Assembly: GCA_006503475.1 (NCBI GenBank)
Contig: RSEH01000072.1
Coordinates: 1-64,000 of the forward strand
DNA from: Stentor roeselii
Lineage: Eukaryota > Ciliophora > Heterotrichea > Heterotrichida > Stentoridae
Direction of reading: 5' to 3'
Length of the DNA stretch: 64,000 nt
The translations under genes and the position numbers were made by a program. Below the pieces are notes generated by a model. The model saw only the letters and a list, made by a program, of their open reading frames with translations, made no database searches and was not told the origin of the DNA. Below, one piece after another: positions 1 through 64,000 of this stretch (positions are counted from its first letter, which is position 1; each line of letters opens with the position of its first letter).

Positions 1-76
1 CACCCTAACACCCTAACACCCTAACACCCTAACACCCTAACACCCTAACACCCTAACACCCTAACACCCTAACACC
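1..76. repeat. Telomere, left chromosome end
   Basis: Nine perfect tandem copies of the 8-mer CACCCTAA occupy 1-72, followed by CACC and then unique AT-rich sequence. The C-rich strand runs 5' to 3' inward, which is the orientation expected at a left chromosome end. The 8-base unit (CCCTAACA class) is of the kind reported for heterotrich ciliate macronuclear chromosomes. Confidence 0.97.
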
Positions 77-2213
77 AAATTAATAAACTAATATCAAGAA
101 ATTTAAGATTTAATTTATAACATAGATCTAAATAATGTAAATAATATGAATTTGCTACTAGCTAGCTCATATTTAGTCGAAGCTGTTCACCAGACAAAGA
201 AATAGAAGATAATTTGAAAAACAAATAAAGCGAAAATGAAATCTAATTCCAAACCCAAAAAGCGAATGAAGACATTAAAGCAAGAAATGATGCTTTTAAT
301 TCACAATTTAAAGAAGAAATTTTCAAAATATTATTAACCATCTAATAACTGATTCTAAGTAAATGCATTACATTATTTTGTATAATATAGATAACAAAAA
401 ATTTAATACTTTCTTCATCCTTATAAAAAAGGATTAAAAATTAGTTACCTCCTTTGGAATTTCCAAAATTAATCTTCATGATTTATTGTCCAAATTTCCT
501 ACTATATCGTATTACTTGAAGGATACACAATTGAGAAAATAAAATGTATCTTGAAAATATATGAATTGATATTATAAATATTATTAAGAGTAAATTTTTT
601 GTTTAAACTGGCAAAAGGACTGCGGGCCAAGTTAGTTAGAATTAAAATATTTATAATATAATAATTCATTTTTTAATCGTTACTTAGTAAAAAGGATTAT
701 ATATATGACATATTTCGGCAACTCATTAAAAAGTATACCCTATTTCTAAATTAATTCTTAAATTTATAACATCTGTGAATTTTTTAGTACTTTGTTTTTG
801 AGGAGTTTTAATTAAATAAATTTATAATATAACTTGGAAAACTAATTACTAAACAAACACTACATTAATAATGATTTGAGAAATACTCTTACAATTGTAT
901 TTGAGATCGAAAATATTTTGGGCCAAAGGAAATTCAAGAATATTAATCAAATATTATAGCTGACATCTAAGAAATTATCATAATTTTTTACTATTCAATC
1001 AAAATATTGCTAAACAAATATAAACCCATTCAATCATCCAATTCAAAAAACCCCTAATTATAACTAATAATTATTGTACTTGAGTGTTTTTCCAAGGGCA
1101 AGCTAGTCATGCTCGACTTCTTTTTCACTTGGCATAATTCCAGTAGCCATGAAAACTACCAAGGATTTTTTGGGCTTCATCTGAATCTTTTTGAACTTCT
1201 TGTTAGTATTGTTGCAAACAGTATTAACCTGCTTGAAACTGTAAGTTCCACTGGAAAACAAGGCTTTCAGCACCTTGATGACTTGCTTAATTGAAGCTTT
1301 TCTTAATACTTTAGCTCTGGCTTTGGTTTCGAAGTGAGCGTCACTTAGCACAGGAATTTTCAGGACTCTGATCACAAGTGCCAAGAAACTCTTTATCTTT
1401 TGAGTTTTCAGACCACAAACGCATCAGATTCGTTGTCTGAAATCGCTGAAGACGATATTGATGACACATTTTTTTCTTATTAGTCGAATTTTTTACTTCT
1501 TCGACTTTCTTTTCTTCTTCAGCCTTCACTGGTATAGCGGCTTCTGGTTTTTTTGCCTTTACTTTGCCGGTTTATTTGATAGCACCTTTTTTGCTAGCTC
1601 GCACCTGAAGTCCAGTTTTTTTTATACCTTTATGCTCTGGGTTTCCTAATTTCCACTTAAGAGGAGCTGCTTGATGACTTTTTGTGGCCATTTGTATGAA
1701 TGCGAGCTGCTCGGTGACTTTTCGTTACCTTTTTATTTTAGAAAGAACTCAAACTTCAAGATTTCTTCTTTATCCCTTAAACTTTCTCTTTCTTAGCATC
1801 TGGTTTTTGGTAATGTCTGTGAGTCTGTTTTAGTCACTTAACTAATAGGCCTACTTGATATCAGAACAGCACTTAACTAGTAAATGAACCACTTCTGTCA
1901 TTTTCTAGAGTTTTAATATAGTTTGTGGAATCCTTTCTGCCTTTACCATCTATACCAGATCTGAAATTTTCGTTCTTATCTACTCTGTCTACCTTTGATT
2001 CATCATTTCGATAGTTAAGACCCGTTTGAGGATGTTAAAAGTAGTAAAAAACCTTAAAAATGATGATATTGGAAGTGAATTAAAAACTGGAGAATAGATA
2101 ACTGCTTAAGATCGATTCACTATATGTAAATAGAAAAATCGTTGTCTTATTCAATGTAAAGATTAATCTTTAGGTCGATTTAGTATAAATTTTAAATAAG
2201 TAATGGTATAAAT
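77..2213. other. Subtelomeric gene-poor DNA
   Basis: AT-rich sequence with no intact gene that I can support. A stretch near 230-345 (plus strand) reads like decayed Lys-rich coding sequence. The only stronger remnant is the minus-strand fragment at about 1103-1700, listed separately. I saw no RNA gene or terminal inverted repeat. Confidence 0.6.
1103..1700 (-). pseudogene. Decayed gene for a Lys-rich basic protein
   Basis: Reading the minus strand, three successive frames carry low-complexity but coding-like peptides: a segment with GIKKTGLQVRASKKGA, a charged Lys/Glu stretch around 1500-1540, and a basic segment around 1103-1384 with KKSLVVFMATG. Frames change at about 1380 and 1460, and one stop interrupts the upstream part. 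Together this looks like one gene broken by small indels and a nonsense change rather than three genes. The family is not recognised; the Lys-rich composition would suit a nucleolar or chromatin protein, which is only a guess. Confidence 0.3.
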
Positions 2214-2897
2214 ATGTCCTGCTCTTACGATGGCTGTCCTCTTGAAATCCGAAATTATTGTACGGGTTGCCCTATAATTACAAATTGGTGCGATGATCAC
2301 TCAAATACTCATGAAAATGAGCCAGATCACTATCTTATATCTATCACCAATAAGAACTTGAATATTGAATCTTTTAGTGATTTGAATTTAAAAATCCAAA
2401 GTTTTATTGTTCAGATTGTTTATAATACTGAAAAAGTAATCATAGCTTTGAAAAAGGCCTCAAATGAAGCAATAAAGAGCCTGAAAAAAGCAACTAGGAA
2501 CATGAAGAACATCTCAGAATTAGAAAGATATATATTTTCACAAGAAAGAATCTCTTGTTTAGTAGATGAGGTAGGAGAAATCTTAAATAACAAAAAAATC
2601 AGCACACTAAGCAAAATAAGTGATTTAAAACAAGAACTTCATGAAAATTACCAAAATATTAGGAGCCTAACAAAAACCTTGGAAGTTTTCGAAGAAAAAG
2701 AAAGGGAAAGAGTGAAAGGTCATACTCAAGTAGAACTTCAAGCGATGAATAAAAGTCAAAACTGTGATTTCTTATGGAATAACTTTGGCGATAAATATAG
2801 GACTTCTGGTTGGTCAAAAGAATATCTACAAGAAGATTATCGAGAACTTTTATATTCCGATGATGGAAAATATTGTTTTTTTTGTAATCAATATTGA
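2214..2897 (+). CDS. Small Cys/His zinc-binding (B-box-like) plus coiled-coil protein
   Basis: A 227-aa protein. Residues 3-39 contain Cys3, Cys8, Cys16, Cys19, Cys26, His29, His33 and His39 with spacing resembling a B-box zinc finger. From about residue 50 to 180 the protein is Lys/Glu/Leu-rich and should form coiled coil. It lacks the GTPase part seen in the 42-kb cluster, but its Cys/His head resembles the N-terminus of the disabled copy at 39655-41692. The ATG lies in TATAAATATG, close to the start context common in this window. It ends at TGA; seven further codons reach an in-frame TAA, so the exact end depends on UGA being a firm stop. It is the first apparently intact gene from the telomere. 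Function unknown; B-box heads usually mediate protein-protein contacts. Confidence 0.6.
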   Translation: MSCSYDGCPLEIRNYCTGCPIITNWCDDHSNTHENEPDHYLISITNKNLNIESFSDLNLKIQSFIVQIVYNTEKVIIALKKASNEAIKSLKKATRNMKNISELERYIFSQERISCLVDEVGEILNNKKISTLSKISDLKQELHENYQNIRSLTKTLEVFEEKERERVKGHTQVELQAMNKSQNCDFLWNNFGDKYRTSGWSKEYLQEDYRELLYSDDGKYCFFCNQY

Positions 2898-2898
2898 G

Positions 2899-3012
2899 GT
2901 AATCTTCGAAAAAGATTGTAACCTACAACGAAGTTGGTAACCTACATCGAAGGGGGTAACCTATATTGAAGCTAGTAACCTGCATCAAAGAGCGTGACCT
3001 ACATTTAGGTAA
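2899..3012. repeat. 19-bp degenerate tandem repeat, six units
   Basis: Units begin at 2899, 2918, 2937, 2956, 2975 and 2994, with consensus close to GTAACCTACATCGAAGNNG. The first and last units are the most diverged. The array starts one base after the TGA of the upstream gene. The period is not a multiple of three, so it does not look like a coding expansion. Confidence 0.85.
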
Positions 3013-6000
3013 GGGATGTAGAAGACCGTATCATCTACATAGTGATTGTTTGGAGCCTCGAAACGAAAAATGATAAGCTATGGGGGAAACATAATTCTGC
3101 CGATGCAAGAGAATGGAAAGATCGCTACACTGAGTGCATCTATAAAGAGTGGGGATATTAGATTAGGTAATTAGATTCGTATTTAGTGAAAAGCTATCTG
3201 AGTTTCCTTTATTTTAAGTAGTAGTCTAATATCTAGAGTGTCTAAATTCGTCCAATTATAACTAAACAAAACGAAAAAGATGAAGGATAATAAATAAAAG
3301 CTAGATTACTTTTTAAGGGTTGCTTGATTAATCGATTTTATTTATATAAGAATTCTAAATGAACTAAGTTGCCTAAACTTGTTTATTTATCAATGACTCT
3401 ACAAATAAGAGCTCATCACAAAATTATTTAACGCTTCGAATCTCTAGATGCTAATATAGATATAATCTCGGTTTCGAAATATCAGAAACAATAATCCTGA
3501 AAGTCCTCTTTCCAATCAACAGTACAGTACTGATCACATTGAAAAATGCAAAATCAACCAGCATTCAAAATAACATCAGAACTTTCAAAGCCGAAGTCCT
3601 TTGCATTCTAAAAGGAATCTAAATTAAAGAATCTAGTCACTGGCTTATGAATAAATTTTAAACTTCCTAAACAAGTAAAAAAATCTATTATAGTCCAGTA
3701 TAACCCAACCCTACCAAAATCAGAAAAGAAATCAACTACAGGATGTTCATGAAAACCCAGAAAAAATTAGGTTTGTTAAGACTCCAACAAAATTGACAAC
3801 TCTACTGACCTCCACCTCATGTCTTGTGTTATTTGTGACTTCGCAGTAGAAGTCGAAGTCTGATAAGGCATCGAGTACTGATGAAGCTCCAGTGAAAAAA
3901 TTTTAGACACATAGCAAAAAGTTATCGAAACTCACAATATCAAGTGTCTTGTAAATATACAGAAAGGCTTTGGACTCTTTTTGGAACTTTCTAGAGGATT
4001 CAGACAGAGAATTATTTCTGTTTTCCTTTAAATACCTTGAATTTAATTTTCACTTTAGGGTTGAAGCTCAAGTTGAATTGACTCTTGTTTAGTATAATTT
4101 TCAGTTCTTTTGAAACTTGAGGACAAACAATCCTCCGAATTCAGAAAATCCACTGACAAAAACTGAAGTGCACACATTTTTTTCATATTTTGCTTTCATT
4201 CAAAAGCGAAATGCTTTAAAGTAACATTTAGTGCAGGTAAGGCATTTAGTAGCATTACAAATTTCACAAAATGAACCACACGATAAGCGTGACTCATTAA
4301 ACTGAAAAAATCCCTTTTCACAAATAGGATCTCACTGTCTGCTACCAGTCGAGGTGAAATTCGTCTTGAAATTAAGACAAGTCTCAAATTTGAAAACTTT
4401 GGCAGTTTTTTACAAGTTCACAGCGATTTTCATTGATTACAAACTTTCCTGAACCACATTAAAAAGTTCATCGACAATATCAAAGGTATTGAAACACTTT
4501 AAACCAAAAAATCACTTTATTCGGCTTTGCATTCCAAGAAATTTTCTTAGCATGGGACATAAGAGACTTTTTCTTGTTTAAAGAGATCTTTTTGCATACG
4601 CAGGCTTATTGATTTAATTCATTTCTTTGTTTTCCTTGCACAAACAGAAAGAATAATGCTGAAAAACCATGAAGGGCAAGGCACAGGTGTTACAGCTTTA
4701 TAAAAATGAGCAGATTACACAACATTTGTCACAAGATTTGCATTCCTGCAGGGTTTGGTCAAAGTAGCTGCCTTACATGTCGAAGAGTCTCGACAAGAGC
4801 TATCATAAATTTTTAATTTGAGGAAGATAATTTGGGACTTTCGATGATAATTAGAACATATTTATATTCCTAAAAATCAATTCTTTATCCTTTATTCAAA
4901 TGAATGCCTTTCGCGATTATGAAGAACTTGGAATAGAAACATCTAACTTGATTCTAAATATAGGAATTCAGATTATATCATTGTCGGGGCGACTTAAATG
5001 TGGTCATTTATTTCTTATTTTTCGAGGCTGGATGTGAAGTTTATATCGAAAAAGTTTTTAGTTAAATCATATATAACAAAACTCAGGACTTTAAATAAAT
5101 AAGAATCTTTTCGGCATTGAGGAAAATATTAATAAAAGAGTTCAAGCTAAGCAAAAATTGTCAATCGGTACATAATGAATGTTATAGGCCACTTTAATCC
5201 ATTTAAAACTTTAGCGTTAATGAAGGACTCTGAAATTATATTAAATTAATGATATGTTTCACGGGAAAAGGAAGCAATCAAAGCATGCAAAACTTCAGTG
5301 CTGTTACAAAAAATGTATTTGATAGCTTTTATTTCAATAAACCCATTTATCATTCTTATCATTGTTATCATTGAATGATTTTTCTGCAAAGTTATAAAAT
5401 AGTAATGTCCAATCAAATCAAGCTCTTCGCAATTCCCAAAAATATCTCAACAAAAGGCAAACTTTCGGTATAAGAGACTGAAATTCCAAATAGTTCCAAT
5501 ACCATCGCTTTCGACTTCTCAATTATCTTGAAATAAATTTTACTTTTCTTTGGCCTGTCCTTTAGATTCACTCAAGTTTTACCAGTAGCTCTTCTGCTTT
5601 CTCGAGGTACTTCAATTGCTCAAATAGAAATTTTAGTATATTTCTATTAAATAAATGTATGATTAAATTTCGTACATTTTAAATTCTTGGAAAATCAAGT
5701 AAAAATCTTTTGTACTATTTCTTCAGCTTAGAAAGTATTTCAAAATAAAAAAAATTTTTATAACTAACCAATTTGATTTAAGGATTATAAACTTTTTTAA
5801 AAATTAGAGAGTTATTTTAGGTTGTGATTTACTTCCTTATTCTATTAACTAGTTATGGCTACATTCATTTCAAGTTTTAACGAATTCTGAACAGTTGAAG
5901 AATTTTTAGAAATTTGAAAATTCCTAAAATATTTATAGGGGTATTATTCATTGATTCTGACAGCAAAAGAGCCTCAATTCAATACATAAAAACTAATGCA

Positions 6001-6020
6001 AAATAAAACTTATCAATTCG
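3013..6020. other. Subtelomeric region with decayed coding sequence
   Basis: No intact gene is visible. A minus-strand Cys-rich remnant lies at about 3700-4800 and is listed separately. The remainder is AT-rich with stops in all frames and no obvious repeat family. Confidence 0.55.
3700..4800 (-). pseudogene. Decayed Cys-rich membrane-protein gene, relative of the 10.8-kb gene
   Basis: On the minus strand the frame containing CEICNATKCLTCTKC (about 4225-4270) gives a furin-like Cys-rich segment, then an extracellular-type segment (CTSVFVSGFSEF near 4150) like the part of the 10754-16608 protein just after its last Cys-rich block. Upstream pieces with Cys clusters near 4400-4440 and 4640-4740 lie in other frames. 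Several stops and at least two frame changes interrupt it. I infer a decayed paralogue of the neighbouring large receptor gene, read toward the telomere. Family relation is by Cys spacing and segment order only. Confidence 0.45.
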
Positions 6021-6377
6021 ATGAATGATTTGTATTATAATAGTATGGAAAATGAAGATATACTCTCTAAGATCCTCAGGATCGTTGAAGATACAAGCAA
6101 AGAGCTCAAAGAAGTCAAGGGAGAGCTCAAAGAAGTCAAGGGAGAGCTCATAGACTTTAAAGAAGAAGCCAAAGACTTTAAAGAAGAAGCCAAAGAAGAA
6201 TTCACAAGTCTCCAAGAGAACATAAATTTCGAGGTATCCATCATTGATGAATCAATGAGGATACTGAGAGATGAGATGGTGACTCATCTCCGGAGCCTGG
6301 AGGAGAGAATTATTTCACTGGAAAATCAACAACCACAGCCTCCTTCGGGTGTCAATGGAAACGAGTTGATTATTTAG
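6021..6377 (+). CDS. Small acidic/basic coiled-coil protein with internal repeats
   Basis: A 118-aa ORF starting MNDLYYNSMENEDIL and ending at TAG. The middle (about residues 25-65) is built from seven-residue units such as KELKEVK and KDFKEEA, a heptad period expected of a coiled coil; the corresponding DNA is a 21-bp tandem repeat. The C-terminus is Pro/Gln rich. An ATG ten codons in (MENEDI) is an alternative start. No domain recognised. It lies alone between AT-rich gaps in the subtelomere, so it could be a fragment of a larger lost gene, but codon content looks maintained. Confidence 0.45.
   Translation: MNDLYYNSMENEDILSKILRIVEDTSKELKEVKGELKEVKGELIDFKEEAKDFKEEAKEEFTSLQENINFEVSIIDESMRILRDEMVTHLRSLEERIISLENQQPQPPSGVNGNELII
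6102..6194 (+). repeat. Two 21-bp coding minisatellites
   Basis: GAGCTCAAAGAAGTCAAGG-type units at 6102-6122 and 6123-6143, with a partial third, are followed by two copies of a second 21-bp unit at 6153-6173 and 6174-6194. Each unit encodes one heptad of the coiled coil, so length changes would keep the frame. Confidence 0.85.
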
Positions 6378-7740
6378 GTTAATTACAATTTTACTTAAGA
6401 TATCCATAAATACTCTCTGAGGTTCTTTCTAAATATCAAAGCCTTTATAAGATCGAACACGTGAAAACAGGAAAATAAGGGATTTTCGACCCAGAACATA
6501 ATAAATTCCTCATGATTAGGCCCTCTGGCATGAACTTGAGAACGGCTGGTGATTTCGAAAACTCTAAAAGGTAAGAGTGATATTTCCTGAAGATCGAATG
6601 ACAGAAAAGCACTTAATTTAAAAACTATTTCTAATTTGATAAATCATCAAATAATCTGCATCAAAACATGTAAGTCGAAAGAACCCGATATTCCCAATGA
6701 CGAAAAAGTAGGCTATACTGACAAGACTCATTTACCTGAATAAAAAACTCTTTCTCACCATGAAATTGATAAAATATCTTAATCAAATTTTTCTGGTTTG
6801 ATTTTTTGTGATGAAACTTTGATATATTTTATTTTTTGTATTTGCACTAAAAAGAGTTTATTGTTCAGTAGTTTTACACACAAAATGTTTTTTTGAAATG
6901 ATCAAAACTGTTAAAAGTGATAAAGATGATAAGCTCCACACTTTTAGAGTCGGGTCAAAGACCCTTAAACAATTCCAGTTTTTTTGCACTAGTCCATTTA
7001 TGAGACTAGATTTGATGAGCTTTCAAAGTTTTAAAGAGTTGATATTGCTTTAAAACTTGAATAAATCTATCTTGATGGCGTGCGGATAAACTATCACTTT
7101 CTTCTATAAATAACTGTAAATAGTTATTTTCTATATTTTTCGATCGAAGAAAACTTCTGTTCAAGTTTGAACTTCTTCATTAATCAATAATAAGTCGAGT
7201 AGGCCATAAATGATCATTTTGGATGAATCCTGAAAACACATTAGAAGATTTTGAATAAATTTGAATTTTATATTAATATCTCGAATGATCGATATATTTT
7301 CAAAACTTTCGGGGCTATAAATTCGAGCATTTCTCTTAATTCCTCCACTGACAATAATTTAAGATTTTCTTCTATTGAAATTGAATTCATTCAACTCATA
7401 TGAGATTACAAAAATATATTGAAACCCCTTTGAATTATGTTCTTATGATAGTTGAAGTTTGTTGTTGGCTTAATAGTGAGTTGATTATAATTTTTTGTAA
7501 TTTATGAGTGTTTGAATAATCTAAATGTACATTTATTTTTGAATTAAATAAACTTTAGAAACTTTTTGAGAGATATAAAGAAGTTATTATGAATAGTTTC
7601 ACTAAGGTATTATGATTTTTTATAAGAATGAGTCTCCAATTATCGATTCTATGTGATTCAATTTGTGTAAAATTGAATTTATCTTACAAATAACAAAATA
7701 ATTTCAATCTTTTAAGATATTTTTCTGGGTAAGCATATAA
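6378..7740. other. AT-rich intergenic DNA
   Basis: I see no gene, RNA or repeat here. It separates the small coiled-coil gene from the 3' end of the PP2A-like gene. Confidence 0.55.
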
Positions 7741-8706
7741 TTAAAGGGATTTAACTAATTTAAAATAATCTGGAATCTTTCTAGAATCCTTTCCTTCTTT
7801 AAATTGCCTTGGGGCACTGTTAAATTGTATAAATTGGTATCTAAAATTCTCATCAATCTCCAGAATAGAAGCCTTATTCCCACATCTATAGCAATAATTA
7901 GGAGCTGAGAAAATAGAAGCAACATTTCTATCATGAACACAGTTATATCCTTCCATAACAAGATCATGAGACCTAGCAATCAATTCAAGTCCGTTAGTGT
8001 GATTGAATTTTTCACTAATATCTTGTCCAAAAGTGAATCCAGGTCCGCCTCGAGGGACTCCCCATCCAATTCTATCGTCAGGACTTGACCAAAGTAAATC
8101 TATGAGAGGCCCATAATCATAAGAATGTAGATCAATATCCTGAAATCTGTCCAAATGTCTAATTTCCTCAAGAGATTCAAAATTAGGAGAAAGTCCTGCA
8201 TGAAGACATAAAACTTTATTATCAACAAGAGCTGCGAGAGGAAAAAAGTTGAATAAATCTGTGAAATACTTCCAAACTGAAAAATTACCGTATTTTCTGA
8301 TACATTCATCATAAAACCCATAAGTTTGAGTCATAGTAGAACATTCATGATTACCTCTCATTAAAGTTATCCTGTATCTGAATCTAACTTTTAGAGTCAC
8401 AATAAGTGTGATGGTTTCTATTGAATTGTGCCCACGATTTATATAGTTTCCTGTAAAAATATAATTCGTCATAGGTGGACTTCCTCCTATTTTAAATAAC
8501 TCAAGTAGATCATAAAATTGGCCGTGAATGTCTCCGCATATTGTTACTGGAAGTTGAACCGATACGATATTTGACTCTTCTTGTAAAATTTCTTTTGCCT
8601 TTTCACAAAGAGCTTTGATATTTGACTCAGATAAAAGATTGCCTTGAATAAGTTCAGAAATGTACCTGTCAATAGTATCTATTTCAGTATCCGAAAGACT
8701 TATCAT
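7741..8706 (-). CDS. PP2A-like serine/threonine phosphatase catalytic subunit, catalytic motif altered
   Basis: A 321-aa PPP-family protein of near-canonical PP2Ac length. The first metal motif GDIHG is intact (58-62), GNHE follows, then [32 protein letters not shown] and [11 protein letters not shown], all diagnostic of PP2A. The second motif, normally GDYVDRG, reads GNYINRG (86-92). Both Asp are Asn: the first normally bridges the two metals and the second pairs with the catalytic His. The SRQ after GNHE is also changed. The tail runs past the usual DYFL end (DYFKLVKSL). The reading frame is undamaged over its full length, so this looks like a maintained pseudophosphatase or regulatory paralogue rather than a wreck. 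It is read toward the telomere. Confidence 0.85.
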
Positions 8707-10753
8707 ATGATTATTAATAATAACGAATTTGATTTTTTATTATGATAGAGTTATCTTGATGCTCGAACTTGGTTTTGTTAATTGATCTATCCTAATTAGA
8801 TATCTCTGAAAAATACATTTAGAAGTACTTAAACATGAAACTGGAACACTTCTAATAAGGGATGCAAAAAAGATAATCAATAATCAAGGGCATTCAATGC
8901 AAAATTAGAAATATCAAGGAAATGATAACAAAATAGGATTGAAATGCAAGAAAATATTGATGAAAAAGTCCAGGATAGTGAATAATAATCTAAAGATTTA
9001 ACAAATTTTCAGATAACACTTTGAAAAACGAAGATTCGACTAAAGTAATGTAAAAGAATCACTAGTATCAAATAATTGAAATAATTTATTAGAAGAACCG
9101 AAAAACCAGGCAATACAAGACCTGTGTAAAGAAATAAGGAATCAAAGAGAGAATAAACCACCTGGTTTAGGAAGTCTTGGAATAAAAATGCAGCAATTGA
9201 AAACTCACGTATTATATCTCACATAAATTAAAAGCTTCATCCAAACCAACCCTTAGGCTATACTTAGGTTACAGGACCATTTATGAAGGCCAAGAGTTCT
9301 AAACCTCGAAAGAAAATAGCCAAAATCCAGAAAGTTCACAAAAAAACATTATCATGAAATTTTGCGCGATTGATAGAAACTCGAAGTTTAAATGAATGAT
9401 AAAAACAAAAGAAAACAAATGAAAAAATGATAAGTGTGAAGTCCTACTAACTTTGAGTAATTTAATAGAGTAAATATCTGAGAAGTATTGGAAAAATCAT
9501 TGAAGTTATTTTGAATAATTAGTTAAAATTCTTGGTTAAAGATACTCAGAGAGCTTTTTTTGAAAACCTTCCTTTCTCTTTGAGGGAAAGATAAAGGCTT
9601 AACAGGCAGGTCCTTGTCAACTTGATTATATCCCACAGTAATTAATCAACTTTAGAACTTGACTGGTGGCAATACAATGAACAATTTAAGTGAGCCTCTC
9701 AACATTGAAATTGTTTCAAAACTACTGACTCTTACTGTATATCCTTTTTTGAAAATAAGTTTTGCAATTTTCTGTTTTCCTTGCGGAGTGCACCTGGTAG
9801 TCAATTTGGACTGTCAAAAGTTTGTGCTGTGCAAGATTTGGTAATTAAAATGATGATTAATTTAGTAAATCTCTAAATATTAGAGCTTTCAAACTCAAAA
9901 GTTGCTAAGAGCTTATTAATAAGTATCAAGGTTACAATTGTTCAAAATTTTCATTAGATATACTTGACGGGATTCAATATAATTATAATCCATTAGTTGT
10001 AACCTTTTAATCGAAGAAATTAGGTATTTATTTGGAAAAAGGCTAATAAAACAAAACTTGATTATTCGAGATATTTACCCAAGTCTTTTAACATCTATTT
10101 ATTATCGTGGTTTCTTTATCATACCCTCTGCCTTCAGCTTCCCAAAAATTAAAGAATCCCACCTTTATTTGTCAGTCTTATATGGTAGATGAATTTAATT
10201 AGTATATGTTTCTTATACTATAAAATATGATTTAAAAAATATTAACTAGAAGATTCTATGAAGAATTACTCATTCTAATTAAAATCTCAATCTATAAAAA
10301 ATATTAAAACTTCTGGGATAGTTTAAAGAGCAAAAAACTTGAAATCAATAGATTATTGAATCTCAACATTTTCTCTATTTTCAATCGGACTAGTCTTTTA
10401 ATAAAATAGCAGAGTTTAATAATCATTTCACAGAGTAATGAAAATTTTGATGAGACTAACATTTTTTCACCTGGAATTCTTGTACTGTTAGTTTTCGAAC
10501 CATTATCGCATATCAGAGTCCTTCAACTTTCTCCAGGTCTTGATCTAAAAATAACTAAATTTTTACTTGAAGTGCATTACAAAAAAAAAATCAAAGTCTA
10601 ATCCAAGATCTTCAAAAAAAAATCATTCTTTCATCAAAACTCCATAAAAAACCTAGTCAAATATTAAATTAGTTCCGAATCAACACAAAACCTAGACCTG
10701 CTCCATTAACTAAAAAGTCGCCAACAACTGGATTGTTAATTCTTCTACTATAA
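8707..10753. other. AT-rich DNA with traces of decayed coding sequence
   Basis: No intact gene. Around 8870-9340 (plus strand) short in-frame coiled-coil-like stretches occur, listed separately. A 61-codon frame at 9659-9844 has no support as a gene. The last ~150 bp before 10754 should hold the promoter of the receptor gene. Confidence 0.5.
8870..9340 (+). pseudogene. Possible decayed coiled-coil gene
   Basis: Plus-strand stretches such as the one translating to QDLCKEIRNQRENKPPGL (about 9115-9170) look coding, but stops and frame changes occur every 10-50 codons. No family is recognised. It may be a remnant of one of the coiled-coil gene families in this window. Confidence 0.22.
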
Positions 10754-13700
10754 ATGGTGATCATCTTGTCAATCTTTGCCCAAGCCGCGTATTTGAACTG
10801 TCTGACCTCTCCCTGCTCATCCTGTTTAAACAACTTGATTCCTTATGCATCTCTTCTATGCGTTGAAAAATGTCCTTTTCCAAACGGCATCTCCCAGCAG
10901 CCCTGCATAGGGAGATCAGCGACGATCTCCTTTCTGAGATTTTCAGAGTTTCTGAACTTTTCCTCAAACTCGATCGACAACTTCACGACGATTCAAGGTC
11001 TTCCATTTAACGACCCCAGCAAATCCTCTCCAATTCCGACCTTTGGCCAAGGTTTTTACTTCACCTCGACGAGTGGGCTGAATACAAAAGTGTCTCAAGT
11101 CCTTTCCCCTGACTTCAAAGTCTTCCTCATCGGGCTGTTCAAGTCAGAAGGAGAAATTTTCGAGGTTTTTTACGGTGCGCAGAGTTATTTCAAGGTTTTT
11201 ACCCAGAACAATTCGATTATTTTTAACTTATTTGCTTTTAGTTCAGGTGAAAGGCAGACTATGACATATTCGATCAACTGGGGTTCAACAACGACTTGGA
11301 TGATTGTGAGTTTTATCTTGAGACACTCGACAGATCAGGTGATAATTGAGATGAGCAACAGGTTTGGTGCTGACTATAGAATGTTGTCAGTTAGTTCCTT
11401 GGAGTATCAGCCAGGCAGCGGCGATGCTGATTTTTTTCTGGGGTCGACAAGCGGCCTGGGCTTCAAAGGGTTTCTTTTCCAGTTCGTTTACAATCTCGGC
11501 CCTTCACTTTACGACCCGGTCTTCACCTTCAGATCGACCTGTCTCTGTGATTACAACGAATATTGCAATTCTTCTAAAGTTTGCGTTACTTGTCCTCAGC
11601 CTTCCAATGATTGGCCTTGGTGCTTGAGAAAAGAAGGAACTTTTTGTCACACTGTGAATTGTGCAGCTTGTAATAGTTTTGACTACTCAGGTTGCACAAG
11701 CTGCAATAATTCTAAAACTTCACCGAATTGTGACTGTGGACCTTATTGTACTGATTGCAATACAACTTTTCAATGCACAGAATGTCAAAGTGGATATGTT
11801 TTAATTGGGAATTACTGTCTTAATGAACCTTTCGGGTATAACATTTCGAAAACTCCTGCTGTTGATTATGTTTTTTCCAGCTTTGAGCAGTTTAAGTTTG
11901 GAGTTTTTCAAAGTGGAAATAACTCAGAGACTTATTACCCTTGGAATCATGAAGCAGATGATCCAGTGATACTCAATAACCGAGGAGCGTTTTTGGGATC
12001 TGGAAGGTACTTTAAGAGCAGAGCTGGTTTTGTAATGAATTATCAGTTTGCTCTTGGAGCTTACTTCAATGGAGAATATACTAATTTTATCATGTTTAAT
12101 GAATTAGTCATGGACACTAGAGGCACTCTCTTTGTTACACTCACGGGCATTGAAAAGAAACTGGATGTTCAGTTAAGAGCTTATTATTCGACCCTTGTGA
12201 CCTGGAATTTAGTGATCGCTCGTGTTAAATTTGAGAATCATATTTCTACTGTTTATGCGAAGGTTAATCATAATATTGTGGAGCAGTACTCAGTTGAGGG
12301 GTTTTTGTTTATTCAATCAAAAAATCAGGTCAAGATTACAGCGAATAACAAAAATCTCTTTATTTACTCTTTAGTCCTTTATAATGATTACTATGAATTA
12401 AACGAAAATTACAGAAAGAATGATTTTCGACTTGGATGTTCTCCATTGGCTTATTACAACAATTATTTAAAACAATGTGAAAATTGTGACTTAGGATTCT
12501 GCTCTACTTTTGGATCAACCCATTATTGCAAGTATGTTGAATGTGATAACTGCACTGATATCACCGAAAATTGCGAGCAGGGAAATAATAGCTATTGTAT
12601 AAATCAAACTGTTTATTACGGTGGGAATTGTTGTTCTCCGACTTGTAGAGGATGTTTTAATTCACACAATTTCTCTTGTTTCGGGTGTTATGAGCCGCTG
12701 CTGTTGCTGGGTCATACCTGTGTTCATTCATGTCCTTTTGGTTTCGAAAATATCAGTGGAAAGTGTAATTTAACTGTTATTCAAACAGTGAATATTATCT
12801 TCGATGATATCTTCTTTAATTTCCCAGATAAAACAGGAAATGTTGAAGTATTTTCAGGTAACGAATCAACAATTTACCCAAAACTCTTCAGTTCACATCC
12901 AATCCCCGCATACCAAAGAGGTTTTTATTTCAGAAGCACAAGCTACACAAATACTTCGAGTCTAAAGATGAGTTTCAATTTCACTCTTTACTTCTTAATA
13001 AGATTTGAAAAACCAGGAGATGTTCTTACTACAAACGATTTCCTTTTTTACATACATTCAGATTTTACAATGATAGTCAAAGACCGAAAACTATTTCACA
13101 AAGTAGCTTCTAAAGCCTTGAAACTGAACACATGGATTGTCTTATATATAAGGCTTTCAGCTTCCATTTATTCAACTTATCGAGTTCTATTTACAGTCGA
13201 CACAATAGATTACTTGGCAAATTTCGGACATTACATATTCACAGAAGACCCAACAAGTTTTTATTTCGGTGGAAATTCGAGTAGCTTTACAGGTTTTCTC
13301 TTCGAATTCAGAGCCTACAACGGAATAATTTCTCCTGTTACGAGTTTCCAGCAATGCAAAAACTCCTCAGATATTAACTGTTATATGAACTGTGGACTCA
13401 CTCAGGTGTTATCAGGAGATAAGTGCGTTAACTGCACGAATTGTACTTTAGGATGTCGCAATGCTGATTCATGTTCTTTTTGCTTAGACCCGCTCTGTGT
13501 TTTATGCTCGTGGGCAAACTCGACCTGCTTAAAATGTAAGGAAAACACGAAGTTGACTTCGAAATGTGAGTGCATTGATGGGTTCTTTTTTGATGGAAAC
13601 ACTCAGGAATGCACTCGTTGTTTAAATAATTGTTTTAAGTGCACCTCGGTTGAATCTTGTGAATGTTTTCAAAACTCTCATCGAGAGGACTTGTCTTGTG

Positions 13701-16608
13701 TCTGCGATCCAGGATATTCAATGATGCCTGATGGAACATGCTGGAATTGCAATGATTCTTGTGAGACTTGCACAGGATATCAGTATTATCGATGTTCAAG
13801 TTGTAAGAATTTTTTATTGACTAGTGTTTGTGTTGATCACTGTCCTTTCACTTTTGATGAAAGAAATAATGCTTGTTTTAGAGTCAGGGATGATGTCTTG
13901 GACTTACATTTTAATGGAAAGTTTGAACTTGAAAGGATAAAAGATGTGCAAGTTTGGACTGGTCTTAGAGGTTATCAGCCTGTTCCAGCATTTTTAAGAG
14001 GTTGGCACTTTGATAATCGTAATTATTTACAATTCAAATCATCTACTATGAAAAGTATTCTTGGTCTAAAATTTTCAGCTTTTTTTTGGATTAAAGTAAC
14101 TAAATCTGGATCGATATTTACAATATCAGAAGGAAAATCAGAGACATTGAAGTTTTCATTAGAAGGATTTTCTTTTCTCTATGAAATTCATCTTGCCGAA
14201 GCCCATTCATTCTATTTTCCTTGTCCCAACGATTTACAGTCATGGATGCTAGTCTCCTTATTTTTAGACTACTCTGAACTTTCCTCTGTTTCCGTTTCAA
14301 TAAACTCTTTTCTCTTCCCCTGGGCTTCCACATCAGAGTTTCCATTCAACAACACAAACCAAGCAACATTCAAGATCGGTTCATCATCATCAGAAAGTCA
14401 ATCCTTCCAAGGTTTTCTATTCGACTTCCATTTAAAAAGCTCAATAATCGACCCAGGCAATTTTTTATCATCAGGAGAAGCCTGTCCTTACTTTCCCATC
14501 AACGAGTCCTGCATTTCAAACTGCAACTTCCAATCATTTGAAGAAAAAAACAACTGCGTCGCTTGCAAATCGAGTTGCTTGTCAGGCTGCAGAAGTTCAA
14601 ATCACTGCAACCGATGCGAAGACGAGTTCTGTGAAAAATGTTTGAGTTTTTCACCTGGTTGCATTTCTTGCAAGGAAAATTTTTACTTTCTTGGAGAAAG
14701 ATGCGCAGAAAACTGCAAAAATAGCCAGTTTTTGAACTTGAATACTTTAAGATGTGAAAACTGTAAAAATACTTGCTTGGAATGTGAAAATTTCTTTAAA
14801 TGTACGAAATGTGTTGAAAATTCAGTTTTGGATGAATTTGAGATTTGCCAGTGTTTGCAAGGTTTTGAGTTGAGACTTGCTGAGACTTTTCAATGTGAGG
14901 CTCAGTTCTTTACTGTGGTTTTGACGGTTGACTCGAATAACGAAGTGACTCTGATCTTCAATGAATCTCTTGAATCGAATTTGACTGAAACGATGATAAT
15001 TTTGCAGATAAATCAAAAAGTTCAAAACTTCTCGGTGACCACTTTGAACTCGTCGTGGTACCTGGTAATTATCAGCTCTCAAGCCCCTACCGAGACATTT
15101 GACGTGCTGACAATCGACTTTCCCTCAGTAATTTACTCAAAAAACAACAAAATGCTGAATAACACCCAGCTCAAGGCACTTCTTTATGGAAAATCTGATG
15201 ACTCTTCTTCAAAAAATTACTTAAAAAATGTGAAAATCACAACAAGTAACTCAGTGATAATCATCACTTCAGTCGTCTTCAGCTTCAGTTTTTTCGGAAT
15301 GGACATCAAAAGCTTCATCAATTTCAAAAATTCAGCAGAATTATTTTACTCAGTTGTTTTGCTTGACGTTGAATTTGATGGAGTCGCTGAAACAGTTTTA
15401 AGCGAAATTCGATATTCTTCAACTTTGCCTTCGATTTTTGAATTTTTGATAGACTCGAATCATGGAGTTGCTTTGAAGTCAAAGTTCAAAAAATACGGGT
15501 TCAAGAGTAGTTTATTCTTATTAAACAGCGGAATGCACCTCATGTTTTTGTCAGTTTTAATTTTGGCTTATTTGCTGTTTAAAGTTGTTGAAAAGGCCAA
15601 GCCGAATAAATTCAGTCAAAAAATCATAAAAAAACTTGAATGGGATGCTTTTGTAAAAATTTTACTGAATGCATACTTGGAATTAAGTCTTACAGCTGTT
15701 ATAAGCATTTCCAGTGGAAACTTTAAGAATCAGGTTCAGATCGCAGATGCAATTTTTTCTTCGATATTTTTGGTAAGATTTAAACAGGCAGGGAACTCAG
15801 CTGCGATTTTCGTTGTTTTTCTAATCAACAAGAAATACTTCAGTCTCACTTCAACCCTGGAGAAAAAAGAATTCAGTGAAAAATTCGAGAGTCTTTTATC
15901 AGTTCTCAGAAATAACACAACAAGTTTTTATTTCCCGATTTTCTTGATACGAAGGTTATCTTTTATTTTTGTTTACTTGTTGAAAGACCTGCCGACTTAC
16001 CAGTTGTCATTTTTGATGATTTTTTCATTTACTGTAAATTTAAATAGAATCTTTTTTACTTGGCCTTTTACAACGATCTGGCTGATAAACTGTTTAAGGT
16101 CCACTTGGTGCTTACTGAATTTTGCCTAATCGCGTTTTACGCGATGATTTTATTTAAGTTCGTTCTTAAAGCTGAGTTTTCAAGTTTTGTGATTCTTTCT
16201 TTTATTCCTTTGTCTCTGGGGTCTCAGGTCTTGGTTATCTTTTTTAATCTTGCCTTGAAAATTTGGATCAGGATTAAAATGAGGAAAGTCGCTCCTTTGA
16301 CCACTCATGGAACTACCATCGACGCTCCTATTACTATTGGAAAAGATGCTAAAGTTTCTAGCTTTCAAGATTGCAATTTCGATCAGATTGAGGAGAATCA
16401 TCCTTCAGAAATGCCGAAGGAAAATATTCATGAAGATGGTGATCAGGAAAAAAATCAAGATTTGGGTCAAAATATTTTAAGACAAGAAATAGAAAATGAT
16501 TTTGAGGAGGAAAAACAGCTGCGCAGTATTATTTCAGAAAATTTTGAGAAAGATGATGAAAATTTGAAGGATAAACGTGGAGATTTAGAAATTATTAGTT
16601 TAGATTAA
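10754..16608 (+). CDS. Large modular Cys-rich receptor-like membrane protein
   Basis: About 1946 aa once the late frame change is bridged. Residues 1-16 form a signal peptide (MVIILSIFAQ). The ectodomain alternates about four LamG/ConA-like modules, each opening with a motif like PIPAYQRGFYF (also PIPTFGQGFYF, PVPAFLRGWHF), with furin-like Cys blocks (C..C....C..C). After about residue 1440 comes a non-Cys segment. The C-terminal ~350 residues contain several membrane spans, including ALVILAYLLFK-like and FYFPIFLIRRLSFIFVYLL stretches, ending in an acidic cytoplasmic tail. This architecture is typical of large ciliate surface proteins of unknown function. The frame shifts near 16034-16070: upstream frame ends at TAA 16127-16129, while the downstream frame carries the obvious continuation (YNDLADKLFKVHLVLTEFC). 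A 14-nt intron or a one-base indel in a T run would explain it. ATG sits in TATAAATGG. Confidence 0.8.
16034..16047 (+). other. Candidate 14-nt micro-intron (GTAAATTTAAATAG)
   Basis: Removing these 14 bases, which begin exactly at a codon boundary, joins the two reading frames of the receptor gene. The sequence has the GTAA start, TAG end and an A at position 10 like the 15-nt introns in this window, but is one base short. The competing explanation is a single missing T in the run at 16066-16069, which would give WPFYNDL and a spacing closer to related ciliate proteins. Undecided. Confidence 0.35.
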
Positions 16609-18062
16609 TATTTTGATTTTATTGAGAAGATAATACTGAATTATGCTTTAGTATTCAAGTTCTTTTATTTTAAACCCGTTTTATGTGAGAAGATTGAAAA
16701 AAACTTAAATGAAATAAAAGCCAAATTTAAAAATTGTTGTTTCTGCCTTAGAAAAAATTTTATAATTATTTAGAGAAAGATGAAATTTCTCTTTTATTTG
16801 TACTTAATTTATTCTTTGGCAGGTATTTGAAATTCAAAGGATTTTGAAAAATTTGAATAAAATTAGTAAGGTGAAGGATTTTTTTTAATTCAGATTAATT
16901 GTTTTTTTCCTTCAATATAAACAGATGAAGAGAAAATCAAAAGAAAATTCAAATTTCATCTTCCATATTGATCTAAAAATATAAGTTTATTATACAAATG
17001 TGAAATATTATGAGTTAATTTTAAACCAAAATTTCAGTTTTTAAATAATTTTATTAATTTGAATGATACGAGAATGATTAGTAATTCTCAGTAATGGCTT
17101 TTATATGAATTTTTTTTAATTTATAGTAATTAATCCAAATTTAGAATTACTGGATATTTTCAAGACAACTTTGTTCAGGTAGACTAAAATTTGAGACTAG
17201 GTAAGTGATTTTAGCAAGGCGGTTTGAATCAGACTCAAACAAAGGCTATGAACTTCTTAATAATGGCTTAATTTATTGTTTAACTAATTTATGAGGATTT
17301 AATGACTCTTTTTGTATCTAATTTACTATATGTCTTTTAAGGTTTTAAATGAATAAGGAACGGTTACAGAAATAAAATTGTTTGATATTAGAATCTATTA
17401 TCGAAGCAATATTCTTGAAAATTTTATTCCATCGAGGCTTCAATTAATATTTTTTTAACTATAAAAAAATAATTTGGTAAATTTCCTATAGATAAAAAAT
17501 TCTAATCAAAAATAGATTTTATATTCTAACAATAATAGACAATTTAGCAACTATTTGATTTTATCAGTTACCGATTCTAATAACTTCTTAAAGATTTAAA
17601 ATTAAATCATAGATCACTCATAAGTTTCACAAAATTTCTGAAATTACAGAAAAATCAACTTTAAATCAGATAAGTGATTCAAATAAGCGAAAATTTAATA
17701 ATTATACTTAAATATTCTTTTGGATGGAAATAATAAAGTTATTATTGATGCTACTTGATTAAATTTTAGATGTATTATAGACTAGAAACCTAATTTATTT
17801 ATTCTATTCCTAGACAAAAAAATAATATTCCCTTGTTTTTCTTCTAATTCAACGATAAGTAATATGAGTAGTTTTATATTATATAAAATAGTTTATTTAG
17901 ATTAGCATAATAGTCAAAAGACACTAAAATAAACTAAATAAACGTACTTTGATTTATTGCTCTATTTCTTATATTCCTGATTGAAAAACAATCCACTTAT
18001 AAGTAATTTCTCACAAAATCTTTAATATAAATAATACATTTTTTCAGCACCCCCTATTATAA
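16609..18062. other. AT-rich intergenic DNA
   Basis: About 1.45 kb with stops in all frames and many A/T runs. I see no gene, RNA or repeat. The last bases before 18063 (CCCCTATTATAAATGG) carry the start-context motif. Confidence 0.6.
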
Positions 18063-20327
18063 ATGGTGTCTGCTTTCTATCCAGATGAATTTTACCTCAA
18101 GCTGAAACAAGTTTGTGAAATGATCCTATCATCCCACACAAACTTTATAGTTTCTTCTATCGGAAAACAAAGTCTCGGCAAGAGTTATTTTTTAAACAAG
18201 ATCTTTGACTCAAGAATCCAGACAAAAGATGGAAAGCTGGTATCAAAAGGAACCCAATGCTTTGAATACGTGACTTTAAAGGACTTTCACTTACTTGACA
18301 TGGAAGGGTTAGAAAGTACCGAAAGTTGCACAGTAAGAGACGCATTCAACTTTTTTTCAATCATGTGAATTTCTGATTTGGTTTTGCTGCACATTTCACA
18401 CAGCGACCTTGAAAACAGAATGTTTATCAAAAAGTTTGCATTTTTGATTTATCAATGTTTTTCCCCTTGCAAGTCAACTTGCTATAGTTATAGATTGTAT
18501 CTGCCTAGAATTATTCTTTTAATCAAAGACCCTCGGTGGGAAGACGAAGAAGGTACTCGAGTCTGGAATAAATATCAAGAACTAGTCCAGAATTTTCAAA
18601 AAGAAATTCTTGATGAGGCTCAAGGTTTCACAAATGAACTGCTTGACATGCTGCTTGAAGCTGAACTGAAAAATGAAAAGGACAAGGAAAAACAACGAGA
18701 AATAGAAAACAAATACCAAGAGATTAAAAGCACAAGAATTGATTTTAAAATCGATGAATTCTTCCCAGTTTACTTCCAACAGACAGGCTTCGGCAGAAAC
18801 AAGCAAGTTGACTACTACAAATTAAAAGTAACTTCAAAATCATCAGAAATAAAAAAAAGCAAGTTCAAATTCCTTCTAAAAAGAATCCTTGCAGTAAAAA
18901 ACAAACCTTCTACAAATTTTGATGATCCTTTCTCCAACAACCAGAACTTCAGCGAGTTTCAAGGAATTGAAGGTTTTCATCAAATCATTGAAATCATGAG
19001 AACTCAGAAAGCCAAAGAAGAAAGCATTGTTTCAATTATCAGCAACATCTACATCGACATCAAAAACGACATATTCTTCAATCGAGACAACGTCGACCAG
19101 CTGAAAATCTTCATTTCAAAGTTCTACAAAATAAAGAAGTCCTTAGAAGAAATCATAAAAAGTGCCCATAAAAGTGTTGAGCTGAAAGAAGTCGGAAATT
19201 ACGTTAAAAGTTTTTTTTCCAATGATAAAAGCTCCTACCTGAGTGAAATCAAAGCGAAAACAGAAGAAACTTTTGATAAAATCATTGAAAAAAACGGTCT
19301 AAATGGCATTAAAGAAGAACTAACCAACTACTTCAGACTCATTTTAGTTAAAAGGTTCAACGAGATTTTTAGTCTTGACCCTAAAAAACCTGACAGCATT
19401 CTCTACGCAGCACTTTTTTCTATTTTGAACTTCAAAAAACAGAAAAAAATCAATGAACAACTGGAAAATATCTCAAAACAAATCCAGCTTTTCCAGTGTC
19501 TCTGGCTCTTCGACAAAAATTTCAAAAAAATATTAAAGCCGACCTTCACCAGAACTTTCAAATATTTCGACTGCATCATTGAATTAATGTCTCAGAACAT
19601 GAAACTGATCCAGATGAGTCTTTCGAAATTTAACAAAAAACTAGTTGACTTGCCTTGCAAAGTAATCGATTTATCGAAATTAAAACAAAATTTCACTAAT
19701 TTTTTTAACCCTTTTTCCGAATTCACTTTAATTACCAGTGATTGCTTTGAAGCGTTCAGTGATGGTTTAGAGAGAATCTCTAATTTGAAAATGGTCAGAA
19801 TTTCAAAAGATGATAGCTTGACAGTTCTAAATGATCATCAAAAGGTGGAAATTCTCGTCATTGAAAAAGCTTTACTGACTAAGTCGTTGATTTATTCGCT
19901 TTTTCCAAGTATTTCTGGACTACTTACTGGAATTATTTCGATTGGCGTTCGATGTGCGATTATTGCGGCTGCTGAAACTGCTGCTGCAGCCGCAGCTACT
20001 GCTGCGGCCACTGCCTGGATACCTATTGTCGGGTGGGTCATCTTTGGGGTCACTACTCTTGTTTCTTTGGGATGGTTCGGGTATACTGTGTACAAGTTGA
20101 AGAAACCTCGGGTGTTAAAGAAAACGTATTTGCCACCTGCTGATTATTTTATTAAAGATGCAGGATTTGTGCAGAAAGTTGTCAATGGAACTATTTCTGA
20201 GGAAAATTTCAATAAAAAGTTTGATAGACTTGAATATTATAGTGTGTTAAAAAAGGGCGAGGATGTGTTTTATTCAGCTTTTGCGAAAGTGATCATTGTT
20301 ATTTTGCTCGAAAAAAAGGTTTATTAG
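18063..20327 (+). CDS. Large GTPase of the GBP/VLIG-like class with C-terminal membrane hairpin; one in-frame UGA
   Basis: About 754 codons in one frame. The P-loop is GKQSLGKS (34-41), a G2-like KGTQ follows, and G3 is DMEG; LIKDP is a possible RD/G4-type motif. This is the set seen in dynamin-superfamily GBP/atlastin and VLIG-like GTPases. The middle is helical and Lys/Glu rich. Around residues 615-680 an Ala-rich hydrophobic segment (AAAATAAATAW) followed by WIPIVGWVIFGVTTLVSLGW should span or hairpin into a membrane, as in membrane-remodelling members. Codon 102 (18366-18368) is TGA between IM and ISDLVLLHI; both sides are clearly the same domain in the same frame, and no 15-16-nt intron can remove it. 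It may be read through, or be a nonsense change. ATG lies in TATAAATGG. Confidence 0.7.
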
Positions 20328-21794
20328 GATAATTAGATTAGATTATTAGGAAAATGATAAAGAATTTTGCATTAGTTGTTGATTTTCTTTGTTAAGGAAA
20401 AACTTTTCAGTTTTTTAATTTTAGAGCAATATATATCGAAGAAGTTGATTTAATATGAATTATCAGGAATAATTAAGTATATTTCGGAATTATAGCTATT
20501 TAATCATTTTTAAATAGATCAGTTCAGAAATTCAGTGAAAATATAAACTTTGATGACTACATTATTTTCACATCTTAGAATTTATTTATATCGATGTTTT
20601 TCTTGATAGAAAGTTATTCATATCAGTTAAAGCAGAAAAATTATATGTTCTATCTTAATTTAAGTATGATATTCAAAATTTCATGAGCATTATTTTATTT
20701 AAATATCGATAATCTTCTAATAAAAATAATTGTTACAACATAATTAAATTTCAGTAGCTCATTTATCACTAATGCTATCATTAATAATAAAAACAGTTTT
20801 CAATTCTTTTGATATTCTAAAAGTGATCTTGTCAGTCATAAAAGATTTTTAAAGTCAGATCTATCAACACAAAACTAAAATAAAATCCAGTAGCAAAGCA
20901 TCATCTAATATAATAAAACTTTAAATATTTTAAAAGTTTCTTCTCTAAAGCAAAAAAAAAACTTATATGATAATATTTGTTGAGGTTTTATTTCACTAAT
21001 TACATTAAGTACATTTTCATTCAAAATATAAATTCCTATTTTTTTGATAAATTATTATTCTTTAGTCTTTCTTAATTTGAATTTTTCTTTTCTAATATAT
21101 GCTATAAATAGTAGTGCTAACAAATCAGTTAAGCGCTATAATTATCATCTTGAATATTTATAATTTCTGATTGCATCCAATTCCCACTAAAGTGCATGCA
21201 GAGTCTGACAAACAGGATTCCATTCAAATTCAGTTATCGTCTTAGCAGAGCAGAAATATTGGCTTATTGGTGAATTTGAAAAAATAAATGAGCAGTATAT
21301 TTCGAAAACAAATTTTGAGCAAATCTTTGCAAGTCCCACTATCTTAGTCCTTGAGTCTCCTGAAAGACCTTATCGTTCATCATTCCTTAATAAAAAACGA
21401 AAAGAGATACTTTATGAATTTAGGACTGAAAAATTGACTGTATTTATTCCAGACCCTCGACTCAAATTATATAAATTGATATTCGTATTAATTTCAAATT
21501 TATGTTATCATTTTTAACATCTCACAATAATTTAATTGTGAATTAGATTACAGAGATAATAAAATACTCTCATTCAAAGTAATGATATCTATAATATTTT
21601 TATTATCATCAGTTAGACTAGTATGGTAAATAAATCTATTAGAAAAAAAGTATTAACAGCATCTATATGTTTTCAAATCAGTATATTATTTTCCGTTTCT
21701 CTACAACAATAAATAAATCATATCTTTATGTAAGATAATTCTTTGTCATACCTCAAATCTTACCAAATCAATTATCAGAAATCGACTAACTAAA
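20328..21794. other. AT-rich intergenic DNA containing an open frame without start
   Basis: Mostly A/T-rich sequence with no repeat. The one notable item is the open frame at 21209-21517, listed separately. The gap lies between two genes facing each other tail to tail. Confidence 0.5.
21209..21517 (+). pseudogene. Open frame lacking a start codon, possible gene fragment
   Basis: A frame of 102 codons without a stop, bounded by TGA (21206-21208) and TAA (21515-21517), with no in-frame ATG. The peptide has ordinary protein composition (for example LAEQKYWLIGEFEK and FASPTILVLESPERP), unlike translated intergenic DNA nearby. If the upstream TGA is ignored, the frame is open from 21191, just after a TAA. 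It may be the remnant of a gene or a terminal exon. Not recognised. Confidence 0.25.
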
Positions 21795-24737
21795 TTATCT
21801 ACCTATCTTCAAAGTTTTATAAGGAATCACTGTAGCTTCAATTTTTTCATCAAAATCATCAGAAAAAATATAATTCTTGCTTCCATAATTAGCATATAAC
21901 CAAGGAATGCAAATATCAAATAATCCAACATCCCAGCACTTTTTTCCAAGTTTAACTCCCGTAAGCCACCTAAAATAAACTCCAGCATCTCCACTGACTT
22001 TTAATGAAAAGTTTCCTTCAATATAAAAAGTCGTAGTTTCGAAATTGAATCCAGGTTCAACAGGTAGTTTAGCCTTTGCTTCAACATCAGCATCAGCTCC
22101 TGCTTTCCCAAGGATAAAGTTCCAGTCAGCTTCTGCTTCCAATTCAAGTTCAGCAGAAGGTATAAAATTAAAGCTATTCTTCGAGTAGGACAAGAACGCA
22201 ACCAAGTCGACTTCCACTTCAGCCTCCACCTTGAGATTAAAAGAAATGGTTCCAATGGGTAACGGTATACTTGGAAGTGAAAGTTTATATTTTTTATCCA
22301 GTGAAAACAAATTAGTCGTCACAGTTTTTGTCTTTCCTAAAAGGTTGATAAAATCGTCTTTAAAGTCCTCAATACTCACAAGACTTGGCACTGCCTTCAG
22401 CGACAAGTCACTAGTCAACTTCGAAAAAGGACTGATGTCTTTCACTGCAGTGTTTAATGAATTCAACTCAGTGACAAAGACCTTCGAGGTGTAGTTTAAT
22501 GTGAAAGGAATCGAGTCGTTTGAATTAAGTCTCACTTTGTAGGTAGTTTCAATCGACTTGAACAGGATCAGCGATTGATTCAAAGAACTTGACCAGAAGG
22601 TTGAATTGAAAATTGAAGAAATTTTTGAGGTAATGTTTTGACTAATTTGACTCAGCGATTGAGATAGTGTCTTGTTTACATCTTTTAACTTTGATATTAA
22701 GTCTTTGATTTGAGATGCTTGCAGGGTGAAGACTGAAAAGTTGAAGAGCTTTGAATCTGAGTCGAGGGTTTCTGAAGTTGGTTGATTCCAGATGTCTTTT
22801 GTTGAGTTTAACATGGAGTCTGTGCTGTTTTGAACTGAATTTTTAAAGTCTGTAAAAAGTGTTGAGTAGTTTGACTTGAAATCTTGAATTGATTTTTTTA
22901 GGTTCTGTAAATTTGCTTGGTATTCGGATAATGAAGTAATTAAACAATCTTCTACTATTTTCTTGGTATCCAAAAGATTATTGTCTATGAAAAACTGAGT
23001 CCAATTGTAAACCCCTTTCGAAATTAATTCAAAAGTGCTATTTTTCAAGTTCGGGTTTTGTTTATACTCGTTCTCAGCCTTTATCTTAAACTCACTCACC
23101 TTTGTCTCAACCTCTTTAACATACCCATTACTTTTATTTTTAAAATTCTCAAAATTTTCCTTGACTTTCTTATCAAGTCCATCTAAAAATATTAAAATTT
23201 CAGCAGATTTCAAAAGAGCCTGTTTTTGAAATTCAGGAATCGTCGAATTTGCGTTTTGATTAAATTCATTTAATATTTTCTGAATGACAACTTCAAGAAA
23301 GTTCTTCAATGTGATCATTTGTCGGATCTTCTTCAGCACCCCAGAGCCGAAGTTGTGTGAACCTAAATTTAAAGTAAGAATATCGTCTCCAAGGACTAAT
23401 AAAGTACTCGCCAATAGGTCTGAGCCACTTTCTTCTAGATTCAATTTAATTCTGATGTTTTCTCCGAAGATTTCGAATAGCTTGATGTTTAGACTTTCAG
23501 AGATAAGTAAAGACCGACCGTGGATTGAAGGCACTTTTTCGGATTCATCTTTAGGAGCCCTTGACTGGTTAGCATCCAAGTCGAATTCAGTAAAATCAAA
23601 ATTATTTTCAATTTTTTCTTTAAGATCTCTGATATCTTCATCATCAAGCGCGACATCAGCTTTTTCAAAATCTGTTTCAGAGTCAATATCCAGTTTAACT
23701 TTTTTTTTCTTATCACTATTTTCATAAAAGCTGATTAAGTCAAAGACCGCCTGTCCAGTAATCTTTGTTTTATCAATATATCCAGTTTTTTTATTCACAA
23801 AAGAAGTTTTCTTGATTTCCAGACGATCGATTCCCAAAGAATGTTGCGATTCCTCCAGTTTTCTTTCACTGGCCCTGGGCCTTTTATAACTAGAAGTGAC
23901 GATATCATAATCCTCATGATCATTATCAACTTCCACTTTCGTATCAAAAAAATATTTCCCGATTTTTTCAGTGTTTTCAAGATTTGAGTATTTTTTTGAG
24001 CTTCGAATCTTTTTTTCCTTTTGAGAGTTGATCAGCCAGGCCTGAGTTAAGGACTTTATCGAGTTCACCATCATTTCATCGGCACCTGGAGGATGTTTCA
24101 ATGAAAGGATTTCTTCTTTACTGGTATCAACTTGAACAATGAAAACTGCAAAAAAGCCATTTTTTTGCCCTTCTGGTATTTTTTCATCATTTTCAGATTT
24201 TTTTTGTTCCGGCTTTCGAAGATTTCTCAGTTTTTTAAATGGAAGGATTTCAGGGATCACGGCAAAGGTGCTTAAGTGGTCTTGGCTCTCGAGGACTATG
24301 AAAGTTGCGTCGATTGTTTCTTCACTGAGCAGGTTTCGCAAGGTTTTCGAGTTGCTGCTTGTTGACCTTGCATAGACGACTTCAGATTTAGAAGCGGGTT
24401 TGTAGCCATGGCTTTTTTTATTGAAAAATGTTGAAAAGTAAACTGAAAGTCCTGTGACTGTCAAGATCATTAAAATGATGAAGAGGAAAAATTTTTTTTT
24501 CCTCAAGAAGAAATTTTTGAAGGTTTCTGGATTTTTGCAAGGTTCTGGAATTTTTTGATGGATTTCTTCGGTTGGTGATGATGGGTCTGTTGTGGGTGGG
24601 GAGATTATTTCGCATTCTTCTTGGCGATCGGTTTCTGCCAGGGAGTTTGAATGGTTTAATTTTTTTACCATGGGAATGATTTCAATGGGTTTCTCAGCAT
24701 CACTTGTCTTGAGACCTTCCATTATAAGCTTAGACAT
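21795..24737 (-). CDS. Type II membrane protein of unknown function
   Basis: A 980-aa protein. The first ~85 residues are cytoplasmic and Pro/Ser/Glu rich, followed by a basic stretch (RKKKFF) and one membrane span, FLFIILMILTVTGLSVYF (about 84-101); the rest would be luminal or extracellular. The luminal part has an acidic, Lys-rich region, long helical stretches rich in Asn/Ser with many N-glycosylation sequons, and a beta-rich C-terminal domain (about 830-950) with alternating EAEVEVD and ELEAEAD strands ending in a small Cys pair region (KKCWDVGLFDICIPW). I do not recognise the family. ATG is at MSKLIMEGLK, with a second Met at residue 6. The 3' end faces the GTPase gene. Confidence 0.8.
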   Translation of the reverse strand: MSKLIMEGLKTSDAEKPIEIIPMVKKLNHSNSLAETDRQEECEIISPPTTDPSSPTEEIHQKIPEPCKNPETFKNFFLRKKKFFLFIILMILTVTGLSVYFSTFFNKKSHGYKPASKSEVVYARSTSSNSKTLRNLLSEETIDATFIVLESQDHLSTFAVIPEILPFKKLRNLRKPEQKKSENDEKIPEGQKNGFFAVFIVQVDTSKEEILSLKHPPGADEMMVNSIKSLTQAWLINSQKEKKIRSSKKYSNLENTEKIGKYFFDTKVEVDNDHEDYDIVTSSYKRPRASERKLEESQHSLGIDRLEIKKTSFVNKKTGYIDKTKITGQAVFDLISFYENSDKKKKVKLDIDSETDFEKADVALDDEDIRDLKEKIENNFDFTEFDLDANQSRAPKDESEKVPSIHGRSLLISESLNIKLFEIFGENIRIKLNLEESGSDLLASTLLVLGDDILTLNLGSHNFGSGVLKKIRQMITLKNFLEVVIQKILNEFNQNANSTIPEFQKQALLKSAEILIFLDGLDKKVKENFENFKNKSNGYVKEVETKVSEFKIKAENEYKQNPNLKNSTFELISKGVYNWTQFFIDNNLLDTKKIVEDCLITSLSEYQANLQNLKKSIQDFKSNYSTLFTDFKNSVQNSTDSMLNSTKDIWNQPTSETLDSDSKLFNFSVFTLQASQIKDLISKLKDVNKTLSQSLSQISQNITSKISSIFNSTFWSSSLNQSLILFKSIETTYKVRLNSNDSIPFTLNYTSKVFVTELNSLNTAVKDISPFSKLTSDLSLKAVPSLVSIEDFKDDFINLLGKTKTVTTNLFSLDKKYKLSLPSIPLPIGTISFNLKVEAEVEVDLVAFLSYSKNSFNFIPSAELELEAEADWNFILGKAGADADVEAKAKLPVEPGFNFETTTFYIEGNFSLKVSGDAGVYFRWLTGVKLGKKCWDVGLFDICIPWLYANYGSKNYIFSDDFDEKIEATVIPYKTLKIGR

Positions 24738-25532
24738 ATTTAACCATATATTTTTTAAAATTTTAGAGAATATTCAATAGAACAAAGGAAATGTCTAAGT
24801 TGCTTGGGAATAATGTTTAGTTGATTTGGTCTCTCGATTTATAAAAATTTCTAATATTTAGTCTCTTGATTTATAAAAATAGCTAATTTACCGTCTTTGG
24901 GATTATCTAATTGTGTATTGGCAACATTCAAGGGTTTTATTCTTGGTTCAGAGATAGACTTATTAGAATATATTGATTGACTCTTAGCTATGCAAGTATT
25001 TTGATAGAAGATAGTGATGATCAATAGAGTTGATCACCATACGAGAAGTCAGAAAACTATTAAATCAAGATGAAAAATATAAAAGTTTTCTTCGAAATTA
25101 ACCTCAAATCATAAACAGTTAGGGAATTAAACACCATTAGGAGATATCAAATACGATGGTATCAAGGTTAAGGTATTTCCTTTTTCATCTTAATGTGAAG
25201 TCACTGGAAAATATAATTATGCATGAATTGAATAATTTATCGAATTCTAGATATGTGATTGGTATGTTATCGCTAGACGCTTTGAATTACTAAAGGTTTT
25301 ATTAAAGTTTTGATTTGATTTTATGAATATTGAAAAGAAGCATCTCCATAATTTAGTTAATTTTAGTGACATTATCATTCTCTGTTCAACAAAATATAAA
25401 ATTTCAATGATTCCCAAGATCATCAAGCTTAAGATAATCTAAATCCAGAATAAATTCTAACCACCTCACTTATCCAAATAACCAAAAAAAAGCCATCCCA
25501 TAATCAACTAAATCATAAAATCTTGCAAATAA
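24738..25532. other. Divergent intergenic region
   Basis: About 0.8 kb between divergent genes, AT-rich, with no gene or RNA seen. A near-duplicated phrase (CTCGATTTATAAAAATTTCTA and its partner) at about 24833-24875 is the only repeat noted. Confidence 0.5.
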
Positions 25533-26444
25533 ATGCTGTTAAGATTCTTCTCAAAAGTCCCGCGATTCCAAGCTTCAATATACGACACAAACCAAGACAT
25601 TCCCTCAATAGTGAACAATTCTGATTTCCAGCTGAAGCCTTTCAAAGGAAGTTCGAAAAGCCGAAGAAGTGCAGTGTTAGCACTGAAGCAAGGAATGACA
25701 GCGATGTGGGATAAGTGGGGAATAAGACACGCTCTGACAGTGCTTCAAGTGGACCGATGCCAAGTGGTTCAGGTAAAGTCGTATAAGGATGAGTACCGAC
25801 TACAGCTGGGAGTGGGCGAAAGAGCGATTCATCGAGTTACAAAGCCTCTTGTTGGACATTACATGAAGGCAGATGTGCCTCCAAAGAAAAGTTTGATGGA
25901 GTGCAAAGTCAGTCAAAACTGTCTGTTACCTCTAGGCTACCAACTAATGGCTCAACATTTCTTAGTAGGCCAATGGGTAGACGTAAAAGGTATAACCAAA
26001 GGTAAAGGTTTCCAAGGCGGTATCAAAAGATGGAACTTCAATCGCCAGACGACAACTCACGGAAATTCCGTCACAACTCGAACAATCGGTTCAACAGGTC
26101 AAAGACAAGACCCAGGAAGAACCTTTCCAGGTAAGAAGATGCCAGGTCGTCTCGGAGGTTCTTTCATAACCACTCAAAAGCTGCAAGTTTACAAAATCGA
26201 CGCAGAAAGAAACCTTCTTTACATAAGAGGCTCAGTCCCCGGAGGACGTGGCGCAGTGATTCGCGTGTCTGACTCTTGCAAAGACCTTTCAAATCAATAC
26301 AGGACTCTTCCCTACCCAACCTTCTTAGGAGACGATTCAAGACCAAAGGTAGAAATAATGACCCCTCCAGTCAAAGACCCAATTGAAGAAGCTTATCTTC
26401 ACGACAACGCATTCCCTGAGATTAAAGATGAAGAAGCAATTTAG
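25533..26444 (+). CDS. MRPL3: Mitochondrial large-subunit ribosomal protein uL3m
   Basis: A 303-aa bacterial-type L3 with an N-terminal extension. Residues 1-20 (MLLRFFSKVPRF) are basic and hydroxylated, as in a mitochondrial presequence. Diagnostic L3 motifs follow: LKQGMTAMWDKWG, VDVKGITKGKGFQG, HGNSVTTRTIGSTGQRQDPG, FPGKKMPGRLGG and GSVPGGRGAVIRV. The protein helps form the 23S peptidyl-transferase region of the mitoribosome. The gene ends 11 bp before the MOK-type kinase on the same strand. The 15-mer at 26131-26145 looks like a micro-intron, but it encodes the conserved KKMP motif, so it is coding. Confidence 0.93.
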   Translation: MLLRFFSKVPRFQASIYDTNQDIPSIVNNSDFQLKPFKGSSKSRRSAVLALKQGMTAMWDKWGIRHALTVLQVDRCQVVQVKSYKDEYRLQLGVGERAIHRVTKPLVGHYMKADVPPKKSLMECKVSQNCLLPLGYQLMAQHFLVGQWVDVKGITKGKGFQGGIKRWNFNRQTTTHGNSVTTRTIGSTGQRQDPGRTFPGKKMPGRLGGSFITTQKLQVYKIDAERNLLYIRGSVPGGRGAVIRVSDSCKDLSNQYRTLPYPTFLGDDSRPKVEIMTPPVKDPIEEAYLHDNAFPEIKDEEAI

Positions 26445-26455
26445 TTATTAATATC

Positions 26456-27595
26456 ATGCAAAGTAAATCTTACTTAGAATATCGTCTTATTTCCAAGAAA
26501 GGCGAAGGAACTTTCAGTGAAGTGCTAAAAGCTCAAAGCATTCGGACTGGAAAGTACGTTGCTATCAAGTGCATGAAAAACCATTTCAACAGCATTGAAC
26601 AAGTGAACAGCTTAAGAGAGATCCAAGCATTAAGAAGACTTTCTCCTCATCCACAGATAATCACTCTTCTCGAGATTCTTTAGTATTCTTTAAACAGCGA
26701 CGAACCAACAGGAAGACTTGCACTTGTCTTCGAATTGATGGAGCTAAACCTTTACGAGTGGATAAAAGGTCGTCGTCATTTCCTTCCAGAGGCGAAGGTA
26801 AAGTCTTACATTTACCAGCTATTAAAATCAATTGACCACCTTCACCGAAACGGGATTTTCCATCGCGACATCAAACCAGAAAACGTTTTAATCAGTGACG
26901 ATACTTTAAAACTCGCAGATTTCGGATCTTGTAAAGGAGTTTACTCGAAACAACCCTACACAGAATACATCTCAACTCGTTGGTACCGCCCGCCTGAGTG
27001 TCTTTTAACAGACGGGTACTATGACTATAAAATGGACATCTGGGGAGTCGGATGCGTTTTCTTTGAAGTCATGGCACTTTTTCCCTTGTTTCCTGGAAAT
27101 AATGAACTGGACCAGGTGCATCGCATTCATAAAGTCCTTGGAACGCCTGATGCTTCAGTCTTGGCCGAGTTGGAAAAAAAAGCTACTCATATGAAATTCA
27201 ATTTTCCGCCTGTTGAAGGGACTGGCTTTGAACGACATGTCATGCATGTCTCCGCTGCTGGAAGGGATTTGATTGGAAAGATGCTTGCTTATAAATGTGA
27301 TGATAGGATTTCTGCGAGACAGGCCTTGAAACATGTTTATTTTAAGGAATTCGCTTTGGTGGATAAACCTTTGAGGGTCTTTCCTTCACCGGTTGGGGTC
27401 ACTGATGATAGTGCTGGGGAAGATGAAAAAACTGATTTGGTTTTACCTGTTATTAAAACTTCTAAGAGGAGTGAAGGGAATTTGAAAATGGTCAAAAGTT
27501 ATAAAACGTTTAGCAATAAGATTCCGAGTATTACAAAGAAAATTGTGCTGGAAAATAGGAAAATTAATTTATCGCCTGTTAAAAAAACTTTATAG
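26456..27595 (+). CDS. MOK: MOK-type CMGC protein kinase (one 15-nt intron)
   Basis: Two exons, 26456-26682 and 26698-27595, give 374 aa. Features in order: glycine loop KGEGTFSEV, VAIK lysine, catalytic HRDIKPEN, DFG as DFGSCK, the TEY activation motif, STRWYRPPECLLT, and DIWGVGCVFFE. The TEY followed by ISTRWYRPPECL and the LFPGNNELDQ segment match MOK/MAK-family kinases, which act in cilia and length control in other eukaryotes. The intron restores the aC-b4 region: without splicing the frame hits TAG at 26681-26683; spliced, it reads EILYDEPTGRLALVFE. A ~60-residue basic tail follows the kinase. The gene ends 4 bp from the stop of the convergent EF-hand gene. Confidence 0.93.
26683..26697 (+). 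other. 15-nt intron in the MOK-type kinase
   Basis: GTATTCTTTAAACAG. Its removal eliminates the in-frame TAG and reconstitutes a conserved kinase segment. Position 10 is A, as in the other 15-nt introns here. Confidence 0.93.
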
Positions 27596-27599
27596 TTAA

Positions 27600-28103
27600 T
27601 TAAGTTAGAAGTGATAGGAAGTCGTCCAAAGTAATCTGTGATGAATCATTCACTTCTTCAAATATATTTTTTACCTCTGACTCAGAAACAGAAATCTCCA
27701 GATTTTGAGAAAGTCTTTCAAATATCAAGTCAATATTTGTACAGCCAGACCCATCATCAAATATAGAAAAGATGGACTTTGTCATCAAAAGTCTTCCATC
27801 TGAGGCATATTTTTTTGAAACAATCGCTAAAAGTTCCTTGTAAGAAATTATGTTCTTTGACTGGTCTAACTTTTGTTCTTTTAAAATTTCATCGAATTGT
27901 CCTTCAGAAAGTTTCCAGAATCCGAAGTTCCATAAGATTGACTTCGCCTGGGCAAAGGAAACTTCTTGTTTTGAGGGATCAAATAAGGTGAAAGCAACGT
28001 CGAAGTCGTTTTTCTAAGTTTTTATTACGAGGTATTCAGGGATTTTTTCAGAAGTGATATGGGAGTCATGAATAGTCTGCCTCCTCGAAATATTTTTTTT
28101 CAT
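27600..28103 (-). CDS. Small EF-hand (calmodulin/centrin-like) protein, one 15-nt intron
   Basis: Exons 28029-28103 and 27600-28013 give 162 aa starting MKKNISRRQTIHD. The protein has calmodulin-like layout: a basic head, then helix-loop-helix repeats with FDVAFTLFDPSKQEVSF, SYKELLAIVSKKY, FSIFDDGSGCTNIDLIF and FEEVNDSSQITLDDFLSLL. Loop 3 (DDGSGCTNID) looks the best Ca2+ loop; the first loop (DPSKQEVSF) is degenerate. The ATG at 28101-28103 was chosen because the frame is open to it and the splice is in phase; the nearer ATG at 28067-28069 is out of frame. Its start region lies 45 bp from the CK1-like start, forming a divergent pair. Its stop is 4 bp from the convergent kinase stop. Confidence 0.8.
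28014..28028 (-). other. 15-nt intron in the EF-hand gene
   Basis: On the minus strand GTAATAAAAACTTAG, with A at position 10. It contains an in-frame TAG at its end; removal joins EKIPEYL to KNDFDVAFTLFD in frame. Confidence 0.88.
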
Positions 28104-28148
28104 TTGATTAATATGAAAACAATTCCATTAATTCTTTATTTAATCTTG

Positions 28149-29033
28149 ATGTCCGACCCTCTTCTAAACACAACAATCGATTCCACCTACCTGATAACCA
28201 ACGAACTGGGAAAGGGTTCCTTCGGACACGTATACTCAGCCTTAGACCTAAATCAAAACCAAGAAGTAGCATTGAAAATCCAACAAAAACCTTCCAACCC
28301 TTCACTAAAATACGAGTCAAGAGTTTTAAAATCCATAAAAGGCGGTCTAGGAATTCCCAATTTCCACAGATTTCTCAAACTTCCTGATAAATCCTTGATA
28401 GTCTTAGAGAAACTAGGAGACACTCTAGAAAAGCTGTTAAATGGGCGAGTTTTTTCAGTGAAAACAGTGATTTTGTTATTTCAACAGATGATAACACGTA
28501 TCCAGTACCTTCATTCACATCATTTCATTCATCGAGATGTAAAACCTGAGAACTTTTTGATCGGAATTGGAAAAAAGGCAAGTTTGGTTTATTTGATTGA
28601 TTTTGGACTTGTGAAAAAATATTGGGATGATAAGAAAAATCAACATATTTCCAAGAAAAGTGGAAAAAGTTTAACCGGAACTGCAAGGTACTGCTCGATT
28701 TGGACTCATGAAGGGAAAGAACAGAGCAGAAGAGATGATTTAGTTGGACTTGGATATGCTTTGATTTATTTCTTGAAAGGAAAACTACCCTGGCAGGGAT
28801 TGCCTGGGCTTGGAAAGGAGGAAAAGTATAAAAATATTGAAAATAAGAAGAAAAATACAAGTCTTGATGAACTTTGTGAAGGGATTCCTTTGGAGTTTAA
28901 AATTTATCTCGATTATTGCTTGAGGCTTAAGTTTGAACAAGAACCGGATTATCGATATCTTAGGAGGATTTTTAAACAGCTGAGTTTTCAGATGGATTTT
29001 GAAAATGATAATCGTTTTGATTGGAATTGTTAA
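28149..29033 (+). CDS. Casein kinase 1-like protein kinase
   Basis: About 294 aa from MSDPLLNTTID. The glycine loop GKGSFGHVY, VALK lysine region (EVALKI), HRDVKPENFLIG, DFG, and the CK1 hallmark block SLTGTARYCSIWTHEG...EQSRRDDLVGLGY identify the CK1 family, including its APE-lacking activation region. The usual ARYASINTH reads ARYCSIWTH, a mild divergence. In-frame ATGs upstream (28059, 28071, 28110) would add a hydrophobic leader, but upstream starts would overlap the divergent EF-hand gene, so I prefer 28149. Ends 30 residues after the kinase core, with no long tail. Confidence 0.9.
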   Translation: MSDPLLNTTIDSTYLITNELGKGSFGHVYSALDLNQNQEVALKIQQKPSNPSLKYESRVLKSIKGGLGIPNFHRFLKLPDKSLIVLEKLGDTLEKLLNGRVFSVKTVILLFQQMITRIQYLHSHHFIHRDVKPENFLIGIGKKASLVYLIDFGLVKKYWDDKKNQHISKKSGKSLTGTARYCSIWTHEGKEQSRRDDLVGLGYALIYFLKGKLPWQGLPGLGKEEKYKNIENKKKNTSLDELCEGIPLEFKIYLDYCLRLKFEQEPDYRYLRRIFKQLSFQMDFENDNRFDWNC

Positions 29034-29048
29034 GATAATTAATAAGTT

Positions 29049-29235
29049 TTAAATTTAGAACTCAAACTTTGCTATTTTTCTTTAAGAATATCGACTAATC
29101 ATCAAAATTTCTAAATTTTTCATAATTTTTCCAGGAATATCCAAAATCATCAAAATTTCTTAAATTTTCATAATTTTCTCAAAGAATACTTACAAATCAT
29201 CAAACTTTCTAATATTTACTAAAATTATCATCCCC
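29049..29235. repeat. About 49-bp AT-rich tandem repeat
   Basis: The phrase AATCATCAAAATTTCT recurs at 29097, 29145 and 29195 (periods 48 and 50), each followed by AAATTTTCATAATTTT-like sequence; a partial earlier unit precedes it. It fills the gap between the CK1-like and ankyrin-like genes. Confidence 0.7.
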
Positions 29236-29307
29236 AGCACCAAAGAATCTCCAAAAAAAACCCAATTTCCATTAATCCATCAAAAATAATCACCAGTTGA
29301 AATAAAA

Positions 29308-30336
29308 ATGGGCTGCTGCAATTCAACAAACAATTTTTCCCCAGATCAACTAGACCAGAAAATCCAAGAATCAATAAAATCAGGTAACTCAAAAGCATTA
29401 TCCTATTACATTTCCTTAAAATCCAAGCTTCCAGGAGAGTCATTTGACATCAACACAACGAAACTTCAAGTTTCCGATTCCCTAAAAATGACGATTCCAG
29501 GTCTCTGCCTTTTAGAAGGAAGTTCTTTGCTGCTCAAGTCCTTGATCGACACCTGCCGAGTAGACTTCGAAGCTTTGGAGTCTTCTTTATCAGAAGTAGG
29601 AACTTCGACACTTGCCGTAATTTGCGAGATCAACAGTCTTTACCTCTTCGAAATTTACTGTCAGGCCTTCGTAAAACTCAAGAAAAACGCGAATTTTGTC
29701 GACTTTCCCTCAGCGAAATCGTGTTTTTTCTCTAAAAAAGAAGGAATTCTCGCAGATTTCGCATCTGAATACCCTGATGCAGAGTTAAGTCCTGTTCACA
29801 TCGCGTGTCTTTTGGGGAACTTGACGGTTTTAAAAGCGATTTCCAATTTTTCAAAGTCTCTTTCAAGTGTTCCAAATGATTTGAATTTGAATTATGTTGA
29901 AAGGGTTCATGGATTTAATTGTGCATTACTCGCTTGCAAGTCAGGAAATTACAACACGATAAAATTTTTGTTTAACTCTTGCAAAGCGGATTTCAATCAT
30001 TTGAATGCAGCTGATGAAAACTCTTTGCAGGTCTTGTTTGCCTCGGCTAAGACTAAGTCTTGTCCTGAACTTTATAATTGTTTGATTTATTTGGTTGATA
30101 AGGTCAAAGTCGATATTTCTCATAATTATGAAGATGTACTTGTTTATTGTGATGCTTTTAAAACTGCGGATTATTTTATTAAGAAGTTGGAAGAAATTGG
30201 AATTCAGGTTGATAGAGAATTTTTAAAGAAAAAATATGGAATGTTTAGGCAGAATACTTATGGAAGCTTCGCGGAAAGATATGCGGATTTGAGAAATCAG
30301 ATGAATGATGAGCCGGAGTCGCCGAAGGAGGAGTAA
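29308..30336 (+). CDS. N-myristoylated ankyrin-like protein A
   Basis: A 342-aa protein starting MGCCNSTN. Gly2 followed by Cys3/Cys4 is a strong N-myristoylation plus palmitoylation signal, so membrane attachment is likely. Ankyrin-like helical pairs appear at SPVHIACLLGNLTVLKAIS and NCALLACKSGNYNTIKFLF, with a further pair downstream. It is a diverged paralogue of the gene at 30895-31857: both share the MGC head, a C-terminal segment (YFIKKLEEIGIQVDRE versus YFEEKFRNIGILVDRK) and the order of repeats. The two are convergent, separated by a tandem repeat array. Ends at TAA after an acidic tail. Partner unknown. Confidence 0.78.
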   Translation: MGCCNSTNNFSPDQLDQKIQESIKSGNSKALSYYISLKSKLPGESFDINTTKLQVSDSLKMTIPGLCLLEGSSLLLKSLIDTCRVDFEALESSLSEVGTSTLAVICEINSLYLFEIYCQAFVKLKKNANFVDFPSAKSCFFSKKEGILADFASEYPDAELSPVHIACLLGNLTVLKAISNFSKSLSSVPNDLNLNYVERVHGFNCALLACKSGNYNTIKFLFNSCKADFNHLNAADENSLQVLFASAKTKSCPELYNCLIYLVDKVKVDISHNYEDVLVYCDAFKTADYFIKKLEEIGIQVDREFLKKKYGMFRQNTYGSFAERYADLRNQMNDEPESPKEE

Positions 30337-30384
30337 ATAATAGTGTTTATGATGGGTGATTTTTAGATATTTATATTTGATGAG

Positions 30385-30890
30385 ATAGTATTTTTACAAT
30401 AGGGGTTATTTCATTAAATCAGGTGCGATTTATTAGAAGAGTGAATCTTTTAGGGATTATTGAAATTATCATAAAATCATAAGTGAATAGTTAATTTTAA
30501 TTTATTACTTTCAAAGGATACTATTTTTACAACAGGTGTTATTTCATTAAACTAGGCATCATTTATTGCAAAAGTGAATCTTTCAGGAATTATTGAAATT
30601 ATCATAAAAATCATAAGTGAAAAGTTAATTTTAATATATCTACATTCAAAGGGATTTTATTTTTACAGCAGGTGTTATTTTATTAAACCAGGCACCATTT
30701 ATTACAAAAGTAAACCTTTCAGTTATTCTTGAAATCATCAAAAAAATCACAAGTGAATAGTTAATTTACTAAATTTCCATTAAAAGAGATACTATTCATT
30801 ACAACAATTATTATTCATTAAACCAGGCCATCATCACAACAATGAACCTTTCAGTAATTCTCGAAATCATAAAAACATTAAACAAAAAAA
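30385..30890. repeat. 133-136-bp tandem repeat, four copies
   Basis: Copies start with TATTTTTAC at 30389, 30522 and 30658, and with the diverged TATTCATTAC at 30793. Each contains an ACAGGTGTTATT-like box, ATTAAACCAGGC-like box, TTTCAG-ATTATT and AAATCATAAGTGAA-like segment. The array fills the convergent gap between the two ankyrin-like genes and the last copy reaches the stop codon of the second. Confidence 0.88.
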
Positions 30891-30894
30891 TACA

Positions 30895-31857
30895 TTAATT
30901 ACGATTCCTCAAAGAATTCATGACATAAGTACCAACCAAACTAGGATTATCCTCTCCACACAACATCTGAAACACCTCATTTTCACAATTTTCCGCCTTG
31001 CAATACCCAAGCTGTTCTTTCCTATCAACTAAAATTCCAATATTCCTGAACTTTTCCTCAAAATACTCTAAAAGTTCTCCTTGAGCGACATCAAAAATCT
31101 CTTTAGCCTGAAGAGTATAATCAAGTTTCGCCTTTTCCACTAAAAACTTGACACATTCCTTAAACCCGTAGTTGTTTTTCTCATGAAAGCCAATCAAACA
31201 AATCAAAATCGCGCCTTGTCCAAAGCGATTTTTTTCGAGGAAGTCAGAAGGTCGCACCTGATGAAAAAATTGGATTAAAGGAAGGATTCCTTCTCGACAA
31301 GCGATCAAAGCACAGTTTTCACCGTTTTCGTCTTTTGCGGCGAAGTTGAATTCTTCGAAAAAGCACTTGGTTGAGTATTGATAGTGAATAATTGTTAATA
31401 TGTCTAACATACCTTTCCTAGTCGCGATTTGTACTGATGAGGAAGGGTTTTTTAAGGATTTTTCTGGTGGACGGCTTTTTAGGTACTCCTCGAAAAAAAC
31501 GTGGAATAGAGTCACGTAGCCCTTTGCCAGGACCAAGTCAAGAGGTTTTATCTGAAATTCACTGAAATCTTCAGTCATTTTCTGGAAACTGCATCCTTGG
31601 CTTATCAAGAACTTAAAAGCTCTCGGTTTTCCTTTCACCACTGAGTAGCTCAGAGGACTTAAACGAAAGGATTTGAAGTGAATCGCTTTTTCTTCGAAGA
31701 TATTTGATGATTTTGAGTGAAGTTTCTGGAAAAGAACTTGGATTTTACTGAGCTTTTGCTCGTCTTCTGCCTCGATTGACTCAATAAGACGTGAGGAAAG
31801 GGTTTTCGAGATTGAATCAAGTCTATCTTGGTCTGGTACTGAGAAAAAGCATCCCAT
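30895..31857 (-). CDS. N-myristoylated ankyrin-like protein B
   Basis: A 320-aa protein starting MGCFFSVPDQ, again with an MGC acylation head. Ankyrin-like units include SPLSYSVVKGKPRAFKFLI, KPLDLVLAKGYVTLFHVFF and NCALIACREGILPLIQFFH. It is the inverted paralogue of protein A and shares its C-terminal motif. The start lies about 470 bp from the divergent FCP1-like gene. Likely a membrane-tethered scaffold; no enzymatic motif. Confidence 0.78.
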   Translation of the reverse strand: MGCFFSVPDQDRLDSISKTLSSRLIESIEAEDEQKLSKIQVLFQKLHSKSSNIFEEKAIHFKSFRLSPLSYSVVKGKPRAFKFLISQGCSFQKMTEDFSEFQIKPLDLVLAKGYVTLFHVFFEEYLKSRPPEKSLKNPSSSVQIATRKGMLDILTIIHYQYSTKCFFEEFNFAAKDENGENCALIACREGILPLIQFFHQVRPSDFLEKNRFGQGAILICLIGFHEKNNYGFKECVKFLVEKAKLDYTLQAKEIFDVAQGELLEYFEEKFRNIGILVDRKEQLGYCKAENCENEVFQMLCGEDNPSLVGTYVMNSLRNRN

Positions 31858-32324
31858 TTTTATGGAATCTGGTGAATTGGAGAAGATGGAAAATGGGTTG
31901 TTGGGTGTATTTCAGATTAATTTTCTTCAGGTCTTGAAAAAGTTGGAAACTTTCAATTTTCATGCAGGTGAAAAGATTGATGATAAAAAAAGTTGCAGTG
32001 GTTAGTAGAATGTGAATAATTCAATGAAAAATTAGGTAAATCATAGTTTTTGTAGAAATCAAGTGATTCAAGTACTCTAAATTTTCATTAAATTTCCTCT
32101 TTTGTTTAAATTAAAGACTAAGAAACTTCGAACTATTTTCCCTACTTTCTTAAAATAACACCCTACAATACATTTACCACCCAACATCCAAAAACATCTA
32201 ACACCCTAACACCCTAACACCCTACCTTACACCCAACCCTTTTAAAATCTATTCTCCCATTAAATGAAACATAAGATCAGAATTTAATCGACTAGAAATT
32301 TGAATTTCCATCTTATAATTCACA
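31858..32324. other. Divergent promoter region with telomere-like tract
   Basis: Intergenic region between divergent genes. It contains the interstitial telomeric repeats at 32157-32226 (separate entry); otherwise AT-rich with no gene. Confidence 0.6.
32157..32226. repeat. Interstitial telomeric repeats
   Basis: Two perfect CACCCTAA units at 32202-32217 are followed by CACCCTAC; a diverged unit (CATCTAA) precedes, and AACACCCTACAA sits at 32157-32168. The sequence is exactly the terminal telomere unit of this chromosome, 100 bp upstream of an ATG. It may be a relic of telomere addition or a promoter box. Confidence 0.9.
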
Positions 32325-33554
32325 ATGATGCTGAAATCATCTAAAAAGCAGCTTGACCTTTGCCAAACCCTGAAGAAAAAAAGGCTGATCTCGAAGAACA
32401 AGCGTCTTACAATCGACATTCCTGATGCTGACGTGCCAAGTTCTCTTGATTTCAACAAAAACTCGCCAAAACACTGGAATCATCCAAAACTGGGCAAAAC
32501 GTTGGCCCGTCCTAAGACGCAAACTTCGACTGACCTGGCGAAGAAAATCTACGCAGGAAGTCCTAAGCCGAAGGCGTTTCTTTTTCCACCTGACGCCAAG
32601 GTTACTGCAAGGAGTACGAACAAGCTACTCAAGCCTAAACCTAAATTAATGAGCACCTTGAAACCCAAGACTCCTGTTGTCAAGAAAATGAAGCCGAAGA
32701 TTATTAAAAGACCCAAAACGAGTTACAGTCCTCAGGGACAACTTAAGCCTGAGACTGGTTGTTCCCCAACAATAGCCGGTTTGAATTCATTCGTTACACA
32801 AGTCCAAACAAAAAAGTCAATCGACCACGAAGAGATTTACAACGAGCACCTATTCCAGACCTTCCAGGCCTTAAAAATCGTGAAAAGTCTTCCACCAGTA
32901 GACCTCGAGCAACTAAAATCAAAAAGAATTTTAGTCCCAAGACGTGCAGGTTACGAGAACAAGAAAACCTTAGTATTCGACCTAGACGAAACCTTAGTCC
33001 ACTGTTGTGAAAACCCCGAAGAACAACATCCAGACGTGATACTTCCAGTGACTTTTCCAAATGGCGAAGTAATAAACGCAGGAATCAACATCAGGCCTCA
33101 TGCCTTAGAATGTTTAAGAACTGTCAACAAAGACTTTGAAGTTTTCGTCTTCACTGCTTCTCATCAATGCTACGCTAATGTTGTGCTTGATTATCTGGAC
33201 CCGACAGGAGAACTTATTCATGCAAGGTTCTTTAGAGACAATTGCATTAATATGGGAGGAATTTATATTAAGGACTTGAGGATCTTTGCTAATCGTAAAC
33301 TGAATGATGTTGTTATTGTTGATAATGCTGCTTATTCTTTTGCTTATCAGATTGATAATGGAATTCCGATTATTTCTTGGCATGATGATCGTGAAGATAG
33401 GGAATTACTCAATTTAACTGATTATCTTCAGTCTTTAGTTGATGCTGATGATATTAGAGAAGTCAATTTTGAAACTTTTCATTTGAAGACTTTTTATGAG
33501 GACTATATGCATGAATTTTTGTTGAATAATGAAGTCGCTAATGAAAGTAACTAG
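32325..33554 (+). CDS. FCP1/SCP-like (HAD) protein phosphatase
   Basis: A 409-aa protein. The first ~200 residues are basic, Lys/Pro-rich and probably disordered. The phosphatase domain (about 212-390) has the DxDxT nucleophile motif DLDETLVH (219-226), a FVFTASHQCYANVVLDYLDP segment, the Lys-bearing FRDNC...YIKDL region and IVDNAAYSFAYQIDNGIPI with the later acidic pair in DNA. These are the HAD small-CTD/Dullard phosphatase signatures; substrates could be the RNA polymerase II tail or other phosphoproteins. Start ATGATG; the second Met is equivalent. The last codons and 3' flank are duplicated in tandem downstream. Confidence 0.9.
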   Translation: MMLKSSKKQLDLCQTLKKKRLISKNKRLTIDIPDADVPSSLDFNKNSPKHWNHPKLGKTLARPKTQTSTDLAKKIYAGSPKPKAFLFPPDAKVTARSTNKLLKPKPKLMSTLKPKTPVVKKMKPKIIKRPKTSYSPQGQLKPETGCSPTIAGLNSFVTQVQTKKSIDHEEIYNEHLFQTFQALKIVKSLPPVDLEQLKSKRILVPRRAGYENKKTLVFDLDETLVHCCENPEEQHPDVILPVTFPNGEVINAGINIRPHALECLRTVNKDFEVFVFTASHQCYANVVLDYLDPTGELIHARFFRDNCINMGGIYIKDLRIFANRKLNDVVIVDNAAYSFAYQIDNGIPIISWHDDREDRELLNLTDYLQSLVDADDIREVNFETFHLKTFYEDYMHEFLLNNEVANESN

Positions 33555-33745
33555 GTAATTATTGAGTTTTGATTTTGGTTGTTTTTTAGATTGAGATTTT
33601 AAAGGGTGCTTGTTTTGATAGAAAATATTTTATTTGAATAATGAAGTCGCTAATGAAAGTAATAAAGAATTATTGAGTTTGATTTTGGTTGTTTTTTTAG
33701 ATTGAGATTTTAAAGGGTTCTTGTTTTGATAAAGAAATTTTTTAT
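33522..33745. repeat. 112-bp tandem duplication at the 3' end of the FCP1-like gene
   Basis: TTGAATAATGAAGTCGCTAA begins at 33522 (coding) and again at 33634; the ~112-bp units match closely through TTGTTTTGATA. The first copy contains the last codons and the TAG; the second has a small change after GAAAGTAA and is non-coding. Confidence 0.9.
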
Positions 33746-34055
33746 AAATGATAAGTTTTTGAGATTTTTACAATATTTTCGGTGTTATTAATTTATGAGA
33801 ACCTAAAAGTAACACAATGAAAATTATTAATCTTTCTTAAATTTTCCTTAAAAACTTTTTCATCACCTTGATTATCCCAAATATTTTCATTCTAAAATAA
33901 TCATCTAATCCTCAAAAATCCAAAAACTCTAAAAATAAAAAATCCAAGAAACCTTCTCAACATTAATCATACCTAAACCCTCAATCCACTAAAATCCTAA
34001 ATCCTAAACCCTAAACCCTAAACCCTCAATCCACATCGCACTAAAAACAATAAAA
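33555..34055. other. Intergenic: duplication plus CCCTAAA-type tract
   Basis: About 500 bp between same-strand genes. It holds the second copy of the 112-bp duplication and, close to the next ATG, the CCCTAAA-like tract. I see no gene. Confidence 0.6.
33970..34034 (+). promoter_or_regulatory. CCCTAAA-type telomere-like tract upstream of the C2 gene
   Basis: CCTAAATCCTAAACCCTAAA-type sequence, three CCCTAAA units with diverged flanks, ends about 25 bp before the ATG at 34056. The 7-base unit differs from the 8-base telomere of this chromosome, so it is not simply a captured telomere. Role as a promoter element is inferred from position. Confidence 0.45.
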
Positions 34056-35120
34056 ATGATAGGCAAAGGCAACCTCCGTCAACGAGCGATATCCGATTAC
34101 GAATTCGTAAAGAAAAAAAGCAAAGCCCAATTCGTAGTGCAACTTCATTCAGGTCGTCTGTCAATAAACGTATCAGTGATCGGTGTGATGCACCCATTCG
34201 TAAAGTTCATTTTCGGAAACGAGTCCTGCAGGTCTTCAAACTCAGTGATCGGGGGTCAAGCCCCTAAATGGGACCAGTACTTTTCATTCACCTTCGACAT
34301 GACGCGTGAATTAGAGTTGATCGTCTTCGACAAGTCAATCTTTTTCGGAGATATCGAAATCGGCAGATGCAGCATTCTTTTAGCTGACGTCGCCCAAGGT
34401 CGACAGACTGAGTGGTGGGAGATCCTTTCGCCCAGTGGTCAACTGGCAGGGTCGATTTTTCTTAGCTTTGAGTTTCCTCAGAGCGAAACGATGCATGTTT
34501 CGAAAAACTCTTGGGATTTGAAGATGCATCATCATATTGAGTCTTCGCCTGTCATTCGGGTTAAAGGGAAAAATTTTACACAGGGCTCGAAATTGACTCC
34601 GGATATTAAGTTGGCTAACTCGTTGACTACTACTCTTGTCACTGAACAGGTGGAAATGGAAAATTGTGAACATGGAAGGGATAAAGGGATTATTGGAGAA
34701 AGTATTGAAATCGAAGATTATGAAAGTACTAGGTCGGCTTTGATTGAAAAACATGAAAGATGTAAAAATCAGGAAAAGGTTTTTTTGAATGATTTGCATC
34801 GGACTAGGGAAGAAAATAATTTGGTTAGGAATGAAAGGACTGATGTTAAGAAAAGTAATGAAATTTTACAGATTAAAGAGGAAGAGATACTAAAAGAAAA
34901 AGAAGTAATTAAAAAGGAAAGAGGAGATATTGAGGAAGAAAAAGAAATCGTTAAAAAGCAACTTGAAGCACTAAATTTAGAATACATGAAACTTAAAAAG
35001 GAGAAATTGAGGATTAGGGCTCAAAGAAGTATTCAAGAGAAACGTAAGAAGAGAATGGAAAGGATGAAAATAGCGAGAGGATTCGAGGCTCACGGTGGGA
35101 ATATTAAGTGTGAGAATTAG
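34056..35120 (+). CDS. C2-domain plus coiled-coil protein
   Basis: A 354-aa protein. Residues about 27-150 form a C2 beta-sandwich: GRLSINVSVIG, HPFVKFIFGN, APKWDQYFSFTF, ELELIVFDKS, FGDIEIGRCSILL and a final strand at GSIFLSFEF. Few of the Asp ligands of Ca2+-binding C2 loops are visible, so lipid or protein binding independent of Ca2+ is possible. Residues ~235-340 are a long Lys/Glu coiled coil with a basic tail (KRKKRMERMK). Likely a peripheral membrane or cytoskeletal adaptor. Start lies in AAAAATGA, 25 bp after the CCCTAAA-like tract. Confidence 0.78.
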   Translation: MIGKGNLRQRAISDYEFVKKKSKAQFVVQLHSGRLSINVSVIGVMHPFVKFIFGNESCRSSNSVIGGQAPKWDQYFSFTFDMTRELELIVFDKSIFFGDIEIGRCSILLADVAQGRQTEWWEILSPSGQLAGSIFLSFEFPQSETMHVSKNSWDLKMHHHIESSPVIRVKGKNFTQGSKLTPDIKLANSLTTTLVTEQVEMENCEHGRDKGIIGESIEIEDYESTRSALIEKHERCKNQEKVFLNDLHRTREENNLVRNERTDVKKSNEILQIKEEEILKEKEVIKKERGDIEEEKEIVKKQLEALNLEYMKLKKEKLRIRAQRSIQEKRKKRMERMKIARGFEAHGGNIKCEN

Positions 35121-35870
35121 TAAATAATTAAAGATTTTTTCACTGTCGATTATTAAATTATTGAAATATAATTAAAGTTGTGAAAGATTGAAAAACATTT
35201 GTTTATAAGATTTTTAATTATTAATAAATCAACTCATATTTAATTTTTAAGATTCAGACATGAGGGTTTTGTATGTTTGTTCAGTTTATATAACATTTAA
35301 AAGATAATGACTATGTATTGCTAAACCGGTTGCATGTGAATTAAAACTTTAAACTGATAAATTAATTGAACTTTAAATTTTCATAAAGTTTTTCTGTCAT
35401 TTTCTCCTTCGAATTTGTTGATATTTTTATGAGAATATAAAATTTTGAATCTATTAACCTCAATTAAAAGTTGTATCATTTTCAATATTTATCCTATTTC
35501 AATTTATTTTTATATAAGTTTTCTCCAATTAAGTTCTTAATCTTAATAAGTTACTCTGAAATGTCTTCTTTGAAGTTAAAATTTGATATTTTTTAACTAT
35601 CCTATTTTCATTCTTTATTCTGAGTGAAACAATTGAATATATATGAGCTCTTATTGATAGTCAACTTAAATCTATTCTCTCAGACTAATATTCCTTAAAA
35701 AAGATTAAAATTTCTATCAAGTGCTTTACAGATTTCAAGATATTGAGAAATAAATCAAACTAATTAAACAAAAAAAATAAACCTTTTATAATTTTGAAAT
35801 ATCCCAACTACTTAAATCCCAAACTAATTTCCATTTCCTGAAGTATTACCTAACTAACCTATTCTATGTC
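35121..35870. other. AT-rich intergenic DNA
   Basis: Convergent gap between the C2 gene and the first GTPase-crystallin gene. No gene, RNA or repeat seen. Confidence 0.55.
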
Positions 35871-37730
35871 TTAATCATCCCAGGTCTTTTTTTTAATTTC
35901 CACCGGTAAATTTCTCTCAAATAGTAAATTTTTCTCACAAGACTTTTCCAAATCACGAAGTGAAGTTAAGGCTACTTGATTAGTAATCTGCCTTTTATAT
36001 GAAATAATAAGAGTTCCGTTCATAAGTTCAGCTGTTGGATTCATGTGGTCGAATTCTTTAGGAACAGTGAAATTCACGCAGAGATCTTTGTGAAACTTTG
36101 AAGTATTTCGGGTAAGCCTTGATTTATTCTTCTCGCCCTTTGCACTGACAGTTGTGGAATAGTTTGTACAACTTATTAGAATATTTTCGAATGATATCCC
36201 TGGAACATCGATGTTTATAATGAATTCATCATCGTCTAAAAGCATTCCGATGTTTCTTTTAGAAGTTTCTTCAGTTGTAAGCCAGCTGAAATTTCGGAAT
36301 TTTATTTGTTCTAATGAAATGTAACTTTTGAAACTAACTTTAGATAATTCAGGCTCTTCATCGTCTTGTCTGGTTAATTTGTTTATTTCAGTTTCCGCTC
36401 CGATCAAATCTTCTAAAATATTTGCCATTTGAAGCTTAAAATTCTTGACTTTTTTCCCAATCATTTCATAAACAAGAACATTTTTGATGTACTCTATAGA
36501 GAAAAGATTGTATTCTTTACCGAACTTGTAGTTATTATTGACTAAACCCACATGTCTGAAGTTTGAATTTGGGCAGAAGATAGGAATATTTTTGGATTTT
36601 AGTTCATTTTCTACTGTAATTGTAACAAGTTTTGACTGGTAGTGGTTATTAAAGTCTTCTCCATATAGTTCTATCACTTGCTTTGTCCAAGCTTCATTAA
36701 GTTCATTTTCGTCATACACTTCTTTAAAATTATGTACTATAATGAATTTCTTTTTCTTATATTCTTCTTTTTTTGAGAACTGAACCAGAAGCTTTTGTTC
36801 ATGAATATTAAAGTTATTAACCACGAAAATAATTGTATTACTCAAACCAGTTACAACATTGCTCATAACCAAATCCTGTAGTTCCTCAACATCAAAGTCA
36901 ATGCCCGAGAAATTAGCCGCTCTATGAATGCCAGGAGTATCAATACTTAAAAGTTTCACTCCTTGAATTTCAACATTTCTAAACTTAACACAATCCGTAG
37001 GAAATTTTTTTCCAAATCCAAAAACAATTCCAGATAATTTTGAAAGTAAAAAAGTTTTCCCAGTTTGACTTCCTCCAATCATACAAAAAGTGCTTTGAAT
37101 TCTCAGATCATTAGTAAACTTGTTGATATCTCCTCGAATAAGCCAGTCATTTTCATCTTGACAAGAAATCCTTTCGCCTTGAGGAATAAGAAACTCGAGA
37201 TCAAAGAAAGGTTTAAATTCAGGAGGAAAGATAAGAGCAAGGTTTTCATTTCCCCAGGGCTCGTCTTTGAATTTTTCTGAGTTTTCTTTGATGTCTTTTA
37301 ATATCTGCTCATATTTTCTTGATTTAGAAATTTCAGAATTTGCTGAATTTAGAAGTTCAGTTAAGCCTTTTATTTCGTTTGACTTGTCGATTATTGTTGT
37401 TTTGTAGGATTCTATTGAACTGAAAATAGAATTTTCTTCGTTTTGAGTGCAACCTAAAGCTTTTTCGATTCTATCACGAAGATCGGCGAATTGTTGTAAT
37501 TGGGTTTCTAAGGATTCAGCTTTTTGGATTGTTTCTTGTAAGTCTTGATTGAGCTTTTGGTTGTTTTCTATGAGGGATTTTAGTTCTGATTCTAAGCGAA
37601 TTAGGTCATTTTCCTTGTTGGTTACTGTTTGCTCTAGTTGAGTCACTTTTTCTGATAGTTCACTTTTTTCTTTATCAAGTTGGTTTATACGGTCTGTTAG
37701 ACCAGCATTTTGCAATTGAAGCTCCTCCAT
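35871..37730 (-). CDS. Coiled coil - P-loop GTPase - alpha-crystallin fusion protein, copy 1
   Basis: A 619-aa protein. Residues 1-150 form a long coiled coil. The G domain (about 175-430) has P-loop GGSQTGKT (219-226), G3 DTPG (264-267) and HNFK (333-336) where G4 NKxD is expected; the hydrophobic strand LSNTIIFVVNNFN precedes it. Residues about 499-581 match an alpha-crystallin/Hsp20 fold: DEFIINIDVPG (first strands), FTVPKEFDHMNPTAEL and the signature A-x-x-x-N-G-x-L as AELMNGTLIISYK. A 40-residue basic tail follows. The combination of a GTPase with a small-heat-shock domain is not one I know. It is the first of four tandem minus-strand paralogues, with TATAAATGG at the start. Biochemical role unknown; GTP-driven assembly coupled to client binding is an inference. 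Confidence 0.8.
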   Translation of the reverse strand: MEELQLQNAGLTDRINQLDKEKSELSEKVTQLEQTVTNKENDLIRLESELKSLIENNQKLNQDLQETIQKAESLETQLQQFADLRDRIEKALGCTQNEENSIFSSIESYKTTIIDKSNEIKGLTELLNSANSEISKSRKYEQILKDIKENSEKFKDEPWGNENLALIFPPEFKPFFDLEFLIPQGERISCQDENDWLIRGDINKFTNDLRIQSTFCMIGGSQTGKTFLLSKLSGIVFGFGKKFPTDCVKFRNVEIQGVKLLSIDTPGIHRAANFSGIDFDVEELQDLVMSNVVTGLSNTIIFVVNNFNIHEQKLLVQFSKKEEYKKKKFIIVHNFKEVYDENELNEAWTKQVIELYGEDFNNHYQSKLVTITVENELKSKNIPIFCPNSNFRHVGLVNNNYKFGKEYNLFSIEYIKNVLVYEMIGKKVKNFKLQMANILEDLIGAETEINKLTRQDDEEPELSKVSFKSYISLEQIKFRNFSWLTTEETSKRNIGMLLDDDEFIINIDVPGISFENILISCTNYSTTVSAKGEKNKSRLTRNTSKFHKDLCVNFTVPKEFDHMNPTAELMNGTLIISYKRQITNQVALTSLRDLEKSCEKNLLFERNLPVEIKKKTWDD

Positions 37731-37886
37731 TTATATTCATGTTTTAAAATATAGACACCAAAAGATGTCTATAGTGAAAAGTTTGAATAAGGGAAAAATA
37801 TTAGGATGGTAGTGATTTTATGATTTCGGAAATTTTTGAATGAGATTTGCTAAAACTACCTAAAATTTCCTAAAATTCCTTAATTT

Positions 37887-39461
37887 CTAACTTTTCCTCT
37901 CTATTTCTCTAGCAGTTTGAAAAGGACTTTCACTTTCCGGCTCAATCCTTAAACTTGGTGTATCAACAAGCGATTCATTTTCAGATTTAAACTGCGAAAT
38001 CTCAACAGTCTCTTGTAAAAAATATTCAAGCATCAGTACTCCATTCCTAAAACCAAAAGTCGGATTCAAATGATTAAATCTTTTCGGTACTTTAAATTTG
38101 ATATTAACCTTATTAAACCTTTTCCCCTTCTTACTCGAAATCTGATGTCCATCAAATTTTCTCTCAGAGAAAATTTTCGTATATTTATTCGAGCATCTAA
38201 TCCTAAGACTTTCCTGAAGATTTCCAGGCATATCAAAGCAAATTCTAAAAAACTTTTCATCCATAAACAAGTCATTTTCCCTGTATTTTTGATCAGCATT
38301 TAAAAACCAGAAATAATTCCTGAACTTTATTTCCTCAGCTGAAGTTCCATTCAAATCAATTTTCCAAAGACCTTGATTTTCTTCTTGACTTTTTAATGAC
38401 AACTTAACTCGACTTCCAATCAAAAGTTCCAAATTCTTTGAAAGTTTTTTAATTAACTTTTTTGGAGATAATCTTGTTGAAAATTCCATGAGATCCCTGA
38501 TATACTTAAAAGAAGACAAATTGTAAACTTTGCCAACTTTACAGTTGTTGTTCATTAAACAGACATGAAAGAAGTTATTCCTTTCGTAAAAGAAAATTGA
38601 TTGTTTTACAGAATTTCCTGAAATAATAGTCTCGATGACTCGTTTAAACTTCTTATCATTTCCTTTTTCATTGTAAATTTCAAGAGCTTGTTCTTTGAAA
38701 GAGGTTTCTAGTTCTTTTATATCAAAAATGTCTTTAAAATTGTGAACTATTATAAAAGTTTTTTTTATGAATTGAGGATGTTCTGAGATTTTTTTTAAGA
38801 ATTTTTGGTCGAAAATCGTGAAATTATTGACGAGAATTATTATTATGCTGCTCATTGTTATTGTAAAGTTCTTGGAAAATAAGTCTTTTAATTTACTGTT
38901 TTCGTAGTCGAATGGGTTGAATTGGTATGGCTTGAAGTACCCTGGAGTATCGATTGAAAGGTAGTTTATTCCATTTATTTCAATTTCTTGAAATTTTAAG
39001 TTTTTTGTTGGATGCTTTCTTCCGGATTTTAATGGAAATTCAGAGATTTTTGATAAGAGGAATGTTTTGCCTGTTTGGTATTGTCCTATTATTGAAAAAA
39101 TTCTGTCGATTTCGTTGGTTTCTGTGAATAGAGTCGTGTTTCCAGAGATAGTCCAATTATCACCATCTTCATTATTAAGATCAGGACCTTCAGGGATTTT
39201 TAACTCGAAAAACGGTCTTAAATCCTCATCATCTTGATAATCCTTTGAAATTTCCTTATCAAATTCTAAAAATCTTTCTTTAAATTCTTCAATTTCAATG
39301 ACTAAATTTTCATTTTCAACTCTTAAAGAATTATTTTCAACTTTCAAAGAATCATTTTCAACTTTTAAAGAATTATTTTGAATGGATAAAGAATTGATTT
39401 CATTCCCAAGTTTTTTCTTTTCTTCATTCCATTGATTTTTTTCTTGGTCGTGGTGATCCAT
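37887..39461 (-). CDS. Coiled coil - P-loop GTPase - alpha-crystallin fusion protein, copy 2
   Basis: A 524-aa protein with the same layout as its neighbour but a shorter coiled coil (residues 1-75) built from near-exact heptads (NSLKVEN). P-loop GQYQTGKT (126-133), G3 DTPG (about 171-174) and G4-position HNFK are present. The crystallin domain (about 398-480) reads FRICFDMPG, FKVPKRFNHLNPTFGF and FRNGVLMLEYF; the N-G-x-L signature is intact. Ends with an acidic Ser/Glu tail. ATG in TATAAATGG; a 157-bp gap separates it from copy 1. Confidence 0.8.
   Translation of the reverse strand: MDHHDQEKNQWNEEKKKLGNEINSLSIQNNSLKVENDSLKVENNSLRVENENLVIEIEEFKERFLEFDKEISKDYQDDEDLRPFFELKIPEGPDLNNEDGDNWTISGNTTLFTETNEIDRIFSIIGQYQTGKTFLLSKISEFPLKSGRKHPTKNLKFQEIEINGINYLSIDTPGYFKPYQFNPFDYENSKLKDLFSKNFTITMSSIIIILVNNFTIFDQKFLKKISEHPQFIKKTFIIVHNFKDIFDIKELETSFKEQALEIYNEKGNDKKFKRVIETIISGNSVKQSIFFYERNNFFHVCLMNNNCKVGKVYNLSSFKYIRDLMEFSTRLSPKKLIKKLSKNLELLIGSRVKLSLKSQEENQGLWKIDLNGTSAEEIKFRNYFWFLNADQKYRENDLFMDEKFFRICFDMPGNLQESLRIRCSNKYTKIFSERKFDGHQISSKKGKRFNKVNIKFKVPKRFNHLNPTFGFRNGVLMLEYFLQETVEISQFKSENESLVDTPSLRIEPESESPFQTAREIERKS
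39312..39395. repeat. 21-bp coding minisatellite in copy 2 coiled coil
   Basis: Four 21-bp units, 39312-39332, 39333-39353, 39354-39374 and 39375-39395, each encoding one heptad (sense N-x-S-L-K-V-E). The fourth unit is diverged. Heptad-sized DNA repeats suggest recent growth of the coiled coil. Confidence 0.9.
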
Positions 39462-39654
39462 TTATATCCATTTTATCTAAGTTGTAGACTAAATATAGAC
39501 AGTCTACAAAGGAACAAAAATGAATAAAAGACTTAAATTAAATTTCAAGCAAGTTGAAGAGTAATAAATATTTCTTTTGTTTCTTTTATAAAAAAACCAG
39601 GATTTTTTCAATACAATCAAAAATTCAATCATAGAAAAACTCAATTATCCTAAA

Positions 39655-41692
39655 TTATTCTAAGTTAACTTCAATTGACTTTTCTTTAAAAGGTTTATAA
39701 ACGATGTCCAATCTGCCGTTGTTTAATTTTGCTTCAGGTTCAAGATGATTGAATGTTTTTGGGATTTTATATTGAAGAACTGATTTTCCGAATCTAAGCT
39801 TGGATTCTGTCCGATATTGAAAATCGTTTTCAATTCTAGAAGTTGTTACACTAGTAAACCCATTAAAACATTTGATCTCGATACCTTGAGATACTCCAGG
39901 AACATCTATACTAACAGTTAAATTCTTATCAGAAATCTTCATATTCATGAACTTTTTACTTGAATCAGAAGATTTACACCAATTATGATTCAAAAAATTC
40001 AAAACCTCAAAAGATTCTTTAAAATTCATTAAAACCATTCCTGAATCTCTTATCTCGACTTCTCTTCCAGTACATTTTTTCACTTTTTTGCAAAAGAAAC
40101 TCTGAAAATCATTGATAATTTTTCCAGTATTTTAAAAAATCAGGTATTTTTTAATATATTCTAAAGCGAATCTATTATATTCATATCCTTTCTGATAACT
40201 ATCATTGATAAGTGCAATATGTGTGATTACTCTCTTAAAGCAAGAATTTTTCTTGATAAAAACATGAATTTTTTTAGATATTTCTTTATTTCCAATAATC
40301 ATTTTCTGGATTTTTTCAAGTAATCTCTGAGAAATCTCTCCATAAAGCTTAAAGATTTCTTTTCTCAAAATTTCAGGTAATTGTTCCAGGTCACTTAAAT
40401 CTTTCAAGTTATGAACAATCAAAAAGTTCTTTGAAGACATTTCTGCTCTGTTGAAACTTTCCAAAATCATTTTCTGTTCAAATATATTAAATTTGTTAAC
40501 TACTAAAATAATTGTTCTGCTAAGACTTGTGGTGATGTTCGTTATTAAATTGTCTTTCAACGTCTTTTCTTTGAAGTTGAGGTCGGAAAAGCTGAGTGGT
40601 TGGAAAAGTCCTGGAGTGTCTATTGATACATAGTTGTTGTCTCCTATTTCAAAATAGTTTAATTCGATGTTTGATGTTGGGAATGTTTTGAAGTGGTTTT
40701 TTAATGAGTTTGAAAGTTTGAAGAGTAAGAAGGTTTTTCCACATTGAGAACTGCCTAGAATTCCGAAGGTTTTTTAGATTTCTAGGTCTTTTAAGAAGAT
40801 TGAGATGTTATCTGATGAGTGCCAGATTTCTTTGTCTATTAGAATCTTGAAGTGGGATGATGGGAAGTTTTGGAGAATATTTTGATTAGGTTTTGTTGGT
40901 TCTTCGAATTTAAAGTTTGTAATTTCATCAGTTTTTTCACTTTCATTTATTTTTCCAGAATCAATTTTAATAGCTTCTTCATTCTCACAATCTTTAAAGG
41001 ATTTAATGTATTGTTTATTATCTTTTATCTGTGATTTTAATTTATTTAGTTCTATAATTATAGTTTCTTCTTTATCTGTATTCAATTCTCCCTTTTTTTC
41101 CAGTTCGGTATTTAAATTTTTTAATATTTTTTTCTAAATTTTGTTTCTCGATTAAAAATTCAGCAACGATTCCACAAAACTTTTCAGTGGATTCCAGAAA
41201 TTCAGTAAAAATACTTTCCAAATAGTTAATTCTTGAATTTTTATAGTAAATTTCTTCATTATGCAAATTTAACTGGGACTGTAGCTGATTATTAATCATT
41301 TTAATTTGATCGTTCAATTGTAATAATGTCTTTTCGTGAAGCAATTTAAATTTTTCAAGAGTCTTTACATTCTCTTGAAGTTGCTTCTTTTTTTCATATT
41401 GTATTTCCTTACTTTTTATAAATATTTCTTGCCCTGAGACTATCGTGCTTGAAGATATGCTAGCAGAACTTGTATTCACTAATGATGCCTTGTATTGCAC
41501 CTTTTTTCTCAAGGGTAAGTCCTTGATACATTGAATATCAGTTCCGCAGTTAAAGCAAGTGATTATATTATCATTTCGGTCTATTAGAATTAGATGATTA
41601 TCGCAGACTATATGATAACGAGAATAATTCACGTAATGTGATACTTTCGACTTGCATCCCTCAATCAGGCAATATTTTTTGCAGCTTTTCAT
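39655..41692 (-). pseudogene. Disabled copy 3 of the GTPase - alpha-crystallin family, with Cys/His head
   Basis: Full-length relative of the copy at 42049-44067, plus an N-terminal module with Cys4, Cys8, Cys13, His32 and a CFNC pair that resembles a zinc-binding B-box. A coiled coil follows, then P-loop GSSQCGKT, DTPG, HNLK and an intact crystallin domain (SIDVPG, YKIPKTFNHLEPEAKL, NNGRLDIVY). It is interrupted by a frame change in an A/T run near 41105, a TAA at 40774-40776 (a Ser in copy 4) and a TAA at 40132-40134 (a Glu in copy 4). No 15-16-nt intron removes any of these. Because the rest of the sequence is well preserved, inactivation looks recent; an assembly error at three places is less likely. 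ATG in TATAAATG. Confidence 0.75.
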
Positions 41693-42048
41693 TTATACCT
41701 GATATTTAACTCAACAAAAATGAAAGCAGATATAAGATAATTAACCATGACTCTAATACTCATTAGTTTTTCTAAAGTTTTATCTTCTGGGAAGTAATAA
41801 AAATAATCTTATTTCAAGATCACACAGAACATTAACAATTCCTCAAGATCTTCCTAATACCTTTATTAAAAGACACAACAATCAATTCTCCTATAGATAA
41901 AAAATTCTTAAAAATAACATCTCAAATCGAAATAATAAAATTATTCCTAAAATCGATTATTTTAACACTATGTTTCTTACCCATTTTCAATAAAACTCCT
42001 TACATTCAATCCATAAAATTTACTCTCAACTAAAATTCCTAAATTCTA
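41693..42048. other. Intergenic gap within the GTPase cluster
   Basis: 356 bp of AT-rich sequence between copies 3 and 4; nothing recognised. It should contain the copy-3 promoter. Confidence 0.6.
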
Positions 42049-44067
42049 CTAAAACTCAATAATTCTAACTTTTTCTAATTTTTCTTTGAAAGTTTCATAA
42101 ACAATTTCTAGCCTTCCATTCTTAAGTTCAGCTTTAGGTTCCAAATGATTGAATTCCTTCGGTATTTTAAATTCAAGAGTAGATTCCCCAAACCTAATCT
42201 TCGAGTCGCTTTTTAATTGAAATCCATCATCAGGTCTTAAAGTAGTAAGTCTCGTAAGACCATTTAAGCAGATGATGTTAATATCATCAGATACTCCAGG
42301 TAAATCGAAAGAAAGAAATAATTTTCCATCACTGATCTTCATATCAACGAACTTTTTAATCATATCAGAAGACCTCTTCCAATTTCTATTCATAAAACTC
42401 AAAAAATCAAAATACTTTCTGAAATTCATAAAAATCTTTTCATCTCCAAACTCAATATCTTCCCCAGTGCATTTTTTCACTTTTTTGCAAAGAAAACTTT
42501 TAAAATCATTGATCGGTTTTCCAGTATTTTCATAAACCAGGTATTTTTTAATGAATTCAAAAACAAAAGAATTATATTCTTTTCCTTGTTGATAATTATC
42601 ATTAATAAGAGCGACATGAGTAAGTCCTTTCTTAAAGTAAGGATTTTTTTTAAAAAAAAAAGAGATTTTTTTAGAGAGTTCTTGATTTTTAACCATCATT
42701 TTCTGCATTTTTTCAAGTGACCTCTGAGAAATATTCTCTTCATAAAGCCCTTGAATCTCTTTTTTCCAGATTCCCGGCAACTCCTCAGGTTCAAACAAAT
42801 CTTTAAAATTATGAACAATCAAAAAATTCTTTGTTGATTTTGCAGTTCTACTTAAGCAGTCTAAAATCATTTTCTGCTCAAATAACCCGAAATTATTAAC
42901 GACTAAAATAATTGTTCTGCTTAGACTTGAAACAAGATTTATCATCAGCTGGTCTTTTAATGTTTTTTCTTTGAATTTCAGATCAGAAAAGGAAACTGGC
43001 TGGAAAAGACCTGCGGAGTCTATTGATAAAAAGTTATTGTTGTTTAGTTCGAAGTGGTCGAATTGAAGACCTTTTGTTGGGCAGGTCTTTCCTAACTTTT
43101 GGATTGAGTTTGAAAGTTTGGAGAGTAGGAAAGTTTTTCCGCATTGAGAACTGCCGAGAATTCCGAAGGTTTTAGAGATTTCTATGTCTTTTAGGAAAGT
43201 TGATATCGTGTCTGAAAAATTCCAGGTAGTGTTGGTGAAGGTTATTTCGAAATGAGAGGAGTTATTGTTTTCGTATATTGTGAGGTAATCTTTGTAGTCG
43301 ATTTTTAGTTTTTCTAGTTTCCATGGAGAGGTTTGAAGGAGGTTTTCACTTTCTTTGATTTTTTCAAGCATGTTATCATGTCGTTCAAATTTCTGATTTT
43401 TCGTTGATAATTCGAGAAATTCAGATTGAAGACTTTGAATTTCACTCAAAAGATCATCCTCATGAACTGTTTTGCATCCTAATAGATTTTTGAGATTTTC
43501 TTTAAAGGATTCATATTTTTTGTTAATTTCTTCTGCCGCTTTTAAATACTCACTTATTTTAATTTGTTCTTGTTCATTCTCGTTTCGAAGGTCAATGCAA
43601 TGGTTTTCTAATGATTGGTTTTTTTCTTTGATCTTTTGATTTTCCTTGAATACTTTATTGAACTGATCATTTAGATTTTTTTTAATCTTTTCAAAATTAT
43701 GTTCTTCATCATTCATCATACTTATTTGATTTTTTAATGCTAGTTTTTCATTTTCTAATTTTTGTTTTTCTTCATTAAGTTTTTCTATATTTGATTCAAG
43801 TGCTCTTTTATCCTCTTCAAGTTTTTTTATATTATCTAAGTGAGACAATATCATTCCTTCATACTTAAATTTATTTTCTTTTGAAAGTTTTTCAAAATTT
43901 TCCTTAAGATTTGATATCTCTGAATTTAAATTCTTAATAATTTCATCTCGTTTTCTAAGTTCGATTTCTGATTGATCTACTTTTGTTTCCTGCAATACTT
44001 GTATTTCCAGAGAACTTGAATATGAATCTTCACTCACTTTAGACTCAACAGATATATTGGACTCCAT
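42049..44067 (-). CDS. Coiled coil - P-loop GTPase - alpha-crystallin fusion protein, copy 4
   Basis: A 672-aa protein, the longest copy. Residues about 30-250 are coiled coil. The P-loop is GSSQCGKT (305-312); G3 is DSAG rather than DTPG (about 350), which loses a Pro and could affect GTP hydrolysis; HNFK stands at the G4 position. The crystallin domain near 575-660 has LSFDLPG, FKIPKEFNHLEPKAEL and KNGRLEIVYE. It is closest to the disabled copy 3 (both have SSQCGKTFLL). TATAAATGG at the start. All four copies are on the minus strand, consistent with tandem duplication. Confidence 0.8.
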   Translation of the reverse strand: MESNISVESKVSEDSYSSSLEIQVLQETKVDQSEIELRKRDEIIKNLNSEISNLKENFEKLSKENKFKYEGMILSHLDNIKKLEEDKRALESNIEKLNEEKQKLENEKLALKNQISMMNDEEHNFEKIKKNLNDQFNKVFKENQKIKEKNQSLENHCIDLRNENEQEQIKISEYLKAAEEINKKYESFKENLKNLLGCKTVHEDDLLSEIQSLQSEFLELSTKNQKFERHDNMLEKIKESENLLQTSPWKLEKLKIDYKDYLTIYENNNSSHFEITFTNTTWNFSDTISTFLKDIEISKTFGILGSSQCGKTFLLSKLSNSIQKLGKTCPTKGLQFDHFELNNNNFLSIDSAGLFQPVSFSDLKFKEKTLKDQLMINLVSSLSRTIILVVNNFGLFEQKMILDCLSRTAKSTKNFLIVHNFKDLFEPEELPGIWKKEIQGLYEENISQRSLEKMQKMMVKNQELSKKISFFFKKNPYFKKGLTHVALINDNYQQGKEYNSFVFEFIKKYLVYENTGKPINDFKSFLCKKVKKCTGEDIEFGDEKIFMNFRKYFDFLSFMNRNWKRSSDMIKKFVDMKISDGKLFLSFDLPGVSDDINIICLNGLTRLTTLRPDDGFQLKSDSKIRFGESTLEFKIPKEFNHLEPKAELKNGRLEIVYETFKEKLEKVRIIEF

Positions 44068-45115
44068 TTATATAAGAATCTTAAGTTGTAGACACTTATA
44101 TCTCATGTAGACAAATGAAAAATTATACAAATTATTATATTTATAATGTTTCTTGGAATTTATATGAGACTTTATTGAAAGATTAACGTTTTTAAGTTTA
44201 ATGAAAGCCTTTACTAGGAATACTAAAATTTTTGATTAATAGATGCTTAGAAGTTTAATATAATCGCATTTATATACTATTCAAAGGGTTTTTTGTTTGA
44301 GTATTAGTTTGAGTTTTTTATTTTACTCGATATCTAAAGATCTTAATGGTTCCTGAATAAATTTATTTATTTCAAGATATAATTCTAATAAAATCAGAAA
44401 ATCTTGAAGTAGACCAAGGGTGTTATTTGAAAATTGATAAATATATGCAGGTAAAGGTTTTATTGATTCGCTACAAATGGTGTTTATAATAAAAATTAAA
44501 TAATCTATAACAATTTCAAATCTCATTATATAATTCTAGATTCATTAAGTTTATCGATGATTAATTCTAATAAATTTAGTTCGGGTTACTTAATTTTGAA
44601 ACTGGTCATTCTTGGTAGTATAAGGAATTCTCATATCAAAGGTCAATTTAATTAAGTTTAATCTTATGCTGAATTTAAATATTCTCTCATATTGGAGATT
44701 AAACCCTTTTTATTGATTCATTCTGATTGAGGAAGTAATATTAGATCAATTAAAAAAAGAGTCTTTTGAAAGATTATGAGTTCTGATTCTTGATCTATGA
44801 TTTTCCTCACTGATACATCAAACCCGAAAACTACAAAAACCAACAAAAAATCCTAACCCAACTCCTAACCCCATAAAATCACATAAAAAATCCCAACCAC
44901 TTAAAAATCCATAAAAATCCTCAATCCCCACCAAGGCCAAAATTTGTAACTTTTTCCTAAAATCATCTAACCCTCAATAATTTCTACTTCAATCCAAATT
45001 TTAAAATCTTCTCCAATGCAAACCCATTCCATCCAAACTCCATCCTCAACGAATTCCGATGATCTACTCAAATCAAACCCCCTGATAACCCTTTAAATAA
45101 AGACATCTTATAAAA
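44068..45115. other. Divergent intergenic region
   Basis: About 1 kb between divergent genes. It holds a possible small ORF at 44323-44526 (separate entry). From 44820 to 45060 the plus strand is A/C-rich with CCTAACCC-like words upstream of the BPI-like gene. Confidence 0.5.
44323..44526 (-). CDS. Possible small protein, 67 aa
   Basis: ORF starting MRFEIVIDYLIF and ending at TAA. It is hydrophobic at the N-terminus (possible signal or membrane segment). The start lies in TATATAATG, similar to the TATAATG at 55066. Evidence is only length, start context and coding-like composition; no family recognised. Confidence 0.3.
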   Translation of the reverse strand: MRFEIVIDYLIFIINTICSESIKPLPAYIYQFSNNTLGLLQDFLILLELYLEINKFIQEPLRSLDIE

Positions 45116-46564
45116 ATGAGGTTGTTGAGTTTTATTTTTCTTATCATCCCATCTCTTGCAGAGTCTTACCCGGGCATCCGAACAAGCATAAGTCTTCAGT
45201 CGCTGACATCCTACATGCAAAGAGAGCTTCCTGCGTTAATCGATGAAGCAGAAACCGAGCAAATCCCTGAAATGACATTTTGGGTGAAGCCATTATTCAT
45301 CCCGATAAAACTAGTCCTGAACAACTTCAACCTTCACTACCTGAATGTCGATGTTTCCCAGTCATTCATTTCAGTCAACAATGAGACAAATGAGATGTTT
45401 TTGACACTTCCAAACGTTGATGTGTTCATATCAGGGATTTACAATTATTACATTCCTTTTAGAATTAGTGGCGATTTCAACCTGACATTGACCGATAGCG
45501 TCCTGACAATTCCTATCAAGACTTCCTTGTCTAAATCCGGTGAACTTGACATTGAAATAAGCAGTCTTGAAGGCAACACCTCAAGTCTTACAATTGACGT
45601 GACTCCTCAAGGATTTGTTTCTAAAACTTTTATAATCCTTACCAAGCTTTGGCCTTTGAGTTCAATTTCAAATCGAATGCTTTCAAATCAGTTCAAAAGT
45701 ATTTCAAAGCGATTGAACCCGATAGTAGACAATTACCTAAACTCTTATAAATACTCAAGTCAAGTTGGGAATCTTTCTATTTCTGGAGATTATCATTTCC
45801 TTAGCTATGACTTAAGTCCACTGTTCATCGAATCTTCAATAAACGGAAGCTTTTTCTTGAACCGTCATCTTTCTGAAGTCTCTCCAGTGGTTGCGCCGAC
45901 TTACCTTCCAGATTTCAAGTCGTCCTCATCAGCGAAGGTTCAGTTCACTGAGTACTTCTTGGACTCTTTAATGTGGGCTCTTTACGCTTCAGATACTTTA
46001 AGTATTTACATCAGGTCTCAAAATGTACCACGTTCATTTTTATATACTTTTACGACGACTGGTCTTGCGAAACTTGCCCCAGGTTTAGACACTGTTTATG
46101 GAAAAAATGTACCTGTTGATATGGAATGTTATGTTTATAAAGTACCGAATGTTGATATTCAAACAGATGTTTCTATTACCGCTGGAGTCACTTGTAACTT
46201 TTTAGTACAGATCTCACCAAGTGTTGTCCAAAATGCTTTTACTGTGATTTCTACTTTTCAGACGAAGTTGAAAGCGTCTTTGGTCTCTGAAGATGAAAGG
46301 ATTTTGATTATTGGAAGTATTGACAGAGAAAATTCTAAATTTGTTGACTTTTCAATCATTAACAGTCGTATTGGAAATTTCAGTCCTACCAAGTTAAATA
46401 CAGCTTTTAACTGGTATGTTTATTACTTGGTGAACAACATGAACAAGGTGCTTGAAGATGAAGGTATTCTTGTCCCCTTGCCCAAGGGTGTCCTCTTTAA
46501 AAACCCAAGTTTCAGTATCTACCAAGGAGCGATTGAAGTGGGCTTCGAGCCTTTGTTTACTTAG
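45116..46564 (+). CDS. BPI/LBP-family lipid-binding protein, secreted
   Basis: A 482-aa protein. Residues 1-16 (MRLLSFIFLIIPSLAES) form a signal peptide. The mature start YPGIRTSISLQSLTSYMQRELPALI matches the first helix and strand of the bactericidal permeability-increasing/LPS-binding fold, and two ~220-residue beta-rich halves follow, with a repeat of the pattern at the C-half. Many N-glycosylation sequons fit an extracellular or vacuolar location. In other eukaryotes such proteins bind lipids or bacterial lipopolysaccharide; in a bacteria-feeding ciliate a defensive or lipid-transfer role is an inference. ATG in TATAAAAATG. Confidence 0.78.
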   Translation: MRLLSFIFLIIPSLAESYPGIRTSISLQSLTSYMQRELPALIDEAETEQIPEMTFWVKPLFIPIKLVLNNFNLHYLNVDVSQSFISVNNETNEMFLTLPNVDVFISGIYNYYIPFRISGDFNLTLTDSVLTIPIKTSLSKSGELDIEISSLEGNTSSLTIDVTPQGFVSKTFIILTKLWPLSSISNRMLSNQFKSISKRLNPIVDNYLNSYKYSSQVGNLSISGDYHFLSYDLSPLFIESSINGSFFLNRHLSEVSPVVAPTYLPDFKSSSSAKVQFTEYFLDSLMWALYASDTLSIYIRSQNVPRSFLYTFTTTGLAKLAPGLDTVYGKNVPVDMECYVYKVPNVDIQTDVSITAGVTCNFLVQISPSVVQNAFTVISTFQTKLKASLVSEDERILIIGSIDRENSKFVDFSIINSRIGNFSPTKLNTAFNWYVYYLVNNMNKVLEDEGILVPLPKGVLFKNPSFSIYQGAIEVGFEPLFT

Positions 46565-46689
46565 GTTAATTTAGATTAGTGAATAATGAATCATATTCGT
46601 TAGATAAAACCTTTCTTTATTCTAATCGTTGATTTTAATAAAAATCTTTCACTTCAGATATTTCTACAAATCTTTCCTATTAATCAATA

Positions 46690-46896
46690 TTAGTTAGACT
46701 CAAACGAAGTCTCTGAGAATGTCCTCAGTCGATTCGTGATTGGATTAAACACAAACTTCAAGTCCTCCGTCAAAGTTTTCGGTGAAACAAACTTTATCTG
46801 AGCAGAGGCTTCGTCTATCATTGAATTGCTCCTGTCTTTCGGTGTCAGACTCGAGTTGACATCTTTGATGAGTTTAAGGGAGCAAAACAAGGACAT
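46690..46896 (-). CDS. Possible small protein, 68 aa
   Basis: ORF starting MSLFCSLKLIKDV and ending at TAA, placed 31 bp downstream of the acyl-CoA oxidase stop on the same strand. Composition is protein-like and not hydrophobic. ATAAATAAGATG precedes it. It fills the only gap large enough between two real genes. No domain recognised. Confidence 0.45.
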   Translation of the reverse strand: MSLFCSLKLIKDVNSSLTPKDRSNSMIDEASAQIKFVSPKTLTEDLKFVFNPITNRLRTFSETSFESN

Positions 46897-46927
46897 CTTA
46901 TTTATCCATTCATTCTTAATTATCTAC

Positions 46928-48133
46928 TCAAAGTTTAAAACTACTCTTAAAAGCAGGAATTCCAGTAATAGCCCTTCCAGCAGCGAGTACATTAATCTCA
47001 TAAGTCCCTTCATAAGAGTAAATCGCTTCCATGTCAAGCATGGCCTTCATGACGTAATTTTCAATTAAAATTCCATTTCCTCCAAGGACTTCTCTTGCAA
47101 GTTTCGTTACTTCTCTTCCGATCATCGTCACTTGTGACTTAACTGCTGCACTTTGAGAGACTTCGCATTTTTCAAGTGTCATTATTCTCCATCCTTGAAG
47201 GAAACTTGCATTGAAATAACCTAACATTCGGACTAGTTTCTCTTGAATTAACTGGAAACTTGATATTGGGACTTGGAATTGAATACGATTTTTAGCGTAT
47301 TTTATGGAAGTCTCGTAAACACCACCCATCATTCCGATTGAGACCCAAGGGACGAACATTCGGGAAGAGTTTAACACCCTGTTAACACCTTCTGTGAAAC
47401 CGTCTGGACCTAAAAGTTTGTTTTCGTCTGATACGAAGACGTCTTTGAAGTAAATGTCGCAGTTTTGAATTGGTCTTAAAGCTAACTTTCGCTTTATCAC
47501 TGTTGTTGTTATACCTGAGGAATGGGAGTCTACTATGAAACCTTTCACTTTTCGGGTTGATGTGTCACGAGCGAAGACTATCATTATGTCTGAATGGGAC
47601 GCGTTACCGATCCATCTTTTGCTACCGTTTAATAAGTATCCACCTTTAACCGGTGTAGCAGTTGAAACCAATCCAGAAGCATCAGACCCATGACTAGGTT
47701 CGGTAAGCGCGAAGCATCCGATTTTCTCAAAATTCGCTAAAGGTCTAAGAAACTTATTTTTCTGCTGATCATTTCCCAGTAATTCAATGCACCTCATAGC
47801 AAGACAAACCTGAACAACATAAAACGTGGCGAGTCCAGCATCAACTCTGGAAAGTTCATACAAAATGAGTGCTTTTTCCAAGTTTGAAATAGTTCTGACT
47901 CCAAATCCCAGTTGATCAGTTCCTACCAAGTCGAGTTTCCTCAATTCAGGGACAAGACTAAAGGGAAACTCGGCGCGCTCGACGAAATCACTGATGACTG
48001 GCTGGACTATTCTTTTAAGGTTTCGCCTTAGCTGGGCCCTGGCTGTCTGCAGTGAGGGAGGAATGAGTTCTTGAAGGGTGAGAAACTGCATCGGGTCGTC
48101 TAACAGTTCTTGATCTGCTCTGGATGAATCCAT
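46928..48133 (-). CDS. ACX4: Acyl-CoA oxidase/dehydrogenase of the ACX4 type
   Basis: A 401-aa acyl-CoA dehydrogenase-fold flavoprotein. Recognised parts: ALTEPSHGSDASG (FAD/substrate loop), GSKRWIGNASHSDI, LRPIQNCDIYFKDVFV, REVLGGNGILIENYV and IYSYEGTYEINVLAAGRAITGI, where Glu in YEGT is the catalytic base of the glutaryl-CoA dehydrogenase/ACX4 group. The ending ITGIPAFKSSFKL resembles peroxisomal ACX4 tails, but the last three residues (FKL) are only PTS1-like. The stop is TGA; three codons later an in-frame TAA follows (giving WVDN if read through). Peroxisomal short-chain beta-oxidation is the likely role. ATG in TATAAATGG. Confidence 0.87.
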   Translation of the reverse strand: MDSSRADQELLDDPMQFLTLQELIPPSLQTARAQLRRNLKRIVQPVISDFVERAEFPFSLVPELRKLDLVGTDQLGFGVRTISNLEKALILYELSRVDAGLATFYVVQVCLAMRCIELLGNDQQKNKFLRPLANFEKIGCFALTEPSHGSDASGLVSTATPVKGGYLLNGSKRWIGNASHSDIMIVFARDTSTRKVKGFIVDSHSSGITTTVIKRKLALRPIQNCDIYFKDVFVSDENKLLGPDGFTEGVNRVLNSSRMFVPWVSIGMMGGVYETSIKYAKNRIQFQVPISSFQLIQEKLVRMLGYFNASFLQGWRIMTLEKCEVSQSAAVKSQVTMIGREVTKLAREVLGGNGILIENYVMKAMLDMEAIYSYEGTYEINVLAAGRAITGIPAFKSSFKL

Positions 48134-48391
48134 TTATATTCTTGATTTTAAATAATGGTCTTTCGTCAGTATTTTTATGACTTGTATTTGAAGTTCTTTG
48201 GAGTTTTTTAAGGCCTGCTTGGGTCAAGGCCTTGAAATTGTTGATTTTGTTAGAGTCTTTAAATAAGTGAAAATTTTTGAGTTTTTCTTGAAAGAGTATC
48301 AGTAAAGATTAGGTGAATCAATGGAATTTTGATTAAATCTGGTATGGAAATTGAAAGTCTTAAGATAACACCCTAACAAATCCCAATAATC

Positions 48392-49024
48392 ATGTCAGAC
48401 ATCGACTACTCCAACGAAAAGCGACTTTCTCCAACAGAAGAGCTGAAAGAGCTTCAAAGTAAAGAAAGTCGATGCAACTTATCAATTCTATTAAAAGAAA
48501 AGGAAATCCTAAAGCTCAAGTCCCAGTTGCAAGAAATCGAATCAAAAATCAATCAAAATAAAAAGTCTTATTCGACCTCGAACACAAAAACCTGCTGGCT
48601 TCATCCTTTCATTATAGAAGAATTCGAGTTGTATAAAAAAGACCTGCTTGATACACATCAGAAGATTTGCAGTCTCACTCAAGAAAACTTCTTCAAACGT
48701 AACAGTGAGGCTCCTGCAACAACAACTCTTTTGAAACACGCCGTCGATTTTATGGACCGTACAAGTCGAGATGTTCAAGGAGAGTTAACTCAAGAAAAGA
48801 TCGACTATCATCGACAGACTTTTGAAAGAAAACTTAAAAATATCGCAGATTTGGAACAGAAGTTGAAGGAAAATCGATCTTATATTAGACACCTTGAAAC
48901 TGATATCTCGGAAACTGAAGACTTGATCATGCTTCTTTCAGCGAAAATCAATGAAAATGAAGCACAGTGTGATGAAATTCGAAAGGAAAACTCGAAAATT
49001 GCCCCCAAGGGGAAAAAAAACTAG
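48392..49024 (+). CDS. Coiled-coil protein, possibly WTAP/FIP37-like
   Basis: A 210-aa protein with coiled coils at ~12-58, 75-110 and 130-205. The order (short N-terminal coil, central IIEEFELYKKDLL..., then a Lys-rich long coil ending LETDISETEDLIMLLSAKI) resembles WTAP/FIP37, the scaffold of the m6A RNA methyltransferase complex, particularly its C-terminal LEEDVERSNE-like segment. The match is by eye and weak. An AACACCCTAAC box sits 26 bp upstream of the ATG. The gene ends 18 bp before the next same-strand gene. Confidence 0.6.
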   Translation: MSDIDYSNEKRLSPTEELKELQSKESRCNLSILLKEKEILKLKSQLQEIESKINQNKKSYSTSNTKTCWLHPFIIEEFELYKKDLLDTHQKICSLTQENFFKRNSEAPATTTLLKHAVDFMDRTSRDVQGELTQEKIDYHRQTFERKLKNIADLEQKLKENRSYIRHLETDISETEDLIMLLSAKINENEAQCDEIRKENSKIAPKGKKN

Positions 49025-49042
49025 ATTAGTAGATATAATTCA

Positions 49043-51010
49043 ATGAATGATAGGAGGAAGAGAGGGAAGTCTTGTAATTTTGAGATTGCCCTAGAAGTGA
49101 AAAAAAGCAAGGCAGAAATCGAAAAAGAACAAGAAAACATCTACAAAAACGCTTTTAAAATAAAAAAACGACCGGGCACCGATCGAGCCTCATCAAATGA
49201 AAGAAGTCAAAAACTCCATATTCCAGATTTCTCAACTCACCTAGAGTTAAAACAGCTTCTAAACAAGCAGCACCTAGAAATAATCCGTTTAAAAACTCAG
49301 CTAAACTACTCTTCAAAAGAATTCGAAAAGTTCATATCAGAAAAGCCTCAATCCGACAATTCAACTCTCCAAAAGTTAATAATTTCCCAAAAGAAAACAA
49401 TCGAGGACCTGCGGTCCGAGTTATTAAAAAAAGACGAAAAAATCGAAGAAATAAAAAAAAAGTCAAAATTTTTTCTGGTTCAAGAACTTGAATCTCAAAA
49501 CAACGTCTTGACAAGCCTTTGCCAAAGACTTAATCATGAACTTCAACAACTTGCACAGCAAGTTGTTTTTATTGAATCTAACAAGAACCAAGATGAGGAA
49601 ATTCAAAAAAGTTTCTTGATAAATCATCTGAAAAAGGAAAAGGAAAGGTTTAATGAAAGTATTGAAGAAAAAAATATTGAAATTCTTAAATGGAGAGATC
49701 GTGTCTTGGAACTTGAAAAAAATGAAATGAATGTTGAGAAAAAGTCGAAAAAAAAATGGAAAAATAAGGAAAAAGAACTTAATAAAGAAATAGTGGGGTT
49801 AAAGGTACAATTGGAAAGTTGGAAAAAAAGAAATGAGGAGGTGCAGGTTAAGTATCAGGAAGAACTTGCTGAACTTCAAGTTGAAATTGTGAATGAAAGG
49901 AATGCGAAAAGGGTTAAGTTTTCACCGGACCAGATTGTTAGGGTCAAGTTTCTTGACCCTGTCCCTGCGATTCTCGAGTTGGTCAACAAACAAGTAGATA
50001 AAACAGGAAGCACTCTAGACATGCTTCTGCATAAAATTGTCATGAGCTATTCAAACAATCCAACAATCCACGACTTTATGAATTTCTTTGAAATCGAACA
50101 TAACTACAAGTTTTGTCTTCTAGAACTAGTCTCTAGTCTCAGTCAAAATAAACAAATTTCAATAACAACTTTTTCAGAGTTCTTCAATAAACTCAAGTAC
50201 ATGCCAAAAAAAATACAGAAAATCTTAAAACATACGACAAGAAAGCTTCAAGTGCTAAAAATTGCAAGAAACGACATAAAAAATCACTTTTCCTTTAAAA
50301 CTGATCAAATTTCCTTCGAAACTTTAAGAAAAACATTCGAAAGTCACCCTTTCAATCTAAATTCCCAAGACTCAAAACAACTCATAGAGTACTTTTTCCC
50401 TTCTTCAGATACATCAAGACATTCAAAGCACTCTCTAATCAACACAATTTTGAGTTATTTTCCTTTATATTCATTCCCAGATTCCGAAAACGATATTCTT
50501 TTCTCAAGTCTACTTTCAGAAACACTTCAGATAAACCTAGAGAGATTTTTAGATTCATGTAAAGAACTAGACAAGGCTCAACTTCACATGATCCCCGTGA
50601 GTTTTTTGTTAAAGTGTCTTGAAAATTTCGGTCTTTCAGTTTCAAAAGAAATTTCAGAGTTTGTCTGGATTTTTTGTTATAAAACTACTCAAAACTTGAA
50701 AAAAGTTCAGTATTTTGACTTGATTTCTCGACTTTCTCCTTCAGCTTCGGGAGAGCAGATTGTTTCTTATTACTTTTCTCTCATCAGAGATAGACTTTCG
50801 AGTAAGTCTGAATCGCTCACCTCGATATTCAAGATCACGAAAAATAATGAAATTTCTGGGCAGGATTTTATTGAGGCGCTTTGCAGTTTAGGACTTGAAA
50901 ATATTCCACCTGGACATCTTGGATATGTTATTGAAAAGGTGCAGGTTTTGGATAAGGAAGAACTTTGTATTGACTTTGAAAAACTTTCAAAGGTTTTGAT
51001 AAACTTTTAA
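49043..51010 (+). CDS. Coiled-coil protein with EF-hand-like C-terminal domain
   Basis: A 655-aa protein. Residues 1-70 are basic; ~70-300 form long coiled coils. The C-terminal ~350 residues are helical and contain EF-hand-like pairs, for example LTSIFKITKNNEISGQDFIEAL near residue 600, with imperfect Ca2+ ligands. This arrangement occurs in ciliary and centrosomal proteins, but I do not recognise the family. It lies 18 bp after one gene and 8 bp before the next, all on the same strand. Confidence 0.7.
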   Translation: MNDRRKRGKSCNFEIALEVKKSKAEIEKEQENIYKNAFKIKKRPGTDRASSNERSQKLHIPDFSTHLELKQLLNKQHLEIIRLKTQLNYSSKEFEKFISEKPQSDNSTLQKLIISQKKTIEDLRSELLKKDEKIEEIKKKSKFFLVQELESQNNVLTSLCQRLNHELQQLAQQVVFIESNKNQDEEIQKSFLINHLKKEKERFNESIEEKNIEILKWRDRVLELEKNEMNVEKKSKKKWKNKEKELNKEIVGLKVQLESWKKRNEEVQVKYQEELAELQVEIVNERNAKRVKFSPDQIVRVKFLDPVPAILELVNKQVDKTGSTLDMLLHKIVMSYSNNPTIHDFMNFFEIEHNYKFCLLELVSSLSQNKQISITTFSEFFNKLKYMPKKIQKILKHTTRKLQVLKIARNDIKNHFSFKTDQISFETLRKTFESHPFNLNSQDSKQLIEYFFPSSDTSRHSKHSLINTILSYFPLYSFPDSENDILFSSLLSETLQINLERFLDSCKELDKAQLHMIPVSFLLKCLENFGLSVSKEISEFVWIFCYKTTQNLKKVQYFDLISRLSPSASGEQIVSYYFSLIRDRLSSKSESLTSIFKITKNNEISGQDFIEALCSLGLENIPPGHLGYVIEKVQVLDKEELCIDFEKLSKVLINF

Positions 51011-51018
51011 TCTTATAA

Positions 51019-51981
51019 ATGGATAAAGCTCTGCTGGGCCACTCAACGATTGAAAACACTCAAACAGTTGAGCACCTATTCAGCGGAGGAAAGTCTCTAT
51101 CCGAAGTCTTCTCTACTCTAACCCTAACCCTAATCTCAGAGTCCGAAGACGAGCTGATAATCGACATGCAAGGAATCGACGCTCCAATCTCGAACGCTCT
51201 TCGTCGAATAATGATATCAGAAGTTCCAACAATGGCGATAGAAGACGTAGACCTTTACCAAAACACAAGCGTATTGCCAGACGAAGTCCTTGCACACCGC
51301 TTAGGTTTAATCCCAATAAAAGCAGACCCAGACAAATTCCGTTTCAAATCAAAAGACGATGAAAATCCATCAAGTCAAACATCTCTTCTCTTCAAGCTCC
51401 ACGTGAAGTGCACACGATCATCAGACGGTTCAATCACAGGAGAAAACGTTTATTCAAAAGACCTTATCTGGCACCCCCTTGCAGGTCAGGAAAATTTTCA
51501 GGTCCATCCAGTTCATTCTGATATTTTAATAGCGAAACTCGGCCCTGGGCAGGAGATCGAAGCTGACCTTTGGTGTGAAAAAGGCCTCGGAGCTAATCAT
51601 ACTAAATGGTCTCCTGTTTGCACTGCAAGTTATCGATTAATGCCAAGTGTTTCTTTGATCAGGGAAGTTAGAGGTGAAGAGGCAAGAGCTTTAAAGAAAA
51701 AATGCCCTGTTGGAGTTTTTGATATTGAAGATGGACTGGGTGTTGTTAAAAATGAAAGATTTTGCACTTCTTGTAGGGAATGCTTGAGAGATGGCACTTT
51801 TCCTGTTAGGGTTGAAAAAGTTAAAGATCATTTTATTTGTAAGGGATAGTTAGTCACTGTTGAAAGCACTGGAGTTATCAGGCCTAGGAAGATTTTAATG
51901 GAAAGTGTCAAGATTTTAAAGGGAAAAGCGGTGGAGTGGATAAGGAATATTGAAGTTTATAAAAGGACTCCGAAGGAATAA
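51019..51981 (+). CDS. POLR1C: RNA polymerase I and III subunit AC40/RPAC1, one 15-nt intron
   Basis: Exons 51019-51838 and 51854-51981 give 315 aa, near the usual RPAC1 length. The Rpb3/alpha-like D domain motif PISNALRRIMISEVPTMAIEDV is followed by LAHRLGLIPIKADP, and the AC40 4-Cys region RFCTSCRECLRDG. The C-terminus after splicing (HFIFTVESTGVIRPRKIL) matches the family; unspliced it stops at TAG. AC40 pairs with AC19 to form the assembly platform of Pol I and Pol III. ATG in TATAAATGG, 8 bp after the previous stop. Confidence 0.95.
51839..51853 (+). other. 15-nt intron in the AC40 gene
   Basis: GTAAGGGATAGTTAG with A at position 10. It contains an in-frame TAG; removal restores the conserved FTVESTG segment and 43 further residues. 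Confidence 0.95.
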
Positions 51982-52041
51982 TGATTTTTATTGGAATAGT
52001 TATGAAATATATTACTAATAATAACGAGTGATTCGTTATAT

Positions 52042-53694
52042 TCACCTTACCAAGGTGTATTGAAAGTCGTCATTTAGACAGTTCACGTCACTCAAGCTTC
52101 TCATCCTTCCATTAACATTGAACTCTAAATAATCCTTACTGTTCAAATCCCTGATTTTCTTCTCAATTGCCAGGTCAATAAAAGCTTCAATATAATAAAA
52201 CAATTTATTATCAAAAGCCCGGCGAGGCTCTTCTTTCTTAGCCGGGCTTATCAAAGAAGCAAGACAAGGCAAACTGATGCTCCTTCCACAGTTATCAGTG
52301 ATAAAAACCTCTTCCTCATCTTCTTCCTCTTCTTCTTTAATAGTGAGAAAAACCTCACAAGCATCTTCAGAGTTACTTGAATAATTCGTGGTATCAACAT
52401 CACCGAAATGAATCAATTCAATATCCTCATGACTCGAGTAAGCCCTGGGTCTTTTCTTACTTTTACTATACAAGTTTTTTTCCAATATAAGTCGAGTGGT
52501 CAGTGATTTCGTGATAGTCTTGTAAAACTCAATTGACTTCTGAACCACTTCTTCTATAACTGAAGGACTTGACTCATATTCCTTTCTATACAACAAACTT
52601 CCGATTTGATTCAAGGAAAGACCAGCTTGAGCTCCTTTTTTAAGTAAAATCGAAGAAATCCTTAAAAACATCAGAGATTTATCAGGAAAGCTGAAATTTT
52701 CCTTTAAAAAAGAGATGTCTTTTAAAGGGTCGATCATTGAAATGTACTCTAAACAACTTTCTTCGATTAAGTCTTTGCTTTGTGGAAAGTCCATCCAACA
52801 GAGGTCGTATTCATTGATGTTAAGTGCTTCGGGTATAGAAAGTCCGTGATCGATTGGAATGAGTTTTTTTTCTGGAGTTACTAAAATGTTTGCAACGTTT
52901 CGGTCCATGTTTAACACCCTGATGTCGAGAATCGCGATTTTTTGAACTTCGATGTTTGGGAACTGTTTTACTGAGAAGTCTTCAATTGAACCTAAGTTTG
53001 AAATGAAGACTTGAAATGAACCTTTTTTTGCACAAAGAGAGTCTTGAAGACCGTATTTGTAAGTAGGGTGCTTTGATTCTACTAGACCTGTCGCTGGTAC
53101 TGATGAGAAGTGACTGTGGTCTAGAAGGTAGGCAGCGATTTCTTTAAAACCACTTGTACCGGATTTTATACCTGCTCGGATTCCTTGGCTGTTTAGACTA
53201 CCGACGTAACCTCTTGGGTTGTTTGGAGTGAAAGGCTCTTCGTCTATTGGCTTGAAGACTCCTCTGACATTCTTATAAACATCTTTAAGAAAATAAGTGC
53301 CTCCAGTACCATCCCAAGTCAATTGCGGTGCTAAATTAATCCTCAATCCCTGATTCGCCAAATCAATAACCTTGATCACCTCTTTCGTATAAAACGCTCC
53401 AGGAATAGCTCTAATAAAATACCCAGTCAATCTCGAGTTCTCAAGTAACAAACTACGTCTTAAAACAGAAGCTTCAAAAAGTCCATAGTCCTCTAAAATC
53501 CTCTGATTCGACAACTCGACATGTCCATGAAATAACCGCTGGTCAGAAATCGGGATTCCTGTCAGTTTAGAAATAATCGCTTTTAAATCAATCACTTGGA
53601 AACATCTCAGAATACGAAATTCTTTCAAGTCAGAGCCGATCTTGATGAAAATCGAAGCTTGTGAAGAGGTGGACCTGACAGGACGGGCAGCCAT
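52042..53694 (-). CDS. Plant-type phosphatidylinositol 4-kinase gamma (ubiquitin-like domain kinase)
   Basis: A 550-aa protein. Residues ~14-90 form a ubiquitin-like domain (IFIKIGSDLKEF...GIPISDQRLFHG). The PI3/4-kinase core follows: GGTYFLKDVYKNVRGVFKPIDEEP, NNPRGYVG, AAYLLDHSHFSSVPATGLVES, catalytic LNMDRNVANILV and IPIDHGLSIP. This UBL-kinase arrangement is that of plant PI4K-gamma/UbDK-gamma; some members phosphorylate proteins rather than lipids. The acidic tail has an EEEEEDEEE run. The stop is TGA with TAA two codons later. The ATG is MAARPVRST. Confidence 0.88.
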   Translation of the reverse strand: MAARPVRSTSSQASIFIKIGSDLKEFRILRCFQVIDLKAIISKLTGIPISDQRLFHGHVELSNQRILEDYGLFEASVLRRSLLLENSRLTGYFIRAIPGAFYTKEVIKVIDLANQGLRINLAPQLTWDGTGGTYFLKDVYKNVRGVFKPIDEEPFTPNNPRGYVGSLNSQGIRAGIKSGTSGFKEIAAYLLDHSHFSSVPATGLVESKHPTYKYGLQDSLCAKKGSFQVFISNLGSIEDFSVKQFPNIEVQKIAILDIRVLNMDRNVANILVTPEKKLIPIDHGLSIPEALNINEYDLCWMDFPQSKDLIEESCLEYISMIDPLKDISFLKENFSFPDKSLMFLRISSILLKKGAQAGLSLNQIGSLLYRKEYESSPSVIEEVVQKSIEFYKTITKSLTTRLILEKNLYSKSKKRPRAYSSHEDIELIHFGDVDTTNYSSNSEDACEVFLTIKEEEEEDEEEVFITDNCGRSISLPCLASLISPAKKEEPRRAFDNKLFYYIEAFIDLAIEKKIRDLNSKDYLEFNVNGRMRSLSDVNCLNDDFQYTLVR

Positions 53695-53837
53695 TGCTTA
53701 GCTAGTATTAAGAAATTAGAATATTTTGTGGACTTTTTTTTATTCATATAGAAAACAACGGATTTTTCAAGTTTATTCAGAATTAATTGATTAGAAGTTT
53801 TCTAGAAGGTTTAAAATTGGCTTCTAGATGACTTGAT

Positions 53838-55052
53838 TTAATTGTTGAATCCTTCTTCCCATCCTAATTGAAATTTACTCTGATATAAAAATTTTTCAAC
53901 AAGTTTTTCATTCAAGTTGCTAGAAAAATTTAGCTCTTGAGTACCTTTCACGTTTAAAATGTCTTCAGCCCACCATAGGACATTTAGACCAAAAACAATG
54001 CAGCCCACTTGTTTCAAATAGAACTCATCAGAAAGGTCTACTTTTTTCCCATCCCTGCAAAAACATTCAATTCTTTTTGCCATTGCAGGACTCATTGAAA
54101 CTCTTGAAAGTTCTGATTCAAGTTCTTTGATTTCCTAATTTTTTCTTACATTTAAACAAGATTCAAAGTTTTTACTTTCATTTAATGAAGATTTTTTTAC
54201 TTTGATCTTGCCAACGAGTTTCAAAAGGTTTAAAGAAAAGTCTTTATCACTTCTCATTCTCCTTCTTAATTTTTTATCAGCTTTATTCGCTTTATTTTTT
54301 GACTTGATTTTTGCAAGTTGCATCATTTTTTCTTCTTTCTTTTTTTCAGCTTCTAGTGACTTTTCATTAAAACTAGAGAAATACTTAGCAGGAGCCATGG
54401 CGATTGTAGTAAAAACGACTTTACCTTTTTTTTCTTCTCTTTCAACATTAACAACATCATTCGTTCGAGTGACTTTTTCCCTAGTTTCAAAAATCACTTC
54501 TTCTTCCTCGATTTCCTGAAGAAAATTCGCAGGTCCGACCCTGTCCATCTCACATTCCGCTTTAACCTGCAGGAAAAGTTCTTCAATTTCCTGACTAATT
54601 CCTTCATCATTACAAACATTTTCAACAACCTCATCTTCCGAAGCGACACTAGAAGCAATACTTGGCAATTTATTAACTTGAGTCTTTCCATAAACTTGAG
54701 TAGCTTTATTTTTAGTCTGTACTTTAACAGGAGGTTTATGAAAGAAAATATCAGGATCCTGAGGATTTTCATGAGCGACAATAAAAACCTGGCACTTCAT
54801 CCAAGAGTAAAGAGGACAACTGAGACAAAATTTTCCAGGAAATGAAAATTTCCACTTGAAGACATCTCCAGAGTAAAGTTCAGGACTTTCAAATTCCGAG
54901 CAAGTGATCAGGAATTTTCTTTGAGAACTGGAATAAAGAGCAGTGTCAGAATGACTGAGAACACGAATTTCAATCTCGCTGCCTAACGGCAGCTCAACTA
55001 GATCAGGGATAAACTGCAAGTTGACGATTTTAATGATTGATTTGGCTGACAT
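53838..55052 (-). CDS. Cupredoxin-like domain protein with basic C-terminal region, one 15-nt intron
   Basis: Exons 54150-55052 and 53838-54134 give 399 aa. Residues ~8-92 fit a cupredoxin beta-barrel: FIPDLVELPLGSEIEIRVLS, a His in LSHSDTAL, and FSFPGKFCLSCPLYSWM, parallel to the plastocyanin C-x-x-H-x4-M loop but with Tyr in place of His. There is no signal peptide, so the protein should be cytosolic or nuclear. The middle is acidic and the later region very Lys-rich (KIKSKNKANKADKKLRRRMR). The second exon adds FYLKQVGCIVFGLNVLWWAEDI and similar. Function unknown; copper binding is doubtful. Divergent start: 13 bp lie between this ATG and the next gene's. ATG in TATAAATG. Confidence 0.7.
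54135..54149 (-). other. 15-nt intron in the cupredoxin-like gene
   Basis: On the minus strand GTAAGAAAAAATTAG, phase 0, with A at position 10 and an in-frame TAG. Removal joins ESCLN to EIKELESELSRVSM. Confidence 0.9.
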
Positions 55053-55065
55053 TTATAGTCTTATA

Positions 55066-55296
55066 ATGAAGAAAACTCAGAGAAAAACTAACCAGAAGAT
55101 AAGCTTGAAGCAAAACATTCTGCCTTTTATCTTTTCGCCGACTTATAATGGGTTAAGACCTGGGCAGAGCCTTGGGAAGCCTTCTCGTGCTGAAGGGGTT
55201 GGAAGACAGATTTTAATTGAATTTGTTCCTGATAATTTTATTGACTCGAGCAACTCTGAAGTGAATATTTTGATTACTCCTGTTATTCCTAAGTAA
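55066..55296 (+). CDS. Small basic protein, 76 aa
   Basis: Starts MKKTQRKTNQKISL in a TATAATG context and ends at TAA. Composition is protein-like with a basic head and a beta-prone tail (QILIEFVPDNFIDSS). An in-frame upstream ATG-like start at 55021 would overlap the divergent gene, so I use 55066. The start is 13 bp from the divergent start and the stop 7 bp from the convergent stop. Family not recognised. Confidence 0.6.
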   Translation: MKKTQRKTNQKISLKQNILPFIFSPTYNGLRPGQSLGKPSRAEGVGRQILIEFVPDNFIDSSNSEVNILITPVIPK

Positions 55297-55303
55297 GTTA
55301 TAT

Positions 55304-56167
55304 TTAAACAATGAAGTCAGGGGTTTTTTGTTGTTTTCCTTCTTTGTAGGCTTTTAGGTACTCGATTCGGGTGAATGAATGAAGGTAAACACCTGGGATT
55401 ACTAAGGATGTGCTGAAGATTAAGGCTGAAATGTTCAAAAGAGTCACTTCGATGCCGGATTTTACGAAAAGACTTAAGGGAAGGGTGTAAAAAATGCACC
55501 AGATGTAATAACCGCCCATTATTACGACTAGGTCGTTGTCTTGCTGAAGACCTCGGATTAGACTGCTGCTTAAAAATGTTCCGACTAGACTCACTAGTAA
55601 ACAAATACCTGCGTAACCTCGACCACCGACTCCGAAAACTTGAAGCTCTATCCAAAGGATTTTTAGCGCTGTTAATGTAAAACTGTTCACTTGGGAAACT
55701 ATCCCAGTTTCCACAATAATTCTTCCAGCAAACCATCCAAACCTTCTTAGTACCAAAGTACAAAAAAGACTTCCAAAACAGTAAATATAATAAAAAAAAT
55801 CAAATAGTTCTGAAAATTCCTCTTCTAGAATAATATCTTGTCTGGGTCCGAACAATAAAATAACCAAACACCCAGCTAAAATCGCAGTATTTCCTAAGCT
55901 CTCGGAAGGACTTAGCTGTCGTTTTTCTTCTTTTACAAGGGAATATTTGAACACTAGTATATGAAAGCTGCTTAAAATAACATAAGTGGCCAAAGGAAGA
56001 TGAGCAAGTGACACAAATTCAAGTAAAAGTCCTATATAAATAAGCAAACTCGTGTATTTCTCCACATACCACGACTGTACATAAGAAATAACAATAAAAT
56101 GAGAGATTTCTTGCAAGTAAATCCCAGCAAGTAAAGCACCAGCCGAAATCCCAAACAAGAAATTCAT
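55304..56167 (-). CDS. NIPA-like/DMT-superfamily membrane transporter
   Basis: A 287-aa protein from MNFLFGISAGAL, with about nine hydrophobic spans. The segment LLIYIGLLLEFVSLAHLPLATYVILSSFHILVF resembles the NIPA Mg2+-transporter family (GLLLM..GE..NF.AY...PA). The C-terminus has two further spans and a Lys-rich tail. Upstream in-frame Met codons lie inside the polycystin gene, so the TATAAAAATG start at 56167 is preferred. It ends 7 bp from the neighbouring convergent stop and starts 16 bp after the polycystin stop. Confidence 0.6.
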   Translation of the reverse strand: MNFLFGISAGALLAGIYLQEISHFIVISYVQSWYVEKYTSLLIYIGLLLEFVSLAHLPLATYVILSSFHILVFKYSLVKEEKRQLSPSESLGNTAILAGCLVILLFGPRQDIILEEEFSELFDFFYYIYCFGSLFCTLVLRRFGWFAGRIIVETGIVSQVNSFTLTALKILWIELQVFGVGGRGYAGICLLVSLVGTFLSSSLIRGLQQDNDLVVIMGGYYIWCIFYTLPLSLFVKSGIEVTLLNISALIFSTSLVIPGVYLHSFTRIEYLKAYKEGKQQKTPDFIV

Positions 56168-56183
56168 TTTTATATCTATTAAA

Positions 56184-59100
56184 TCATTTCCTTTTATATT
56201 TCTTGTACTCATTCTCCAACTCGACCTTCTTTTTGCGATGTTTTGCAACTTCAAGTTTAGCATATTCCTGATAGTCTTTCAAAGACTCAATATCAGTTTT
56301 ACTCGAAACAAGTTGAATCCTTAAATTAATAAGTTTCTGCATTTCACTCATATAAACCGCTTTAGCCTCAACATTATCATAAATCATTCCATCCAGGAGG
56401 TCTTCCAAGCCACTGTCCATTGTTTCCAACGAAAAAATGCTATCCTTATAAAACCCTAAATTGAGATACGCAATAATTTCAGCTTGTTTTTCAATCGGCT
56501 GATTCATGAACAAGCACTTCAACCAATGACTATTCCTCGTAAGGCCCATCCAAAGAATAAACCTAAAATCCTTAACTTCCTCAACCATTCCAAGTAAAGT
56601 CGTTATCGGGTCTTTCGATTTCCGAAGTTCTCTTAAGACCCCTGAATGTTCATCCATAACAGAAGAAACTAAAATCAACTTTTCAGAAGTAGTCATTGTC
56701 GCCCATTTAGTGTCGAAATTTTCAGTTAATTTCATGTCAAAAGTATGATTTTCAAATGAAATCGAATTCCAAACAGCCACTCGCTCGATATGGTCAAAGT
56801 GCTCTTTACCCATCCAAAGTTCCAGTTTTTCATTATCTGAGTTCGCATTCCAGATCTTTCCCATGGTATTTAAAAGTTGAACTCTATCAGGGATTTCTCC
56901 ACCTTCAATAAAAGCTTTTTCAATTGCTCTGATAACATATTCACGGCTGATAATAGCGAGTGACCTCCAGATTTTAAGTCTTTCTGAAATATTTGACTGT
57001 TTCCATAGCTCTACATTGAGATAAGTAATTTCAGAGAGTTTTGCCTCTGCAGTGATTTTTTGATTTTTTTCTTTACTGCTTGACATCATCTTAAGTCCGA
57101 AAAGACTGACTTTTTTGTCACTTTTTTCATTTAAGATGTTTTCAGCGACTTTCATCCAAAATGCCGGATTTGTTGGGTCTTGCATGGCTTCCTCGACATG
57201 GTAAATGTTATCGTCGAGGATTTTTTCATCATCAGGGCCGTCGTCGTCTTTGGACCTTTCGTTGTCTTCGTTGCGTTCTGGTTCGTCTAGGAAGACTTTT
57301 TTATTTCTTTTCGCGACGATGACGCTGATGATCTTGGCGAAAAAGCCGATGTCTTCTTCATCTGGATTAGAACCTTCGATTACAATTTCGAAGTGTGAAC
57401 CGATGATAGCGATGAACATGTTCAGAAGAATTAAGGAAAAGACTATCACAAGACTTACAAGGAACATTGTACCGAAGACTGGGTCTGCGGTGTAGATGTC
57501 TGAACTGTTGTACTCGCCGATCAGCATCAGGTAACAACTGATCAGGGATTCTTGAAGTGTGCTGAAGTTTCGAAGAGTATGGCCGAGTAACAGGTAACCC
57601 ATTAACATGTAGGCGAATAACACTATGGCGAACATTAACATGTAAAAGATTAGGTCTAGGGTTGCTGAGTCAAGGATATCAGTCAAAAGTGACAGTTTTT
57701 TGCTAAACTTATAAAATTGCAGCAAACGAATAAAAATAATCAAGCAGTTAAACGCAACAATTTGTTTATAAGAAATCAAAATCTGATCAATATCCGAGAA
57801 CTCAGTAAAATAATCATATTTGGAAGTATCTGCAACAGTAAAGTCCTTCATAAACTGATTCATAGAAAGTTGAAGAATCTGTGAAAGGTTCATAATCGAA
57901 AGAATAATCGAGCTGACATCAATGACATTAAAAGAGTCTCTTTTAAGATACCTCTGCATGGTTTGCAAAACATTAAAAAAAACTGTCAAAATCCATCGAA
58001 CAGCCGCTTTTAATCGAATTAAACTCTCCCTAATCATATCCGAGCATCCTTTTTCATTAGCCCCTCTTCCTACCAACTTAATTAAAACCCTTTCAAGAGC
58101 TTCAAATCCTTTTTGCTTTTCCTTGACCTCAGTCCTGACCTGTTTCCAGACCACAAGCCATTCCTTGAACTCAATGACGAAATAATAAACAGTGAACAAG
58201 AAGTAAATAATTTCAAGTATTCCTCTAATAGGCACCTTGTCCTTAAAGTAGTCTAAATCAATAGGTTGACAATAAAACTCCTGTGAAATACTGCCACTGA
58301 TTTCATGAGTGAATTTAATGTAGCTATAAGCGAAAAGGTTTAAATTTCCATTGTAAGTCACCCACTCGACGACTAAAGAACTTCCGTTGAACCCGAGGAC
58401 TTGGTCATGTTCCATCACTGTTAACTGCTCGATCATGTTAGTTGAAGTTCCCAAGTAAAACGGGTACCCGCCATATCTGTTAAAGGTCTGAGCAGACCCT
58501 GAAGAATAATACTGATAAAGTATCTTCGAGTTCTTTCCTCTATGAGTTATTTTATGATAATTCATATTTTCCATTTTAATCACATCTTTTATCACATCTT
58601 TCGAAAACTTGTTGGTATTTCCCTCTGGACTGTAAAATTGAAGAGTTATCCGTGCTCGCTCATCACCTAAAAAAAAGTTATGGTCGAAAAGCGAGTCTCC
58701 TGATATCTTTGGAACGAAAAGTTCTTTCAGATAACTGAAAACTAACTTTTCAGTTGAAACATCAGATAATGTCAAATCGTTCCCGAAGGTCGAAGTCACA
58801 AAGGACTCAGAGTTAAGTTGATATATTCCATATGAGTCAGTAATTCTCAGCCGTAACAAGATCATCACAATGAAAACGACGATAAAAATAATGTAAATAA
58901 ACATCTGACAGACTAGGTTGTAATTATAATTCACAAGTTTTTGAAGTTGAGCGTTTTTTTTCTTTTTTAACTCGGCACGTTCGAGGATTTTTTCAAGAGT
59001 TGTTTTTATTTTTTGCATGTTTTGCTCGTGGGTGAGCATTGTGGGCTTGTTTAATGAACTCAGTTTGCCGAAGTTTGTTTTGAATATTTTTATGATGTCT

Positions 59101-60908
59101 ACTTTTGTACTTGCTATGAAAAGGGTTTCATACATTTTTAACTTTTCGTCAATGTCTTGCTTTTCGTCTTCTGTTAGAGAGTCTCGATTGATTTCTTGAA
59201 GTTCTTCGTATTTTATTGCGTCGATTTCTACACTTACCACTCGGAAAAAGATTAGGTTTAGTAAGGCTTGGAACCATTCTTCTGACTGCTCAGCTATCAT
59301 TTCGGCCTTGGCTTCTAAAATTAGTTGTCCCTGGGATTTGAGTCTTTCATAAGTACTCATCACAATAGCCAAGAACATATTAGTCAGCACCAAGAAAAAC
59401 ACCGTTAAAAAAACCAGCAGATAAACTGAGCTAATCGAGTCATTCACAACTTTCATATCATCCTTCAACTGCAACTGTCCTAAAGACATATCAAAAAGTG
59501 TCTGAAAAGTCCAGACCGAAGTTGAAAAGTTCAAAATTCTAAATCCAAACACAAGATTTCCCCAGAACACAAATCCAACAAGTAGAAATAAAGTGATCAT
59601 AATAAAGTTAATAATATCATTTTTCGCTCCAAGGATCGTATCAAACAGAATCCCAAAAGACGGAAACTTATACCTTAAAACAACAATCACTTTAAACGAT
59701 ATCAACAACGCAGCAAGAGCAGTCACCTGCACCAAAAGTCGAAAATCACGACAATAATCAGTAACTCCTGAAAAGTCCTCCTCATTCAGAATGGGAAGTT
59801 TAAACTTCCCAATATTCGCAAATACAGAAGTTCCAAATAAAATAAGAGAAACCATTGAAAGAACTACTGAGCAGATTTCAATATACTCATGCCAGACAAG
59901 GTCAAGTTTTCGTTTAATGAAAAGTGTTTTGCATGTCCTGAGCATGTTTTGAGCGAGTTTGAATATCTGAAGAGAAAAGCCTAAAGAGTAGATGATGAAG
60001 AGGATGAAGATAACCAACGAGTCACTTTTAATTGTTTCGAACTTTTCGATGAAAGAAGCGAGGGTTTCAGCTAAGGCAGAAATAGTTCCAGCGGGGTTGA
60101 GAGTAAAGGTCTGGTAATAGTAAAGGGTGCACATCGTGTTTGGGTTATGGTAAAGATACTCAATAGACAAAGTCCCGAAATTCGCTTTATTCAGCCAATA
60201 ACCTTCAGCTTCTCTCCAAGTCTGCAAAATCGGGTCTTGTTCAATAAACGGCGAATAGTAAATAACATAACCTTCATCATTCGCAAAGCCTTTTTTATAA
60301 TCCCAAATCTTACTCATCCCTTTATCTTCATACCCGTCTTTTCCTTCAGGAGCTATAAGAGGGTCTTTTTTCCTCCATTTAATTTTTTTGTTGGTCATTT
60401 CGTCTTCATTCTTAATCAACTCGCTGTTTTTTAACATCAGTCGAACTCCCAAGAAATAATTATAATCGCCCATTGAATGGTTCGTTGCAGGTAAAGCGAT
60501 TCTTCTAATATAACACCCAAGATCATCAAGTGACCGAATATCTGCAAAGCGCTTTTGAGAATTTTCGTCCCAGTAAGAGTTTTCATAGGCGGACTCGATG
60601 ACGACTGCCATGTTCGAGACGTCTTCGACTCTATTGATGTAAGACGCCAGGATGATGAATAAAAAAGAGACCAAGACTGACAAGTAAACTCCTTTCACGT
60701 TTACTGGGATCTCTTGAAGTGATTTCTCGATGTGAGGCATGTTGTTTTGAATTTTTTGGTTTATCATGTCCCATTCTTCTTGCTTCAGTTCTGGGATTTC
60801 GACTCCTGCCTCGTTTTTTAAAAGCTCGTTGTCCTCTTCGCAACGGTTTTTGCTATCTTTTGGATTTCTGTCTCTTTTGAACTCTGATGAACTTTTGGTT
60901 TCTTCCAT
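56184..60908 (-). CDS. Two complete polycystin (TRPP) channel units in one polypeptide
   Basis: A 1574-aa protein. Unit 1: S1 span GVYLSVLVSFLFIILASY (~73-92), polycystin extracellular (TOP) domain (~93-290), S2-S6 and a pore segment ending in LGQ at 476-478 and S6 LTNMFLAIVMSTY. Unit 2: S1 at ~667-690, a second TOP domain (~695-895), S2-S6 and a pore with IGEY at 1130-1133 and S6 LILLNMFIAIIGSHFEI. The fusion of two six-span polycystin repeats would give a dimer with four repeats, as in two-pore channels. The two pore sequences differ. The ~400-residue tail (1180-1574) is acidic then helical. The stop is TGA 16 bp before the next gene's ATG; the frame beyond is open for over 60 codons, so UGA must terminate here. 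Start AATAAATGG, with AACACCCTCT 40 bp upstream. Confidence 0.88.
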   Translation of the reverse strand: MEETKSSSEFKRDRNPKDSKNRCEEDNELLKNEAGVEIPELKQEEWDMINQKIQNNMPHIEKSLQEIPVNVKGVYLSVLVSFLFIILASYINRVEDVSNMAVVIESAYENSYWDENSQKRFADIRSLDDLGCYIRRIALPATNHSMGDYNYFLGVRLMLKNSELIKNEDEMTNKKIKWRKKDPLIAPEGKDGYEDKGMSKIWDYKKGFANDEGYVIYYSPFIEQDPILQTWREAEGYWLNKANFGTLSIEYLYHNPNTMCTLYYYQTFTLNPAGTISALAETLASFIEKFETIKSDSLVIFILFIIYSLGFSLQIFKLAQNMLRTCKTLFIKRKLDLVWHEYIEICSVVLSMVSLILFGTSVFANIGKFKLPILNEEDFSGVTDYCRDFRLLVQVTALAALLISFKVIVVLRYKFPSFGILFDTILGAKNDIINFIMITLFLLVGFVFWGNLVFGFRILNFSTSVWTFQTLFDMSLGQLQLKDDMKVVNDSISSVYLLVFLTVFFLVLTNMFLAIVMSTYERLKSQGQLILEAKAEMIAEQSEEWFQALLNLIFFRVVSVEIDAIKYEELQEINRDSLTEDEKQDIDEKLKMYETLFIASTKVDIIKIFKTNFGKLSSLNKPTMLTHEQNMQKIKTTLEKILERAELKKKKNAQLQKLVNYNYNLVCQMFIYIIFIVVFIVMILLRLRITDSYGIYQLNSESFVTSTFGNDLTLSDVSTEKLVFSYLKELFVPKISGDSLFDHNFFLGDERARITLQFYSPEGNTNKFSKDVIKDVIKMENMNYHKITHRGKNSKILYQYYSSGSAQTFNRYGGYPFYLGTSTNMIEQLTVMEHDQVLGFNGSSLVVEWVTYNGNLNLFAYSYIKFTHEISGSISQEFYCQPIDLDYFKDKVPIRGILEIIYFLFTVYYFVIEFKEWLVVWKQVRTEVKEKQKGFEALERVLIKLVGRGANEKGCSDMIRESLIRLKAAVRWILTVFFNVLQTMQRYLKRDSFNVIDVSSIILSIMNLSQILQLSMNQFMKDFTVADTSKYDYFTEFSDIDQILISYKQIVAFNCLIIFIRLLQFYKFSKKLSLLTDILDSATLDLIFYMLMFAIVLFAYMLMGYLLLGHTLRNFSTLQESLISCYLMLIGEYNSSDIYTADPVFGTMFLVSLVIVFSLILLNMFIAIIGSHFEIVIEGSNPDEEDIGFFAKIISVIVAKRNKKVFLDEPERNEDNERSKDDDGPDDEKILDDNIYHVEEAMQDPTNPAFWMKVAENILNEKSDKKVSLFGLKMMSSSKEKNQKITAEAKLSEITYLNVELWKQSNISERLKIWRSLAIISREYVIRAIEKAFIEGGEIPDRVQLLNTMGKIWNANSDNEKLELWMGKEHFDHIERVAVWNSISFENHTFDMKLTENFDTKWATMTTSEKLILVSSVMDEHSGVLRELRKSKDPITTLLGMVEEVKDFRFILWMGLTRNSHWLKCLFMNQPIEKQAEIIAYLNLGFYKDSIFSLETMDSGLEDLLDGMIYDNVEAKAVYMSEMQKLINLRIQLVSSKTDIESLKDYQEYAKLEVAKHRKKKVELENEYKKYKRK

Positions 60909-61158
60909 TTATTGGAGGATTTAGGGGTTTTGGATGAATAAAGTTAGAGGGTGTTATGGAGGGTTGAAGGGTTGAAGAGGGTTTATTATGAAGTTGTTTG
61001 ATTTTCAAAGATTTTAAATTTGAACCGTTTCGGTTTCAGGGAGTTTTAGTTAAGGTTTGGAAAGTGATAAGGATTTTATTGTATATATTAAATAATGATA
61101 AATTGTTATCTTATTTCTAAGTTCTATCATTTATAATCCTTAATTAACATTATAAGAT
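60909..61158. other. Intergenic region with C-rich CCCT words
   Basis: 250 bp between two minus-strand genes. The minus strand contains AACACCCTCTAAC, AACCCTTCAACCCTCC and AACCCTCTTC words within 80 bp of the polycystin start; otherwise AT-rich. Confidence 0.6.
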
Positions 61159-63051
61159 TCAACCTTCGTTGAGAAAATTATTCACCTGGACCTCATTCAT
61201 GCTCTTGCTTAACTCACTAACCATTTTTTTCACAGACCGTATCCTGACCTGAGTTTCTTTGACACATTTGATGGCAGCAGCAAGTCTAAACTTCTGAATA
61301 ATATAAAAATCATTCGCGAACAATTCCGTAAAAATTTCTTTTTTCTGGTATTTAATAACAGCTCTGCTAATACAAGGCAACATACTTTTATAAAACCTAT
61401 GCAAAACAACCATTTGCGTCAAGTTATCTAAAACATTCTTCCTTCTTCTTTTCCTCATTTTTCTAAGTTCATTATAATATTTCGGAAAATGTTCTCTTAA
61501 ATGACTTAAAGCTTCTTTTGTCATTTTCAGACATTTTGAAGTTTCACAGGCAATAGCGTCGAATTTTCTTTCAACTTTCATAAAAATTTCAATGTCGCCG
61601 AAGAACTCTCCTTCTCGCATCACGTAAAAAAGAATTCCTTGATAAAGAAACTTGACTCTTCCAAGAGAAATAAAAAAAATCCCATCGGCTGAGGATTTTT
61701 GAAGCCAAATAAATTCTCCACTTTTGAATTGGACTAATTCAAGTAAAAAGACGAAAGTTGATAAGAAATGCTTTTCTTTCATTGTGAAAAAAGGTATTCG
61801 ACTTATTGCGTTTTGGTGCATGTTTAAGGCGATCTCGTGTTTTAAGTCAAGGCTGATTTGGCTGAGTACTTTTGTGGATCTCATGCGTTGGGTTATTATT
61901 AGTTGGTCTCTTATGCTTCGTTTTAAACGTTTTTTTAAAGGGTCTGGAAGTTTTGAGATACTTGAAAATTTCTCGGCTAGGACTAGTGTTGTTTCTATTG
62001 TTTTGTACTTTTTGTTTACTTGTTGGTAAATTACTGTGAATTTACTGATTGAATAGGAAAGGACGAAGATGCCGATTATCATCCAGACCATTGAAATTGA
62101 CTTTTCAAGAGATGTGTAAGGATGTATATCTCCATACCCTAGGCCAATCATACTGACCATAGCCCAGTAAAACGAAGTCAAATACTTTTCCCCAACACTA
62201 AATCCAATGATATCCGATCGATAAACCCAAGTTGAATAATCATAATTTTGAGCTCTAGCCGACAAGTAAAACAAGCAACTAATAACATGCACACTTAAAG
62301 TCAAAACCAGAATAACCCTAATAAAATGACTGATCTCTTTGCATTTAATTAAAAAAAAGTCAATTTCTCTAACAAATGAAAAATTCATCGATTTATTCCT
62401 AACCTTCACCCACTTCGTCATTTTAATAATATGCCTAAACATGATAACCTGGTAAAACTCATAATCAGGATTCGCCCTCAAAATAAACCCCAAAGGTAAA
62501 GCAGCCCAAAGATCAAAGAAAAAATAAGTTTTTAAATAATGAATTGCAATTCTTTTCTTATCCTTCACTAAATTATTAGACTTGCTGAAATACGAAAGGT
62601 GAAAACTCAGCAAAATATCAACGAAAAACACTGAGTCAATTAAAATTTCAATTAATGCTTCAAGTGAGTCACTAAAATAATTGAAATAACAATAATGCAG
62701 AATTCCATATGTTGATATATATAAAAGACACACCCCGAGTAGAAAAATCCAAAATAGGTAAAAGTTTTTATAAGGGATTATCACGTATTTATTCAGAAGG
62801 GGCAGATCTGATGACTGGCTTTGAAGAGATGAGAACCTTTGGAGTATTTCAGACGGTCGACCTATTTGAAGTCCTGGTTGAGTTGCAGAATTCGCGAATC
62901 TTCGAAGCATGAGGTAAACTTTTAGCTTCCTTTTAACCCTTTTCCAGTGCTCAGCATATGTTCTCTTTGCTGATACTGGCTCTACGTAAAAATCTGTTAT
63001 TGTATAAGTTTCTGTTCGATCAGTTAATTCTTCACAAGTGTTGCTTTTCAT
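61159..63051 (-). CDS. Cyclic-nucleotide-binding-domain K+ channel (HCN/EAG-like)
   Basis: A 630-aa protein with six membrane spans (S1 near 96-115). The S4 helix is weakly charged (MFRHIIKMTKWVKVRNK, 204-220). The pore helix and filter read MIGLGYGD (filter 303-308), a K+-selective type. A C-linker and a cyclic-nucleotide-binding domain follow (~430-540), with the phosphate-binding loop GEFFGDIEIFMKVERKF in place of the usual FGELALL...R.A, so ligand affinity may be altered. Such channels set membrane potential and ciliary beating in ciliates. The stop is TGA with TAA three codons later. The start lies 51 bp from the divergent mitochondrial-carrier ATG. Confidence 0.9.
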   Translation of the reverse strand: MKSNTCEELTDRTETYTITDFYVEPVSAKRTYAEHWKRVKRKLKVYLMLRRFANSATQPGLQIGRPSEILQRFSSLQSQSSDLPLLNKYVIIPYKNFYLFWIFLLGVCLLYISTYGILHYCYFNYFSDSLEALIEILIDSVFFVDILLSFHLSYFSKSNNLVKDKKRIAIHYLKTYFFFDLWAALPLGFILRANPDYEFYQVIMFRHIIKMTKWVKVRNKSMNFSFVREIDFFLIKCKEISHFIRVILVLTLSVHVISCLFYLSARAQNYDYSTWVYRSDIIGFSVGEKYLTSFYWAMVSMIGLGYGDIHPYTSLEKSISMVWMIIGIFVLSYSISKFTVIYQQVNKKYKTIETTLVLAEKFSSISKLPDPLKKRLKRSIRDQLIITQRMRSTKVLSQISLDLKHEIALNMHQNAISRIPFFTMKEKHFLSTFVFLLELVQFKSGEFIWLQKSSADGIFFISLGRVKFLYQGILFYVMREGEFFGDIEIFMKVERKFDAIACETSKCLKMTKEALSHLREHFPKYYNELRKMRKRRRKNVLDNLTQMVVLHRFYKSMLPCISRAVIKYQKKEIFTELFANDFYIIQKFRLAAAIKCVKETQVRIRSVKKMVSELSKSMNEVQVNNFLNEG

Positions 63052-63102
63052 TAATAATTATCAACAACTTAAAAAGTACTATAATATTAGTATTTTCTTA
63101 CC

Positions 63103-63999
63103 ATGGAAGAAACTCGATTTAAAGAGTGGCTTACTTGCTCGACATACTTGGCTTCAGAATATGTTCTGTTCCCATTGACCACATCTCTAACCCGTGTCCA
63201 AGCTCTTTATGTAAACCGTGGAGTAACACACCAAAAGCTTTCAAGTTTCAATGGAATCGGTCAGATTCCCTTCCTCCTTCCAGGTTTTATGTGCCGTTTA
63301 AGACTAAGCGCGACTCTAGACCCATACCTAAAGTCCCAGTACTCCTTATCCCAAGTAACAACCTTTGCAATAGTTTCTTCTTTATCAGACCTGATAAACG
63401 TAATACTAAAAGCGCCATCAGAGAATTACAAGCAACAAATGCAAGTCGGTTCTTATACCTCAGCGCGTTTATTCCTAAAAGACTATTTCTCATCAGGAGG
63501 TATTCCAATATTCTACAGAGGAGCCGTGTTATTCTTCCTTCGTGACTGTTTTTTCAACGTGATTCGCTTTAGCTTACTGGAGTTTCTAAGAGATTCTTAC
63601 AAAAGGAACACAAAAAGACGACGGTCTTATGAAGAAGACTTTAACAGACTTTCGCCTTTAGGGCAGAAAAAGTTGATGATGGAAAATTTTCAGGTTTATA
63701 CTTGGTGCAATGTTTTTTCTACTGTTCCTGCGGCGATTATCACAACGCCTTTAGATGTTCTTAAAACTCGCCTAATGACTCAGCCTAGTCACAGTCAAAT
63801 GGGGTTAAAAGAGGTTTTTATTGGAATTGTTCAACAGGAAGGATGGACTACTTTGTTTAGGGGAGCTGGACTTAGAAGCTTTTATGTTTGTAGCATGATC
63901 TCTATTTCAACTTCTTTGACTTTTTATCTTAATCTCAATTTGGATGATGCGAAAAGGGTGCAGGGGTTGATTAAGAGTGATTCTGGGATTTATGATTAA
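63103..63999 (+). CDS. Mitochondrial carrier (SLC25) family protein, SAM-carrier-like
   Basis: A 298-aa protein with three ~100-residue repeats and six membrane spans. The repeat signatures PxD/ExxK/R appear as VLFPLTTSLTRVQ (degenerate), KAPSENYKQQMQVG (second) and TTPLDVLKTRLMT (third, canonical). The second signature and overall layout resemble the S-adenosylmethionine carriers. The start MEETRFKEWL follows CCATGG. Ends at TAA one base before the window end, so the gene is complete. Confidence 0.88.
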   Translation: MEETRFKEWLTCSTYLASEYVLFPLTTSLTRVQALYVNRGVTHQKLSSFNGIGQIPFLLPGFMCRLRLSATLDPYLKSQYSLSQVTTFAIVSSLSDLINVILKAPSENYKQQMQVGSYTSARLFLKDYFSSGGIPIFYRGAVLFFLRDCFFNVIRFSLLEFLRDSYKRNTKRRRSYEEDFNRLSPLGQKKLMMENFQVYTWCNVFSTVPAAIITTPLDVLKTRLMTQPSHSQMGLKEVFIGIVQQEGWTTLFRGAGLRSFYVCSMISISTSLTFYLNLNLDDAKRVQGLIKSDSGIYD

Positions 64000-64000
64000 T

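Follow-up and report, generated by a model that had tools for sequence, protein, structure and literature searches.

In the 64,000-nucleotide window (the whole stretch of DNA analysed), four homologous genes lie in tandem on the minus strand between positions 35871 and 44067. Three are intact and one, copy 3, is broken; their products join a GTPase-like domain to a C-terminal alpha-crystallin domain, both preceded by a coiled coil in most copies. We propose that the cluster encodes a family of ciliate proteins in which a coiled coil and a GTPase-like domain are followed by an alpha-crystallin tail. They would be assembled through the coiled coils into a GTP-regulated scaffold or adaptor, and we give this reading a probability of roughly 40%. 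Three members are apparently working and one is broken.

Organization of the cluster and its broken copy

The intact genes are copy 1 (35871–37730, minus strand), an open frame of 619 aa with coiled coil, G domain and alpha-crystallin domain; copy 2 (37887–39461, minus strand; 524 aa); and copy 4 (42049–44067, minus strand; 672 aa). Re-derivation of the coordinates, strand and motifs given for the cluster in an earlier note on this DNA, made from the sequence alone, found them correct. Copies 1 and 2 are 35% identical over 418 aa, copies 1 and 4 are 30% identical over 580 aa, and copies 3 and 4 are 58% identical over 443 aa, both domains being spanned in each comparison; overall, identity between copies is about 25–64%, depending on the pair and the segment. 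This homology supports the tandem duplication that had been proposed. Attribution of the full architecture to 'all four copies' is an overstatement because copy 3 is broken.

A fusion that is only an artefact of assembly, or of adjacent genes read as one, is highly improbable. The fragmented state of copy 3 would suit it, but three copies, 30–35% identical, hold both domains in a single uninterrupted frame, and with that identity between copies they are not an assembly echo. When profiles made from the four copies were compared with 511 six-frame stretches of at least 40 aa and their reversals, only the cluster's own pieces clearly exceeded background (the runner-up for the G profile was a reversed stretch at 0.011, and that for the C-terminal profile stood at 0.25), a test that is partly circular because the same pieces built the profiles.

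Copy 3 extends on the minus strand from 39655 to about 41692. It comprises a Cys/His-rich N-terminus with a coiled coil (41075–41692), assigned to the copy by position only, a G domain (40135–40773) with a segment match to Pfam MMR_HSR1, and an alpha-crystallin domain (about 39691–39939) with a segment match to Pfam HSP20. There are three breaks: an in-frame TAA immediately ahead of the G domain (40774–40776), a second in-frame TAA that separates the G domain from the C-terminal part (40132–40134), and a frame change at 41072–41133, involving the overlapping open frames 41075–41692 and 40777–41133. An intron-split gene is ruled out, since no 15- or 16-base GT...AG on the same strand overlaps any of the three, and so is a recoded gene, since other long frames in the window, that of copy 1 included, end at TAA. 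A sequencing fault may be involved. The dN/dS of copy 3 against copy 4 is about 0.25 for the G domain and 0.37 for the C-terminal part, values that speak for constraint on the protein and fit a recent break; for pairs 1/2 and 1/4, synonymous sites in the G domain are saturated. The similarity of the N-terminal frame of copy 3 to a Cys/His-rich open frame at 2196 was no better than chance (E 0.84).

The ciliate origin suggested previously is supported by one 15-base intron and by TGA stops in the window, features that fit a Stentor-like heterotrich (PMC9505925). An altered genetic code was not supported, as five long frames (starting or ending at 2196, 46931, 52045, 56187 and 61162) end at TGA; Pfam domains were found in the four that were scanned, at 46931, 52045, 56187 and 61162.

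The alpha-crystallin domain and the coiled coil

Pfam HSP20 matches the C-terminal segment of all four copies (E ≤ 0.1; best 5e-8), supporting the Hsp20-like assignment made in the earlier note. Among longer queries, measured against the cut-off of 20.8 bits, the whole frame of copy 1 passes (30.6), that of copy 2 falls just under (20.4) and the piece of copy 3 scores 15.7; for copy 4, a scan of the whole protein at E ≤ 1 did not report the family, but the segment does match at E ≤ 0.1. The domain occupies residues 499–583 of copy 1 (35982–36236, minus strand; 3.8e-7 with the whole protein, 5e-8 with the segment), residues 396–482 of copy 2 (38016–38276, minus strand), and in copy 4 approximately 42097–42360 on the same strand, as placed by the segment match and by alignment. 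The predicted structure of copy 2, the one copy modelled for this part, has seven strands across residues 396–482, with pLDDT of 40–81 over 10-residue blocks. Of the 107 matches that Foldseek found for this model in the PDB at E ≤ 0.001, the best 50 are all small heat-shock or alpha-crystallin entries. The proposed alpha-crystallin sandwich was thus borne out for that copy.

Profile comparison with the PDB found chloroplast Hsp21 and 25.3-kDa heat-shock proteins (3.3e-6 to 1.5e-5). The NCBIfam matches were all weak and below cut-off: archaeal Hsp14 at 2.6e-6 and 6.7e-5, small_GTP at 0.0025 and 0.0099, and others weaker than the best Hsp14 match. In PHROGs, copy 1 matched Hsp20 at 0.03, and two families of unknown function came up at 0.018 and 0.098. 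The domain resembles that of small heat-shock proteins (chloroplast Hsp21/25.3, archaeal Hsp14, alphaB-crystallin) in both profile and fold, but differs from them in being a tail behind a G domain, within proteins of 524–672 aa. The D-x-P-G and N-G-x-L motifs of the C-terminal part are conserved in every copy. Small heat-shock proteins plug a neighbour's groove with [I/V/L]-x-[I/V/L] triplets, and such triplets occur in all four C-terminal tails, although the pattern is a common one and may be there by chance. Against the scaffold reading, the G domain and linker occupy the place of a small heat-shock protein's own N-terminal arm.

A coiled coil in every copy had also been claimed; heptad periodicity upholds this for three of the four, but not for copy 2. 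In copy 1 (residues 1–150, 37281–37730, minus strand) none of 300 shuffles reached as high a periodicity, and in copy 4 (residues 25–240, 43348–43995, minus strand) 16 of 300 did, the limits of both having been set by hand; for the open frame before copy 3 the figure was 7 of 300. Copy 2 has no heptad periodicity (168 of 300 shuffles as high), and its only hints of a coiled coil are a predicted helix at residues 3–76 and a weak match to Pfam HALZ (5e-4, below its cut-off).

The closest architectural parallel is Get3d, described in PMC10248533 as an ATPase of the ArsA/Get3 type that occurs in land plants and photosynthetic bacteria, in which a P-loop NTPase is followed by a C-terminal alpha-crystallin domain (ArsA_HSP20), the order seen in the cluster. 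By analogy, the cluster proteins might be GTP-gated holdases: the alpha-crystallin domain would bind clients that are unfolding or attached to membranes, and the G domain would set the time of their release. We regard this as unlikely, even with the shared domain order and with the D-x-P-G and N-G-x-L motifs kept throughout, as Get3d itself is reported there to bind clients without need of its alpha-crystallin domain. Moreover, scans of the open frames (E ≤ 1) and of the segments (E ≤ 0.1) reported neither the ArsA/Get3 ATPase family nor the ArsA_HSP20 tail family; the cluster NTPase is unrelated to that of Get3d and matches MMR_HSR1 and, more weakly, FeoB_N, while its tail matches general HSP20. 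The same source reports that no oligomers were found through the alpha-crystallin domain of Get3d, so that a domain of this kind does not necessarily mediate assembly.

A GTPase-like domain with a modified G4 motif

The middle segment of all four copies matches Pfam MMR_HSR1 (E ≤ 0.1; best 6.4e-7), in support of the GTPase-type assignment. With whole frames, copies 1 and 2 pass the curated cut-off of 21.9 bits (28.2 and 26.5) and copy 4 falls just under it (20.1). The approximate limits of the domain, all on the minus strand, are 36471–37091 in copy 1 (GGSQTGKT, SIDTPG, VHNFKE; 2.2e-6), 38478–39107 in copy 2 (GQYQTGKT, SIDTPG, VHNFKD; 7.2e-6) and 42538–43176 in copy 4 (GSSQCGKT, SIDSAG, VHNFKD; 7.1e-4 with the whole protein, below cut-off). 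G1 (GxxxxGKT) and G3 (SIDxxG) are present in all four, G3 of copy 4 being DSAG and not DTPG; an invariant Pro-Thr lies between them, at the expected place of the G2 Thr.

Canonical G4, [NT]KxD, is found in none of the four. In each of the three intact copies the last residue matched by MMR_HSR1 is the Asn of 'HN', aligned with profile position 112 of 113, and the register is therefore N-[F/L]-K-[D/E]: Asn is kept in every copy, the Lys is lost in every copy, and the acidic residue is always present (Asp in three, Glu in one). The earlier reading of 'HNFK in place of NKxD' was right that G4 is altered, but only the Lys is replaced. Because that Lys is lost we call the domain GTPase-like and treat GTP specificity as at most a prediction; the change to Phe or Leu may weaken guanine binding. 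No G5 was recognized by eye. In Ras the catalytic Gln sits directly after DxxG, where copies 1, 2, 3 and 4 have the hydrophobic residues I, Y, L and L. Era/FeoB-type GTPases (MMR_HSR1), which belong to the TRAFAC class, share with the cluster G1, the G2-like Thr, G3, a G4 recognizable in modified form and the hydrophobic residue after DxxG; the cluster departs from them in having Phe or Leu for the G4 Lys and in what surrounds the G domain, with an alpha-crystallin domain behind it and, for most copies, a coiled coil in front.

The nucleotide-binding fold predicted for the middle of the proteins is supported by sequence, and only weakly by structure. The model of the G domain was of poor quality (mean pLDDT 46.6), too poor for a closest GTPase family to be named, and a fold search with it gave a best match of E 5.9e-3 and none at E ≤ 0.001. 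The best 50 of its 763 matches at E ≤ 10 each are or contain an Arf/Arl GTPase; for six of these 50 the title names no such protein, and we take them to contain one.

These features bear on a further possibility, that the proteins form a cortical or ciliary structural family whose G domain has degenerated to a fold without hydrolysis and whose alpha-crystallin domain serves for protein–protein docking, as p23/CS-type domains do. The missing G4 Lys, the unrecognized G5 and the DSAG of copy 4 would agree with this; the P-loop GKT, DxxG, and the Asn and acidic residue of G4, all retained in every copy, argue against it, and we think it improbable.

Elsewhere in the window, a second GTPase-like gene occupies 18063–20324; it is unrelated to the cluster and has a hydrophobic stretch close to its end. 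An in-frame TGA lies at 18366 within a non-cluster GTPase-like gene.

Relatives and a proposed mode of action

Relatives were sought in viral, phage, plasmid and prokaryote collections. None was confirmed in IMG/VR, with single copies (5, 14 and 2 pattern-matching stretches for copies 4, 1 and 2) or with alignments (198 for A3, 239 for A4), nor in GTDB genomes (183 for A3, 113 for A4); these scans used short peptide patterns followed by tblastn confirmation, and would miss distant relatives. Phages queried with copy 4, and plasmids queried with the G and alpha-crystallin part of copy 1, gave no relative. No description of a GTPase/alpha-crystallin fusion was found in the open-access literature, among the titles and abstract openings of the matches listed, so that within this scope nothing contradicts the earlier note's statement that it knew of no such family.

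Animal GBP, IRG and GIMAP clusters are self-defence GTPases found as tandem, diverging and partly decaying copies, and offer a parallel in lifestyle. The cluster could by this analogy be a self-defence array, its C-terminal domain recognizing intracellular targets and its G domain driving their coating. Tandem copies about 25–64% identical, one of them broken, would accord with this, as would the second, unrelated GTPase-like gene; tandem duplication by itself is common, and no septin, dynamin, GBP, IRG or AIG1 Pfam family was found (E ≤ 1 for copies 1, 2 and 4 and the copy 3 pieces; E ≤ 0.1 for the four G segments). PADLOC gave nothing for copies 1 and 2, and for copy 4 only weak matches to Mad8 (7.8e-4; residues 33–334 of the segment against profile positions 19–169 of 314) and PDC-M16A (0.054), on which we did not adopt a defence assignment. 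Such an array seems to us a doubtful explanation. Ciliate septins, according to PMC11238149, are likewise GTPases that have expanded within individual lineages of ciliates, among them Stentor, but the cluster has no septin match. To our knowledge, septins carry no alpha-crystallin domain.

We therefore return to the coiled-coil-assembled scaffold or adaptor. Through the coiled coil, two chains or more would be joined; the G domains, with their hydrophobic residue after DxxG, would bind GTP and be stimulated to hydrolyse it on meeting each other in the assembly; and the alpha-crystallin domain would bind either neighbouring copies or other proteins, as partners or clients. The GTP state would then govern building and dismantling, and the proteins would serve assembly rather than heat-shock rescue. 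Like the earlier note, we infer a 'nucleotide-controlled chaperone-like scaffold'. We see about an even chance that the cluster represents a family, hitherto undescribed, of heterotrich alpha-crystallin proteins that are switched by GTP and are independent of Get3d in origin.

Many small heat-shock proteins are regarded as ATP-independent chaperones (PMC10248533). If our reading is true, the cluster would provide the first small-heat-shock domain directly controlled by a covalently attached GTPase, and a family wired in this way would allow a test of whether nucleotide state gates alpha-crystallin binding. Stentor is a model for regeneration and morphogenesis (PMC9371601), and if the DNA is from this organism the cluster proteins would be candidates for GTP-controlled scaffolds.

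A cluster of related genes, one of them broken

Four related genes form a cluster on the minus strand at 35871–44067. Copies 1 (35871–37730), 2 (37887–39461) and 4 (42049–44067) each read through as one unbroken frame, coding for 619, 524 and 672 amino acids respectively. The earlier note had described a tandem array of four copies; the four related genes are there, but only three are intact, copy 3 (39655 to ∼41692) being broken into open pieces at 41075–41692, 40777–41133, 40135–40773 and 39658–40131, separated by one frame change and two in-frame TAA codons. The first piece is assigned to copy 3 by position only. No 15- or 16-base GT...AG intron overlaps the breaks, and tblastn with all pieces (E ≤ 0.01) found no fifth copy in the window.

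Identity is 35% between copies 1 and 2 (over 418 amino acids), 30% between copies 1 and 4 (580) and 58% between copies 3 and 4 (443), so the copies are far diverged from one another. Between copies 3 and 4, dN/dS is ∼0.25 for the GTPase-like (G) domain and ∼0.37 for the C-terminal segment. This fits a protein long under constraint and a copy 3 that broke recently, although a pairwise figure does not tell which of the two was constrained. A rival explanation of the cluster is a self-defence GTPase array.

A coiled coil had been proposed for all copies. Long heptad-like regions in copies 1 and 4 (0 and 16 of 300 shuffles equally periodic) and in the frame ahead of broken copy 3 (41075–41692; 7 of 300) agree with this, but heptad periodicity was absent by the shuffle test from the N-terminal part of copy 2 (168 of 300), which has a model helix at 3–76 and a Pfam HALZ match below its cut-off. 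The 41075–41692 frame begins with a Cys/His-rich segment, missing in the other copies and possibly zinc-binding, followed by the coiled coil; it has no convincing Pfam match (best 0.036).

Two domains in one protein

Pfam reported MMR_HSR1 in the whole intact copies 1, 2 and 4 (2.2e-6, 7.2e-6 and 7.1e-4), two of these three matches exceeding the curated cut-off, and in all four G segments scanned separately (E ≤ 0.1). All copies carry G1 as G-x4-G-K-T and G3 as S-I-D-x-x-G, and an invariant Pro-Thr pair lies at the expected position of the G2 Thr. In copies 1, 2 and 4 the last profile position matched, 112 of 113, falls on the Asn of HNFK/HNLK (residues 334, 241 and 420), and the G4 motif therefore reads N-[F/L]-K-[D/E]. 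The HNFK/HNLK previously thought to stand in place of NKxD is thus better described, judging from sequence, as a G4 in which Lys is replaced but Asn and the acidic residue are kept. The residue directly after DxxG is I, Y, L and L in copies 1 to 4; GTPases with a hydrophobic residue here often require dimerisation or a partner for GTP hydrolysis. For the G domain of copy 1 the structure model is of low quality (mean pLDDT 46.6) and had no Foldseek match in the PDB at E ≤ 0.001; the best 50 of its 763 fold matches are Arf/Arl-type GTPases or complexes, six of them, whose titles name neither, being presumed to belong there. A structural protein with a dead GTPase is a further rival reading.

A second GTPase-like gene at 18063–20324 (plus strand; P-loop GKQSLGKS) has an MMR_HSR1 match just under cut-off (3.9e-4) within its first 101 amino acids, an in-frame TGA at 18366–18368 and a hydrophobic Ala-rich stretch near its C-terminus. 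By a profile built from the cluster copies (E 0.09) it is not clearly a member of their family.

At the C-terminus, Pfam found HSP20 in whole copy 1, copy 2 and a copy-3 piece (3.8e-7, 5.6e-4 and 0.016), one of these matches passing the curated cut-off. Whole copy 4 gave no HSP20 match; the segments scanned separately gave one in all four copies (E ≤ 0.1). D-x-P-G and N-G-x-L are conserved, as expected of an alpha-crystallin domain. Against the PDB, a profile of the four segments matched the chloroplast 25.3-kDa heat-shock protein, Hsp21 and Sulfolobus Hsp20 (3.3e-6 to 2e-5) and fission-yeast Hsp16 (0.0021). The whole copy-2 model, built on an alignment of only five rows, is poor (mean pLDDT 49.2); its C-terminal part has seven strands at residues 396–482 (block pLDDT 40–81). 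Foldseek returned 107 PDB matches to the model (E ≤ 0.001); each of the best 50 is a small heat-shock or alpha-crystallin protein, with target-normalised TM-scores of 0.48–0.75. For copy 2, the model supports the Hsp20-like assignment of the earlier note.

Surrounding genes

Of 17 gene starts checked, 8 have the octamer TATAAATG at the presumed start codon, among them those of the four cluster genes; the window contains it 13 times, both strands counted. It may act as sequence context for the start codon or belong to a core promoter beside the ATG. Ankyrin-repeat genes at 29305–30333 (plus) and 30901–31857 (minus) face each other, and both proteins start MGC, as if for N-terminal acylation. 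A polycystin-type channel gene (56187–60908, minus) neighbours one for a cyclic-nucleotide-binding ion channel (61162–63051, minus).

The protein kinase gene at 26456–27592 (plus), which we take to be MAK/RCK-like, contains a probable 15-base GT...AG intron at 26683–26697, with A at position 10. By eye, its removal restores a conserved-looking kinase frame. Long frames of the window end at TGA as well as at TAA or TAG. Stentor is described as having the standard genetic code and 15- and 16-base introns, the branch A lying mostly at position 10 in the former (PMC9505925). Because of the 15-base intron and the TGA stops, we regard the window as probably derived from Stentor or a close heterotrich.

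A possible GTP-regulated scaffold

Get3d is a precedent, being a P-loop NTPase that ends in an alpha-crystallin domain; its authors report no evidence of oligomers formed via that domain and no requirement for it in client binding (PMC10248533). A Get3d-like holdase is a rival explanation, but Pfam reported no ArsA family for any frame or segment of the cluster, and its proteins therefore fall outside the Get3d family by profile. No GTPase/alpha-crystallin fusion appeared among the open-access papers listed by the searches, and the combination may already be present, undescribed, in eukaryote proteomes or domain-architecture databases.

We favour the view that the cluster proteins act as a GTP-regulated scaffold or adaptor. 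In this view the G domains would bind GTP and be stimulated on meeting one another, the coiled coil would join chains, and the alpha-crystallin domain would serve as a module for partner binding or assembly.
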